From Paramacrobiotus metropolitanus (Eukaryota; Tardigrada; Eutardigrada; Parachela; Macrobiotidae), in NCBI RefSeq assembly GCF_019649055.1, contig NW_026570227.1, positions 1,922,001 to 1,986,000 of the forward strand: 64,000 nt of DNA, written 5' to 3'. Made by a program: the position numbers and the translations under genes. Position 1 is the stretch's first letter, and each line of letters opens with the position of its first letter. This document shows, piece after piece, positions 1-64,000 of the stretch. A model generated the notes under the pieces. It ran no database searches. It was not told the DNA's origin and was given only the letters and a program-made list of their open reading frames with translations.

Positions 1-116
1 GATTTCAATCGGACGGAAGTCCCAAAGTGTGGGACGATGTGGATCTGCGATGGGCGGATGTATCCACCTGGAGCAAACTGGCCATTTACGGGATCAACGA
101 GGTGTTCCGCATGTGA
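1..116 (+). CDS. Tudor-like/F-box family protein, last exon only (gene truncated by window edge)
   Basis: The window opens inside the final exon of a gene whose body lies to the left. Codons starting at base 3 read F-Q-S-D-G-S-P-K-V-W-D-D-V-D-L-R-W and continue to V-F-R-M, with the stop at 114-116. The same C-terminal block recurs with few changes in the last exon of the next gene (4957-5080: F-H-P-D-G-S-P-K-V-W-D-G-V-D-L-R-W ... V-F-H-V). The two are therefore tandem paralogues on the same strand. The function of this tail is unknown. It follows an F-box region in the complete neighbour, so the whole protein is probably an SCF-type adaptor. The assignment is firm as a paralogue and weak as to function. 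Confidence 0.75.
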   Translation, partial: FQSDGSPKVWDDVDLRWADVSTWSKLAIYGINEVFRM

Positions 117-1512
117 AGCCATGGAACTGCACCCATGCGCCGACAAAAAAGACCGTCCTGGTTATTACTGCCAGGCAAACAGCAGCATCATGAGATCCTT
201 GATAACGGCAGACGGAAAGGATTGGCACCTGGGAATGATTTATCGCTACTACGTTGACCGATTATCTTTGTTTGTAACAGCGCTACCGATTTTGGCTGTT
301 ATTTGACCTTTCAATTCGAAACGTTGTCAGTGGTATCATGCGAAGGCACCTTTAGTTATATTGCCGGCTTGACCGATAATGAGAGAGCTCGTTAGCTTAT
401 CTGGCTGAATTATCACAGCTGCTTTATTGACCTTGGAATCCGCCTCGATAAGTCTGTCCTGTTTTCTTCATTATCAAGGTTGTTAAGTCATTTATTTCTC
501 AATGTGTACCAGGCGAGCTTCACTCAACAAAAATGATCAAATGAAGAATTTGTTGTCAGCACTTCTGTTGGAAGATATTCCTGATTTCCTGGTCTCGCGG
601 CTGTAGATCTCGATATCAAATAATGTAATCCTATTTTTATGTTTATTGATCTGTTTGCTGTAGTCGAAATTAACAAAGTAGTATGATGCAATAAAAGGTT
701 ATCATTTAATTCAAGATCTGGTGACTGTTGTGAACTCTCGCTCGCATATTTATTTCCTAATTTTGTGACAATTACAGGTACATGTAAACAGCTGATCAAG
801 GTTATAATTACTAATATCAAATCATGGGCTACCAGGACACCACAGGGATGATTCATAGAAAAACATAAAAACTGTCGGCCGACTCCCAGGCTGGCTGAAT
901 CTGGGCGGATGGTTAGCGACAGACCAGCGGCTTGCTGGCAGTTGTTGAGTGTTGGTGCACTGTAACTGGAGCACATAATTATCATAATTATGTAGTTAAC
1001 ATTCCAAGAACATCTTAAGAACTAGTCGATCCTAAAGAACTAATTATCTTCCTAAGAATTTCCTTCCTCCGACGTGTTAATTGCGTCCTTCCCTTTCATG
1101 ACAACCATAATTACAGTATATGACTACAATAGTAATTTATGAATGGGGATTGCATTTTAAGTGGTTCAAAAATAACAGTCCTTCAACTGGGTTCGCCTAA
1201 GCTGTCCTGTCATCGGTACGCGAAAGTACAGTACGTCTGTTGCGGACATGGAGCAAGTACGTAAAGAGGTGAGTCCTTCTCCTTTGCACGATGTGCTAGC
1301 ATTCTTCGAGTAATTACTATACAACATCAACAGAGCACTTCCTAACGCGGCGTTGGCTGGCAGGCGTTCGCAGCTTTTAACTCCGCTGCGTGCGAAACAG
1401 TGAAAAACCGCGGCCAGTGAACAATCGAGACGTATTCGTGTAGTTCCCAAGGTAACTTTATCACTGTCAGAATGCCGTTGTTATTTAGACCTGGGTGGAT
1501 GAGTTGGGAGCG
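117..1512. other. Spacer between the two tandem F-box family genes
   Basis: AT-rich spacer with no convincing exon. It carries one LINE 3' tail remnant (about 478-558, minus strand). Short open frames on both strands here lack recognisable motifs and splice context. The 5' flank of the next gene must lie in the last few hundred bases, but I see no clear TATA box. Confidence 0.6.
478..558 (-). mobile_element. LINE 3' tail remnant
   Basis: The reverse complement resembles the 3' end of the LINE copies at 22926-23490 and 3114-3226: a segment like GACAAATTCTTCATTTGATC, then GAGTGAAGCTCGC, then an A-rich tail with ATTGAGAAATAAA. Only the terminal untranslated part and the last codons remain. Confidence 0.55.
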
Positions 1513-4500
1513 ATGCCGCGGTATCGGCCACTATTGGCGGATACCAATCAGATCAGTTACCAGAACACCGTCGCCGTCCGCAACGCTGACGACACGTGGT
1601 GGCTGGGATACATTCAGGATATTGACGGCGACGGCGCCTTCATCCACTTCGACTCCACAACCGTGGACGCTCGCTGGATACCCATGAGCGACGTTTGGCC
1701 ACTGGCCTCGTATGTCTGGCACACCGAGGACTTTACAGCAGGACACCCAAGCGTCCCCGTCTTCGCGGCACTGCGCGATCCAGATAACGGACCATGGCGT
1801 TTCCGGCCGGCCGTTCTGCTGGACAGCGTCACCGGGTGTGGGGTGCCATGTGCTGGATGCTGTACATCCAGATCGCCGGCAGTCCCGTTCGTCGTCAGCT
1901 GGTCCACGAAGCACAAGTGGTCAGTGCGCTGCCCCCCGCCACTCCTCCGCTGCGCTACAGCAAGCACTGCATCCTCTTTGCTCGTGCCCACGCCCTTCTC
2001 AGCGAGCCGTCCGATGCGTTCCGCCTCGTCAGGCACGTGCATGACGCTCTACTCTGGTCTAACTTCGGGGGTCTGCTTGACAGCGGTCGGTTCTACCTGC
2101 GCGTCGAACCGGAGGGCTGCTTGTTTCTCATTGCCAGTCGGGCACCCGACGTGCCAACGACACAGCAGATGTCGGAAATCCTGTCGAAAATCCTGGAAAC
2201 TCATTTGACCAGCCGCGCCAGTCTGCCGCCGATCAGCCAGCGAACACTGCGGGCAAGCCAACATCTCCCTTGCCAAGCCGGTTAGCAAGCTGTCGTTAAT
2301 GCTTTTTTTTAACTTGTCCGGTAACTTCCTACGTAAAGGTACAGAGTATATACTAAGCGCGATGTTTGGGCCCGCGCTCAAGCTCGGACTTGGACTCGGA
2401 CTTGGACTACTAACAGTGGCGAATCTAGGCGGGTTTCAGAGGGGGAGCCAGAGAACTCATACCAAAGGGGGGAGTATTCTCTCGATTTTTCGGCGACCTC
2501 CACCGTAAAAAATTTCGCAACGTACCCCCCCCCCTCTTGCGAATTTTTTTGACGTCCAGGTTACGGGGGGCCATGGCTGCTCTGGCACCCCCCTAGACGC
2601 GCCACTGACTACTAAAACTTGGACTTGGACTTCACTTGGACTCTAAAACTCGGACTTTGCTTGGACTCTAAAACTCGGACTTTATGACTTAGACTTGGAT
2701 TTAGGCGTTTCTCATGTCTTCCTACGTTTCTTCATGTTTTCTCAGGTTTCTTAGCTTTCTTAGGTTTTTTCGGTTTCTTTGGTCTTCATAGTTTTCTTAG
2801 GTTTCTCAGGTTTCTGAGGCTTCTTTGGTTTTCTTAGGTTTCTTAGGTTTGTTGGGTGTTCTTAGGTTTCTGAGGTTACAAACATTTCTTAGGTTGTCTA
2901 GGTATTCTTGGTTTTCTGAAAAAATTAAGGAACCTAAGAAGCCTAGGGAACCTAAGAAACCTAAGAGACCTAAAAAACCTAAGAACACCTAAAAAACCTG
3001 AGAAACTTAAGAAACCTGAGAAACCTAAGAAAACATAAAGAAACGTAAGAAGACTTGAGAAACATAAGAAACGCTTAATTCCAAGTCCACGTCATAAAGT
3101 CCAAGTTTAAATATGACTTTATTTCTCAATATGTACAAAGCGAGCTTCACTCAACAAATCAGATCAAATGAAGAATTTGTCCCAATTAACATGGGAAGGG
3201 ACTGTGCACAATACACTCATAGCATTAGTCCAAGTTTTAGTGTCCAAGTAAAGTCCGAGTTTTAGAGTCCAAGTCAAGTCCGAGTTTTAGAGCCCAAGTG
3301 AAGTCCGAGTCCAAGTTTTAGTGTCCAAGTAAAGTCCGAGTTTTAGAGTCCAAGTCAAGTCCGAGTTTTAGAGCCCAAGTGAAGTCCGAGTCCAAGTTTT
3401 AGTAGTCCAAGTCCGAGTCCAAGTCCGAGTTTGAGCATGGGCCCTGTGATGTATGCATGTATGTAAAGAAGTACGTAAATAAGTATGACTTTAATATTAT
3501 ACAGGTTGACAGGAGCGAGCTTGCAGGATGACTAAATATGAAGTACGACAAGTGGCAAGCAAACACGCAGTAACAGAGTTGCTAAGTACAACAGGAATAA
3601 TACGTAAACGTAGATTCACGAGAACACCACAGGCCCGATGTGGGCCCTATGGCACCACACTGTGTCGTGAATTTGTATATTTCGCTGTACTGATTCGTCC
3701 GAAATTAGCGGGCAAGGTCGTACACATAAATGGGTTCGTATTAGTGACAGGAAGCTGTTCTTCTTAGGTACGGAATCGGATGCATTGATGGGGACTGTAC
3801 GCATCCGGGATTTGCCGCCTTGCCTGTTGAGCGACATTTTGTCGCATTTGAACCTGCACTCCCAAATGAAAGTTAAACGGTACGGGCATTTCGGCGTTCG
3901 CTGATTTCTTTCCAAAAACAGTAGCGATGCTTTCGTTCCTTGCACTTGCTTGTAAAAGTCTGAGTACTGCGGGAATATGTCATCTTTTCTCCTAGAGTGT
4001 GTGCCTTATGGCGGTTGCTGTTGAACAGCGCGACAGTCCTGCAGCACGTCAGCATCTCCTTCGACAGTTGCTGGGAACTGCAAGTAGACAGCGATAACTG
4101 CTTCAAACTGGCCACCCTGCTCGACCGCTCCATCGGCTCGGGGACACGCAGTCTCACCGTGTTGAACATTCTCCCATCAGACAGCAATTTCCTCTTGTCT
4201 GCCATCTTACGGGCCAGCGCCATTAAGCTGCCTATCCTGGTACTCGCCGATCACGTCTACATCCGAAGAAAATCGCGACACGTGATTCACCGACCACAGT
4301 CGCGCATCACGCACCTGGCAGCGGATGATATCACGCGCTACGAACGTTTTTGCAACGTCGTCTGTCTTCGCAACTGGACCGTCTCTGACCTGTTTGGTCA
4401 GCACGTCTACGATGCCTTTCTGAATAACTGGTTTAATGAGCCCCACTCCGGCGTGACCTCGCGTCCGCTGCCAGCGCACGAGCGCGAGTGGATGCTGCCG

Positions 4501-5080
4501 CTGCCCAACGCGTGGCACGAACTGGCCCTTGACGAACTGCTGATCACCATTCCTAAGTTGCTGCTGCGCTGCAGCGACGGCGAGATGCATATGACTAGTC
4601 GCTACATGTGCGCCTTGAACGACAACTTCCCGCCGGTCACGCCGGACATGCTGGCAAAGGTCACGGCGGTCCACGCGCGTTGGGTTCGCACGGTGGCCTA
4701 TCCGGAGGACTGGCAGAGCGTCCGCAACTATCTCCGATTGTGAGCGCGACTAGTAACCACTTCTAGCCAATATATACTGTCCTGTGCTGCGAGAGCTGTG
4801 CTTGCCTTTCTAGGTTGGCACTCAGCCTGCCCTGAGGTTCAGGTTTTCTTGGGTTTTCGTATGTGATGCTGTTACTGTACGAACCCAGCCGAACGATTGC
4901 TTCGTGATTTGCCGGAAACCGCATCTATATATCACTGACCGTATATTTTGCTGCAGGTTCAGCGGGTTCCACCCGGACGGAAGCCCTAAAGTGTGGGACG
5001 GCGTCGATCTGCGGTGGGAGGATGTATCCACCTGGAGCAAATTGTCCATTTACGGGATCAACGAGGTGTTCCACGTGTAA
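1513..5080 (+). CDS. Tudor-like + F-box protein of a tardigrade-type gene family (frame-broken)
   Basis: Proposed exons are 1513-2280, 3768-3879, 3996-4739 and 4957-5080. All have GT..AG introns and matching codon phases, and the stop is at 5078-5080. Exon 1 opens M-P-R-Y-R-P-L-L. It holds a Tudor/agenet-like block (N-T-V-A-V-R ... W-W-L-G-Y-I-Q-D-I-D-G-D ... I-H-F-D-S-T-T-V) and then a long conserved region (C-W-M-L-Y-I-Q-I-A-G-S-P). Exons 2/3 encode an F-box core (L-P-P-C-L-L-S-D-I-L-S-H-L ... V-C-A-L-W-R-L-L-L) followed by about 240 residues. Exon 4 carries the family's C-terminal block. F-box proteins bring substrates to SCF ubiquitin ligases; the Tudor-like part may read a substrate or mark (inference). 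Oddity: the frame shifts by 2 nt near 1843, between G-C-G and A-M-C-W, so this copy is a recent pseudogene or contains a sequence error. The family is recognised from memory of hypsibiid proteomes. Confidence 0.7.
2414..2607. mobile_element. hAT-type MITE nested in the foldback element
   Basis: 194-bp element with imperfect terminal inverted repeats: CAGTGGCGAATCTAGGCGGG at the left end against the complement of CCCCCCTAGACGCGCCACTG at the right. It is flanked by a perfect 8-bp direct repeat ACTACTAA (2406-2413 and 2608-2615). An 8-bp target duplication and CA-G termini are typical of the hAT superfamily. It is too short to code. It contains a run of about ten C near 2524. Confidence 0.75.
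3114..3226 (-). mobile_element. LINE 3' end fragment inside the foldback right arm
   Basis: Read on the minus strand it encodes the last residues seen in the other LINE copies (A-M-S-V-L-C-T-V-P-S-H-V-N-W-D-K-F-F-I, then stop), followed by the shared tail with GTTGAGTGAAGCTCGC and an A-rich end. It is a 5'-truncated insertion. Confidence 0.65.
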
Positions 5081-5096
5081 AGCCATGCAACATGCA

Positions 5097-5102
5097 AATA
5101 AA
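5097..5102 (+). promoter_or_regulatory. Poly(A) signal AATAAA of the F-box family gene
   Basis: A perfect AATAAA 17 bp after the stop codon of the last exon at 5080. It supports the 3' end chosen for the gene. Confidence 0.5.
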
Positions 5103-5407
5103 TCACGCACATTTTACTGGAAAAGACCGTCCTGAGTTTTTTCTTGCCAGAAAAATAGCAGCGTCACCAGATCCCCGTTAACGTACGGCAGAGGGGAAGG
5201 TCTAGCTGTTAATGTGACTATTTATCTTTCGCTCTGTTATATAACGTATTACTGTTATATTTGTACTGAGTGATTGTCTGATATGAGCTCGATTCTCTTG
5301 ATGTCCTGTCATTTCCGGCTTTGGCCGTTATTAAGCTCATGGTTTTTTGTTATTTATTCAGTCCTTAGCTGAGAGTTATTTAAAGTGGCTGAGTGTTACT
5401 AAAGTTG

Positions 5408-5611
5408 CTAAAACCCGATCTTATTTGCGTCTACGGATAGTAGTAGTGTAGATATCGCATTGGTGCCGGAATCGTCTTCGAACTGGCACGTTTTCAAACG
5501 CAGGATGTTAAGCTTCAACTGCAGCTTCCAGTCATCCGTTTGGAAACGTGCCAGCAGGGCGTCCTTGAAAGCCTTCCCCGTGTGGTACGACTTCGACCCG
5601 TACTCCGACAT
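5408..5611 (-). pseudogene. Possible gag-like retroelement fragment
   Basis: A 67-codon minus-strand frame with protein-like composition: G-K-A-F-K-D-A-L-L-A-R-F-Q ... L-K-L-N-I-L-R-L-K. The spacing of F, the A-L-L-x-R-F motif and L-x-x-L-K resembles a retrotransposon gag core. There is no other retroelement domain nearby and no splice context, so it could be a chance frame. Confidence 0.2.
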
Positions 5612-5688
5612 CGTACATTGTACTATTGTCCAGCGTGACCTGTCAAATAAACTGGGACCTGCGGCAGCTGTTTGGTATCATCCCACTC

Positions 5689-5757
5689 GGCGCAATGGCT
5701 CCGTCGGTTTAGGACGCTGCCTGCGCCATCGTCCTAAACCGACGGAGCCATTGCGCC
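5689..5757. repeat. Perfect 28-bp inverted repeat (hairpin, 13-nt loop)
   Basis: The left arm 5689-5716 (begins GGCGCAATGGCTCCG) is the exact reverse complement of 5730-5757, separated by 13 nt. It may be a foldback remnant or a hairpin transcript. It is not a terminator-like structure because no gene ends here. Confidence 0.7.
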
Positions 5758-6277
5758 ACAGCTCTAACGGCGCTACCGATTTCGGTTATTATTGTAAAGT
5801 CAAAATTTGAATCACACTAAACTAAGTAGCAGCATCACGCGAACGCACCGTGATGTATTGCCGACTTTTGCCCAGTAATGAGCAAGGGCATTCTTTAGCT
5901 CTTGGCTTAATGACAACGGCGGCTTTATTGACGATTACGGGGAATCAGCCTCGACAAGTTAAGTCTTCTTTCTACATTTTCGAGTTTATTGTTGCAAGTT
6001 CGGTGCTTCTGTTGAATGATTCTCCTCATTTTTCGTATGGTCCCGTAGCTGTCGGTACCGACTATCGAATAAGACGTTATTAGCTACTTGATGATTCGTA
6101 AGAAAACCTAAGACTTCGGGAGCCGCGTCTGGCACCTGCTGACACGCCTGGCGCTTCTCCGGGAATATCCAGGTCTGTCGCAATGCACCTCATAATACGT
6201 TGTTTAATTAAGGATTACGCGGCAGGCGGCACTATTATTATCCCGACGCGATGGAGCCTCTTCAGTAACCCGCGCGT

Positions 6278-6759
6278 GGTGCTGGCATCCGCGAGATTAT
6301 GCCAACATTGACGCTCGCAGCTGATCGTTGATTTTTTTGTATTAAGCGTTTCTGTATCGAAAGCAAAACAGGTGCACTTTTATTAGCACTTGGGACCCGG
6401 TTGCCATTGTGTTGATTGATTTTATTGTCCCACCTGTGCATCCTGCTCACCCTTGTCAACAAGTCACGCTAACAGTTTTAATTCAAACGGAGAAACATTG
6501 ATCCACCGACTAGCGTTTTAGTTAAACGTTAAACATTTTTCTCGGCGCCAAACTTTCTCACGCTAAATTTCCTGGGAATGTAGCCGCGCCGACGATAATG
6601 AACGTTTCCCACTTGACCGCTAATTCCACCACGACGTTACCGCTATTATGGAGTATATAAGCCACACCACTGTTAGTGTTGTACTGCCTGATGATCCTCC
6701 TGTGCATCCTGGGGACCCTCTCCAGCCTCGCCGTCCTCCTGGCAGTCCTTCTGACCTAG
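6278..6759 (+). pseudogene. Duplicated promoter and 5' exon of the 27-kb GPCR gene
   Basis: This segment parallels about 26685-27150: the shared upstream stretch starts at GCATCCGCGAGATTATGCCAAC and runs through TTTCTCACGCTAAATTTCCTGG into the start codon. The copied ATG is at 6598. The frame reads M-N-V-S-H-L-T-A-N-S-T-T-T-L and hits TAA at 6658. Beyond it the same frame resumes the first transmembrane segment (Y-C-L-M-I-L-L-C-I-L-G-T-L-S-S-L-A-V-L-L) and ends at 6759. The rest of the receptor is absent. It is a truncated duplicate with an internal stop. The promoter was copied too, so it may still be transcribed (inference). Confidence 0.8.
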
Positions 6760-7819
6760 TTTTATTGTTTGTTATAACTAATCAGGATTTTCGATATTTT
6801 TACTTTCTTCAAATACCTTTTATAATTACAGTAGTTCACGATATTCTCCTGGATTTTACGGACGTTATACAATTTAATGATAGGGGTTTCCGGTTTCGTG
6901 AGTCTGGGATTTTTTATGTTACAAAGGGGATACCAAAAGTTTTTTTCCCTAGTTTTTAACTTCCCCCACAAACTCACTTTACCCTTTCCACCCATATTTT
7001 TACTAATGCAAATCATTAACTAATTAATGGAAATTATAATTTAGGTTTTGCTCATTCCGGCTGGGGAATTCGTCACGAAGACTGTTGCATGGCGGCTTCT
7101 GGCAACCTATTTTCCGCTCTTCTCGCAGCATATTAAAATTCTCCTCGTTCATTCTTCGAGAAGCACAAAACGCTTTTATGTACCAAATTCAAGTTTTTTT
7201 TGAGGAAAGGATCCAAAGTTCGGAACAGCAGGAAAGTGGAAAATCAAAAAACTTGATGGCCTATAGAATAAACTTATTATTTTAATTTGAGAACGTTTAA
7301 TAACGTTTCATCATCACGATAATAACCAGGGAATGGTAAGCTTTCAATATTAGAAATTATAGGCAAAAACGTTGAGAGGGAGAGAAGTGGTGATGAAACA
7401 ACTGAAATTTTTGGAAAGGGAGTGAGTGGTTAGGCTGCCCAAAGCATCACCGACTAATTGATTTTTCGTCTGGTTCGTTCTTATCGATAGCTAAAATTTT
7501 TTTCCTTCGATAGCTTAGGTTATGCAACAAAAAATATATCGTTGATGTATTACATCATCTGGAAAGCAGACAAAATAGGGAAAAAAACTTTTGGTATGTC
7601 CTTTGTGTATGTACGCACATATTCACGAATAAGTTTAACTGCTTTATATTTAAAGTTAATCGTGTTCCATGTATGTACTTGTAGCTGCTGTACATTTTTT
7701 CTGGAGACTGAATTATTGTTTTTGGCTTTTTTACTGCATATTGGCAAATAGAGGATTTGGATGGAGGTCCGCTGCCTGAAAACTTCTTTCGCGCGTGATT
7801 GCTAGCGTGCGAGCGACCT
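6760..7819. other. AT-rich spacer
   Basis: Low-complexity AT-rich DNA with no exon, RNA or clear repeat that I can support. The right edge (from 7820) is the single-copy parent of the satellite unit. Confidence 0.5.
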
Positions 7820-7918
7820 CCCTGCTGATGCCATCATGTCTGGGCAGGCGTCCGTCTGATCGTTTGCACCGCATTCCATGTCTCCCGAATTCGTTCACCC
7901 ATTCGCCGTAATTGCATT
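7820..7918 (+). repeat. Single-copy parent of the satellite's host-derived 99 bp (left flank of the retrotransposon)
   Basis: Starts CCCTGCTGATGCCATCATGT and ends AATTGCATT at the 5' LTR. The same 99 bp form the larger part of every unit of the array at 13107-21487. The last five bases GCATT are the left target-site duplication of the LTR element. Confidence 0.9.
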
Positions 7919-8078
7919 TGTAGTGTATGTAATATTAAGTACTGTAGTACTTAATATGTGCTTAGCAACGTTGCAGTAGTTGTGAGTTTACCTTCATGTT
8001 TTCTTATGTTTACGTATTCATTCTATCATCAGCCAAGCTGTCGTTCACATCTAATAAATACATATTAGATACTTCACA
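7919..8078 (+). repeat. 5' LTR
   Basis: 160 bp, TGTAGTG...TTCACA. It contains a near-perfect palindrome at 7932-7957 (12-bp arms, 2-bp centre) and an AATAAA signal near its 3' end. The left palindrome arm ends at 7943, exactly where the LTR part of the satellite unit ends. Confidence 0.95.
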
Positions 8079-8079
8079 T

Positions 8080-8097
8080 TGGCGTGAAGGATGATAG
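8080..8097 (+). other. Primer-binding site
   Basis: TGGCGTGAAGGATGATAG lies just after the 5' LTR and starts with the usual TGG. I could not name the priming tRNA. Confidence 0.5.
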
Positions 8098-8126
8098 CAA
8101 TTTTTAAAAGTTTTTAATCTGGAATA

Positions 8127-11100
8127 ATGGCTACCACTGGTAATACGGATGGTACTAGTACGAGTACCGTTGTCCGTACGTCAGTGACGCAGACCAGGCA
8201 GGATGTGGCCGGAGAAGAAGCGGATTCTACCGGATTGCCCCGCCTGGCGAAGTTCGATCCAGAGGTCATCAAACTGGAGACCTGGCGGATCCAGTTTGAC
8301 AGTCACCTGTCCTCCCATGGGATGGCTACGGACAGGAAGAAGCCGCTACTACTGGGATCGTTGGCTCCTAAGGCAATGGAGATGCTAGCCTCCATGTGCC
8401 GTCCGAAGGATCCTGGCGCGTTCACCTTCGACGAGCTGTACAGTAAGCTCAAGGTCGCTTATAGTAAGCGTACGAACGTGCGAGTCGAACGAGCAAATTT
8501 TTTCAGCATTAAGCAGCAGGTAGGTCAGACGCTGTTAGATTTCAGCAATAGCCTCAGGAATCAAGCAGTTAAATGCGATTTTCCAGATACATTTGTTGAC
8601 GACCAGCTTTGTGCTGCGTTCATGTCAGGTGTAGCGAGCGAGACGACGCGTAGATACCTGTACTCATTGCCAGTCTCCTCAGTGGAGAAGTTCGATACGC
8701 TGTACGAAGAAGCCGATAAGTACGAGCAGAGTCGTGCAGATGCAAAGCAATCAGGGTCTAAGTCACAGTCGCCAGATGTATCCGCGATAAAGCGCGGAGG
8801 TTTTCATGGGCGTGGCCGAGGTCGTTTTAAAGGTCGCGGTGGTAACAATAATGTTGGTCGTAAATCAGCATGTTTTGGCTGTGGTTCTACCAGTCATTTA
8901 AAGCCAGATTGTCCACACAAGAATGCAAAGTGCTATAACTGTGGAAAGACAGGGCATACTGCCAAGGTGTGTAAGGCACCGAAGAAGGAAGGCAGAGATC
9001 AGAGAAGGACTAACTATGTCAGAACTCAGGAGTACGATGTACTGAGGACAGGTCCAGTGACGCCCACGTCAATATTTGTACCGTTAACGATGAACGGTAA
9101 GAATGTGTCAATGGAGTTAGACACAGGATCGTCAGTGACAATCATGAGTAAGCTGACATGGCGCAAGATTGGAGCGCCGAAGTTGAGAAAGGCAGATGAA
9201 GTACTGCACAGTTTTACTGGTCATCAGATACAGCTAATGGGTACTGTCGAGGTACAGGTACATTATAGAGGCGTAATGAAAACGCTGAAGGCGCTAGTGA
9301 CAGAGCGTGGTTGTAGCATAATTGGCCGTGACTGGATATCTCAGTTAGAGCTTAATGCGTTGAGTTTGAAGCAGTTGCAGCAAGGTAACGTCTGCACAGT
9401 AACTGAGAAGCTGAAGTTGGCGCATGTGCTACAGAAGCATAAGGCTGTATTCCGAGATGAGCTCGGGTGTTGCAAGAATTTTAAGGCGCATCTGTATCTC
9501 AAGGAGAATGCGAGGCCAGTGTTTTGTAAAGCCAGACCCGTGCCGTTTGCTTTGAAGGAAGAAGTTGAAGAAGATATTGACCGGTTAGTCAGTATAGGTG
9601 TACTAACACCCGTTGATCATGCCGAATGGGCAGCGCCGACTGTTTACATAAAGAAACCGAAGAAGAAGGTCAGGATATGTTCTGATTTGAGCACCGGTCT
9701 GAATGATGCACTTGATGTGCACAAGTATCCGCTACCGCACCCAGATGAGCTTTTTGCCAAATTAAATGGCGGTGTAGTGTTCTGCAAGATTGATCTGAGA
9801 GAAGCTTATAATCAGATCCCAGTTGACGACGAGAGATCGAAGCTGCTGGTTATTAATACCCATAAGGGTTTGTTTAAATACAACCGACTGCCGTTCGGGG
9901 TGGCCAGTGCGCCTAGTATATTTCAGCAGCTCATTGAAAGTATCTTGCAAGGGTGTGAAGATGTAGCAATATATCTGGATGATATTATTGTAAAAGGGCG
10001 CAACAGAGAAGAGTGCCTACGAAAGTTAGATATGGTACTGGAGAAACTTGAGCAAGCTGGCTTAACGGTCAAGAAAGAGAAATGTGAGTTTCTGGTTGAT
10101 TCAGTTGAGTACTTGGGATTCATCATTGATAAAGCTGGCAGACGTATTTCGAGTGAGAAAACGAAAGCTGTTGTTGAAATGCCAGCACCACAGGACGTAG
10201 GACAGTTACGTTCGTTCCTGGGTATGATCAACCATTATGCAAAGTTTCTGCCAAATTTGTCGAGCAGATGCAGTTGCTTTTATAAGCTACTCAAGCAGTC
10301 AGTGCAGTGGAAATGGGATTCAGGTTGTCAGAAAGAATTTGTGTCGCTAAAAGATGATTTGACGAAAGCGACTCAGTTAGTGCATTTCAACCCTGAATTG
10401 CCGTTAGTGTTGGCAGCTGATGCATCGAAGTATGGTATAGGTGCAGTGTTGAGCCACAGGATGCCTGACGGTAGTGATAAGCCGATAGCGCACATATCGA
10501 AGACGTTGACATCAGCTGAGCAGAATTACGGTCAAATTGAGAAAGAGGCTCTCGGTTTAGTATTTGGTGTAAAACGGTTTCACCAATATCTGTACGGTCG
10601 AGAGTTCGTCTTGTTAACTGACCATAAGCCGCTGGTTACGGTGTTCGGAAGCAAGAAAGGTGTGCCAGTAGTTACTGCAAACAGGCTGCAGCGGTGGGCC
10701 ATTGTGCTCATGGGTTACACATTCCGAATCGAGTACCGTAGAACGTCAGATTTTGGTCAGGCAGATGGTCTCAGTAGACTACCGATTAAGTCATCAGATT
10801 TGTTTGACGAAGAAGATTTGGGCAAGACAGAAGTGGTCAATTTGGTAGAAAGTGAGATTCTGTCTAGTATGCCAGTATCAGCTGATGTGATTCGTGCGGC
10901 TAGTCTAAAGGACAGCGAGATTGAACGAGTCAAGCAGTTTCATTTAAACGGATGGCCAAACAAGGTTCCGACAGAGTTAGTGGCGTACAGTCGCCGGAAG
11001 AACGCATATTCAATATGCGATGGTTGTTTGTTGTGGAATAACCGAGTAGTTATCCCCAGTTCGTTACGTGCACAGATACTCAAGTACTTACACAGTACGC

Positions 11101-12524
11101 ATACAGGCGTAGTAAAGATGAAAGCGGAAGCGAGAAGCCACGTTTGGTGGCCTGGTATTGACGAAGCGGTAGAGAAAGTAGCCGGGGAATGTGAGATCTG
11201 TTCGATGTTAGCGAAAGATCCGAGAAAGGTACCGTTACAGCAGTGGCCGGTCCCACAGGGCCCGTGGCATCGGTTACACATAGATTTTGCGGGACCGTTC
11301 AAAGGTCGCATGATACTTGTAATAGTCGACGCATTCTCGAAGTGGCTAGAAGCGTTTGAGGTCAAGAGAGCCGATACCAGTAATGTGATTTCCATCATGG
11401 AAAGTCTGTTTGCGCGATATGGACTGTGTACTGACATCGTCAGTGATAACGGACGTCAGTTCACGTCGGAACAGTTTCAACAGTTTTGTACTGAAAGAGG
11501 GATTAAGCATATGACTATAGCCCCGGGACACCCGCAGTCCAATGGGCAAGCCGAGCGCTACGTTGATGTAGTGAAGAAGGGCATCGAAAAGGGCATGCAT
11601 TCCGGGAAAACGTTTGCCGATGCGCTGCGAGAGTTCCTCAGTCGTTTTCGTACTGTACCAAATGGTACTACAGGAAAGGCTCCGTGCGAGTTGTTTTTGA
11701 ATCGAAAGGTCAGGACAATATTAGACCTGGTTCATCCTGTAGCGCAGGTGCATGAGAAGGCCCGAGACAGGCAGAAGCGCAATTTTGATAAGCGCACTAA
11801 GGCGCGCGTGTTCACAACGGGACAATTGGTCCAAGTAAACGACTTCCGGTTGAACAGTGCTGATAAGTGGGCTGCAGGGCAGCTGGTAAAACCCATCGGT
11901 AAAACGATGTGGGAAGTTAAAGTAAACGGTCAAGTGTGGCGAAGGCATGCTAACCAGATGCTACCACGCTATTGGTTGACCGCCGAAGAGCACGCAGAGT
12001 CGCAGATGGCGGCGAGTGCACAGCGAACAAAGCCCGTCCCGATGCTACAACCGGTAGAGGTTGCGACGCAGCGCGAGCGTAAGGCGTCAGAGGCGCGACG
12101 CCTTGAGGCTGCGCCAAAGGTGCGACGTGAACCCGCGGCACCAGTTGAAGAAGCGCGACGCCTTGAGGCTGCGCTTGAGGCGCGACGCCTTGAGGCTGCG
12201 CTTGAGGCGCGACGTGATACTGTGGCGCCAAAACCAGATCAAGTAAGTATGCAGGCTGCACCGCAGCCTGTGCCCCCTCTTGTTGTTGCAGGTCCAGACC
12301 GTGGACCACCACCCCCAGGGAAGGCGGAAGTCGTGGCTCCCAAGGCCGAAACGAAACCTCCGAAGAAGCCATCGGAGAAGGCTGCTGCGAAGCCACCGAA
12401 AGTTCCGAAGGCTCCGATTCCGGAAGCAGAACTCCGCCGAAGCGATCGGACAAGGAAAATGCCGGATTACCTCCTCAAGGATTATGTGATGAAAAAGATT
12501 TTTGTAGAATTTCCGCCGATTTAA
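8127..12524 (+). CDS. Gag-Pol polyprotein of the Ty3/gypsy element
   Basis: One frame of 1,465 codons. Order of domains: capsid-like Gag; two CCHC zinc knuckles at residues 249-262 (C-F-G-C...) and 269-282 (C-Y-N-C-G...); aspartic protease with D-T-G-S-S at 332; reverse transcriptase with Y-L-D-D at 616-619; RNase H starting near D765; integrase with an H2C2 zinc finger (about 987-1022) and a D1053/D1107/E1143 triad whose last spacing is the canonical 35. The C-terminal 180 residues are Ala/Pro/Arg-rich with repeats of A-R-R-L-E-A-A. The order PR-RT-RH-IN places it in Ty3/gypsy, and its sequence style recalls Mag/K02A2.6-like elements. Gag and Pol share one frame without a frameshift, so the Gag:Pol ratio must be set by processing. 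All catalytic residues appear intact. Confidence 0.95.
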   Translation: MATTGNTDGTSTSTVVRTSVTQTRQDVAGEEADSTGLPRLAKFDPEVIKLETWRIQFDSHLSSHGMATDRKKPLLLGSLAPKAMEMLASMCRPKDPGAFTFDELYSKLKVAYSKRTNVRVERANFFSIKQQVGQTLLDFSNSLRNQAVKCDFPDTFVDDQLCAAFMSGVASETTRRYLYSLPVSSVEKFDTLYEEADKYEQSRADAKQSGSKSQSPDVSAIKRGGFHGRGRGRFKGRGGNNNVGRKSACFGCGSTSHLKPDCPHKNAKCYNCGKTGHTAKVCKAPKKEGRDQRRTNYVRTQEYDVLRTGPVTPTSIFVPLTMNGKNVSMELDTGSSVTIMSKLTWRKIGAPKLRKADEVLHSFTGHQIQLMGTVEVQVHYRGVMKTLKALVTERGCSIIGRDWISQLELNALSLKQLQQGNVCTVTEKLKLAHVLQKHKAVFRDELGCCKNFKAHLYLKENARPVFCKARPVPFALKEEVEEDIDRLVSIGVLTPVDHAEWAAPTVYIKKPKKKVRICSDLSTGLNDALDVHKYPLPHPDELFAKLNGGVVFCKIDLREAYNQIPVDDERSKLLVINTHKGLFKYNRLPFGVASAPSIFQQLIESILQGCEDVAIYLDDIIVKGRNREECLRKLDMVLEKLEQAGLTVKKEKCEFLVDSVEYLGFIIDKAGRRISSEKTKAVVEMPAPQDVGQLRSFLGMINHYAKFLPNLSSRCSCFYKLLKQSVQWKWDSGCQKEFVSLKDDLTKATQLVHFNPELPLVLAADASKYGIGAVLSHRMPDGSDKPIAHISKTLTSAEQNYGQIEKEALGLVFGVKRFHQYLYGREFVLLTDHKPLVTVFGSKKGVPVVTANRLQRWAIVLMGYTFRIEYRRTSDFGQADGLSRLPIKSSDLFDEEDLGKTEVVNLVESEILSSMPVSADVIRAASLKDSEIERVKQFHLNGWPNKVPTELVAYSRRKNAYSICDGCLLWNNRVVIPSSLRAQILKYLHSTHTGVVKMKAEARSHVWWPGIDEAVEKVAGECEICSMLAKDPRKVPLQQWPVPQGPWHRLHIDFAGPFKGRMILVIVDAFSKWLEAFEVKRADTSNVISIMESLFARYGLCTDIVSDNGRQFTSEQFQQFCTERGIKHMTIAPGHPQSNGQAERYVDVVKKGIEKGMHSGKTFADALREFLSRFRTVPNGTTGKAPCELFLNRKVRTILDLVHPVAQVHEKARDRQKRNFDKRTKARVFTTGQLVQVNDFRLNSADKWAAGQLVKPIGKTMWEVKVNGQVWRRHANQMLPRYWLTAEEHAESQMAASAQRTKPVPMLQPVEVATQRERKASEARRLEAAPKVRREPAAPVEEARRLEAALEARRLEAALEARRDTVAPKPDQVSMQAAPQPVPPLVVAGPDRGPPPPGKAEVVAPKAETKPPKKPSEKAAAKPPKVPKAPIPEAELRRSDRTRKMPDYLLKDYVMKKIFVEFPPI

Positions 12525-12573
12525 AATTGTTATTTATTCCTGTTTTATTCAGTCCGTGTGTTTTTATCTTATT

Positions 12574-12582
12574 GTGGGGGAG
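12574..12582 (+). other. Polypurine tract
   Basis: GTGGGGGAG directly abuts the 3' LTR, the usual position for priming plus-strand DNA synthesis. Confidence 0.6.
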
Positions 12583-12742
12583 TGTAGTGTATGTAATATT
12601 AAGTACTGTAGTACTTAATATGTGCTTAGCAACGTTGCAGTAGTTGTGAGTTTACCTTCATGTTTTCTTATGTTTACGTATTCATTCTATCATCAGCCAA
12701 GCTGTCGTTCACATCTAATAAATACATATTAGATACTTCACA
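12583..12742 (+). repeat. 3' LTR
   Basis: 160 bp with no difference from the 5' LTR that I can find. It is followed by GCATT, the right target duplication. Confidence 0.95.
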
Positions 12743-12930
12743 GCATTCATGAGGAGTGACCACTGAAGCTCCGTTTCGTTAGAGGCAACGATGTTAAAGG
12801 ACAAAAATGTAATTGTAATCAGCCTGATTCAGCGTCAAGTTACAGATAGAGCAGCAGAGAGACAAAGGCAATCAAGGTCTTCCATTCAAAAGACTGCGCT
12901 ACACTCAGGCCATATGCATTTACCCTAGAC
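12743..12930 (+). repeat. Right-flank segment, copy 1
   Basis: 188 bp from GCATTCATGAGGAGTGACC to ACCCTAGAC. The same sequence follows the lone LTR at 21648-21835, and 117 bp of it recur at 12986-13102. It is the host DNA to the right of the original insertion site. Confidence 0.9.
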
Positions 12931-12985
12931 TGTGAAGTATCTAATATGTATTTATTAGATGTGAACGACAGCTTGGCTGATGATA
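12931..12985 (-). repeat. Inverted 55-bp LTR 3' end fragment
   Basis: TGTGAAGTATCTAATATGTA... is the reverse complement of the last 55 bp of the LTR. It interrupts the right-flank segment at ACCCTAGAC, a point where the 21.8-kb copy runs on uninterrupted. Confidence 0.9.
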
Positions 12986-13102
12986 CAACGATGTTAAAGG
13001 ACAAAAATGTAATTGTAATCAGCCTGATTCAGCGTCAAGTTACAGATAGAGCAGCAGAGAGACAAAGGCAATCAAGGTCTTCCATTCAAAAGACTGCGCT
13101 AC
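12986..13102 (+). repeat. Right-flank segment, partial copy 2
   Basis: 117 bp matching 12786-12902, from CAACGATGTTAAAGG to CTGCGCTAC, then joined abruptly to a truncated satellite unit. It marks the left breakpoint of the array. Confidence 0.9.
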
Positions 13103-13106
13103 GCTA

Positions 13107-16100
13107 CCGAATTCGTTCACCCATTCGCCGTAATTGCATTTGTAGTGTATGTAATATTAAGTACTCCCTGCTGATGCCATCATGTCTGGGCAGGCGTCCG
13201 TCTGATCGTTTGCACCGCATTCCATGTCTCCCGAATTCGTTCACCCATTCGCCGTAATTGCATTTGTAGTGTATGTAATATTAAGTACTCCTGCTGATGC
13301 CATCATGTCTGGGCAGGCGTCCGTCTGATCGTTTGCACCGCATTCCATGTCTCCCGAATTCGTTCACCCATTCGCCGTAATTGCATTTGTAGTGTATGTA
13401 ATATTAAGTACTCCCTGCTGATGCCATCATGTCTGGGCAGGCGTCCGTCTGATCGTTTGCACCGCATTCCATGTCTCCCGAATTCGTTCACCCATTCGCC
13501 GTAATTGCATTTGTAGTGTATGTAATATTAAGTACTCCCTGCTGATGCCATCATGTCTGGGCAGGCGTCCGTCTGATCGTTTGCACCGCATTCCATGTCT
13601 CCCGAATTCGTTCACCCATTCGCCGTAATTGCATTTGTAGTGTATGTAATATTAAGTACTCCCTGCTGATGCCATCATGTCTGGGCAGGCGTCCGTCTGA
13701 TCGTTTGCACCGCATTCCATGTCTCCCGAATTCGTTCACCCATTCGCCGTAATTGCATTTGTAGTGTATGTAATATTAAGTACTCCTGCTGATGCCATCA
13801 TGTCTGGGCAGGCGTCCGTCTGATCGTTTGCACCGCATTCCATGTCTCCCGAATTCGTTCACCCATTCGCCGTAATTGCATTTGTAGTGTATGTAATATT
13901 AAGTACTCCTGCTGATGCCATCATGTCTGGGCAGGCGTCCGTCTGATCGTTTGCACCGCATTCCATGTCTCCCGAATTCGTTCACCCATTCGCCGTAATT
14001 GCATTTGTAGTGTATGTAATATTAAGTACTCCCTGCTGATGCCATCATGTCTGGGCAGGCGTCCGTCTGATCGTTTGCACCGCATTCCATGTCTCCCGAA
14101 TTCGTTCACCCATTCGCCGTAATTGCATTTGTAGTGTATGTAATATTAAGTACTCCTGCTGATGCCATCATGTCTGGGCAGGCGTCCGTCTGATCGTTTG
14201 CACCGCATTCCATGTCTCCCGAATTCGTTCACCCATTCGCCGTAATTGCATTTGTAGTGTATGTAATATTAAGTACTCCCTGCTGATGCCATCATGTCTG
14301 GGCAGGCGTCCGTCTGATCGTTTGCACCGCATTCCATGTCTCCCGAATTCGTTCACCCATTCGCCGTAATTGCATTTGTAGTGTATGTAATATTAAGTAC
14401 TCCTGCTGATGCCATCATGTCTGGGCAGGCGTCCGTCTGATCGTTTGCACCGCATTCCATGTCTCCCGAATTCGTTCACCCATTCGCCGTAATTGCATTT
14501 GTAGTGTATGTAATATTAAGTACTCCCTGCTGATGCCATCATGTCTGGGCAGGCGTCCGTCTGATCGTTTGCACCGCATTCCATGTCTCCCGAATTCGTT
14601 CACCCATTCGCCGTAATTGCATTTGTAGTGTATGTAATATTAAGTACTCCCTGCTGATGCCATCATGTCTGGGCAGGCGTCCGTCTGATCGTTTGCACCG
14701 CATTCCATGTCTCCCGAATTCGTTCACCCATTCGCCGTAATTGCATTTGTAGTGTATGTAATATTAAGTACTCCTGCTGATGCCATCATGTCTGGGCAGG
14801 CGTCCGTCTGATCGTTTGCACCGCATTCCATGTCTCCCGAATTCGTTCACCCATTCGCCGTAATTGCATTTGTAGTGTATGTAATATTAAGTACTCCCTG
14901 CTGATGCCATCATGTCTGGGCAGGCGTCCGTCTGATCGTTTGCACCGCATTCCATGTCTCCCGAATTCGTTCACCCATTCGCCGTAATTGCATTTGTAGT
15001 GTATGTAATATTAAGTACTCCTGCTGATGCCATCATGTCTGGGCAGGCGTCCGTCTGATCGTTTGCACCGCATTCCATGTCTCCCGAATTCGTTCACCCA
15101 TTCGCCGTAATTGCATTTGTAGTGTATGTAATATTAAGTACTCCTGCTGATGCCATCATGTCTGGGCAGGCGTCCGTCTGATCGTTTGCACCGCATTCCA
15201 TGTCTCCCGAATTCGTTCACCCATTCGCCGTAATTGCATTTGTAGTGTATGTAATATTAAGTACTCCCTGCTGATGCCATCATGTCTGGGCAGGCGTCCG
15301 TCTGATCGTTTGCACCGCATTCCATGTCTCCCGAATTCGTTCACCCATTCGCCGTAATTGCATTTGTAGTGTATGTAATATTAAGTACTCCTGCTGATGC
15401 CATCATGTCTGGGCAGGCGTCCGTCTGATCGTTTGCACCGCATTCCATGTCTCCCGAATTCGTTCACCCATTCGCCGTAATTGCATTTGTAGTGTATGTA
15501 ATATTAAGTACTCCCTGCTGATGCCATCATGTCTGGGCAGGCGTCCGTCTGATCGTTTGCACCGCATTCCATGTCTCCCGAATTCGTTCACCCATTCGCC
15601 GTAATTGCATTTGTAGTGTATGTAATATTAAGTACTCCCTGCTGATGCCATCATGTCTGGGCAGGCGTCCGTCTGATCGTTTGCACCGCATTCCATGTCT
15701 CCCGAATTCGTTCACCCATTCGCCGTAATTGCATTTGTAGTGTATGTAATATTAAGTACTCCCTGCTGATGCCATCATGTCTGGGCAGGCGTCCGTCTGA
15801 TCGTTTGCACCGCATTCCATGTCTCCCGAATTCGTTCACCCATTCGCCGTAATTGCATTTGTAGTGTATGTAATATTAAGTACTCCTGCTGATGCCATCA
15901 TGTCTGGGCAGGCGTCCGTCTGATCGTTTGCACCGCATTCCATGTCTCCCGAATTCGTTCACCCATTCGCCGTAATTGCATTTGTAGTGTATGTAATATT
16001 AAGTACTCCCTGCTGATGCCATCATGTCTGGGCAGGCGTCCGTCTGATCGTTTGCACCGCATTCCATGTCTCCCGAATTCGTTCACCCATTCGCCGTAAT

Positions 16101-19100
16101 TGCATTTGTAGTGTATGTAATATTAAGTACTCCTGCTGATGCCATCATGTCTGGGCAGGCGTCCGTCTGATCGTTTGCACCGCATTCCATGTCTCCCGAA
16201 TTCGTTCACCCATTCGCCGTAATTGCATTTGTAGTGTATGTAATATTAAGTACTCCTGCTGATGCCATCATGTCTGGGCAGGCGTCCGTCTGATCGTTTG
16301 CACCGCATTCCATGTCTCCCGAATTCGTTCACCCATTCGCCGTAATTGCATTTGTAGTGTATGTAATATTAAGTACTCCTGCTGATGCCATCATGTCTGG
16401 GCAGGCGTCCGTCTGATCGTTTGCACCGCATTCCATGTCTCCCGAATTCGTTCACCCATTCGCCGTAATTGCATTTGTAGTGTATGTAATATTAAGTACT
16501 CCCTGCTGATGCCATCATGTCTGGGCAGGCGTCCGTCTGATCGTTTGCACCGCATTCCATGTCTCCCGAATTCGTTCACCCATTCGCCGTAATTGCATTT
16601 GTAGTGTATGTAATATTAAGTACTCCCTGCTGATGCCATCATGTCTGGGCAGGCGTCCGTCTGATCGTTTGCACCGCATTCCATGTCTCCCGAATTCGTT
16701 CACCCATTCGCCGTAATTGCATTTGTAGTGTATGTAATATTAAGTACTCCTGCTGATGCCATCATGTCTGGGCAGGCGTCCGTCTGATCGTTTGCACCGC
16801 ATTCCATGTCTCCCGAATTCGTTCACCCATTCGCCGTAATTGCATTTGTAGTGTATGTAATATTAAGTACTCCTGCTGATGCCATCATGTCTGGGCAGGC
16901 GTCCGTCTGATCGTTTGCACCGCATTCCATGTCTCCCGAATTCGTTCACCCATTCGCCGTAATTGCATTTGTAGTGTATGTAATATTAAGTACTCCTGCT
17001 GATGCCATCATGTCTGGGCAGGCGTCCGTCTGATCGTTTGCACCGCATTCCATGTCTCCCGAATTCGTTCACCCATTCGCCGTAATTGCATTTGTAGTGT
17101 ATGTAATATTAAGTACTCCTGCTGATGCCATCATGTCTGGGCAGGCGTCCGTCTGATCGTTTGCACCGCATTCCATGTCTCCCGAATTCGTTCACCCATT
17201 CGCCGTAATTGCATTTGTAGTGTATGTAATATTAAGTACTCCTGCTGATGCCATCATGTCTGGGCAGGCGTCCGTCTGATCGTTTGCACCGCATTCCATG
17301 TCTCCCGAATTCGTTCACCCATTCGCCGTAATTGCATTTGTAGTGTATGTAATATTAAGTACTCCCTGCTGATGCCATCATGTCTGGGCAGGCGTCCGTC
17401 TGATCGTTTGCACCGCATTCCATGTCTCCCGAATTCGTTCACCCATTCGCCGTAATTGCATTTGTAGTGTATGTAATATTAAGTACTCCCTGCTGATGCC
17501 ATCATGTCTGGGCAGGCGTCCGTCTGATCGTTTGCACCGCATTCCATGTCTCCCGAATTCGTTCACCCATTCGCCGTAATTGCATTTGTAGTGTATGTAA
17601 TATTAAGTACTCCCTGCTGATGCCATCATGTCTGGGCAGGCGTCCGTCTGATCGTTTGCACCGCATTCCATGTCTCCCGAATTCGTTCACCCATTCGCCG
17701 TAATTGCATTTGTAGTGTATGTAATATTAAGTACTCCCTGCTGATGCCATCATGTCTGGGCAGGCGTCCGTCTGATCGTTTGCACCGCATTCCATGTCTC
17801 CCGAATTCGTTCACCCATTCGCCGTAATTGCATTTGTAGTGTATGTAATATTAAGTACTCCCTGCTGATGCCATCATGTCTGGGCAGGCGTCCGTCTGAT
17901 CGTTTGCACCGCATTCCATGTCTCCCGAATTCGTTCACCCATTCGCCGTAATTGCATTTGTAGTGTATGTAATATTAAGTACTCCTGCTGATGCCATCAT
18001 GTCTGGGCAGGCGTCCGTCTGATCGTTTGCACCGCATTCCATGTCTCCCGAATTCGTTCACCCATTCGCCGTAATTGCATTTGTAGTGTATGTAATATTA
18101 AGTACTCCTGCTGATGCCATCATGTCTGGGCAGGCGTCCGTCTGATCGTTTGCACCGCATTCCATGTCTCCCGAATTCGTTCACCCATTCGCCGTAATTG
18201 CATTTGTAGTGTATGTAATATTAAGTACTCCTGCTGATGCCATCATGTCTGGGCAGGCGTCCGTCTGATCGTTTGCACCGCATTCCATGTCTCCCGAATT
18301 CGTTCACCCATTCGCCGTAATTGCATTTGTAGTGTATGTAATATTAAGTACTCCTGCTGATGCCATCATGTCTGGGCAGGCGTCCGTCTGATCGTTTGCA
18401 CCGCATTCCATGTCTCCCGAATTCGTTCACCCATTCGCCGTAATTGCATTTGTAGTGTATGTAATATTAAGTACTCCTGCTGATGCCATCATGTCTGGGC
18501 AGGCGTCCGTCTGATCGTTTGCACCGCATTCCATGTCTCCCGAATTCGTTCACCCATTCGCCGTAATTGCATTTGTAGTGTATGTAATATTAAGTACTCC
18601 TGCTGATGCCATCATGTCTGGGCAGGCGTCCGTCTGATCGTTTGCACCGCATTCCATGTCTCCCGAATTCGTTCACCCATTCGCCGTAATTGCATTTGTA
18701 GTGTATGTAATATTAAGTACTCCCTGCTGATGCCATCATGTCTGGGCAGGCGTCCGTCTGATCGTTTGCACCGCATTCCATGTCTCCCGAATTCGTTCAC
18801 CCATTCGCCGTAATTGCATTTGTAGTGTATGTAATATTAAGTACTCCCTGCTGATGCCATCATGTCTGGGCAGGCGTCCGTCTGATCGTTTGCACCGCAT
18901 TCCATGTCTCCCGAATTCGTTCACCCATTCGCCGTAATTGCATTTGTAGTGTATGTAATATTAAGTACTCCTGCTGATGCCATCATGTCTGGGCAGGCGT
19001 CCGTCTGATCGTTTGCACCGCATTCCATGTCTCCCGAATTCGTTCACCCATTCGCCGTAATTGCATTTGTAGTGTATGTAATATTAAGTACTCCTGCTGA

Positions 19101-21487
19101 TGCCATCATGTCTGGGCAGGCGTCCGTCTGATCGTTTGCACCGCATTCCATGTCTCCCGAATTCGTTCACCCATTCGCGTCAATTGCATTTGTAGTGTAT
19201 GTAATATTAAGCACTCATGCTGATGCCATCATGTCTGGGCAGGCGTCCGTCTGATCGTTTGCACCGCATTCCATGTCTCCCAATTGTTCACCCATTCGCC
19301 GTAATTGCATTTGTAGTGTATGTAATATTAAGTACCCCTGCTGATGCCATCATGTCTGCGGGCAGGCGTCCGTCTGATCGTTTGCACCGCATTCCATGTC
19401 TCCCGAATTCGTTCACCCATTCGCCGTAATTGCATTTGTAGTGTATGTAATATTAAGTACTCCCTGCTGATGCCATCATGTCTGGGCAGGCGTCCGTCTG
19501 ATCGTTTGCACCGCATTCCATGTCTCCCGAATTCGTTCACCCATTCGCCGTAATTGCATTTGTAGTGTATGTAATATTAAGTACTCCCTGCTGATGCCAT
19601 CATGTCTGGGCAGGCGTCCGTCTGATCGTTTGCACCGCATTCCATGTCTCCCGAATTCGTTCACCCATTCGCCGTAATTGCATTTGTAGTGTATGTAATA
19701 TTAAGTACTCCTGCTGATGCCATCATGTCTGGGCAGGCGTCCGTCTGATCGTTTGCACCGCATTCCATGTCTCCCGAATTCGTTCACCCATTCGCCGTAA
19801 TTGCATTTGTAGTGTATGTAATATTAAGTACTCCCTGCTGATGCCATCATGTCTGGGCAGGCGTCCGTCTGATCGTTTGCACCGCATTCCATGTCTCCCG
19901 AATTCGTTCACCCATTCGCCGTAATTGCATTTGTAGTGTATGTAATATTAAGTACTCCCTGCTGATGCCATCATGTCTGGGCAGGCGTCCGTCTGATCGT
20001 TTGCACCGCATTCCATGTCTCCCGAATTCGTTCACCCATTCGCCGTAATTGCATTTGTAGTGTATGTAATATTAAGTACTCCTGCTGATGCCATCATGTC
20101 TGGGCAGGCGTCCGTCTGATCGTTTGCACCGCATTCCATGTCTCCCGAATTCGTTCACCCATTCGCCGTAATTGCATTTGTAGTGTATGTAATATTAAGT
20201 ACTCCTGCTGATGCCATCATGTCTGGGCAGGCGTCCGTCTGATCGTTTGCACCGCATTCCATGTCTCCCGAATTCGTTCACCCATTCGCCGTAATTGCAT
20301 TTGTAGTGTATGTAATATTAAGTACTCCTGCTGATGCCATCATGTCTGGGCAGGCGTCCGTCTGATCGTTTGCACCGCATTCCATGTCTCCCGAATTCGT
20401 TCACCCATTCGCCGTAATTGCATTTGTAGTGTATGTAATATTAAGTACTCCTGCTGATGCCATCATGTCTGGGCAGGCGTCCGTCTGATCGTTTGCACCG
20501 CATTCCATGTCTCCCAGAATTCGTTCACCCATTCGCCGTAATTGCATTTGTAGTGTATGTAATATTAAGTACTCCTGCTGATGCCATCATGTCTGGGCAG
20601 GCGTCCGTCTGATCGTTTGCACCGCATTCCATGTCTCCCGAATTCGTTCACCCATTCGCCGTAATTGCATTTGTAGTGTAATATGTAATATTAAGTACTC
20701 CTGCTGATGCCATCATGTCTGGGCAGGCGTCCGTCTGATCGTTTGCACCGCATTCCATGTCTCCCGAATTCGTTCACCCATTCGCCGTAATTGCATTTGT
20801 AGTGTATGTAATATTAAGTACTCCCTGCTGATGCCATCATGTCTGGGCAGGCGTCCGTCTGATCGTTTGCACCGCATTCCATGTCTCCCGAATTCGTTCA
20901 CCCATTCGCCGTAATTGCATTTGTAGTGTATGTAATATTAAGTACTCCTGCTGATGCCATCATGTCTGGGCAGGCGTCCGTCTGATCGTTTGCACCGCAT
21001 TCCATGTCTCCCGAATTCGTTCACCCATTCGCCGTAATTGCATTTGTAGTGCACCCATTCGCTGTAATTGCATTTGTAGTGTATGTAATATTAAGTACTC
21101 CCTGCTGATGCCATCATGTCTGGGCAGGCGTCCGTCTGATCTCCCTGCTGATGCCATCATGTCTGGGCAGGCGTCCGTCTGATCGTTTGCACCGCATTCC
21201 ATGTCTCCCGAATTCGTTCACCCATTCGCCGTAATTGCATTTGTAGTGTATGTAATATTAAGTACCCTGCTGATGCCATCATGTCTGGGCAGGCGTCCGT
21301 CTGATCGTTTGCACCGCATTCCATGTCTCCCGAATTCGTTCACCCATTCGCCGTAATTGCATTTGTAGTGTATGTAATATTAAGTACTCCCTGCTGATGC
21401 CATCATGTCTGGGCAGGCGTCCGTCTGATCGTTTGCACCGCATTCCATGTCTCCCGAATTCGTTCACCCATTCGCCGTAATTGCATT
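13107..21487 (+). repeat. LTR-junction satellite array, about 67 units of 123/124 bp
   Basis: Tandem units made of 99 bp equal to 7820-7918 plus 25 bp equal to the first 25 bp of the LTR (7919-7943). Two length variants alternate irregularly: 124 bp (ACTCCCTG) and 123 bp (ACTCCTG). Units are otherwise almost identical. Diverged or rearranged units lie near 19170-19350 and 20640-21270. The first unit is truncated (starts CCGAATTC at 13107). The last runs straight into a full LTR. Every unit has a 62-codon minus-strand open frame as a by-product of repetition. Confidence 0.97.
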
Positions 21488-21647
21488 TGTAGTGTATGTA
21501 ATATTAAGTACTGTAGTACTTAATATGTGCTTAGCAACGTTGCAGTAGTTGTGAGTTTACCTTCATGTTTTCTTATGTTTACGTATTCATTCTATCATCA
21601 GCCAAGCTGTCGTTCACATCTAATAAATACATATTAGATACTTCACA
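21488..21647 (+). repeat. Solo LTR closing the array
   Basis: Complete 160-bp LTR of the same element with GCATT on both sides. There is no internal region. Left and right host flanks are those of the full element at 7919-12742, so it is a second allele-like copy of the same insertion, reduced to one LTR. Confidence 0.92.
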
Positions 21648-21835
21648 GCATTCATGAGGAGTGACCACTGAAGCTCCGTTTCGTTAGAGGCAACGATGTT
21701 AAAGGACAAAAATGTAATTGTAATCAGCCTGATTCAGCGTCAAGTTACAGATAGAGCAGCAGAGAGACAAAGGCAATCAAGGTCTTCCATTCAAAAGACT
21801 GCGCTACACTCAGGCCATATGCATTTACCCTAGAC
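21648..21835 (+). repeat. Right-flank segment, copy 3
   Basis: 188 bp that look identical to 12743-12930. It continues into unique sequence (CAGTTTTGTCC...). Confidence 0.9.
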
Positions 21836-22367
21836 CAGTTTTGTCCTCTCCTGTATCTTTTGATAGGGAGTAGGGAGGACTGCAGACGACCAGTACCTAC
21901 CGGTTGCAAATGGCGATTTGGCCCGGGATGCAGAGCGTTGCAGAGGACAGACTGGATCTCACTCAGACCGTTGGCCATTTGTATTGCGTTCGGAGTGCAA
22001 ACCTATGCTGGTCTGCAGCGGCTTGAGAGTAACCGCAAAAGCACCTGCAGTAACACTGCATCCAGTAATTAATAATTCCAGAGCGTTCCCTTGGGAACAT
22101 CTGAGTGACTTGGCTGTGACTTGTGATTGTTAAAGCAGTGAACCCGTCGACTTTGTTCCCTGTTGTAACGTCAAATGTACTAGTATATTTTGTCCAGTCC
22201 TGGGATAATGGGTTATCGCCTCGCGGTGGCTGCCGTGGCGGCGACTGAAGTGGCCCTTACGATGGCGTTTACAACCGTATTGGAGGACTTCGGTCACGGC
22301 TCTCAGCGCTGCACTCCAACGGAGCCAGCCAGCTGGTGATGACGCAGCGTTAGTATGTCGGCGCCAG

Positions 22368-22426
22368 CCTTTTCCGCCACAACGTCTTCCATCCGCGGCG
22401 GATGGAAGACTTTGTGGCGGAAAAGG
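22368..22426. repeat. 59-bp near-perfect palindrome
   Basis: The arms, CCTTTTCCGCCACAACGTC... and its complement, meet with a one-base centre at 22397 and one mismatch. Such a structure can extrude as a cruciform or give a hairpin RNA. Confidence 0.75.
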
Positions 22427-22716
22427 GTCGCGGTAGCGGACCGTGACGTTCTGCATAGGCGGAGCAGTGAAGTCACCCCCAATTCGTCCAATGCATAATA
22501 TAACGGCAAATGTCTGAAAGGTTCACATTGAAGAAATAAAGTATGCACAGCACCTGCGGACTGATTGGTTGATTGGTGATCCGCCGATGCACAACGTCAC
22601 GGTCCGCTACAGCGACCCCGCGGATATGGTCTGCACTCTGCGAGGTCGCTGACAAGGCCAGATTGTGGTGGGGATTTTACGGTGAGTGCGGCATGGAGGA
22701 CGTCATCCATGCTGTG

Positions 22717-22783
22717 CTTCATTGTCGATGTACAGCGACCCTCGTCATCCGCGGACGAGGCTCGCTGTTGCTCGACAATGAAG
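22717..22783. repeat. 67-bp interrupted hairpin
   Basis: CTTCATTGTCGA, CAGCGA and CTCGTC on the left pair with GACGAG, TCGCTG and TCGACAATGAAG on the right. Small internal loops separate them and the apex is 7 nt. Confidence 0.65.
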
Positions 22784-22925
22784 ATGGACAGCGTGTCGGG
22801 GAGTGAAGCCGGACCGTAGAAGCCTTTCTGGACGTCATTTAATCACAGCCACCATTTGGTTAATGGTAAGCGGTTCGGCGACTGCGTGTGCCTTATACAG
22901 TATACTTCCATAATAAGTAGATCTT

Positions 22926-23490
22926 AATAACGCCATAACGGCATAAACGAAATCATAATTCGAGCGTTATGCAATGCTGGCATTGAGTCGTATCCGGAGC
23001 CTATTGACATTTTGCGCGAAAATGGAAAGCGCCCGGATGGAGCCACGCGCTGGAAGTGGTACCGGGGACAGCCTTTAGTATGGGACGTGACCTGCAGAGA
23101 CACTATGGCAGATTCGTACATCGACGCGACCTCAAAGTGCGCTGGCGCCGCCGCCGAACTGGCTTTCAGAGACAAGATGGAAAAGTACAAGTCGATTATT
23201 GATCGCTGCTATTTTGTCCCGTTTGCATGCGAAACTTTTGGCACTTGGTGTAAGACCGGCAATGTTTCGTTAAAGGAGATTGGGAAAATAATGTTTATGA
23301 GGACGGGCGAGAGTCGCTCCACTTGTTTTTTGTTTCAGCGTTTAAGCTTAGAGATTATGCGTGGTAATGCTATGAGTGTGTTGTGCACAGTCCCTTCTCA
23401 TGTAAATTGGGACAAATTCTTGATTTGATTGGTATCATTGAGCGAAGCTCGCTGTATAAATATTGAGAGATTAAATTTAATTTACGGTAG
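22926..23490 (+). mobile_element. 5'-truncated LINE, endonuclease domain and 3' end
   Basis: The frame from about 22930 reads R-H-N-G-I-N-E-I ... R-P-D-G-A-T-R-W-K-W-Y ... V-W-D-V-T-C, the PD..DVT core of a restriction-like endonuclease. It then runs to N-W-D-K-F-L-I and the stop at 23426-23428. The 3' untranslated tail follows (GAGCGAAGCTCGC, A-rich end). It parallels the C-terminal part of the minus-strand LINE at 28187-31009. Only the last 170 or so codons survive. Confidence 0.8.
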
Positions 23491-23676
23491 ATCTCGTTGG
23501 CTCTGGAATATGAGTAGCAGCTTTTCTCATGTAAGCGTTACACGGTTGGAATTTGCACATTTGCAAGTCTAATAATTAAGTCCAGGCGAAAGGCGTGGCT
23601 AGTGTGGTCACGTGAAAAGCGACAGCAGCGCCACGGCGTTTCAGAGGGTAGCCGCAAATTCAAGTGCACTAGCCAC

Positions 23677-24191
23677 CAGACTTGGGCCGCCTTTTTGCGG
23701 AGCGGGAAAATTCTCCGCCGTTCCCGCCCCTCCCCGCTTTTTTGGAGGGCGGGAGCGGGTGGAAGTTTTGAGTTTGGAGGGACGGGGCGGGGAGGAAAAA
23801 AGTGTGAGCGGGCGGAAGCGGGATTATTTCAAAGGCGGGCGGAGATCAAGCATAAAATAAAAGTTAACATCATTTACTGAAATATTTTCACTATTTTTTA
23901 TAGAATTTCTAACGGTTTTTGCGGCGAAATTGCTTGCTGGCTTCGCGCGAAAATTGGCAACTGGTGTGGTCTTTGAACAGACATTTCTGAAAAAGAACAC
24001 ACGGAAAAAAATTAAAAAATGAAAAGCACTGAAAATTTTTTTCACAGTTTTGGCGGGCGGGTGGCGGGAAATTAAAATATGGCGGGCGGAAGTGGGAAAT
24101 TTTTTTGTTACGGCGGGGCGGAGCGGGGCGGAAAATTTTAGCCAGAGCGGGGCGGGCGGAAAGCGGAGATGTCGTTGGCGGCCCAAGTCTG
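23677..24191. mobile_element. hAT-type MITE, GC-rich, 515 bp
   Basis: Terminal inverted repeats CAGACTTGGGCCGC (23677-23690) and its complement (24178-24191). The 8-bp target duplication CTAGCCAC is present on both sides (23669-23676 and 24192-24199). The interior has many GCGGG/GGCGG runs with G-quadruplex potential on both arms, flanking an AT-rich middle. It is non-coding. Confidence 0.85.
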
Positions 24192-24199
24192 CTAGCCAC

Positions 24200-25876
24200 A
24201 GGCTAGCTAAAACCATGGCTTGCAGTTTGATATGTAGTGTTGCCCATAAAAAAACTTAAATTTTCGGAACTTCATGTTATTATCGTTTTGATTTGCATCG
24301 TGTATCTAAACTGTGATAGCATACTACAAAAAGAACAACAGAAATCTGAATTCTTATCGTTCTTTACAGGGTCAAATTTGAACAGATAATAAGTTTTGCT
24401 TGATCCTAATTTACCTGTTTTGTGCATAATTTTATTGTCAATAATGTGATTTATGCTAGACTGTGATTTATGCGGAAACAAGTAAGTTATCAAATAAATT
24501 ACCGCAAGTTTAAATTCGAGTGTTAACGCTGCAATATCGTGTTATCGTGTTATCAAATCGTGTTATCAAATATTGAAATTATTTCGCGTTTTTTGGAGAG
24601 TACATTTTCTAGGCGTCAAATCGCTTGTACGGTTAAAAATTATTTGTCCAAACATGCGCAATCTTCGGATTCATCTTTGACGCTGTATGCATTCAAAACT
24701 GCGGATTTTACTTTTGTATCTACCAGTGAAAATACTAGAGTAGTGATGTTAGTTAAAATATACTTTATAGAGTACACTGTATACAACATTACCTCGAACC
24801 ATATTAAATTTTAATATCCTGAATGTAAGCCATGCGCTATAAAGAACTATAATGGTTATATATGCATTAATTATCTACTGTACATGTTATATGCCAAAAC
24901 ACACTTATGAACAGGTTGCAGTTAGTAATTTTCATGATGTTATTGTTGTTTATTTAATTTGCGACAGAGCATCAACAAAAATTCTGTTGTCTGCCGTGCC
25001 ACAAAGACAAACGGGCACCGTATTCAGAACTTATCGCTAGCAAACAGTTTACAAGCACAATACGTGCTTCATCATTGCAGTGCCTGTGTGTCTGAAAATA
25101 TCCGCCCGGAAATGAGTGCTGCTGTATGGTGGTGCATATATAAGCGTTTAACTACAGATCGTGGGCCACAACAGCCACGTTGTGCTTTTCAGAGTCGAAG
25201 ACAGTATGCAGATTGGACATGTGTGAGTCACTGACCTGGCCATTTTTTTGTGCATCTGTCATACCTGAAATTTTTTTGTGGTATTAGTTTGATAGAGAAT
25301 TTAAAGCTGCACAACTTTTTTCTCTGTATTTTTGCTTTACAGCGCAATACAAAGCGTACACAGGCCAAAATTTGCTTGGACATCGCACATTTCCCGTAGA
25401 CGTCCATGTTATAGAAACTGCTGCAACCCTCTGAAATCGCTCGAAAGAGGCAGACCATATCACACCTCATTAGGGTTCTGCCTGAACCTAATTATAATAT
25501 ATTACAGACACAGCCTATCCAATATCCATATCCGTATAATATATTAGTTAGTATAGAAGCCGATGCTGAAGCAGTAGTGACTGAGAATGTGTGCCAGCCT
25601 TTATTGTTCTGTGGTGGTACATTTCAAGATCGTCGATACATGTACGTACAGACACTACACAGTAGTTCACAGTTTCACGAAAATAATCAAACAAAGTGTT
25701 ACGTAATTGACAACACGGCAACATTTTGGCGCTGCAAAAAAGGGCAAGCCGACCTGCACATCACAAGAAGCAGGGAGAAAACTGTTAAAGGTCAGAATGG
25801 TTCTGTCTGCGCTGATCTTGTGAGTCTTTCTATCTTTAACGGGAAAAGATGGAAAGTTGAAGACTTAAAAGGTTAA
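24200..25876. other. AT-rich spacer
   Basis: No supported gene. One 38-bp segment near 25731-25769 (AAAGGGCAAGCCGACCTGCA...) recurs near 45405-45440, so an unnamed dispersed repeat is present. Confidence 0.5.
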
Positions 25877-26290
25877 GGAAAATGGCCCGGTACATGGTGT
25901 CAAAAACTGAATACATGCGCTTTCGCTACTAATACATACTAAAACTATACATACTAACTAATACTAAAACTAAAACTTTCGCTTTCGCGCACTCCGAATC
26001 ACTACATACATACTAAAACTAATACATACTAAAACTTTCGCTTTCGCGCACTCCGAATCACTTTTTGTAATACTTCATGTCATTCTAAAGCTAAATGATT
26101 TGTATAAATTGCTCTGAAAACCATTTCCGCGCGCAACATCCGGTTGCCGAGATATGGTGTATTAAAATTGGTGAAAAGTTTAAATCCAATGGAGTGCACC
26201 AAAAGTCTGGTTATTACCCGATCTTCTTGAAACTTTGCTGTAAAGGACACGAAGAGTCACTTGTTTACGCCGATGACTGCTACTGTGTAT
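25877..26290 (+). mobile_element. TTAA-flanked foldback MITE, left half
   Basis: Begins GGAAAATGGCCCGGTACATG directly after TTAA (25873-25876). The arm contains the family landmarks CTTTCGCGCACTCC, GCGCAACATCCGGTTGCC and ACCAAAAGTCTGGTTATTAC. Its partner in inverted orientation is found only beyond the receptor exon (27930-28186 and 31474-31579). The proximal part has a local tandem expansion of ACATACTAAAACTAA-type units. Confidence 0.65.
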
Positions 26291-27003
26291 AGTACAGACT
26301 GTACATACGGGAAAAATGCGTAATTAAGGGTTAGGAATCACTGAGCATCCTTGGAGGCTGGTCACATAATTCATCTAAAGAGAAAACTACGGACAACACA
26401 GAGGTCACACAAAGCCCGGTACTGTGCGATCCGACGAAGAGGAACCCCGGTATCCGGTAGCCCCTCGTCGGCCGGGACGCGCGGGCACTACTCCGGGCTC
26501 TCACTGGGCAGCGAACCTTGCCCGGGATTCGCCTAACGCGGTGCCACCTGCTGTCGCGCGAGCCGTTCCTCTGAAAATTTCCCGGTTGACCGCATCTGCT
26601 CCGCTTATGCGCCACATAATTAAATGTTTGACTTAAGATGACACAACACTATTGTCCTGGGGCGGTAGAGCGTGATGGGTAACCCGAGCTTTGTGTCGGC
26701 ATCCGCGAGATTATGCCAACACTGACGCTCGCAGCTGATCATTGATTTTTTGTGGTAAACGTTTCTCTATCGAAAGCAAAACAGGTGCACTTTTATTAGC
26801 ACTTGTCACCCTGTTGCCATTGTGTTTATTGATTTTATTGTCCCACCTGTGCATCCTGCTCATCCTTGTCAACAAGTCACGCTAGCAGTTTTAATTCAAA
26901 CGGGACAACATTGATCCACCAAACAGCGTTTTAGTTCAACTTTTTCCTCGGCGCCAAACTTTCTCACGCTAAATTTCCTGGGAATGTAGCCGCGCCGACG
27001 ATA
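26291..27003 (+). promoter_or_regulatory. 5' region of GPCR gene 1 (also duplicated at 6.3 kb)
   Basis: Non-coding stretch upstream of the receptor ATG. The last 320 bp (from about 26685) are shared with the pseudogene copy at 6278-6597, so the duplicated unit included the presumed promoter and 5' untranslated region. No classical TATA box is obvious. Confidence 0.4.
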
Positions 27004-30000
27004 ATGAACGCTTCCAACTTGACCATTAATTCAACTACCACATTATGGGAAGCATACGCCGTGCCACTGTTATTCTGGTACTGCCTGATGGTGCTCCTGT
27101 GCGTCCTGGGGACCCTCTCCAGCCTGGCGGTTCTCCTGGCCATCCTCGCGTCCCGCAAACTCCGCGCCGGCTCCGGCGCCCTCATCGCCAACTTCCTTGT
27201 CGGCATCACCGTTCAGTGCGCCGTCTTCCTCCCGCTCTTCACCGCCTCCGTCGCCGGCGTCCCGCTCTCCTGCCCAGCCACCTTCTTCCCGTACTTCCTG
27301 TTGAACAAGGTCATCAGTCTGGCCGACATGATGATCGGCATCAACCGCTTCATCGCCATCTGCTTCCCCTACCGTTATTCCCTCTTCACCACCGCCCGCG
27401 TCCTCACCACCATGATCCTGCTGCCCTGGGGGGTCGCCTTGATTTATTCCCTGTTTTTATTGTTGGGCGTGAGCGGCCGCTTCGAGCCGCTGCCGCCGTG
27501 GCACGCCTGCGGGACCACCTTCTTCAGTGCGGCGGCCTCCTTCACGTCGACATTGATCGGGGTCATCGTGCCCATCGGGACGTTGGGGGTGCTGTTCGTG
27601 GCCATGTTCGGGGTGATGGGGGTGCGGCGGTGGATGGGAGGGGAGCGGGAGGGCGGGAAGGACGCGGCGCGGATGCAGGCGCTGCGCCGGAAGCGCTACC
27701 AGAGCGTGCGAATGCTCTTCGTGGCCTACGTGCTGTACTCGGCGTGTTTCATGCCCACGCAGATCGCCTCGTCCCTCTTTAGCCGGCAGTTTCAGACGGA
27801 TCCCCTGCTGCAGCTGCTCTTCCGGGCCGTGGCCCTCCTGGGATACGCCACTGTACCGGTAAGGTTCTCCAGGACCAATAACTGCTTTGCAGCCTAACAA
27901 AAGTCTATTTCTTTGCCACGCCCTTCCCCATAATTTTAAAATTAATTTTAAAATTTTTAAAATTTATTTGAAAATCGGTAAAAAATGCTATGGATCTGAT
28001 ATTGGTTCACTTTCGACCTTATGGCCGTGTGTCTTTTACAGCAAAGTTTTCAAGAAGATCGGGTAATAACAAGACTTTTGGTACACAAGAATGCATTTAA
28101 ACTTTTCGCCCATTTTAGTTCGCCATATCTCGGCAACCGGATGTTGCTCGCGCAAACGATTTTCAGAACAATATACCAAATCATTTAACAAAACAATTGA
28201 GTCGTCAGAATAAGTGCCAAAAGTTTCGCATGTAATGGGGACAAAATAACAGCGATCAGTAATCGATTTGTACTTCCCCATCTTGACGGTGAATGCCAGT
28301 TCAGCAGCGGCGCCCGCACACTTGGAGGTTGCGTCGATATAGGAGTCCGCCATCGTGTCTCTGCATGTCACGTCCCAAACTAACGGTTGTCCGCGGTACC
28401 ATTTCCATCGCGTAGCTCCGTCCGGTCGCTTTCCGTTTTCTCGCAAAAATCCCACGGGCTCAGGATACGATTCAATGCCGGCATTACACAAGGTTCGCAG
28501 TACAATATCGTTTATACCGTTATGCCGTTCCCTTCTACCAACACCCTTTTGGCAGGCTAGTCCGTGGTATCCATTCTCCGTTACGTCTTTTCCACATCTG
28601 ACGCATGAGTGAGGTTCTACGATCTTAGCGCCAAGCCACAGTCCAACCGAAATACGAAAAGTCTGATCATCCAGGAAATTGCCGAATACCTTTGCGGGAA
28701 GAGCATTAAGCCAGGCCCCGGCGTATTTTGTGCTGACTGCTCTCAAGCGCGCTTCAACTCGCTTTTCGTTACCAACATTTTTCCACAAGGCATCAACGTT
28801 TTTCTGTATCACAGCATTATCCCATACGCACTGATGAACACGCGCTAAATTCAATGGTAATTCATCACAGGCGGACTCCTGTTTCAACATTCACACGCGT
28901 CGTTGACCAACTTCTCACTATTGCCATTGTAGATCTGTAAAGTTAGCTGACTGGTCGAAAACACGGAGGCCAAAAGGCCGAGGAGCCAGTGCTTTCGCTC
29001 GTCGCACACCCAAACCTCCTTTGGCAACAGGGAGCATTGCCTGCGTGTAGACAGGTCCGTCCAATTTGGTGTTGGTGATTTCTTCCAATGTTACTTTGAC
29101 GTGCCTGTCAAAATCATCCAGCAGCTCCGGCACTTTCCAACAAGGACTACAACGCAGGGTATACATCAGCTTTGGGATGGACAGGCAGTTCCGCAAGAGG
29201 TAGAATCCGTGATGGGCATTCAATAATTTTAAGCGTTCTGCAAAAGTTTTAGCGAAGCAATTTTCTGTTGCAGTGAATGAATTATCGCCTCATCAGTTAA
29301 AGGTGCACCAAGAAACGTTACCATTTCAGGCTGCAAAACAATCGCACCGGGAGCAATTGAATGCAGCCTGTTCTTGGCCACCTCGCGTTCTTCAGCACTT
29401 CCACCAATTAGTAGCATTTCGCACTTTGCAGGATTTAACTTAAGTCCAGCGGCGCTGCTGGCGGCGACGATAGCAGTCAGGTCGTCTGCAACTTCATCCA
29501 CCGTACCTCCCAGAGCACCGTCGTCCAGGAAAAACACCCTTAATTTCGACAACAAACTGATGCAGAGCAGTAGGGAGACGAGGCAGTAGAGCAATGGGCC
29601 CATAGGATCACCCTGCTGGATCCCCGTGGCGGATGACAAATCCTCATCACTGCCACAACATGAGAGGACAGACGGCGCTCCATACGCACTTAAAACAAAC
29701 GGGTAGTATTCTGGGAAGTGTTCTAGGACCGACTGCAACATAATATCACGACGGACAGTGTTAAATGCATTTCTGTAATCGATTTTGAATAAAACACGCA
29801 AGCCGTCGTGCTCTTCGTGAATAAAACTTCTGACTGCATGTACAGCCGCTTCTGCTCCACCACGTGTACCACATCCAACTTGAGTAGGGGTGAACAGTTC
29901 ATTCGCTTTTTTCCCACAACGCTTTGTGACAATCTTTGCTGCTAGTCTTCGCAATACGTTACCCACAGCGATCGGCCGAACTCCGCCATCCTTCTTTGAC

Positions 30001-32029
30001 AAAGCAATTAGGTTTGCGCCAAACAGAACAGGTCTCAGCACCTCCGGTAACTTGCCAGCAACGAGAAAATTAATCAGCTTGCACAATGCAATACATAGCG
30101 GAGACTCGACAGCATCTTTACAACTCAACATGTCCTTAAGGTGCTGCGGACGGAGACCATCCAAACCTCCTGCAGAACCGCTAGGAAAACTGAAAACGGC
30201 ACTAATAACTTCAGCGGCCGTAACGGGGGGAAATGCAGGAATGTCATTGGCGCTAGGTGAGGGAAAATGAGTGTCCAAAGGTGCATCGGGATGCTTTGAT
30301 CGTAGAACTGGCAAAACTTTGGCATCGATATTCAAAACACTTTCCTCCGACGCCAACCTGGCAACTGCCTTGTGAACAGAACACTCGTTAATACACGATT
30401 CAACCATACGGCGTAAGTGCTCTGCATCGTTTGTCGACCGGCTACCGCCACGGATACGGCTTGTGGGGGTGCTGCTGGGGGGAGACCTAACTCCGCTCTC
30501 AAAATCGCGTAGCTGTCGTCGAAAACGTCCGGTCAGAGATTCTTTTTTCTTTGACGAAACCTCTCCTTCCGTAGCAAAGCACTGAGACGCAAAAAGTAAC
30601 AGAGATGTCCAATGGGCGACGGTGGGCTCCTTCACGCACTGCTCAACAGCCCTGGCAAAGGTTTCTGCTGCTTGTGCACGGGCCGCCCTGGGGATTCCTT
30701 TGTTAATTTTTCCCTTTTTTCTCGCATCCTTCAACAGATCGATGATGGTTTGGGGAGATGAAAGTGGAGGGAGTCCGCAGGTTGGGAGAAGGAGGTTGGG
30801 GGGGCGATCGGGATTTGCTCTAGCGTAGAGGACAAGTTTTTCGGGCAGGCATTCTTGTGGTTCCCCCATCCACGCAATTCCTTGCCGCATCCCGAGCATG
30901 AAAACGACTGTGGCGGCATAAGAGGCTGCAAACGACAGTAAAAAGGGCAGAAACAAAGTTCTACAGAACAGAAGATTTCGACCCAGAACCGAGGAAACGA
31001 CGTACCCAAATTACCTGGGGTTCATTTTACATTCCCCCCAAGTAACTTTGTCGAAAGCCCGAACAGAATCACAGGAATCTTGCGTTCAAAATCCATCCAG
31101 CTCCGCGCGGATTGTCATAATAATGTAATAATAATAATAATAATAATAATAACTAACTACTAACTTGTTATAAGTAACTTGTTATAAGTATCAAGTACTT
31201 ATTTAACTTGTTATGTTAAAAAATTCCTTGTAAATCATTAAGTCCAGGAGTTAAAGGAGATTGGTAAGAAGCTGTTCATGAGAACAGGCGAGAGTCGTTC
31301 CACTTGCTTTTTGTTTCAGCGTTTAAGTTTGGAGATTATGCGGGGCAACGCTATGAGCATATTGTGTACAGTCCCTTCTCATGTTAACTGGGACAAATTC
31401 TTCATCTGATTGTACTATACTGAGTGGTTCTCGTTGTTGTGCATATTGAAAAATAAAATGAAATTAATCATTTAGCTTTAGTGGCATAAAGTTATACAAA
31501 AAATTATTCGGACTGCGCGAAAGCGGAAGTTTTAGTGGCATATATCCCATTTTTGACACCATGTACCGGGCCGTTTCCCTTATTGTTAAGCAATTTAAAC
31601 CGTTTAATTTTTAATTTTTTTAGGAGTGCTTTATGAGTGCTTGGCAAATATGTCATAGGCATTGGTATAAATGTACAATAGCACAGTGAAGCAGAGCAGT
31701 ACATATAAAATTAACGCGTGAAGTGTAATTGTGCGTTTTGTAGTATTAAAATGAATTTGTTCAGCGCACTCCTTTTCACTATGCTGACAAAGCCAGCACT
31801 TGCGCTAACTTCATAAGCCGCAGTTGATTGTCGTATGTTGCAGATCATCTATCTGCTGATGAACGAGCAGTACCGGAAGCCGTGGCGCCGTGTGTGGCGA
31901 AGGTTTACCACCCGCTTCCGGGCGCGGACGCGCGTATCCGATGCGGCGCTCCGCCTAACGGCCACCGCCATCATCGCCAACCCAGAAACGACCTACAACG
32001 CCGGCCGTGATCCCGGCACCGTTGATTAA
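27004..32029 (+). CDS. Rhodopsin-like GPCR 1 (346 aa)
   Basis: Exons 27004-27858 and 31844-32029, phase 0, with donor CCG|GTAAGG and acceptor TTGCAG. Seven hydrophobic segments are visible. Segment 1 is F-W-Y-C-L-M-V-L-L-C-V-L-G-T-L-S-S-L-A-V. The third segment ends I-N-R-F where class A receptors have D/E-R-Y. Segment 6 (F-V-A-Y-V-L-Y-S-A-C-F-M-P) lacks C-W-x-P. Segment 7 ends V-P, split by the intron from I-I-Y-L-L-M-N, a worn N-P-x-x-Y. The cytoplasmic tail is Arg-rich. It is a plasma-membrane receptor with unknown ligand, probably of a tardigrade-expanded group. Receptors 2 and 3 share the last intron position and phase; this gene lacks the first intron of receptor 2. An AATAAA signal lies at 32116. 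The 4-kb intron is packed with transposons. Confidence 0.85.
27930..28186 (-). mobile_element. TTAA-family foldback MITE, inner part of right arm
   Basis: The reverse complement carries the family landmarks (GCGCGAGCAACATCCGGTTG, ACCAAAAGTCTTGTTATTAC, CTTGAAAACTTTGCTGTAAA) and the AT-rich centre. It ends at AATCATTT (28179-28186), where the LINE is inserted. The outer part of the same arm resumes at 31474. Confidence 0.7.
28190..31009 (-). pseudogene. LINE polyprotein: zinc finger, reverse transcriptase, restriction-like endonuclease (frame-broken)
   Basis: N-terminal zinc finger C-S-G-C-G-K-E-L-R-G-W-G-N-H-K-N-A-C near 30900. The RT block follows (29229 to about 30800) with L-D-G-L-R-P-Q-H-L, G-I-Q-Q-G-D-P-M-G-P and F-L-D-D in place of Y-A-D-D. 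A thumb segment in another frame (28918-29223) comes next. The C-terminal part (28190-28890) has a C-V-R-C...H...C knuckle and the R-P-D-G...V-W-D-V-T endonuclease core. Combining one ORF, an N-terminal zinc finger and a C-terminal restriction-like endonuclease points to the R2/NeSL/CRE group. Breaks near 30850, 29228 and 28905 shift the frame, so the copy is dead. Its last codons run into the MITE, a side effect of the inversion breakpoint. Confidence 0.85.
31117..31151. repeat. (TAA)n microsatellite
   Basis: About eleven TAA units with one interruption, upstream of the plus-strand LINE tail. Confidence 0.8.
31474..31579 (-). mobile_element. TTAA-family foldback MITE, outer end of right arm
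   Basis: The reverse complement begins GGGAAACGGCCCGGTACATG and continues through CTTTCGCGCAGTCCGAA to GCTAAATGATT. It then stops at the LINE duplication. It matches the left arm at 25877 more closely (shared GGTGTCAAAA) than the arms of the 42-kb and 46-kb copies. Confidence 0.7.
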
Positions 32030-33219
32030 TCTCCCTTAACCGGCACTTGCAGGGCAGGCCGTGATTCGCACATGTTACCATAAAAAGCGCTGACTTAGTT
32101 ATGTACTGCAATGTAAATAAAGGTCACTATGCAGTCACTCAGACGGTGGTTCGTAATCAAAGAAAATGGTACCGACAAACAACCTTAACTGAATAATGTA
32201 CTACACGTGATGTTGTCCTAATATAAATCCGCGCAGAACATGGCAGAGGTTAAATAACAAACAACGGGAAATTTCATTAGGTTGAAAGAGTGGCGTGAAT
32301 GCGTTATGAAAGAGAATCCAATAAAGTGTGACACGCGTGCAGCCGTAGCGCTGCTCTGATAAATAACCGGCTTCGACGGGAAGCCGACGAAGTCGCCGCT
32401 ACGTGGGTTGACGATGGGGAATTATTGAGCAGATGCTCCGAACTCCGCTGCTCAACACTCCGCCGGTACGTTGCATAATGCAGCAGGATCTGTACAAACT
32501 TGTCCCGTAATTTCTAACGTAAAGGTACAGACAGCAAGCATTCTGCGCGAAGTTTTGCGCTATGAACGGCTGCCACTACACTACGTCTACCACAACGACA
32601 AATTTATTCCTCTAAATATTCTAAGATAATTATAAAGATTATTACCGGTATTCTAAGATTATTATTTTGATTTACAAAATTTAATACTTATATTTTATAA
32701 AGGTTAATCTATTTTATATATTTTTATAATTATGAAGGTTAATATTTCATAAATTGTATGGATAGTAAATAGTTTAGATGAATATCTGGCGTTCATCAGA
32801 AGTGCCAAATGAATGTAGAGCGTAGACAGTATGGCGTGACGTGCCGTAGTAGGGAATTTGGCGCAACCCGTGAATTTGTATTTGTCGCTGTATTGATGCG
32901 TTAGAAATTACGGGACAAGCTTGTACGGTACAGCAGCTAGCACGGGTGCCAAGGGCGTGTACGTTATACCCGGTACACATAAACATTAAGCCAGCGGAAG
33001 TGATGCGCATATTGACCAGATGGGACCGGCAGCGAGTCTCACACACACTGCTTTATTGATGATGCGGCTGTCGTTGTTTATTAATCCGCCATCTATCCGC
33101 TACACCGCTTGATTCCCGATTAATCCTTAACCTCTCCCCGCTCGCATTCACATCCGCATCACACACCACCCGGAAACGCCAACACCGGCGTCTGTAGCAT
33201 TATGTGAATTCTACTGTTT
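32030..33219. other. Intergenic region
   Basis: 3' region of GPCR 1 (AATAAA at 32116-32121), then AT-rich sequence. A piece near 32860-32930 (CGTGAATTTGTATTTGTCGC...) resembles 3665-3725, an unnamed dispersed repeat. No gene seen. Confidence 0.5.
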
Positions 33220-35571
33220 ATGCTGGTGTTGGCTATGGATTTCGCGGTGGCGACTAATTATACCGCGGTTAATTGGAGCGCCGCGCACGCTCCATGGATT
33301 GTCTACCATACGGAATTGTTGATCTGGTATTACACGATGGTGACCCTTAGTGTGCTGGGCACCGTGTTCTGCCTGTTGGTGTTGACGGGGATTCTCTCGT
33401 CTCGCAAGCTCCGCTTTGGCTCCGGCGCCCTCATCGCTAATTTACTGGTCAGTCAAGGATTCAAATTCAGCCGCTTATGAGTTCTTAAAACTGAGATAAA
33501 ATGTATAACTTTAAAGAAAGAATTTTTTTTCAATTATTTCTATTTATTTATTTTTATTACTTATTTTTTTCCAATAAGCGAAAATTTTCCAAAATAAATT
33601 CGGGAAAATTTTCGTTTCTGGTCGATTAAATAATTAAAAGTAAGTGACGTTATGTCTTTTGCTCATTATTAATTTTATTTCTATTCCACTCGTTTCTGGG
33701 ATTACTTAAATATATTTATTACAATTTGTCATATAAAAAATACTCGTACATATGATAATATGAAAATTCAAAAAAGGACCGTATCGTATATGAAACTAAA
33801 TGAACATTGTGTGAAAACTGCAACAATTTTTTTAGTTTTTAACGCATTCAAGCACATGAAGGCCGTTATTAATTTTAAAATGGCTTGTTTGAAAAAAGCT
33901 GTGTAACACGCTTCTTGCGGCTTATAAGTGGCGGCTGTGGCTCCCCCACGGTTTTCTTTAGTAAAAGGCGAAAGAATATCACGATATGTGCGGAAACCTG
34001 AATTTGATCTGGCGTTTGAAATACGAAATGATGGAACTGCCCTGTAGGTCAGCCTGCTGCTGCAGTGCGCCCTTTTCGTCCCCCTCGTCACCATCTCGAC
34101 GGCCGGCATCCCGCTGGGCGTCAACACCCTGACCCACGCCAGCCGCAGCTTCTGCCGGCACTCCTTCGTGGGCTACTTTATCCTGAACAAGGTGGTCAGC
34201 ATGGCCGACATGATGATCGGCATCAACCGCTTCGTGGCCATCTGCTTCCCGCACCACTACCCCCGCTGGACCACCCGCCCGGCGCTGGCGGTCATGATCG
34301 GCATCCCCTGGCTGCTGTCTCTAATCTTCGGCTTCGCCATCTACTTCCAGGTGGGCGGGGTCTTCCAGGCGTCGCCGCCGTGGGGCGCCTGCGCCGTGAC
34401 CTTTGCCAGCGACGCCTCCTCCTGGCTGTCGCTGCTCATGGGCGTCCTGCTGCCCATCGGGACGCTGGGACTGCTCTTCTCCATCATCTTTATGGTGATT
34501 TTTGTGCGGTGGGTCAAGAGCCGGCAGAGCAGCGGCGATCATAACAGCAAGGAGTTCCTGCAGCGGCAGAATCTGCAGCGGAAGCGATACCAGAGTATAC
34601 GGATGCTCTTCGTCTCGTATATCTGCTACTCGGCCTGCTTCATGCCCACGCAGATCGCTTCCGCCATGTTCGGCAAAGAGTTCCGCCTGTATCCGGTGCT
34701 GCAGCTGCTCCTGCGGGCGGTCGCGCTGCTCGGCTACGCTGTTGTACCGGTAAGGGGAGATTTATTTAACAAATTTAATTAAGTTCGAATTTCCTACATG
34801 TTCATTTACAAAAGAAATTTACTTGTTTATTTAACAAGTTTACTTGAGAGTGTTATAAAATTAGTTTAATAATGAATCTACTTAATAAAATTCAGTTTCG
34901 TAATTAATTTAGCTTATTAGATTGGATCTAAAATCTAAAAAGATCTTATTATTAAAAAGATTATTATTAAAAAGATATTATTATCTTATTAGATCTTAAA
35001 AATTGACTTAATTTAAAAATTATTAATATCTTGGAAAATAAAATATATATTATAATTAAAATTATGAAAATGTTTATCTAGGAGAAAATTCATTAAAGAC
35101 ATTTATTTGAGAAATTTTTCTAGTCAATTTAGGGATACTGAATTCGTAATGAATATGTATGGGCAAAATTTATTTCTTTCAACCTTACTTCACGTAAATG
35201 TATTGTTGCTACAGATAAACAACATTTTTGAATTCACAAATTTAATTATTGTAGTGCACCGTTCGATGCGCTGAGGTGCATAAGTATCGAATTTCAATCT
35301 GAATTATTCTAACGATTATTTCTGGTTTCTCCGTTATTTCTACATTGATCTGTTATTGCGATTTTTCATTGACGTGGTGAATGGCTGTGCGTAGGTGATT
35401 TATCTGGCGATGAATCGCGGTTACCGCAACCGACTGCATTACCTGTGCAAATTGACCAAATCAGTGTGCGGCGCCGACAGCGTCCGGCCGGTGGAAGCCG
35501 GCGAAACCATCGTCATGACAGACGGACCCCAACGGCCGGCTCGTGATCGCACGCTGGTGCTCATTGACTGA
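33220..35571 (+). CDS. Rhodopsin-like GPCR 2 (368 aa)
   Basis: Exons 33220-33447, 34048-34749 and 35395-35571. All introns are phase 0 with good GT..AG sites; the stop is at 35569-35571. It is clearly paralogous to receptor 1: S-R-K-L-R-F-G-S-G-A-L-I-A-N, then after intron 1 L-L-L-Q-C-A-L-F, N-K-V-V-S-M-A-D-M-M-I-G-I-N-R-F, P-P-W-G-A-C, R-K-R-Y-Q-S-I-R-M-L-F-V, and V-V-P split from V-I-Y-L-A-M-N. N-R-F again stands where D-R-Y is expected. An extracellular N-terminus with N-Y-T and N-W-S glycosylation sites precedes segment 1. A second ATG 15 nt in (33235) could be the real start. The ligand is unknown. The first intron is absent from receptor 1. Confidence 0.85.
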
Positions 35572-35938
35572 ATTATTTTGTTATACGGACTATTGATGTA
35601 CTGATGAAGGTTTCCATTGTCTCTATTGCCGACACATGTTTTTCGGAAAATATTTTCCTGCCAATTGTCCACGAAGTTATTGATCCGCTGGCGATTTGCT
35701 AACGCAGCCATTGTGACAGAAGGATTATTTTTACAGGAGATATATTTACATGGTTTATTTTTTGTACAAATATACTTGAAGCGGCCGTTTGTTGACAATT
35801 AAATTATCCTGCAATGTATATATGTTCAGTATTAACAAACGCTGTAATAGGTTACACAATCAGCCGGAAAATTGCCGGTTAGCTGCACGTGGCGCATTAG
35901 TCGTTAGCGCACCGGAAGTGCATTATCCCGGTCATTTA
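35572..35938. other. Short spacer between convergent GPCR 2 and transporter
   Basis: Shared 3' flank of two genes that end towards each other. No further exon is seen. Confidence 0.5.
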
Positions 35939-38337
35939 TCAGCGATTGCCGGGCGAGGCCGGTATTTCCTTCTTAATCGGCCGCTTCTGTATGACATAGG
36001 CCGCACAGAAGCCGATCAGGACCGGCATGAGGATGACCGCGCCGACGATCCAGGCTAGTCCGGGCCAGTAAGTTTTGGTCTGCGCGAAGATGCTGCTGAA
36101 GATCAGCTGGGAAAACAAGGGCGCCGTGCCCAGCTGTGCGATCATGATCGTCACGACTTTGCCCATTTCGTGGCGCTCGGCGATGCCCATGATGATGGAC
36201 TGCGCCGCCACCAGCGCCAGCATCCTATCAACAAAGATGACCGCGTTAGAATAATAAAAATTGTCTGGTCAGTTCGCGGTTAAAAGACTGAATAATAAAA
36301 TCAACAAACAGCGTGCAACAGGAACATGCATGCGATGCGGATAAATCGCCGGTACTTTTTACTCTGTAAATCAGTTGGCTATTTAGCAGGCTAGAGTTGC
36401 GTCCGTTATCGGAATTCACCAGACTACAATTTTGGAATTAAAAATCCGGCAAGTTGCTTCGCGGTTCAAAATTGAATAATAAGACCAACAAACAGTGTTC
36501 AACAGGAACACATCCAATGCGCATAAATTGCCGGCGCTGGGTTTGAACAGAGAAGCCCTATACGCGCTTAAGGAAGCATTTCGTTATTCGTATAATGTAC
36601 ATTCTGTGCAGCCGACCGGGATCAATTTATTATTTAATCGCTGGGATTACATTACCGGAAGACGCCCACGGCCCCGGCAATGTACACCGTCCCCGGGGAA
36701 TCGTCGAAACCGTAGACGAGGAGGGAAGCCATGGCGGAGAGGATGGCCAGCACGCCGAGCACCGCGTCCGGCATGTTCAGCTTCAGTTTCAGCAGCAGCA
36801 CGGTTAACACCGTCACCACGCTCTCCACCACCCCCACCACCAGGTAGAACACCGTGAACTCCAGCAGCGTCCAGAAAAACGGCCCGAATTCCAGGTAGAA
36901 CTGGTGCACGGAGATGTCCGCTGTAAAGGTCATGAAAAGGTCACCGGTTGTTTCACCACAGCGCCCAGAAATAAGAGGTCACAAAAAGGTCACCGGCTGT
37001 TTCACAGCAGCGCGCAGAAAGGAAAGATTTTGCGTACCGGAAATGCAGATGCCGATGAGCAGCAGGCAGAAGAGCATCACCCACAGCAGGAGACGGCGCC
37101 GCCCGGCGCGCGGGCGGGCGACGGCGTGCCAGCCGTCGTTGGCGCGGTGACACGCCAGGGCGCTGCCGCAGCGGCAGCGTTTGGGGCTGTGGAAGGGCGC
37201 CAGGTCATGGATGAAGAAGAAGACGTACAGAAAGCCGGCGAGGAAGAGCAGGGTGATGAGATAGAAGGGGGCGGAGTCGCCGTACGTCTCCAACATGTGA
37301 CCGCCGAGAACGCCGCCGGCGTCACGGGAGACAGTGCGGAGGGCGACGATAACGGCGACGTTGATTGCGCGGTTAGCTTCCGTTGTGTAGTCGCCCAGGA
37401 AGCTGTATAGCGCCGTGTTGAAGCATAGCATGGCGCCGGTACAGTACTGCAAACGAATGCATGTTAACTGTGTAATTTTCCAATGTATATTATTTATATT
37501 GACTCAGTTTTAAATAATTTATTTACCATTTATTATGATTGTATAGAAAATTTGACAACTAAGTATATAAGATTTTAATTAATAAAATTTTAGATTATAT
37601 TTTAACTTTTTCAATCAACGTTTTTAAAGAAAACAATAATCTACTTTTTAAAATTTATTTTAATGATTAACTAACCAGAAATTTTAACTAACCAGAAATT
37701 TTAATACGAGTATATCTGAGAAGCTCCTTAAATTTTATGTACGCTTAATTACGTATAACAGGAGCGTACGTAAAGGAAGGGAGTAACGAGGAGATAATAC
37801 GCGGACATTTGGAAGTATGTATAAGCCGTGGTATAAGCGTAAGCCACCACGTAGCCGATGAAGGGAATGAACAGGAATATCTTCCGCCCAAATTCATCCG
37901 TCCACGAACCTTATAACGACCAAACTCCGCTCATGATCAATCATAAATGTTCGCAGTACGGCAGTATTTCGTCCTTACCTAGAAAAATGGAGAAGACGAC
38001 GCAGGAGACGGCGTCGATGAGCGCTTCATACGTCTTGACCTGCATCATGCCCGTCTGCACCTCCACGGCGGCGGTCTCATTCATCAAATTACGACAGACA
38101 TCCGGCGATAGTTGCAGATCCACCAAGCACACCTACAACGATACTTCCGGTTACCACCGTCACCGACCGATACCGGAAGTCTCTAACTTTCGTTCTTGGT
38201 TAATGAAAACATTTTTGGCAAATGCCTTTGCAGTAGTTTGTCTGACCTTGTTCTTCATCAACTCCATAAAGACCGGCTCGACCATCCCGCTGGCCAGCGC
38301 GTACAGCGCCATCACCGGCGAGGACCCCCGGGGGGTC
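35939..38337 (-). CDS. SLC46-like MFS transporter (first exon uncertain)
   Basis: Minus-strand exons: about 38247-38337 (5' border open), 37979-38132, 37770-37909, 37038-37446, 36656-36920 and 35939-36224. Phases match at all five joins and the stop is at 35939-35941. Segment 1 reads M-A-L-Y-A-L-A-S-G-M-V-E-P-V. The following exon has V-C-x(n)-V-C-R-N-L and E-V-Q-T-G. The motif W-T-D-E-F-G-R-K is the loop 2-3 signature of MFS proteins. L-Y-S-F-L-G-D-Y-T follows in exon 4, and about ten more hydrophobic segments. The pattern matches SLC46 (proton-coupled folate transporter and relatives); the substrate cannot be read from sequence. The exon with segment 1 touches the start of the plus-strand transposase-like exon, so any N-terminal exon must lie beyond that gene. 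Confidence 0.75.
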
Positions 38338-39644
38338 TGGAATCTGGACGAGAGCGCCTTCTCTGTCGCAGAGAAAATCAAGTTGGTCTTGCCGCGTCGG
38401 GGGGAGAAGAGTTTCGCCTCTCTGCCCGACGGGAAGGCGAGGGAGTTAATTACGGTGCTGGCGGGGGGAAACGCCGCGGGAACCATGCTGCGTCCGCTCA
38501 TACTGTCCGATGGCAATTTGCGCTTGGCTTCCAGTTCACGAGCAGCCGATGATCGCTGTTGGCTGGGCGTGAACCAGTCGGTGATTATGGATGATGAGGT
38601 GTTTTTGGATTACGTGAAGCATGAACTGATACCCGCTATGACTGCTCCCAAGGTACTGTCCCAGTTTTAAATTCCAGTTGTTCTTAGTTTTTTATATAAA
38701 ATTTCTAAATTATTATTATTTATTTTTATATTTTTATTTATTGAACTATTATTTTTAATTATTATGGACCTGGTTTAAGCGAACTATTGTATGTTATAAT
38801 CGGAAAAATTCGGAAAGTTGAGCACGTTACCTTTTAAGTTTTAATCCACGGAAGGGCACAGATTCTGTTGTTTTTTATGTTTAAATTTTGAGTGTGAAGT
38901 GTTGTCCCCGCGCTTGCACTTTATTTTATTTGGATAGGCTGTTGCCTAATAAAAATATTTTTAAATTGAATGTTTCGCGCTAAAGGGTATGTTATTACGA
39001 ATTTGTTTGTACGAGCAAATTTTACTGGGTTTTGGGTTGCAGAATTTAATTATGCTGGACGGCCACAACAGCCATGTGTACAACGAGGACTTTCTGATGG
39101 AATGCGCCCAGTCGGGAAGGAACATCCGTGTGGTAATGTTCCCGGCTGGCCAAGCAACCAAAACCTACTCCCGGGATCTCAAAGTGTTCAGCCCGATTAA
39201 GCGCCACTGGAAGAATTATTTGAGCCATTCAGCCACCGAGCCGGTTAGTTGCGAATTTGCGGACACTGAAATTATTCAATAAAATCGGAACATTTCTCAA
39301 AATTTAATTAGACGCGTGACGTTAATTTGTAGGTGACCAGGGAGAATTTTGCGGCGTGTCTGATAGAAAACTGGAGCGGATCCATGGAATCCAGCGTGAA
39401 ATCGGGGTTTGAAGAAGCCGGTATCTATCCGTGGGATCCCAGGATGGTCTGCAAAGACTTCCCTGGTTTTGCTTCGTACACACCACCGGTTGTTAAACTC
39501 CCGGCCAGCCGACTGTATGAAAAGGAATTTGAAGTTGTGCGAGCGAAACTCCGGCTGATTCCCATGTACTCGGACAGTGAGATCAGCCGGATCATTCGTT
39601 TCGCCCAGGATGTTCTGGATGAAGCCGAATCGGAAAACGACTGA
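38310..39644 (+). CDS. Pogo/Tigger-type DDE transposase-like gene with introns (5' end open)
   Basis: Exons: about 38310-38652, 39043-39243 and 39333-39644, phase 0 throughout, with splice sites AAG|GTACTG..TTGCAG and CCG|GTTAGT..TTGTAG and the stop at 39642-39644. The DDE_1 pattern is visible: V-W-N-L-D-E-S-A-F (first D), L-P-R-R-G-E-K-S-F, I-T-V-L-A-G-G-N-A-A-G, M-L-D-G-H-N-S-H-V (second D), and K-V-F-S-P-I-K-R-H-W after the P-x-x-x-x-x-x-L position. The third acid is not obvious: where relatives have Q-P-L-D there is S-R-D-L. The C-terminal exon (E-N-F ... S-G-F-E-E-A-G-I-Y-P-W) is also typical. No CENP-B-type DNA-binding part is found upstream. Intact reading frame through two introns suggests a host-adopted gene; a decayed element is the alternative. 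Confidence 0.7.
38840..38965 (+). mobile_element. Possible LINE 3' untranslated remnant in the transposase-like intron
   Basis: TTTTTTATGTTTAAATTTTG...CGCGCTTGCA...GGCTGTTGCCTAATAA parallels 53225-53320. It is a tail-only fragment of a second LINE family. Confidence 0.4.
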
Positions 39645-40255
39645 TTTAATGAGCCATTCGCGGTTGCGCCTTGTTATAGCAAGTCCTGATATGTCTTGAT
39701 CTCTGAGCGCTTCAAAAACCAAATTGTGTAATAAAACTGATCAGTTAATAAAACGAACTACGTTGTGTAAAAAATTATTATAGCAATAAAATTTTAAACG
39801 GACTACGTAGAATCCGGACGCATGTAACAGGTTTGTAGGGAACTGTTCTATAACTTCCTCCGCGTTCAGGAAGTACTCACAGACACCACATGCCGGTTTC
39901 GACTGTCCACCAAAAAATTTACTACTTGCTTGAATTGTTGCGAGTTCATTTACTGCGGTTAACAAACTGCCTCGTGGCGATGCACCTGCAGTTTAACAAG
40001 CAGTTTAACACTTAAATTAATTATCCCGGCATTCTGCGCACAGAGGACACTGTACATGTGGTGTGCTCATCCACAACGGCAGTACTAAACGTGTGATCAT
40101 ATCCGGATGTTTACTGGTTACCGGACTAACGCGCCCTGCGGCGGTGGCTTTTCACACCGATCGGTGTCGAGTTTATTTCTTTAAACACCGCGCACAGTGC
40201 CCCACAGTATCTTGTATCCATTTTGAAAAATTAGGATATTTATTTCCGCACCATC
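39645..40255. other. Intergenic region
   Basis: AT-rich 3' flank of the transposase-like gene and 5' flank of the next gene. Nothing else supported. Confidence 0.5.
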
Positions 40256-41507
40256 ATGCTTCTGTTGACGATCGTCTCGTTGTGCGTCTCCCTGGGAACG
40301 GCCGCCCGCAACGGCCAGCCGGACCGCGGCGATGGCGGACAGATGCCGGAACCGCACATCTCCCCGATGAACCAGGATCTGGAGCGCAATGTCGTGTCGG
40401 CGGCCGGTGGCGATCTGAACACCGGGAGTTTCGTCGAGTACTGGTACGTGGATAAACGGAATCAGCTTTTCCGCAAGGATTTCGATAAGGCCCGCGCCGA
40501 GAAGATGCTTAGTAATGTGCGTTTTGTCGACAACGCCTTCGACTCGTCGGTGTGGTATATTGGGACCGATGGGCAGCCGTACCGGCTGACGCCCGACAAG
40601 GAAACCGGCGAACTGGTACGTCGTAGAAAGCCGGTTATATTGTTAACAAATATGTGTACATGCACGTGTACTTCCGCTTTCGCGCGCTCCTGAACACGAT
40701 TTTGCATAGTTTTATGACATTGTGTAGCCAAATGATTTATATGTACATTGGCAAGAAAACCGGCAAACGGCGCGCAACATCTGGTTTGGCAGTTATGGCT
40801 GTAAGAAAATTCTAAAAAGAATTTTCAAAATTTTTAAATTACTTCCAAAACCAAAACAAAAATGTTCCAACCCTGGTTTTTTTACTCTCATTACATTAAA
40901 TGTGCTTTCGCTTTATTACGCTAAAATATGTTAGGTTCCCGGCGTTCCAAGGGGAACGACCTTCACCCGCCTGTCCCCGCGCAGTGTGGACGAGGCCCTG
41001 TTGGTGGCCAGCAACGGCCAGCTGTACCACTACGCCATGAAGGAGTTCGTGCCGGTGGACGGCGCCACCAACGCCAAGGACGCCGCGATGGGCAACGACG
41101 GCCTCCTGATGTACGCCACCCGCAACGGACAGCTGTTCCGCTGGAGCTGGGCCAGCAGCAGCTGGGAGGGGTACGAGCGCAAAGGTCACGGGGTGGCCGC
41201 CAACGACTTCGAGCATATCGTGATAGTGGACGCGCAGGGCAAGACGAAGAAGCGGGTAGACGGCCGCTGGAGGAACGTCAAGGACCGCTGCGACGATGTG
41301 GCTGTCTACTCGCCCACCGAGTTCCTCTGCGTCACGCCGGAAGGGGCGTTGCGAAACTGCAGTATTAGAAGGCAGACGGTTGACACTGATCGGCACGTGC
41401 TAAATAATCGATGCGCAGGGTTATTTTGCCGGCATCATATATTATATAACTGTCGTTGCTGGCACTTGTTAGTTGTTGATGGTTGTCGTGTACTTATTAA
41501 GAATTAA
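40256..41507 (+). CDS. Secreted protein with tectonin-like beta-propeller repeats (310 aa)
   Basis: Exons 40256-40615 and 40935-41507, phase 0 (CTG|GTACGT..TTAG). Residues 1-18 (M-L-L-L-T-I-V-S-L-C-V-S-L-G-T-A-A-R) form a signal peptide. Short repeated motifs follow: W-Y-V-D-K-R-N-Q-L-F-R-K, W-Y-I-G-T-D-G-Q-P-Y-R-L, L-L-V-A-S-N-G-Q-L-Y-H-Y, M-Y-A-T-R-N-G-Q-L-F-R-W and I-V-I-V-D-A-Q-G-K. The x-x-x-x-N-G-Q-L-Y/F-R pattern resembles tectonin/tachylectin blades that bind sugars or lipids in innate immunity or the extracellular matrix (family knowledge; role inferred). The last 40 or so residues are Cys/His-rich with no similarity I can see, so the true end could be a further splice. The intron contains a MITE arm fragment. 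Confidence 0.65.
40640..40830 (+). mobile_element. TTAA-family MITE arm fragment in the tectonin-like gene's intron
   Basis: Contains ATGTGTACATGCACGTGTAC, CTTTCGCGCGCTCC, AAAACCGGCAAACGGCGCGC and TTATGGCTGTAAGAAAATTC in family order. Ends are missing. Confidence 0.55.
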
Positions 41508-42573
41508 CATTTACTATATGACACAATACTTTAACTTGAGCACTCTAGTACTTAACAGCTACAGCCTAACAAAACTAGTTTTTATGTACGAGTACGAGTA
41601 CGAGTACTATTTACATAATTATTATTAGCATCGAAATACAGCGCGGGAATGCCCTGTCGGTTACATCAACTGTTCCACGTTCTGATGGTTTAAGTGCTGT
41701 TTACTTTGTTTTGTGATCTGTTTTTATGTATGATGTTAAACTGCTAGGTAATGACTAAACCAATAAATATTGATTATTATGTCCATATCACATATATAGT
41801 TATGTTCATATGCACGTACATATGTACGTAATGCAAACATAGTATTTTATATATAAACTGATGTACAATAATAAAACCTCGTGATATAACACTTACTGAG
41901 AAACGATACAATACAGTAACAGGTTTTCTATAAAAGTGAAAGATTTATACCACCTCAGCCGACTACGGAAATAGGCGGCCTAATTACATTACATGCAAAC
42001 TTTACCTGTATACAAGTAGTAGTACCAGCATAATGTGCAGTATGCTGGTGTCGAGCTTCGCCAGACACATTTCATTATTACAGTATGTTTGTGTAAGATC
42101 AGTCAATTGTCCAAAGCTCGAAGGAAATTAATACCTCAGGCTTAGTATCCCAGCTCAGATTATAAGATATCGACACTTCCGGTACACCACGTATATACAA
42201 ATAATTATTAGAATTATAGGCAACAGGAATGAATCCTGTAAAAGACTGAACGCGTAGGTTCATCTCGAGAGCGTTATCATTTCCGTTGATCCGTCATGGT
42301 ACGGATCGCACAGTGGTTGTTGTCAGCGATATTTGAGAAGCGCTGCAGCGGATGAGTGGGAGATGTACAGTAAGTACGGCAATCCGTTCCGTTCCCGTCG
42401 GAACACGACACTTGTCTCGTTGGCTAATTAGACAAACACCTTAGTCCAATACGTATGTTTCCAGGTGGCGAATGTTGTCAACAATCTTTTAATGTAATGT
42501 TACCATAAGTCTGGATGTTAGTAGTAAATCTATTCCTCAGTGCTTAAATGTAAAAGGTGTCTACAGTGTTTAA
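41508..42573. other. Intergenic region with a (TACGAG)n tract
   Basis: AT-rich. A short TACGAG/GTACGA microsatellite lies at 41586-41608. No gene seen. Confidence 0.5.
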
Positions 42574-43218
42574 GGGAAGTGGCCTGGTACATGTATCAAA
42601 TTTGTGTACATATAGATATTATATGTGCGCGAAAACTTTTACTTTCGAGCACACCCAAACACTTTTTGGTGTTGTTTTTATGACATTCTGTTGCCAGATG
42701 ATTTGTATACCTTAGTGTGAAAACCGATGGTGCGCGCAACATCCGGTTCGGGAGGTATGGCTGTAAGAAAATTCCAAAAAGTTTAAATGGATCCAGGGGT
42801 ACCAGGAGTCTCACCCATTATGAACCAGTCTTGTTTAAATTTTGCACATCTATGCACGTAACGATAAGTATGAAGAGCGTTTTTACACCGACCCAGAGTT
42901 GTACCATTTTCTTCCACTTCTAAAATGAATTTTAGAATTTCTAAAATTCAATTTAAAATCTGAGAGAAATATCTGAACCGTGGTCAAGTGTAAAAAAGCT
43001 CTCCGTGCATTTATATGCAAAATTTAAAGGAAATCGCTCCATAATCGAACTTTTGCCTGGTACACCTGAATGCATTTTAACTTCTTGGAATATACACAAA
43101 TCATCTGGCAAGTGGAAACACAATGCCATAAAATAAAGCAAAAAAATGTTCGGGGTGCGCAAAACGTATAACTATCGCGTAGATACACGAATTTGGTAGC
43201 ATGTACCGGCCCACTTCC
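42574..43218. mobile_element. TTAA-flanked foldback MITE, complete copy
   Basis: Ends GGGAAGTGGCCTGGTACATG and (complement) GGAAGTGGGCCGGTACATGC, each bordered by TTAA (42570-42573 and 43219-43222). The two arms of about 320 bp are inverted copies of each other and meet in an AT-rich centre near 42925-42960. No coding capacity. The TTAA target resembles piggyBac-type insertion. Confidence 0.8.
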
Positions 43219-43244
43219 TTAATGTAAATTGTAAAGGTCATGCC

Positions 43245-44629
43245 ATGGTCAATACAACGGTAAACGCCACGCTGATCGAGGTGTCCTTCCCGGTGCTCCT
43301 CTCCTGGTTCGTCCTGACCTCCGTCCTCCAGACCCTCGGGGGCCTGGCCATCATCCTCCTCTTAATCGCCATGTCCCGCCTCGGCCGATTACACACCGGC
43401 TCCGGGATCCTCATCGCCCACTACCAGCTGCTCCTCCTGCTCATGTGCTTCCTCCAGGCGCCCCTCAACAACACCACCTTCTTCCTCCTGCGCCTCCACC
43501 ACCTCTGACCCTCCCCTGCCCCTTTATCTACTTCCTCTACGTCCTCAATTACTCCCTTATCGCCTGGGCCGACGCCGCGCTGGCCTTGAACCGGTTCACG
43601 GCCATCCTCCTCCCGCACCACTACCCGCGCGTCGCCTCCCGCCGGGCGGTGGTGCTACAGCTGGCCGTGTGTTGGACAATCGCCCTGGGGTGCGCGCTGC
43701 CGCAGTACCTGTCGCCGCGCATCCAGGTGGCGCTGCTGCCGTCCGGGGCCTGTAATATCGTCCGCTCTGAGGGGCGGTTGTTGTTTATGTTGGTGCTGCT
43801 GTCGCTGTATGTGCCGCTGGGCGCCGTGGGATTTTTATATAGCTTCGTCTTTCTCAGCCGGTACTGCAAGGTGTGCCGCAACCGGGTGATGGGTTTGAAT
43901 GGGATTGTGGATGCGGTGTTTGTGGAGAAGATGCAGCGGCGCATCGCCACGGCGAAGATACTGTTCTACTCGTTTATCTGGTATTGCGTGTGTTTTATTC
44001 CGCTGTCGTTTATACCGTTGCTGTTGGCTGTGCCGCTGAACAGCGATATTCGAATTTTGCTCTGCACCAAGACCGTTTTTTATCTGGCTTTTGCTGCCGA
44101 ACCGGTAAGGATTAAAAAATTACCTAGAGTAGTACATAATTACGCTAAGAAAAGGCGACAGTAGAAAAGTACATTAATACGACAAAATAACTCTGTTAAT
44201 TTTATTTATATAAAGAATTTTTTGCCGGGTACGTACTGTATAAATAATTAATAAATTATAAACCCATGTATGAATAAACGCGACAGGTTCAGTTTGCATA
44301 AATGCACATAAATCTGTGCCCTGCAACCTTTACAGTTCACAGTGCTTCATGCTGCGTTTTGAAGCATCATTAAAAGCTTTAATCAAACGGTTCTCGGTTT
44401 ATTGATGCCGGTTTCTGCGTAGGCTTTCTTTTACGCGATGAGTGGCCAATATCGTCGCGAAGCGCGGAATATCCTGATCCAGTTATGGCAGTGGCTGGTC
44501 TGCAGAAGGGTCCGCTTCCGGAAGAATGCGCCGTCCCCGGAAAAGACCGTGGATTTGAACGAAAGCCGCTTAACGCTAACGAGACCGACGGCGTACTTCC
44601 GGTCGGGATTCGATGTCAGCCGCTATTAA
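43245..44629 (+). CDS. Rhodopsin-like GPCR 3, frame-broken
   Basis: Exon 1 is 43245-44104 and exon 2 is 44423-44629 (CCG|GTAAGG..GCGTAG, phase 0; stop 44627-44629). The start frame covers an N-glycosylated N-terminus (N-T-T, N-A-T), segment 1 and part of segment 2. It breaks near 43500: the frame stops at L-H-H-L, while P-F-I-Y-F-L-Y-V-L-N-Y continues in a frame one base shorter. Downstream are W-A-D-A-A-L-A-L-N-R-F (D-R-Y position), P-S-G-A-C, segments 4-7, and E-P split by the intron from A-F-F-Y-A-M-S. The intron position equals that of receptors 1 and 2. It is either a young pseudogene or a one-base error. A MITE ends 26 bp before the ATG, so its promoter may also be altered. Confidence 0.75.
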
Positions 44630-44725
44630 ACGCTTAATTATCCTAACGATTGCTGGAATGTTTATCGTTAATTCGCTGCGCCGTAGATATCGATGAAACT
44701 AAATGCTCGATAAATAACCAGCTTG

Positions 44726-47700
44726 CTAACGCTGTGCTTGCTGCAAATAATCCGGCATGTCTTTATTGGGGATTCCGAATGCTTTGAGTAACCTGGATGC
44801 ATAAGCGATATCACCGTCCAGTTGGCGTTTTTCCGCGGGATAAAACAGCTGACCTTTATTGACGTCCTGTGGGGTACGACTACGTTTGGCCGGTCCGTTG
44901 AGAGAGCGCATGACGCAGCGCACGCGTGCCGTATCCACCCGCACCAACAGGAAGCGGGCCAGCCGACGCAGTTCCCGTTGTGGATCATCTTTCAGGCGCT
45001 CAAAGAACGCCACCAGAACACTGCCGGGCGAGCTGACAACGGAGCGGATGGAGGGCAGCCAGGTGGCGCCCAGCTCGTGCACCATCACGTGGAAACCTGC
45101 CGACAGTAAACAGTATAGATATACTGTACATACTGTACACATGTACGGCCGTTGTGCTACGTATGACCGCTCACATCTCATAACGCTCCATATTCTTTTT
45201 ACAAGAGCAGAACTGATGAGATTACTTCGACATTTTTCTTATGTTTTCTTAGGTTATCTTGCGTTTACAGGCGACACGAATTTGCTAGATATGACTTGAC
45301 AAACAAAATTCGACTAGCCCATTTCGCAGTATTACGAAATGTTCACGTAACTTATAAGGCACGTTCACGTAACTTATAAGGCATGTTCACGTAACTTCTG
45401 GCGCCGCCAAAAGGGCAAGCCGACCTGCACATCACAAATAAAGCCTAATAACGATACACTGCGATCTGCCGATAAAATAGTGATACTTTTTCCGATCAAC
45501 GACAGAAAAACGTCATGTAAACAAGGCTAGAATAAAACCGTATTTCGGTGTGGGAAATGGTATTTCAGCGCATTTCTCTGACTACGACCTTTTTGGACAG
45601 TCTCGAGCTGGAGTTGTCGTGGGCGGCTGGAGCTTGCGCATATATGCTGCATGTTGATATACATGCTGCATGTTGAGTTGATGTTGGTTGATGATCATAA
45701 CACTGCCGCAAATGTGGAGTATAAGAACGATAACCACGATGTTCGTGCTAATCATTCTCCTACTCCACATCTGCGGTTAATGCAGAGTGATCCAGAGGAG
45801 AGCCGCAGTTTGCCACCGGAATAAAAACACTATGAGTGCCAGGCATTCAACCTGTTTCTTTCCCGGTGGCATACCTTTTCAGTTGATTTCTGTCGTTTGC
45901 AGGTCCGATGAGGAACGATACTATCATGACAAGAGATAATATCCGTTCTCCATGCAAGTTGGATACCATAGCTGTAATACTATGGTATCCGGCATGGAGA
46001 ACGGTTGTTACCTCTTGTCATGATTGGCCGGCTCCTGGACCCATATCGGGCATTATCGGCATATCCCATGATCGACTGATTCGGGCTTTAAACTTTAAAG
46101 AAGATTGGGGCAGCAGCCAAATCGGAAAGCATATCGCTAAGTGTCGATCCGCTGCACCAATCCTGATGATATACTGCATCAATAAAATTACTTCCGGGGC
46201 ACTGGAAGTACCGTAGAGTCCATGTTTATTCGGGTAAAGAACGATAACGGTGTATTAGTATGACGGCGTGCATTAAAGGCTCTCATATTTTCAGCACGCA
46301 GACAAATACTTTTTTTCTAAGAGTGAGTCTTGAAATTCATGATGGCGATCGCGATTCTTAATCGTCCATTATCGAAATCGTAGGTGAATTTACGGACTCG
46401 CGAGTTATAAAACCGACAAATGCAATGCTATAGCAAATGACACGCCGTGGGATCGCTTTCGCTATTAAAAAAAGTAGTTTTTCTTTATTATGGTCGTAGG
46501 TTGCTGAAAAAAAAACTTTCTCGCAATAAACAGCAATTTGAAAGGCTGCAACTGTTTTTAACTGATACTGCAAAGTGCACAACATAGCTCTAGTGATCAA
46601 ATGCTGCTGCTAGTTAAGGGAAGTGGCCCGGTACATGGTACCAAATTTGTGTACATGCACCAAATCTTTCACTTTCGCGCACTCCCAAACACATTTTGTT
46701 TATTTTATGACATTCTGTAGCCAGAAGATGTGTAGAAGTATACACTGGCGTGAAAACCGTTTGTGCGCACAACAACCGGTTCGGCAGTTATGGCTGTTAC
46801 AAAATTCCATAAAGTTTAAATCCATTTAGGTGTACCAAAAGTCTCATTATGGATCGATCTTCTTCAAATTTTGCACGTAAATGCGCATACCATGAGAAGC
46901 GTTTTTACACCGATCCACTGTTTTAGCATGTTTTTGAAATTTTACAATGAATTTCAAAAATTTTAAAATTCATTTTAAAATCTGAAAAAAATTATGGAAC
47001 TCTGGATCCGTGTAAAAACGATCTTCATGGCCATGTGCATTTACGTGCAAAATTTGAAGGAGAGCAGTCCATATGAGACTTTTGGTACACCTGAATGCAT
47101 TTAAACATTTTGGAATTTTGTTACCCCCATAACTCCGCAACCGGATGTTGCGCGCACAAACGGTTTTCACGCCAGTGTATACACATCATCTGGCTACAGA
47201 ATGTCATAAAACAATAGAAAAGTGTGTTTGGGAGTGCGCGAAAGTGAAAGTTTTCGTGCTTGTACACGAATTTGATACCATGTACCGGGCCACTTCCCTT
47301 AAATTGAGAAACTTTTCAGCTAACGGAATTTTAACCAGTTTAAACTATTGGGAACTATTGAGAAGTACTATCGAAATAAAAAAAGACATCTGTTGAGGTG
47401 AAGTTCGTGAAGTTGCTATGTTAAAACAGCAGGAAACACTAAAATCCACGTTTTCTACGCAGCTATCTAGCAACGTAGAAACAGCATGTGAGCCATGACA
47501 CATTCTATAGCAGATTTTACGGACACTGGAGATTTGGCATGGCGATCGCACATGCTATCACTGCGATAGCGAAAAAATTTCGCTATGGTATTTACGGACA
47601 CGACTACGTGGGATCACAGTCGGACTCGCGGAATACAATTGCTACTGCAATCACCATCGTACACGTCATGGTAGACCATTTCAGGACGATCTCGTGTGCT

Positions 47701-48826
47701 ATTCGTACTATCGCGGTCGTCATAGTAAATTTCAAGACTCACTCTAAGATGCCTTTTTATACAGTACTGTACAGTGTTTTCTTGCTGTTTATCGAAACAC
47801 AGAAGAAGAGCGCATTGTAACGGCTTACCGCATGTATAATTAGCCGCAGCCGAGAGCGACAGTTTATCTAACGCGAGGCAGTACATGAGTGCCAGGTCGC
47901 AGCAAGGTTTCTACTTTCTTTCGTGTTAAAGTATTACTGTATTCGTATATCGGCAAGTGTTCGTCGGAACTGTACCGTACGTCGTGAGTGGTAGAGATCC
48001 GTTGTGGTGACGCCGGTGTGATTGCCTCCGGACGCCACCCGCTTAAACTCGGCGACCAGCGCGTCGTAAGGGTTGCGGATGAGGAGGATGGTCTTCGCCG
48101 CTTGGAGATGCTGCACAAAATGCGTCTTGACGGTCATCACGCCGTGTTGCCGGCCTTCGCAGACAAACCCTAAACACACGTCGGGCGATCAAGGCGATAA
48201 CCGCAACGGTGTAAAACAACGCTCATTACCGGCTTTTTTTAGAGCGGCGTCGTGGTAGACACTGCCGGTGCAGACGCCGGTCAAGCGCTCGATCAGCCAG
48301 CGCAGCCACGTGTTGCCGCTGCCGGGCAGACTGAGCAGCGCCGTCTGCGGAACAACGGTGGTTCCCTTGGGCAGCGGCCGGGATCGATTACACACATCGC
48401 CTGCAAGAAAGAAGAACGTACACGATTTTTCCTGTTTTGTCATGCATGCTTAAACTAGAGTTACTTAATTACTCTAGAGTAGTGCCTATACGCAGCGCAA
48501 GCTTATTTTGCTAGAAGTTTGCGAACTGGCTACTATTTCAATTAAAGAGGTATACGTTGTATTTGTTTAATGTACGTATACGTGGAACTGTGGAAGCACT
48601 GCGGTGCGGTCCAGCACCGACCAGTAGCGTTAAGAATATAGGTCACGTTATCCCATTCCGTTAGGTTATCATCATTATCCGCTCCCGGGTTCGGTGGATC
48701 TTGGAGAGCGGTCCGCGTCTGCGGGCGGTGGAACACAACTAAGATTTGTAGACTGAAAATGGTGCATAACCATAGGGGAAGACTGCAAATGATGGACAGG
48801 GCAGGACCACAGCCGCGCTGGCGCAT
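44726..48826 (-). CDS. WSCD-type sulfotransferase, type II membrane protein (322 aa)
   Basis: Minus-strand exons 48589-48826, 48230-48400, 47981-48169 and 44726-45096. All joins are phase-consistent (969 bp in total). Residues 9-30 ([16 protein letters not shown]...) form a signal anchor, and N-V-T and N-A-T in the stem are glycosylation sites. Exon 2 has [11 protein letters not shown], the 5'-phosphosulfate loop for PAPS. Exon 3 has [10 protein letters not shown], the 3'-phosphate site. Exon 4 has [10 protein letters not shown] and the C-terminal fold. It should be Golgi-resident, moving sulfate from PAPS to a glycan; the acceptor is unknown. The first donor (GTTCCA) is weak, so the exon 1 border is the least certain. 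The 2.9-kb intron 3 hosts a MITE and two hairpins. Confidence 0.85.
45343..45397 (+). repeat. 22-bp tandem repeat, 2.5 copies
   Basis: GTTCACGTAACTTATAAGGC repeated, the third unit truncated. It lies in intron 3 of the sulfotransferase gene. Confidence 0.75.
45706..45776. ncRNA. Candidate microRNA-like hairpin A
   Basis: 71 nt: CCGCAAATGTGGAGTATAAG pairs with TTCTCCTACTCCACATCTGCGG over about 26 positions with a few mismatches, leaving a loop of about 19 nt. Stem length, mismatches and loop size resemble an animal pre-miRNA. There is no expression evidence, and the transcribed strand is unknown (the host gene is on minus). Confidence 0.3.
45923..46024. ncRNA. Candidate long hairpin B
   Basis: 102 nt. 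ATCATGACAAGAG pairs with CTCTTGTCATGAT, CCGTTCTCCATGC with GCATGGAGAACGG, and GGATACCATAG with CTATGGTATCC. Small internal mismatches and one 5-nt bulge are present, with an 8-nt loop. It is 150 bp from hairpin A. It could be a pre-miRNA-like transcript or a foldback remnant. Confidence 0.3.
46618..47298. mobile_element. TTAA-flanked foldback MITE, complete copy (681 bp)
   Basis: Both ends read GGGAAGTGGCCCGGTACATG inward, and TTAA lies on each side (46614-46617 and 47299-47302). The two arms of about 340 bp are inverted copies joined at an AT-rich centre near 46940-46980. It lies in intron 3 of the sulfotransferase gene. Confidence 0.85.
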
Positions 48827-49648
48827 TTAGCTCCCGCTAATCACAATTCTCTGATCAACGTTATGCAAGCCAAACAGGCACTGCATTATTCGTGCTGCAC
48901 AAAAGACCAATGTCGGCGTCGCAAGAATGATCTTCGTAGAATGCGAACAACGCAGTACCGGTTGATCACTGTAGAACGATTCTGCACATGGATTCTGCTG
49001 ATCGAATAAACGCACGAAGGAGGTGAACGTCGGCGATCATACTATCAAGCGAGGAAACTTTCTTCACGTCACTCAACATATAACGCGCACTTCCGTGAAG
49101 CGCATCGTGGAGGAGCACTAGTGATTTGTTTATTACAGCGAGTACGGTATGCGAATATGTACACCGCGAAGACGAAGCGATACATCGTACGTTCAACCTG
49201 CATGAGTTGGTAAAATAAACTGTAATCGGCGTAATATTATGTTATGTTATTACTGATACTTGTATGCGCAGTGACAATCAACCAAGTATCTGTACGAAGT
49301 ACTCCTAAGAACTAAATAATGCGAGGGCGGGCAACATTGCCGGCATCGGTGCTGCACGGAAAATGTAGGACGCGTAGTGGCTGAATGTTGCCGCGTGTCG
49401 CGTGGCAATGACCCTGTAATAAATTTGATCATCCGTAATACACTGTATATATCAGCTTTGTGAAGTAATTATGAAGCATGCAGTGCCGACACTAAAAATT
49501 ACAACGGTAGCTACAACTTACTGAAGAAAAAAATTTTAAAAATATTGATCCGTCTGCGTGCTGAAATTTCGACCTTTAATTGAAATGTGAATTGCTGCGA
49601 GCACGCTGGACCAACAAGGCATGTTGCTTATACACTGCGATAAACGCA
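48827..49648. other. Intergenic region upstream of the sulfotransferase gene
   Basis: No supported gene. The presumed promoter of the minus-strand gene lies in the left part. No TATA box recognised. Confidence 0.5.
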
Positions 49649-49827
49649 GTGTGAGCAGAGAAGCGGCTCACGTAAAGCGACAAAATCTTTCAAAGGATTT
49701 CAACGTATTGCGCCGTGGTGCAGTGGTACTGCCTACGCGGATCTAACGACGTAGCCGGGGTTCGATTCCCCCATCGGCGCCTTTTTCAGCCGTTTCTCGG
49801 TTTCCCTCGGATTGCGCCCTGCTGATT
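49649..49827 (+). repeat. 179-bp direct repeat, copy 1 (contains tRNA-like unit)
   Basis: From GTGTGAGCAGAGAAGCGGCT to TGCGCCCTGCTGATT. It recurs without visible change at 50012-50190, offset 363 bp. Confidence 0.9.
49710..49781 (+). tRNA. tRNA-like Pol III gene, copy 1 (identity unclear)
   Basis: 72 nt with an A box TGGTGCAGTGG, a B box GGTTCGATTCC and a TTTTT terminator right after the 3' end. A 6-bp acceptor stem (GCGCCG/CGGCGC), a T arm GGGG-TTCGATT-CCCC and an anticodon-arm stem CTACG/CGTAG form. The loop is 12 nt instead of 7: CGGAT followed by CTAACGA, which would give anticodon AAC (Val) if CGGAT is an insertion. Extra bases also sit between T arm and acceptor. It may be a tRNA with unusual insertions, a tRNA pseudogene, or the head of a tRNA-derived SINE. 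Confidence 0.45.
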
Positions 49828-50011
49828 TGGTAGCAGATCAAGGTTCGGTACGTCCACTTCGCCTATGAGACCAGTGTGCTAACCTCGAACGGGAGGAACA
49901 GAGCAAAAATGAATAAAATGATAAAATGAAAAGAGAATGCGGTGAGCCGGAGCCGCCGCTTAAAGGATCGCTTAGTCTCGCTACGAGGACGTAGCGAAAG
50001 CTGCAAAGGGG

Positions 50012-50190
50012 GTGTGAGCAGAGAAGCGGCTCACGTAAAGCGACAAAATCTTTCAAAGGATTTCAACGTATTGCGCCGTGGTGCAGTGGTACTGCCTACG
50101 CGGATCTAACGACGTAGCCGGGGTTCGATTCCCCCATCGGCGCCTTTTTCAGCCGTTTCTCGGTTTCCCTCGGATTGCGCCCTGCTGATT
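50012..50190 (+). repeat. 179-bp direct repeat, copy 2
   Basis: Same as 49649-49827. The 184 bp between the copies are unique, so the unit was duplicated in tandem with its spacer or inserted twice. Confidence 0.9.
50073..50144 (+). tRNA. tRNA-like Pol III gene, copy 2
   Basis: Identical to copy 1, including A box, B box, 12-nt loop and T5 terminator. Conservation of both copies through the flanks reflects recent duplication rather than selection on the RNA alone. Confidence 0.45.
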
Positions 50191-50707
50191 GCAGCGATCG
50201 AGTTGATCTTGCCAGTAGCGCTCACGGTGCAGCTCACCATCCTGCCACTACGGGCGGTTGCCTTATCCGCTGTTATCGCACTTCCCCGAGTTAATTGTTT
50301 TACATGATTATTACTACAGTAACTGCATGTTACTATATTCCCGCAATATATTAACTAATATATGCCGGTAAGAAAAGTGTACTCTGTATATCGTACATTG
50401 CAGTATTGCACTAAGAACGCGGTCTGAGTTACTGGAAGCGCATGCAGGAAAGCCTACCGCGTACATATATAACGCAAGCCATGCCGGAATTTTCCATGTG
50501 TGTGGAAATAACCCGGATACGCGTGCGTTCTGCGTTCAAAGTGGCGCAAGCAGATTACGGTGCCGGCTTCTATACTCGCAGCGAGTGCCGGCAACGACAC
50601 ACGCTGAAATTCAGTAAACAGTCAAGTTTAAACTCCTCAACGAGATGCTCGCTAGCACGACTTATAACGCGCTTTTCAAGCACGCGCATCAGTGTTTGTG
50701 GAAACAG

Positions 50708-50715
50708 TATATAAG
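50708..50715 (+). promoter_or_regulatory. TATA box of the acetyltransferase gene
   Basis: TATATAAG 57 bp upstream of the ATG at 50765. A start of transcription about 30 bp downstream would leave a short leader. It argues against the in-frame ATG at 50645, which would lie upstream of it. Confidence 0.5.
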
Positions 50716-50764
50716 TCTCTTGCCGCTGACCAATTTGCTCAACTCCCGATCTCCTCCACGCAGC

Positions 50765-51715
50765 ATGTCCGACGCCGGAAGTGCCGCGAAGACCTCCGAC
50801 GCCGGAAGTGCCGCGAAAGACCAGCCGGGGTCCGTGCGCATCGGCCACCTGGACCCCCGCGACTACCACCTCCCGGTGGAATGGGGCCGGAAGGAGGGCT
50901 GGACGGTGCGCGACAGCGACGTCAAGCTGATCCTGGCCGTGGACCCCCGCGCCTGGTACGCCGCCAGCCTCAACAATGAAGTGGTCTCCCTTATGTGCGC
51001 TATTAATTACGATCCCAAATTCGCCACGGTCGGGTGTTTCATTACGCGGGAGGACCACCGGGAGAAGGGCGAGGGCTTCGGGGTGGCGGTGTTCGAGGCG
51101 GCGCTGGAGCACACCGGCGACCGCGTCACTCAGCTGTTCGCGCAGGAGGACGTGGCGGAGAAGTACGAGAAGAAGGGATTCGCGAAGGACGGGAATTCCG
51201 TGGTGCAGTACGAGCGGGAGCTGGATGACGGGTTCTGGAGGGGGTTTGATGCGAAGGAGTTCACCGCGGAGGGTGTCCAGTTGGAGAATATTAACCAGAC
51301 GGATCTGGCGGACCTGGCCGCGTTCGACCGGAAGTACTTCCCGGCGTCCCGGGAGACGTTCCTCCGGGAGCTGGTGAAGGACGGGAAGATTAGCGGGCGG
51401 GTGGCGGTGCGCGGCGGGAAGGTGGCGGGGTACGGGACGATCCGGGATCTGGAGGAGGGCGTGTGGAAGATCGGGCCGCTGTACGCGGAAACACCGGAAG
51501 TGGCGGCGCACCTCTTCGCCGCGTTTCTGGACGAGAAGAAACCCCGGAAACTGCTGGTAGCGGTGCCCATCTCCAAGAACGGCAACGCCCGGAAGTTGGT
51601 GAAGCGGTTTGGGATGAAGGAGCAGGTGGAGGTGTTCGTCATGTACAGGAACGGCCGCCCGGAGGGGCTGGAGGAAGCCGGGATGTACGCGATTACCAAC
51701 GCACAAATCGGATAA
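50765..51715 (+). CDS. GNAT-family N-acetyltransferase, intronless (316 aa)
   Basis: Start at 50765 chosen because a TATA box precedes it; an in-frame ATG at 50645 would extend the protein by 40 residues. The N-terminus has a duplicated S-D-A-G-S-A-A-K. The GNAT core runs from about residue 24: V-E-W-G-R-K-E-G-W, F-I-T-R-E-D-H-R-E-K-G-E-G-F-G (acetyl-CoA loop region) and Y-E-K-K-G-F. A second domain follows (Y-A-E-T-P-E-V-A-A-H-L-F ... I-S-K-N-G-N-A-R-K-L-V-K-R-F-G) like the C-terminal domain of YitH/DUF1248-type acetyltransferases known from nematodes and bacteria. It is presumably cytosolic and acetylates a small amine or protein; substrate unknown. No introns and high GC, unlike its neighbours, fit a retrocopy or an acquired gene (inference). 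Confidence 0.8.
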   Translation: MSDAGSAAKTSDAGSAAKDQPGSVRIGHLDPRDYHLPVEWGRKEGWTVRDSDVKLILAVDPRAWYAASLNNEVVSLMCAINYDPKFATVGCFITREDHREKGEGFGVAVFEAALEHTGDRVTQLFAQEDVAEKYEKKGFAKDGNSVVQYERELDDGFWRGFDAKEFTAEGVQLENINQTDLADLAAFDRKYFPASRETFLRELVKDGKISGRVAVRGGKVAGYGTIRDLEEGVWKIGPLYAETPEVAAHLFAAFLDEKKPRKLLVAVPISKNGNARKLVKRFGMKEQVEVFVMYRNGRPEGLEEAGMYAITNAQIG

Positions 51716-52605
51716 TTTCGGGAAAGTTCATCCATTTAATTATGACTGTAGTATTTTCTTTGGAATCAGCAATAATTTTATAAATTTCTTGCTCCGTAAA
51801 AAATTAACAGTTATTCTGTTCCGGATTCAGAAAAACATTACTGTGTACAGATTACAATTTATATTGTTTATTGCAAACAGGGACTTGCTGCTGCATTGCG
51901 AAGTGTTTCGGATAATCGAGAACACTGATTAAATTTTTTTATGAATTATAGCAGCATTGATCGCAGTGTTCAAATATATCGCTTATACACATACGGCTCA
52001 GTGTTATGTACATATACATAACTACATGTATAACGTTTTGCACAATAGTTGTATTTCTCGTTTGTGTACACACGAATACTGCGTAATTGTCGCTAATGTT
52101 AACCGTGACGGTTTTGTTACTTGTCCACGTCAGTCCGCGTTATTCTTGTCAATTGTCAAGATGCGACACTGTTACGAGCGATTAGCGTGTTGGGCCACAG
52201 TCAGCTGAGCAAACAACTGGAATGGTTTAGACGGGACATAGGGCAATTCGGTGTACATGTCGTGGCTAACCGCTGACCTTGTGTACACACTGCACGGTGT
52301 AATGCGCGCATTCCTCGCACAAAGACCGCCAAGAGCGAGCGTGCCTGCCTGTATAGCCTGCCAGTCTCTACCTGCCTACCACCGGCGTTGTGTACTTGTA
52401 TAAATGCCGGTACAGGTTGTTAACATTCTGCCTAAACATCTATGCAAAGCAGTTGACCCGCGCCCGGCAATAAACCGCTTACCGGCAAAATAATATCCGA
52501 TCGGCCTGAAATTCCAAACGCCGAAAATACTGTTCCAGGAAAATGGATATCTTTTCTATCCGTGTGGTGGAAACAAAACCCGGGGAGTTTTTAGTCCGGC
52601 TTTAA
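51716..52605. other. Intergenic region
   Basis: AT-rich. Nothing supported. Confidence 0.5.
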
Positions 52606-53320
52606 GGAAAATAGCCGGTATATATTGCCAAAAATGGGATACATATACTACTGTACTAAAACTTGCATTTTCGCGCACTCCGAATAGCTGTTTAGTAATA
52701 CTTATATCATTCTAAAGCTAAAATTAAGCTTTAGAATGATATAAAGTATTACAAACCAGTTATTAATGATTCGTATACTAATGATTCGTATACAAACCAG
52801 TTATTAATGATGGTAACCCTCGGTCGGGAGAGTTTTTGCGTCAGAGAATCAGTATTGAAATCCAACGTGGAAGTGCAGTGTCTGTCCTCGGAACATTTAG
52901 TGACATGAGAGACAGCGAAGATGTTTTTTTAGCTTTTAGATTGGCTGATCGGGAATGATTTGTACCCGATGTTGTTTTTCATGGCAGCTTTGCTGTGGTT
53001 TTGTTTATATGATTAAAATTATATCCATAAGGAAAAAATTCGTATACTCGTACATTGTTCTGAAAACCGTTTGCTCGCCCAACATCCGGTTGCGGGATTT
53101 AACGGGAGAAGCGTCATGTTCTACTTCTTTTCTCAAGCAGCGTTTTAGTCTAGCTGTTGTTAAAGGAAATGCTACAGTTTCGAGTACGTTAGTTTTTAAA
53201 CGGAGGGAAGACAGGGACTTTGGCTGTTTTTTTAATGTTTAAATTTTAAGTGTTGAGTAATGTACCGGCGCTTGTAATTGTTGTTATTTGGGTGGTTTTG
53301 CCTAAGAATTATTTTCATAT
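52606..53320 (+). mobile_element. Broken TTAA-family MITE arm joined to a LINE 3' fragment
   Basis: TTAA then GGAAAATAGCCGGTATATAT opens the arm at 52606. A short inverted repeat (AAGCTTTAGAATGATAT) follows near 52710-52745. More arm sequence returns at about 53055-53095 (GAAAACCGTTTGCTCGCCCA). From about 53100 a diverged LINE C-terminus is seen (G-E-A-S-C-S-T-S-F-L-K-Q-R-F-S-L), then its 3' tail to about 53320. Confidence 0.5.
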
Positions 53321-54753
53321 ACTTTTACTATCATCTGCGTAAGCGCGCGAAGGGCACGCGTATATATAAAATCTCCAAATACATACATAATAGAAGTATG
53401 CACTGCGGTGATAAACGTTCTTATAATTACTTGGGTGCAGTGTAAGAAGTACAACCGTATAAAATTTTACAAGTGCACGGTTTTCTTCGAGTACATGTCG
53501 CACATTTTGTGTTTGGAATGTAAATACACGTACAAGTGCAGCTGTATAAAAGAAATTGCCGGTAATTAGATCCCTTTTTTATGAGCGGTAACTGGAAACC
53601 GATGCTCAAGATTTAGCCATCAGCAGTGATGAAGCGATTTGTGCGGCGGGACGCGGCCAACGCTGGACGCTGGGTGCGGGATCGAATTGTACGATGGACA
53701 CGATTAGTATGCATGGCGGCGCAGGGCTAATCATAATGAGGCGCTTAATGGGCTGCTCGAGCGATGGTCAGGGCAGGCGCTGCATGCCGGGCACAAACAA
53801 ATAAACAGTCCGCGACAGATGACTGTTTACCTTGCGGCCACTCTTTGCCCGTTACAGCGCTCGTGTATAATCATGTGCAGATGACCATCCGCAGTCCGCA
53901 GCGGCGCAGTGGAGCGCGTCGCGACGCTCGCTGGACAGTGTCCATATTAAAGTGCGCATTATGCTAATGGACGCCATGATTATCCTGCGCCTCATGCGCG
54001 TTTACACTCTTTGACATTAACACCTGCTCCACGTGTCCCGTCATCGATGCGGTATATTGTCTGCAATTTTAAACTCAACGCCGCTCAATTCACAATCTGG
54101 CTTTCATGATAATTATGTGCAAGTACGTTGCAGTTTGTCCTAGTGTTGAAAGTCAAACTGTTTTGGCCGTTTTCAAAATGATTTGAAACGAGGTTTTGAA
54201 AGAAACGTATTTTTTCGAATATTTTTTCGGTTGTAAACCGAACTGCAAATCAAACTGGTTTAAAATGAAATCTGAAATTAAAGAAAATTCCGGCGAATTT
54301 TATTAATAAAATTGCTGTTTACTTTGGTGAATTTCAGTTTGGTGTTGCAGAAAAAAAATCCCATCTTTCGTCGATCAGGTTTCGATCTATAACGTATAAA
54401 TATTTATTTATGCATATTGGATGTGTTCCTGTCGTGCGCTGTTTGTTGATTCTATTATCACATTTTTGAACCGTCAACCGACCGACCCAATTCCATTTTT
54501 TATAGCCCATTGTCAAATGTATCCGTACATCATACATATACAGGAACAAAATAAATTTGTCAGGGATATTTTGTTTAAAAAATTATACATTTAAGCTAAG
54601 AAAATCTGTGGAGAAAATCCGCTTAATTTGAGCAATTCCCGTAGTCATATAAAAAAATCAATAAACTCGTTCTGGCCGAAAGAAAGAAAATTTCGTACGA
54701 AAATAAAACTGCCACCGGTGGCGCAGAGGAATCACTGTCCCATCCCTTATATC
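53321..54753. other. Intergenic region
   Basis: Mixed AT-rich sequence with no supported exon. 3' flank of the meteorin-like gene at the right. Confidence 0.5.
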
Positions 54754-57700
54754 CTATTCCTCGCTGATGTCGTACAGCAGCTCCACGGCGCCGCTGACCG
54801 GAAGGCGGACGATATTCCGCAGATGATTGTCCTCGCCGCGGTGGTCGTAGAAGCTCTCTAAATAAAGCGTGGCAGTGTCGCCGGTGTCCGGGAGGGCGAA
54901 GCACTGCCGGTTGGCCGCGGCGGACTGCGGGGCGAAGACCGGCTGGAGGCGGCGCTCGTGCTGCAGGAAGACCAGGACGTTCTTCAGGTCGGGCAGGTCG
55001 GTGGTCAGGCAGATGCGCCGGGGAGTGGGGGCGGTGGGGGCGCGGAAGGAGGGCGGGTGGAGGGTGAGGCGGACGGCGCCGTCGGGGTACAGCCATCTGA
55101 TGCGGCCGGAAGCGCAGCGCAGGGTCACGTGCTGGACACTGCCGGCGGATACCACGCCCGGGTCCAACCTGCCCACAGCAGAAAAAATGAATAACCGATT
55201 TATAATAAGAAACGTTTTCCGCGTTTTAATAAGAACGTTTTTTTTTAATAAAAAGCGAAAGAATAAATTACCGATTTCTAATAAGAAACGATCTCCGCGT
55301 TTTACTTGCCAATTCGTAATAAATTAAAAAATATATTCAGTATAGTAAAATAATTCAACTCTTGACATAATTTTATCTTTTATTTTTTTCCGACTGTTAT
55401 TGTACATATTTGAAAAAATATATGAATAAATTACGTAATTGATTTACTTGTCGAATAATCCAGCGCATTTCTGCTTTACTTGCCGGTTCGTAATCATTTC
55501 TGAAAAATTACAGTGACCCTTTTATTTTTCAACGAAGTCATCAAAGCGTTTATTTTATGCGCCGATTCTTACTAACTTTAAAAGCTATAATATTCGCACG
55601 AATGCAGGACTTAATTTACTTTACGAAGAAATCAATTTATTTTACTCATTTGATTTTATTACTGTTCAATGGTGGAGGTCAATTACATTTGGGTAACCGT
55701 TGCGCGTCGGGTAACGGGGAAACGCGTAAAAAACGTGACGTAACAGCGCGTAAGCAAGTAAGCATTCTGATTCGTGATCACAAAATCTGGGATGGGTTTT
55801 TAGCTTACTTGTCCGCGTAAGCGTTGCGCTTCGACGTCGAAGCGCAACCGTTACCCAAACTACGAGTAACTCGCGCCTCTCCTGCACAGATCGACACAAT
55901 TTTTGTTTGTTTGAACTAAAAGTGCATCCACCGACCCAGATTCACACTCCAAAATTCATAATTAACTTTTTTGACGTAATACCACATTTACCACATTACA
56001 GCACCAACAGTTACCCAAATGTAATTGACCTCCACCATTTATTTATTTTATTCACCGGTTCTAAATTTCGAGTTCCTAATCATTCAAAAATGTACATGTA
56101 GAAACTTAGCTTATTTCAAAGTAATCCAAAAATACGTTCATTTTATTTGCTGGTTCGTAAAAAAATTCGAAAAACAAATGAACTTATTTTCCCGAAAATC
56201 TATTTTACCCAGTACATTAATTTATTTCCACGAATTTTCGAATCCTTCAAGTGCTGTCATTATTAATTAACGTCTCCAGTGTTCCTGCTGCCTATCACTA
56301 CGCTATTTGTGCAGAGCGTCTGGCATTTTGTAACAAATCGCTCGGACGTGTCAAAAATTTGGAGAAGATAAACTTTACTCGTCGTCGTTTTACTGTGGAT
56401 AATCAGGTGCAGTGATGGGTGGAGTGACCCGTAATAACAAGGCCGCACTGGGGACATTAAATATCCCGATACTCCGCAGTGTACATTTATCGCGGCTGGC
56501 CAACTGGCCGGTGTCGGCGCGGCGGCGGAGCGCGTCCAACCGCCATCAATCAATTACCGATAATCAGTGCAATCAGCTTAATAAATCAGAGTGCCTGCTG
56601 CATTGTCCCGGCCTTTGGCCGGCGTTTGCCGCCAAACATCCGCTGACTGCTTATTTAACTCCGCAAGACGACTAATGCCAACTCTGGATCTGGCATTAAT
56701 TAAGCCCAACGCACATATCACTCGCGCCTCATAATTATCATTCTTCCACCATCTCCACTCGCGTTAAACCACAGCGAGAAGAGACGCGAGAGAAAAAAGC
56801 CCCAACGGCTTCGTGATAAGACGCTTGTGTGGCGATTAGCTGTGGCGTTTTGTCTGCCCGGCTAATCGCATTAGCGCAGCTGTGTGATCATTATTCTGCC
56901 TGTCATAAAACAGAGCACGGCTCTAATTTCTCCTTCGTCTCCGTGACAATCCCCAGGAAAAACACAGTCACAACGGTAATTGCCTCAAGTGGGATTATGC
57001 GCGACATCGTGTTTTATCGCATTCATCAAGCATCGCTGCTTGTACACAGCGTATTACGCTGAATATTCTACGGGACGCAATTATCATGCAAATGACGAAC
57101 GGAAGAGGTCATCCACTTACGCGCTGTCGCGCTTGATCAAGGAGAACTAGAACAGTGCCGGTTTTCAGCCTGACTGACTGGCTAAAGTGCCGGCAGAGAT
57201 TAAACGGCGGTTTTGTCAAAACCACGATCACGCCGCTCTTCTTCGCGGCAACCGCGCAATAAATACCGACTATGCGCCAATTACGTTTAAGAGCAAAACG
57301 ATGCCGCTGACAGCCTGTTTCTGCTTCTATAATTCCAGCGTTTTACGGGGATAGTGAAGTACTGAAGTTATAATGATGAGCGTAATAATTATTCCGTATT
57401 CTACCGATTTACTGGATTTTCATAAAAACCCGGTTTTCCTAAAAGACGTACAACGGAAGGCGCAAAAAACCGCAGAACCATCGGCAGCATTTTACTTTTT
57501 AGTTGTCATTGATTACGAAAAAGGATTTTGATAAGGAGGGAAACGAAAACGCAAAAACGTACTAGTAAAGCTGCCGTTCGGTACACAATAAAATAGATAA
57601 AAAACCGTAAGGTCAGAAGAATTACGCTGCAGTTCACTTACGTTCCAACCCAGTCGCAACCGTCCAAAACCGGCTCGGACGATACGGCAGAATCTCTCCG

Positions 57701-57832
57701 GATGACGCTACCGTTATCCATCAAAACCGGTGCGGCCATAATAAAATGCCCTCCAATCAGGCAAAATCCCAGTAAAAGCACTAACGATGTCCGCGTTAAT
57801 CCACGGTAATGGCATGAATCCTCCGATATCAT
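54754..57832 (-). CDS. Meteorin-like secreted protein (201 aa)
   Basis: Minus-strand exons 57642-57832 and 54754-55168 with donor AAC|GTAAGT and acceptor GGGCAG. The split codon joins correctly, for 606 bp. Exon 1 has a hydrophobic signal sequence (S-L-V-L-L-L-G-F-C-L-I-G-G) and ends G-C-D-W-V-G. Exon 2 continues L-D-P-G-V-V-S-A-G-S-V-Q-H-V-T-L-R-C, then I-R-W-L-Y-P-D-G-A-V-R-L. The C-D-W start followed by L-R-C and W-L-Y-P-x-G-A is the meteorin N-terminal signature. Meteorins are secreted factors acting on nervous tissue and metabolism in vertebrates. This protein stops after the first domain and is shorter than vertebrate members (about 290), so the C-terminal part is missing or lies in an unseen exon. 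Intron 1 carries a MITE. Confidence 0.8.
55667..56039. mobile_element. MITE with 30-bp terminal inverted repeats
   Basis: AATGGTGGAGGTCAATTACA... (55667-55696) is the exact inverse of 56010-56039. The interior shares the GGTAAC-GTTGCGC motif. No coding capacity, and no sure target duplication. It lies in the meteorin-like intron. Confidence 0.75.
55823..55848. repeat. Perfect 26-bp palindrome inside the MITE
   Basis: Centred on TCGACGTCGA. It is self-complementary with no spacer. Confidence 0.8.
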
Positions 57833-59101
57833 GGTGGGAACGGGAAGCGGTAAAGCAAAATAATCAGGGAAAAATTAGCCGACACCAGGACATTTTCCCG
57901 TGGCGGAAACAAGCGACGGGAATCCGGAAGAAATCAGGCCGGGCAATAGTCAATACGGAAGAAATTATCCGGAACGCGGGGCACAATCAGCGATTATGCG
58001 GTGGTGCCGTTCTGCTGAATAAATCAGAGCCCGTCGGTTGTCGTGAAAGTGCACTGGACATATCAGCTGACACTGTGCCAAACTGCCTGCTGCGCACTAG
58101 CAGCCTGTTGCACGAGTCTCTCTGTCTCGCTGAGTCTCTGTGCCTCGGTCTGGGACGGTTACTCGTATAGCCGGCTTTAGCGGATATATGCGTATATGCG
58201 ATAAGCCAGTCAGCGCTGAACAACGGCCGGGCACAAAGACTTTGAAACGTGATTCGAAGATTAATGGGCCACACTTGTCAGTCTTTAGCCCGAGAAAAGA
58301 GAGAAGGAGAGAAAGCGTCTCGGCGCAGCGGGCGTGTTTTCTGGCTAAGAAAAGGCACAAGGAGCAAATAGGGCGCCAAACGCGCGGAGCATTGTAACCT
58401 TTGCTTTGTTCAGCGCCCAAATGGCTTTTGTTATTATGACATGGCTGAAATCAGCGCTGGTTAATTTGTTTATAATTTAAGGTAATAAGTACTTAATTTC
58501 TTTAGCGATCAAAATCCTACACATCATGTCAGACATATTGCAGTTTTTGTTCCTTTTAGCCACATTTCGCGGTGGAATCTCGGTGCATTAACAACACGTC
58601 CCAAAACAAAGCTGCCGAACAGAAAAACTGAAGATACAGTATTACATGCTTATTTATATATATCAACCTTTATTGAGTTCCGTATGCTGTTATGCTGTTA
58701 TAGATTTTACTAGTACGGTACGTGTTTTCGATGGTGCAAAAGATAAGCGTCCATCCCTTTTTCCGCTTGCATGAGTCAACGCGGTATGCGGCACTGCAGC
58801 AGCATTCCGCCTGTCCTGACTCAGCCGCACACTTCCATTTTTTCGGCCCAGACGGCTAATCGTTCCATGCAATCGCCGTAATTTTAATGAATGTACTCGG
58901 ACTAACAATTACGATTAGTTTTCGCTGTGAGTTTAACAACGATCATATAGCTGTCCATTCCATTTCCCAACGAATTATGTTTACAAGTTGATTAGCTCGC
59001 TGCTTGTTTTAAGTACAGTATTATGCTATCTGCAGTTATTGTGATTCGGTGATATTAATAAAATCAGGATTAATTAAATCGGTGATTATTGTGCGGCCAC
59101 C
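57833..59101. other. Intergenic region between divergent meteorin-like and integrin genes
   Basis: Must hold both promoters. No exon, repeat or TATA box that I can support. Confidence 0.5.
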
Positions 59102-62100
59102 ATGGCGATGATTGGCTTCCTGACGGGATTAATTCTCATCTTCGTTCTGTTTATTTTTCTGCAGCATTATTTATGTGACGGTACGCGGGACTTCTGCGCT
59201 GAACGATCTAGACCAAAAACGCATTACTGTACTGCCGGACAGCTTGCGCTGTTTACATACTTTACACCGGTGATAAGGATTTGGATATACTCGTACCTAA
59301 ATCACAGTGTTTAATTGGTGAATTGTCGTGATCTTGCAGCGAGTAATCCATGTGCGGCGGAGCAGTCATGCGGGAAATGCCTGCAAGCGGATCCTCGCTG
59401 CGCCTGGTGTGCGGCCGATCTGCAGGTACAATTATATTTGGCTATATTGTTCTTGTCACGCTGCGGGCGTAAATAGAATACCGGGACTGCTGGAGCGTCG
59501 GACAAATTATTATAAGGTCAATGTTGCGGTGCAGATGTATAATGCGTCGCTGCGGTGTAATTTGCTGGAGAACATGGAGACTTCCGGCTGTCCACCAGGT
59601 CATGTCGTCTTTCCGCTCAACGATCTGACCGTTACACAGGTATGACCAATGACGCAGTCTTGAAACACGCGCTTATATGTACAATTATACGTATAAATAA
59701 CGGAAAATTTATGCAATTTTCAGGATGAGGAACTGACGAAACGCGTGCAACTGGGACCGCAGAAAGTGCAAACCCATTTACGTGTCGGTACGACATTCCC
59801 CGCCTTAATTAATTGTGATTATAAATGGGCATCGTTAATTATACGCAGGCAGTTCGTCGGTGATTTCGGTGAAGTTTCGGCAGGCCAAAGATTATCCCAT
59901 CGATATTTATTTCCTCACTGACGCGTCCAACACGATGGCCGGCTACAAGACGCACTTGTCAGACATCGCTTCCACCATTGGTTAGTACTTAGTAAGGTTC
60001 GCTACGACGCCACGTTTGGCCGGTGATTTAATTTGCGTAATCTCTGCAGCGGACTCGCTACTCGACGTGACGGATGACTTCCGGTTGGGTTTCGGCACAT
60101 TCGTCGACAAGCCCACGTTGCCCTTCATCCACACCGTGCGTAGCGAGTGAGTACCCTAGGTCTGCTGTGCGCATTTCCGGTCGTCAACGTAATTCCGCTT
60201 CTTTTTAGTCCGTCGCCCGCGTGCGCCGGTTGCGATTTCGCCTACAGCTTCCGGCACCGGATGAACCTGACCAGCGAAACCGGCCAGTTCCAGGTAAAAA
60301 GAAATATCACTGTAATTTGTAATTATATTGATTTTAAACGCAGTGGATGCCGATATAGGAGCTGATGCGGAAAACCAGAACGGCCGGTAATTTCGACCAT
60401 CCGGAAGGCGGATTTGACGGATTGATGCAGGCGATTGCGTGCACGGTACAACGCTTCTTCTGGCAGAATTAGCAGGATATGTATGAGAAGAATATCTGTT
60501 ACCGCAGGAATTAATTGGATGGAGGAACCATTCGCGGCGCATCATCGTCTTCGCCACGGATGCGGCGTTCCATTACGCCGGCGACGGCAAGGTATGTTAA
60601 CAAAAATTTCATCCTTTTGCCGCGTAATTAAAGCGGTATTTTGCAGTTGGCAGGTATCGTCGTTCCCAATGACGGGAAATGTCACATGGCGTATAACGAG
60701 CGGGAGAAGGTGTGGGACTACACGGAGGACCTGAAACAGGTACGCCGCTCTGAACTAACCGTCGCTCTTCATGCCGGTTGAAATTCGGTTCTGTCGGCAG
60801 GATTATCCGTCGGTGCAGGAAATCAACCGCGCCGTCAAACGCAAGAACATCCACGTCATCTTCGCTGTGCCGGATACCGTCCAGGACCTGTACAAACAGC
60901 TGAGCGGCGCCGTCAGCGGCTCGGTAGTCGGCCAGCTGAGCAGCCAGTCCGACAACATTGTGGAGGTGGTCAAGAACCAGTACAACGTAAGCCGGCCTCC
61001 CTGATATGCTTTTTATTACCCAATCTGTTCTTCTGTATATCAAAAATGCATGTATAGAAAAATATATGCAAAAAGAGCATATAAAAATTAAAACATATGT
61101 GTGTATTATACACATATATTTTATATACATTATATACATAATATGATATTATATATACAGTATAGATAGAATGATATATAGAAAAAATATATATGTGGTG
61201 GTATATATCTGTACATATACTTTATATAACTCATATACATATATTATATATACAGTATATATAGAAAGATATATAGAAAATATCTATATATATGTTGTGG
61301 TTTATATAGAAAATCCGTTCGGCGGTGACCCTGACGCACGATGCCCCGGATTTTTTTAAAGTGTCCTTCCAAAGCCAGTGTCTCCAGGCGGAAGTCAGCA
61401 ATACATCGTCCTGCGAGGGACTGAAAACGGGATCCGAGGTGGGACGTGATCAGCAGTGTTTTACTGTAGCAGGTAACGTAATGTAAATTTAATATAGGTG
61501 GCGTGGAATGTGACTATTGAGCTCCTGCGCTGCCCGGTCGACGGCCCCGTGAAAGGTCAGTTCCGTATCTGGGCGCGCGGCCTGAGCGACGAAGTGGTGG
61601 TGCAGTACAGCGCCCTCTGTCAGTGCGACTGCGCCCTGCCGGAGAACCAGGCGCCGAGCAGTGCGGTGTGCAGCGGGCATGGCGATCTGGGCTGCGGCGT
61701 GTGTCAGTGTCATGAAGGGTATGATGGGCAGCGCTGCCAGTGCCGGCTCAGCGACAAGTACACCTTCGACGACAAATTCAAGGGATGCGTCGTGTAGGTC
61801 CAAATTTGCTGATGTCTTCGTTGTACGTAGAAACTGTTGATTTATCGGCTGATTAAATTGCAGGCCTAATGCGACCGTTCGGAGCATCTGTTCGGGGCGG
61901 GGCCAGTGCGTGTGTGGCCAGTGTCAGTGCGACATTCGCGAGGTAAGGCTTTCCATTTTTTTATATTTCCACAATGCAGTCTGGTTAATTCCGATAACGA
62001 ACGAGACTTTAGCCTGCCAAATAGCCAAATCATTTACAATATAAGGATTTGTCTTCCGCGGACCGACTAGCCATTTTTGTCCTACATTAAAGCGATTTTT

Positions 62101-63205
62101 GAACAGAATCCGGAAGAAAAAGTCTACGGCGAATTCTGCCAGCACGATAATTTCAATTGCGAAAAGGTCAACGGTCAGCTGTGCAGCGGTAAGACCAGAT
62201 CCTGTTGTCTCCCGCTGATGGTGTTATTACGGGAGGTTGTTTTAAAGGTCACGGCAGTTGCGACAAAGGCGTCTGCTCCTGCGCCCCGGGCTGGACGGGG
62301 CCGTCTTGCGCCTGCACGACCTCCCTGGAGCCCTGCAAGACCAAATCCGGGAAGGTATGCAACGGGCACGGCGTGTGCAAGTGCGGGAAATGCCACTGCA
62401 ACCAGGAGGGCGAGCACCGCTACGGCGGCCCCAAGTGCCAGGAGTGCCCGTCCTGCCCAACCACGTGCCAGCGACTGGAGCGTTGCGTCGCCTGCTGGGA
62501 CTTCCAGGCGGAGCAGCCGTTGGTTAACGGGTCGACGGCCTTCAAAGCCAACGTAAACCACAGCGAGAGCGGATGTCCGGCGGAATGCCTGGAGCACCGG
62601 GCCACCTTCGCCGAGGTCCTCGTTGGTAAGCCGGCACTTTTGGCACCTGGTGTATGTAGATGCTAATGTGTTGTTTTTCTAGTGGATATGCCGGGCGAGC
62701 GGGCCTGCTCGTACCGCGACACCAGCCAGGGATTCTGCACGGTGCACTACACGCACTACGAGAGTGACGCGACGGGTGAGCTGATCGTGGAGGTGCTAAA
62801 GCAGCGAGGTACGGTGCAATGTTGGCACGCTGGCGAGGTTCGGAAGTGTTACTTGCCGGTTTGTTGCAGAGTGCCCGGTGGGCGTGAACCCCTACCTGAT
62901 CGTCGGCTCGCTGGTGGCCGGCATCCTCTTCATGGGGATTATGCTGCTGTGCGCCTGGAAGGTCGTCCTCGTCGTCTACGACCGCCAGCAGGTGGCCAAG
63001 TTCGAGAAGGAGACCGCCGAGGCCTGCTTCGAGGATGTACGTTTTGCGTGTAGAAAATAATTAATGCTGATTAAGTCTGCGTGAATGACGACGCTACGTT
63101 GTGGCGCAGGTGTCGACCATCCACCAGTCGGCCACGGTGACCTACCGCAACCCCGCCTACCGCCGCAGTCTGGCCGCCCGCCAATCACGCATATCCAAGT
63201 TATGA
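59102..63205 (+). CDS. Integrin beta subunit (19 exons, 828 aa)
   Basis: Kozak GCCACCATGG at the start. Exons: 59102-59180, 59340-59425, 59535-59639, 59724-59787, 59849-59980, 60050-60146, 60209-60293, 60359-60445, 60508-60591, 60647-60739, 60801-60986, 61310-61438, 61498-61793, 61864-61942, 62071-62188, 62248-62625, 62683-62808, 62870-63036, 63110-63205. Every phase fits. Domains: signal peptide, PSI (C-G-K-C-L...C-A-W-C), hybrid, betaI with D136-A-S138-N-T140, [18 protein letters not shown] and V-P-N-D-G-K-C-H. Cys-rich I-EGF repeats, a beta-tail, a membrane helix (about 750-772), the D-R-Q-Q-V-A-K-F-E hinge and N-P-A-Y (811-814) follow. It pairs with an alpha subunit to bind matrix and the cytoskeleton. 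Odd: the ADMIDAS aspartates after the MIDAS are absent (T-M-A-G-Y), the second MIDAS Ser is Thr, and only one N-P-x-Y is present. Confidence 0.95.
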
Positions 63206-64000
63206 GCCATGCCATGTGCAGCTGTTCTGTGATGTTGAACCCGGCAGCGTTTAATGCGGCACTCATGTCTGAACGAACCCAAAAGACCGTAAATTTGTAC
63301 TTTATCCCGGAAGCCAAGCCGGCAAATGCCGTCCATCTCCCGCAATATTTTTACATGTGTAATAACGGTGCTAACCTCGTACCAGATCAGCTGTCCTTTT
63401 CTAGTCCAATTTTTTATCGTGCTATCCGTGTACACGAACCGCGAGGTTGCTGCATTATAATTTTGCCGGTTTCAGGATGCTCAGTCACCGAAAAGCGCAA
63501 ATTTAGTATTCAAAACTTTATCCAAATGAGAATGCCAGGCAAACGTTCTCACTCATAGGATGTTTTTGATTTCCTGCTTTGTACAATACATATTCCCATA
63601 AATATGCTGGATGAAGTTACGAATATTCCCTAACGCCTATAATATTAACCACAGCCGATAATTCATTAATCAAAATTAGTTTCGTTATGCTCGTTTCGTT
63701 TCGAAAATTCTTTAGTTTCGTTATTTGAAATTAAAGCGGTAAATGACCTTATTTTTCTAATTGAAAGATGTCTACTTACTACTGATAAACGTTGTGCAAC
63801 AATGGCTCCAGTCGTAAGCCTGTGCCGTTCATTCCGATATACGAGTACATACAATGTAGGACTAAATGGTCGCATAGCCCCATACCCAGCATTCTGTACG
63901 CAAGCGGTGCAGTGCACTTGTACGAAACGGATATTTTGATCTCAGTCGTACAGTGCACTGCGCTGCATTCGTACTGAATGTGGAGATGTTGGGTATGCGA
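63206..64000. other. 3' flank of the integrin gene
   Basis: No further exon seen. A short imperfect hairpin lies near 63906-63960 (GCAGTGCAC...GTGCACTGC). The window ends in unique sequence. Confidence 0.5.

What the first reader, a model, noticed from the sequence alone, without database searches (positions are those of the whole stretch)
7820..21647. A satellite DNA born from a retrotransposon insertion junction
Each unit of the 8.4-kb array is 99 bp of host DNA identical to the left flank of the intact LTR element (7820-7918) plus exactly the first 25 bp of its LTR (7919-7943). The array ends in a full LTR with the same right flank. So the order flank-LTR existed first, and tandem amplification of the junction followed. 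The parent locus, the live element and the array all survive within 14 kb, a rare snapshot of satellite birth.
Basis: seen in the sequence. Interest (0 to 1): 0.88.

Follow-up and report, generated by a model that had tools for sequence, protein, structure and literature searches.

The report
Satellite array born at transposon junction
A block of about 68 near-identical 123/124-base repeats was copied from the exact spot where a young retrotransposon landed inside the remains of an older mobile element, and because the parent junction still sits beside the block, this locus shows how a new satellite DNA can begin.

Summary
Array units are window 7820-7918 plus the first 25 bp of the LTR (7919-7943). 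The array (about 13107-21512) ends in a full LTR with the element's own right flank. Insertion came first: in 14 of 14 fetched dispersed relatives of the flank, similarity runs across the insertion point with no LTR; the element has a 5-bp target duplication (GCATT); the complete unit was found nowhere else in the 170-Mb assembly. Corrections: the "host DNA" is a fragment of an older dispersed transposon-like repeat, so the monomer is a composite of two mobile elements; and a scar separates element and array (188 bp right flank, 55 bp inverted LTR end, 117 bp right flank again, 4 bp, part unit). New: units end at the centre of an LTR palindrome with 12-bp arms. Joints between units vary (34 CC, 29 CCC, 4 other of 67), while six control runs show no length change where readable. 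Joint types lie in random-looking order, unlike most arrays simulated by block duplication. I favour repeated template switching at a palindrome-centred break; unequal exchange with a mutable joint is not excluded. Reads, other strains and the species' name were not available.

The parts
7755..7918 (.). left flank: decayed fragment of an older dispersed repeat (7755-7802 and 7803-7918; 326-346 bp that the 14 fetched relatives carry between these two pieces are missing here)
7820..7943 (+). parent junction: 99 bp of older repeat + first 25 bp of LTR; source of the array units
7914..7918 (+). 5-bp target duplication GCATT, left copy (right copies 12743-12747 and 21648-21652)
7919..12742 (+). intact-looking Ty3/gypsy-type LTR element (zinc knuckle, aspartic protease, RT, RNase H, integrase; one open frame 8118-12524)
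7919..8078 (+). 5' LTR, 160 bp, TG...CA
7932..7957 (.). palindrome in the LTR, 12-bp perfect arms with 2-bp spacer; regular array units end at 7943, the last base of the left arm
12583..12742 (+). 3' LTR, identical to the 5' LTR
12743..12930 (+). right flank, first copy (188 bp, identical to 21648-21835)
12931..12985 (-). inverted LTR end (parent 8078 down to 8024), 55 bp, beginning at the LTR's last base
12986..13102 (+). second copy of part of the right flank (= 21691-21807), 117 bp
13103..13106 (+). 4 bp (GCTA) not assigned by the parse; with the next C they repeat the preceding GCTAC
13107..21512 (+). satellite array: part unit (parent 7885-7943), then 68 units, mostly 123 or 124 bp; the last runs on into the full LTR
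19093..21265 (+). right-hand part of the array that holds all 8 one-off units (point changes, small indels, a 30-bp internal duplication, a 43-bp short unit) among regular ones
21488..21647 (+). full single LTR closing the array, identical to the element's LTRs
21648..21835 (+). right flank with GCATT, continuing into further sequence that has no second full-length copy in the assembly

Best explanation
A young Ty3/gypsy-type LTR element inserted, with a GCATT target duplication, into a decayed fragment of an older dispersed transposon-like repeat (shown). Later the junction of the two was tandemly amplified in place to about 68 units, and the locus was rebuilt with an inverted LTR end and repeated right-flank pieces (shown). 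Inferred mechanism: the DNA broke or stalled at the centre of the LTR palindrome; the end that finishes ...AAGTACT re-engaged about 124 bp upstream, at the CCC that follows a CT matching the end; synthesis ran again to the palindrome centre, and the cycle repeated, so that many joints were made separately. This is microhomology-mediated, break-induced replication-like template switching. Synthesis finally passed through the palindrome into a full LTR and the right flank, using the other LTR or a single-LTR homologue as template.
For: Order of events: 14 of 14 fetched flank relatives bridge the empty site (8 aligned); the complete unit was found only here; target duplication. Site of the break: regular units end at the last base of the left palindrome arm; with arms of 12 or more and a spacer of at most 4, this is one of 5 distinct palindromes in the 64-kb window. 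Another LTR relative, C314:31708-31848, begins at LTR base 26, the same step between bases. Joints: 34 CC, 29 CCC, 4 other among 67, whereas six other homopolymer runs show no length change in the 64-66 units where they could be read; four joint forms combine ends 7942 or 7943 with restarts 7820 or 7821, and two more back-jumps go 7861 to about 7820 and 7925 to 7896, with overlaps of 0-2 bp. Order of joint types in the first 48 of 67 units looks random: 23 runs against 24.9 in shuffles; longest repeated word 7 against 8.75. Simulated block duplication with no or 5% joint change gave a longest word of 7 or less in 0-3.75% of runs. Scar with an inverted LTR piece and short-overlap joins. All 8 one-off units lie in the last 19 of 67, the end next to the one complete palindrome that adjoins the array.
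Against: Fetched loci with a full-length LTR elsewhere show no such array, 0 of 6; this is a weak test, because none of the six keeps all 12 palindrome pairs. The hairpin folds only slightly better than shuffled sequence, z -1.28. Joint heterogeneity could be a mutable or misread C run at the joint. The commonest joint (123-bp type) has no overlap at all. With 20% joint change per duplication the block model gave the observed word length in 3-10% of runs, and the count of runs alone does not reject blocks of mean size 2 or more (58.5-100% of simulations reach it), so block growth is not excluded. The three-cluster version of the one-off-unit test is only 0.02. All tests were chosen after seeing the array.
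Confidence: 0.55

Rival explanations
1. Same origin, but ordinary growth: one chance tandem duplication of the junction with 2-bp CT homology, then expansion by unequal exchange and gene conversion, with an early CCC/CC difference at the joint shuffled between units.
For: This is the general two-stage model of satellite formation given in the review PMC12628747 (passages). The overlap at the 124-bp joint is only 2 bp. In simulation the number of runs fits block growth with mean block 2 or more.
Against: Simulated block duplication leaves longer repeated words than seen unless the joint changes heavily at each step (the simulation had duplication only, no deletion or conversion). Variation sits at the joint and not in six other runs. 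It gives no reason for the inverted LTR piece or for the break at the palindrome centre.
Confidence: 0.3
2. A 124-bp extrachromosomal circle of the junction was amplified by rolling circle and reinserted beside the parent.
For: Unit length is nearly fixed and the 124-bp joint has a short overlap.
Against: One circle gives one joint, but 6 joint sequences are present among 67 units. The array continues in register into a full LTR and the right flank, which points to formation in place.
Confidence: 0.08
3. The joined structure is an assembly artefact, for example two alleles (intact element; array with single LTR) placed in tandem.
For: No reads could be examined. Neither the left flank 7400-7818 nor the right flank past 188 bp has a second full-length copy in the assembly, so only one version of the locus is held.
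Against: A false duplication of alleles would repeat a long left flank, but array and element share only 99 bp of it, apart from 1-2 bp at joints. A 55-bp inverted LTR piece and a 117-bp flank piece at the join are not expected of an assembly join.
Confidence: 0.06
4. The satellite came first and the LTR acquired or landed in it.
For: None found.
Against: Units contain LTR sequence; 27 dispersed places match only the flank part, one match each; 14 of 14 relatives fetched show the empty site.
Confidence: 0.01

Closest known systems
Composite satDNA monomers from 'TE graveyards' (hypothesis of Satovic-Vuksic, Majcen and Plohl 2025, PMC12628747)
   Same: Monomer made of adjacent pieces of different mobile elements at a nested insertion, then tandemised
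   Different: The review (section 7 read) calls the origin of such monomers an open question and starts from degraded loci; here one parent is a young intact-looking element, and the parent junction survives next to the array with the joints readable
LTR-derived satellites (Sobo of Solanum bulbocastanum, potato St3 repeats, CRM1TR/CRM4TR of maize, MALREP of Monopterus; table in PMC9659126, passages)
   Same: LTR sequence supplies part of the monomer
   Different: Only 25 of 124 bp are LTR here, cut at a palindrome centre; the remainder is the insertion target. The primary papers were not seen
TE dimers by double insertion or LTR recombination (McGurk and Barbash 2018; not held, known here from a passage of PMC12628747)
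   Same: A mobile element as seed of a tandem array
   Different: The unit is not the element or its LTR but an element-target junction, with no second insertion needed
Microhomology-mediated break-induced replication and fork-stalling template switching (recalled)
   Same: Short-overlap joins, inverted piece, small insertion, tandem copies in one structure
   Different: About 68 reiterations of nearly the same jump would be unusual (recalled); mechanism inferred from sequence only

Membership tests
TE-derived satellite DNA | Tandem array with monomer homologous to a mobile element | tested here: met
   25 bp LTR plus 99 bp of a dispersed repeat per unit
TE-derived satellite DNA | Array present at several loci or as a major genomic fraction | tested here: not met
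   Complete unit found at one locus, 8.4 kb (counts are lower bounds); hence a nascent, single-locus array rather than an established satellite
Composite satDNA monomer | Monomer joins pieces of two or more different mobile elements | tested here: met
   Flank part lies in a 1416-bp dispersed block whose antisense frame of 467 aa matches two window ORFs at 39-41%, one of them next to an RT-domain ORF; LTR part from the Ty3-type element. That the block is a mobile element is inferred from this
Ty3/gypsy-type LTR retrotransposon (the seed) | TG...CA LTRs, about 5-bp target duplication, and protease, RT, RNase H, integrase in that order | tested here: met
   protease residues 321-401, RT 511-670, RNase H 759-867, integrase 1049-1139
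Helitron-borne or MITE-borne satellite | Array inside a Helitron or between terminal inverted repeats | not tested
   Array boundaries are the scar and a full LTR; no specific Helitron or MITE search was made
Rolling-circle (eccDNA) array | A single joint sequence in all units | tested here: not met
   6 joint sequences in 67 units
MMBIR-type template switching | Joins with 0-5 bp overlap, inverted and duplicated short pieces, local sequence errors | tested here: met
   these are sequence signs only
MMBIR-type template switching | Made by replication restart from a broken end | not testable with these tools
   Needs experiments

The most novel reading that the evidence does not exclude
A palindrome carried inside an LTR makes a centre break after insertion, and repair by repeated backward template switching writes a satellite unit by unit, each joint made anew, from the transposon-target junction. 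Transposon families with such palindromes would then be recurrent satellite seeds whose monomer is set by where they land.
Probability: 0.3. Interest if true: 0.8.

Novelty: new variant of a known kind. Interest (0 to 1): 0.62.

Why it matters
How a satellite first becomes tandem is usually hard to read, because the parent is lost and the units are homogenised (recalled). Here the empty-site relatives, the parent junction, the element and the array can all be read, and the joints keep a record that can separate growth models. It is a concrete case for composite satellite monomers, whose origin a 2025 review (PMC12628747) calls an open question, and it makes the palindrome-break idea testable in strains.

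Tried and rejected
Satellite-first reading: rejected, because the flank's dispersed relatives show no LTR part (27 of 27 matches) and an empty site (14 of 14 fetched). False haplotype duplication: disfavoured, because only 99 bp of left flank is shared and no second allele is held. Higher-order repeat structure in the array: looked for in the first 48 of 67 units and not found. Rolling circle: disfavoured by joint variety. Intron-lariat template (a thought only, no call): unit ends do not read GT...AG on either strand. A second, inverted insertion of the element at 12930/12931, suggested because the inverted piece begins at the LTR's last base, was considered; only 55 bp remain, so it stays open. 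Hairpin folding of the palindrome as support: weak, z -1.28. Conservation of the palindrome by paired changes: not supported, one pair of 12 with changes on both sides, matched by 472 of 500 shuffles. Literature: searches returned no papers; McGurk and Barbash 2018 is not held. Naming the host through its mitochondrial COX1 gene failed because the tool was not reached in six tries.

Full report
WHAT IS THERE. The window is C7:1922001-1986000 of a 169.8-Mb, 533-contig assembly whose name is not given. A rhodopsin-type 7TM receptor frame and a U5 snRNA match just above its threshold suggest an animal host; the species was not identified. At 7919-12742 lies an LTR element with 160-bp LTRs (TG...CA, 160/160 identical) and GCATT on both sides. 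It has one open frame, 8118-12524, with zinc knuckle, aspartic protease, RT, RNase H and integrase in that order, which is the Ty3/gypsy order (recalled). To its right, 13107-21512 is an array of 68 units after a part unit. Start-to-start lengths are 123 bp in 33, 124 in 28, 126 in 2, and 121, 122, 154 and 43 once each, of 67. By sequence, 32 units are the 123-bp type with one C fewer at the joint, 27 equal the parent 7820-7943 (rotated) and 8 are one-off variants. The 122-bp core is exact in 60 places in 13001-21600. The last unit runs on into a full LTR (21488-21647) and the element's own right flank, 188/188 identical to 12743-12930, and then into further right-hand sequence.

ORDER OF EVENTS. 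The 99-bp flank part matches 27 other places in the genome at 76-91% identity; all stop at unit position 102 or before, so none shows the LTR part. I fetched 14 of the 27. In all 14, similarity runs without a break across the insertion point from left flank into right flank, and an alignment of the join with 8 of them shows the empty site. The target was therefore a copy of a dispersed repeat, and the LTR element is the later arrival. The repeat belongs to a block of 1416 bp in its copy L054; other copies match all or part of it. The block's antisense frame of 467 aa matches two window ORFs at 39-41% (28036-28887 minus strand; 22931-23425 plus strand), and the first lies beside an RT-domain ORF (29229-31007 minus strand). 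So the '99 bp of host DNA' is most likely a remnant of an older, reverse-transcriptase-bearing element, and the monomer is a composite of two mobile elements. The complete unit was found only here (the tool calls its counts lower bounds).

AGE. Parent and derived pieces show no difference: LTR 160/160 twice, right flank 188/188 and 117/117, parent unit and last unit 124/124. The parent flank lies outside the array, so the match is not easily explained by homogenisation among units. Insertion and amplification both look recent, but with so few bases the gap between them cannot be dated.

OTHER COPIES. The LTR search returned 15 matches: three LTRs and the inverted piece at this locus; a single LTR at C55 (99%, CAATT on both sides, no array); a partial LTR at C314; and nine LTRs at 77-78% in five other loci (C94, C6, C24, C7:1152390, C1), whose inner regions are 91-99% alike where present (C1 has 114 bp of it). 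None of the 6 loci with a full-length LTR outside this one carries such an array. The C314 stretch holds other short tandem repeats, the largest with a 203-bp period about 2.4 kb from the LTR, and no match to the unit was reported there. The LTR palindrome ATATTAAGTACT-GT-AGTACTTAATAT has 12 pairs in this LTR. Among 6 distinct sequences compared, this is the only one with all 12. One pair is changed on both sides in some sister LTRs, but shuffles do as well in 472 of 500, so conservation of the palindrome is not shown.

ANATOMY OF THE SCAR. Reading 12743 to 21700 against the two junction pieces gives: right flank 188 bp; LTR end inverted, 8078 to 8024, 55 bp; right flank 21691-21807, 117 bp; GCTA, which with the following C repeats the preceding GCTAC; parent 7885-7943; units; parent 7820-8078; right flank. 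The inverted piece begins at the LTR's last base. An assembly that had merely placed two alleles in tandem would not be expected to give this, and would repeat a longer left flank.

THE JOINTS. The left half of the palindrome ends each regular unit: the step is 7943 to 7820 (124 bp, 2-bp overlap) or 7943 to 7821 (123 bp, no overlap). Among 67 joints, 34 read ...ACTCC, 29 ...ACTCCC and 4 are different, while six other homopolymer runs in the units show no length change in the 64-66 units where their surroundings could be read. So variation is concentrated at the joint. In the first 48 units (all of the two main types; the 19 units from the first one-off variant onward were left out) joint types show 23 runs against 24.9 in shuffles, and a longest repeated word of 7 against 8.75. 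Simulated growth by block duplication gave a word of 7 or less in 0-3.75% of runs with 0 or 5% joint change per copy, and in 3-10% with 20% (400 runs per setting, kept only if 16-32 units were of type A; duplication only, no deletion or conversion). The number of runs by itself does not reject blocks of mean size 2 or more, where 58.5-100% of simulations reach 23. I read this as favouring joints made separately, not as proof. All 8 one-off units lie in the last 19 of 67, next to the one complete palindrome that adjoins the array; counted as three clusters the chance is 0.02. The C314 relative is cut at the same LTR step, 25/26.

MECHANISM. Shown: composite source, order of events, break positions, joint variety, inverted piece. 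Inferred: centre break or stall at the palindrome, and repeated restart about 124 bp upstream. The step into a full single LTR needs either LTR-to-LTR switching or a single-LTR homologue; the data do not decide. Against: related LTRs have no arrays (a weak test, since none keeps all 12 pairs); the fold is only weakly better than shuffled; the commonest joint has no overlap; and the joint C run could be unusually mutable or misread.

COMPARISON. Review PMC12628747 (section 7 read, passages) proposes that composite monomers arise from nested, decayed elements and calls their origin an open question. PMC9659126 (passages) tabulates LTR-derived satellites. PMC12692304 (passages) repeats the composite idea. 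In eight searches of the held library (listings and starts of abstracts) I saw no described case with parent junction, empty-site relatives, intact element and array together; most subscription papers are not held, so this is not a claim of absence from print. The kind (TE-derived satellite) is known; the variant (element-target junction cut at an LTR palindrome, with joint variety) is what I take to be new here.

Noticed in passing
G000:C94, C6, C24, C7:1152390, C1 (L070-L074) against window 7919-12742: Sister elements share 91-99% of the inner region where present but only 77-78% of the LTR, which suggests LTR replacement by recombination between element lineages.
   Followed up: partly
G000:C314:31708-31848 (L065): LTR relative truncated on its left exactly at LTR base 26, the palindrome step at which the array units end.
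   Followed up: partly
28036-31010 (-) and 22931-23425 (+): Pieces of a reverse-transcriptase element with a C-terminal region like that of the dispersed repeat at the array; RVT_1 matches only 29229-31007.
   Followed up: partly
2738-2914 and 2926-3072: Two 9-bp-period arrays with consensus TTTCTTAGG and TAAGAAACC, reverse complements after rotation, face to face near the left end of the window.
   Followed up: no
26935-27897 and 34048-34782: Two 7TM-receptor-like frames; the first matches 7tm_1, the second resembles it by eye only; 43235-44164 may be a third, also by eye.
   Followed up: no
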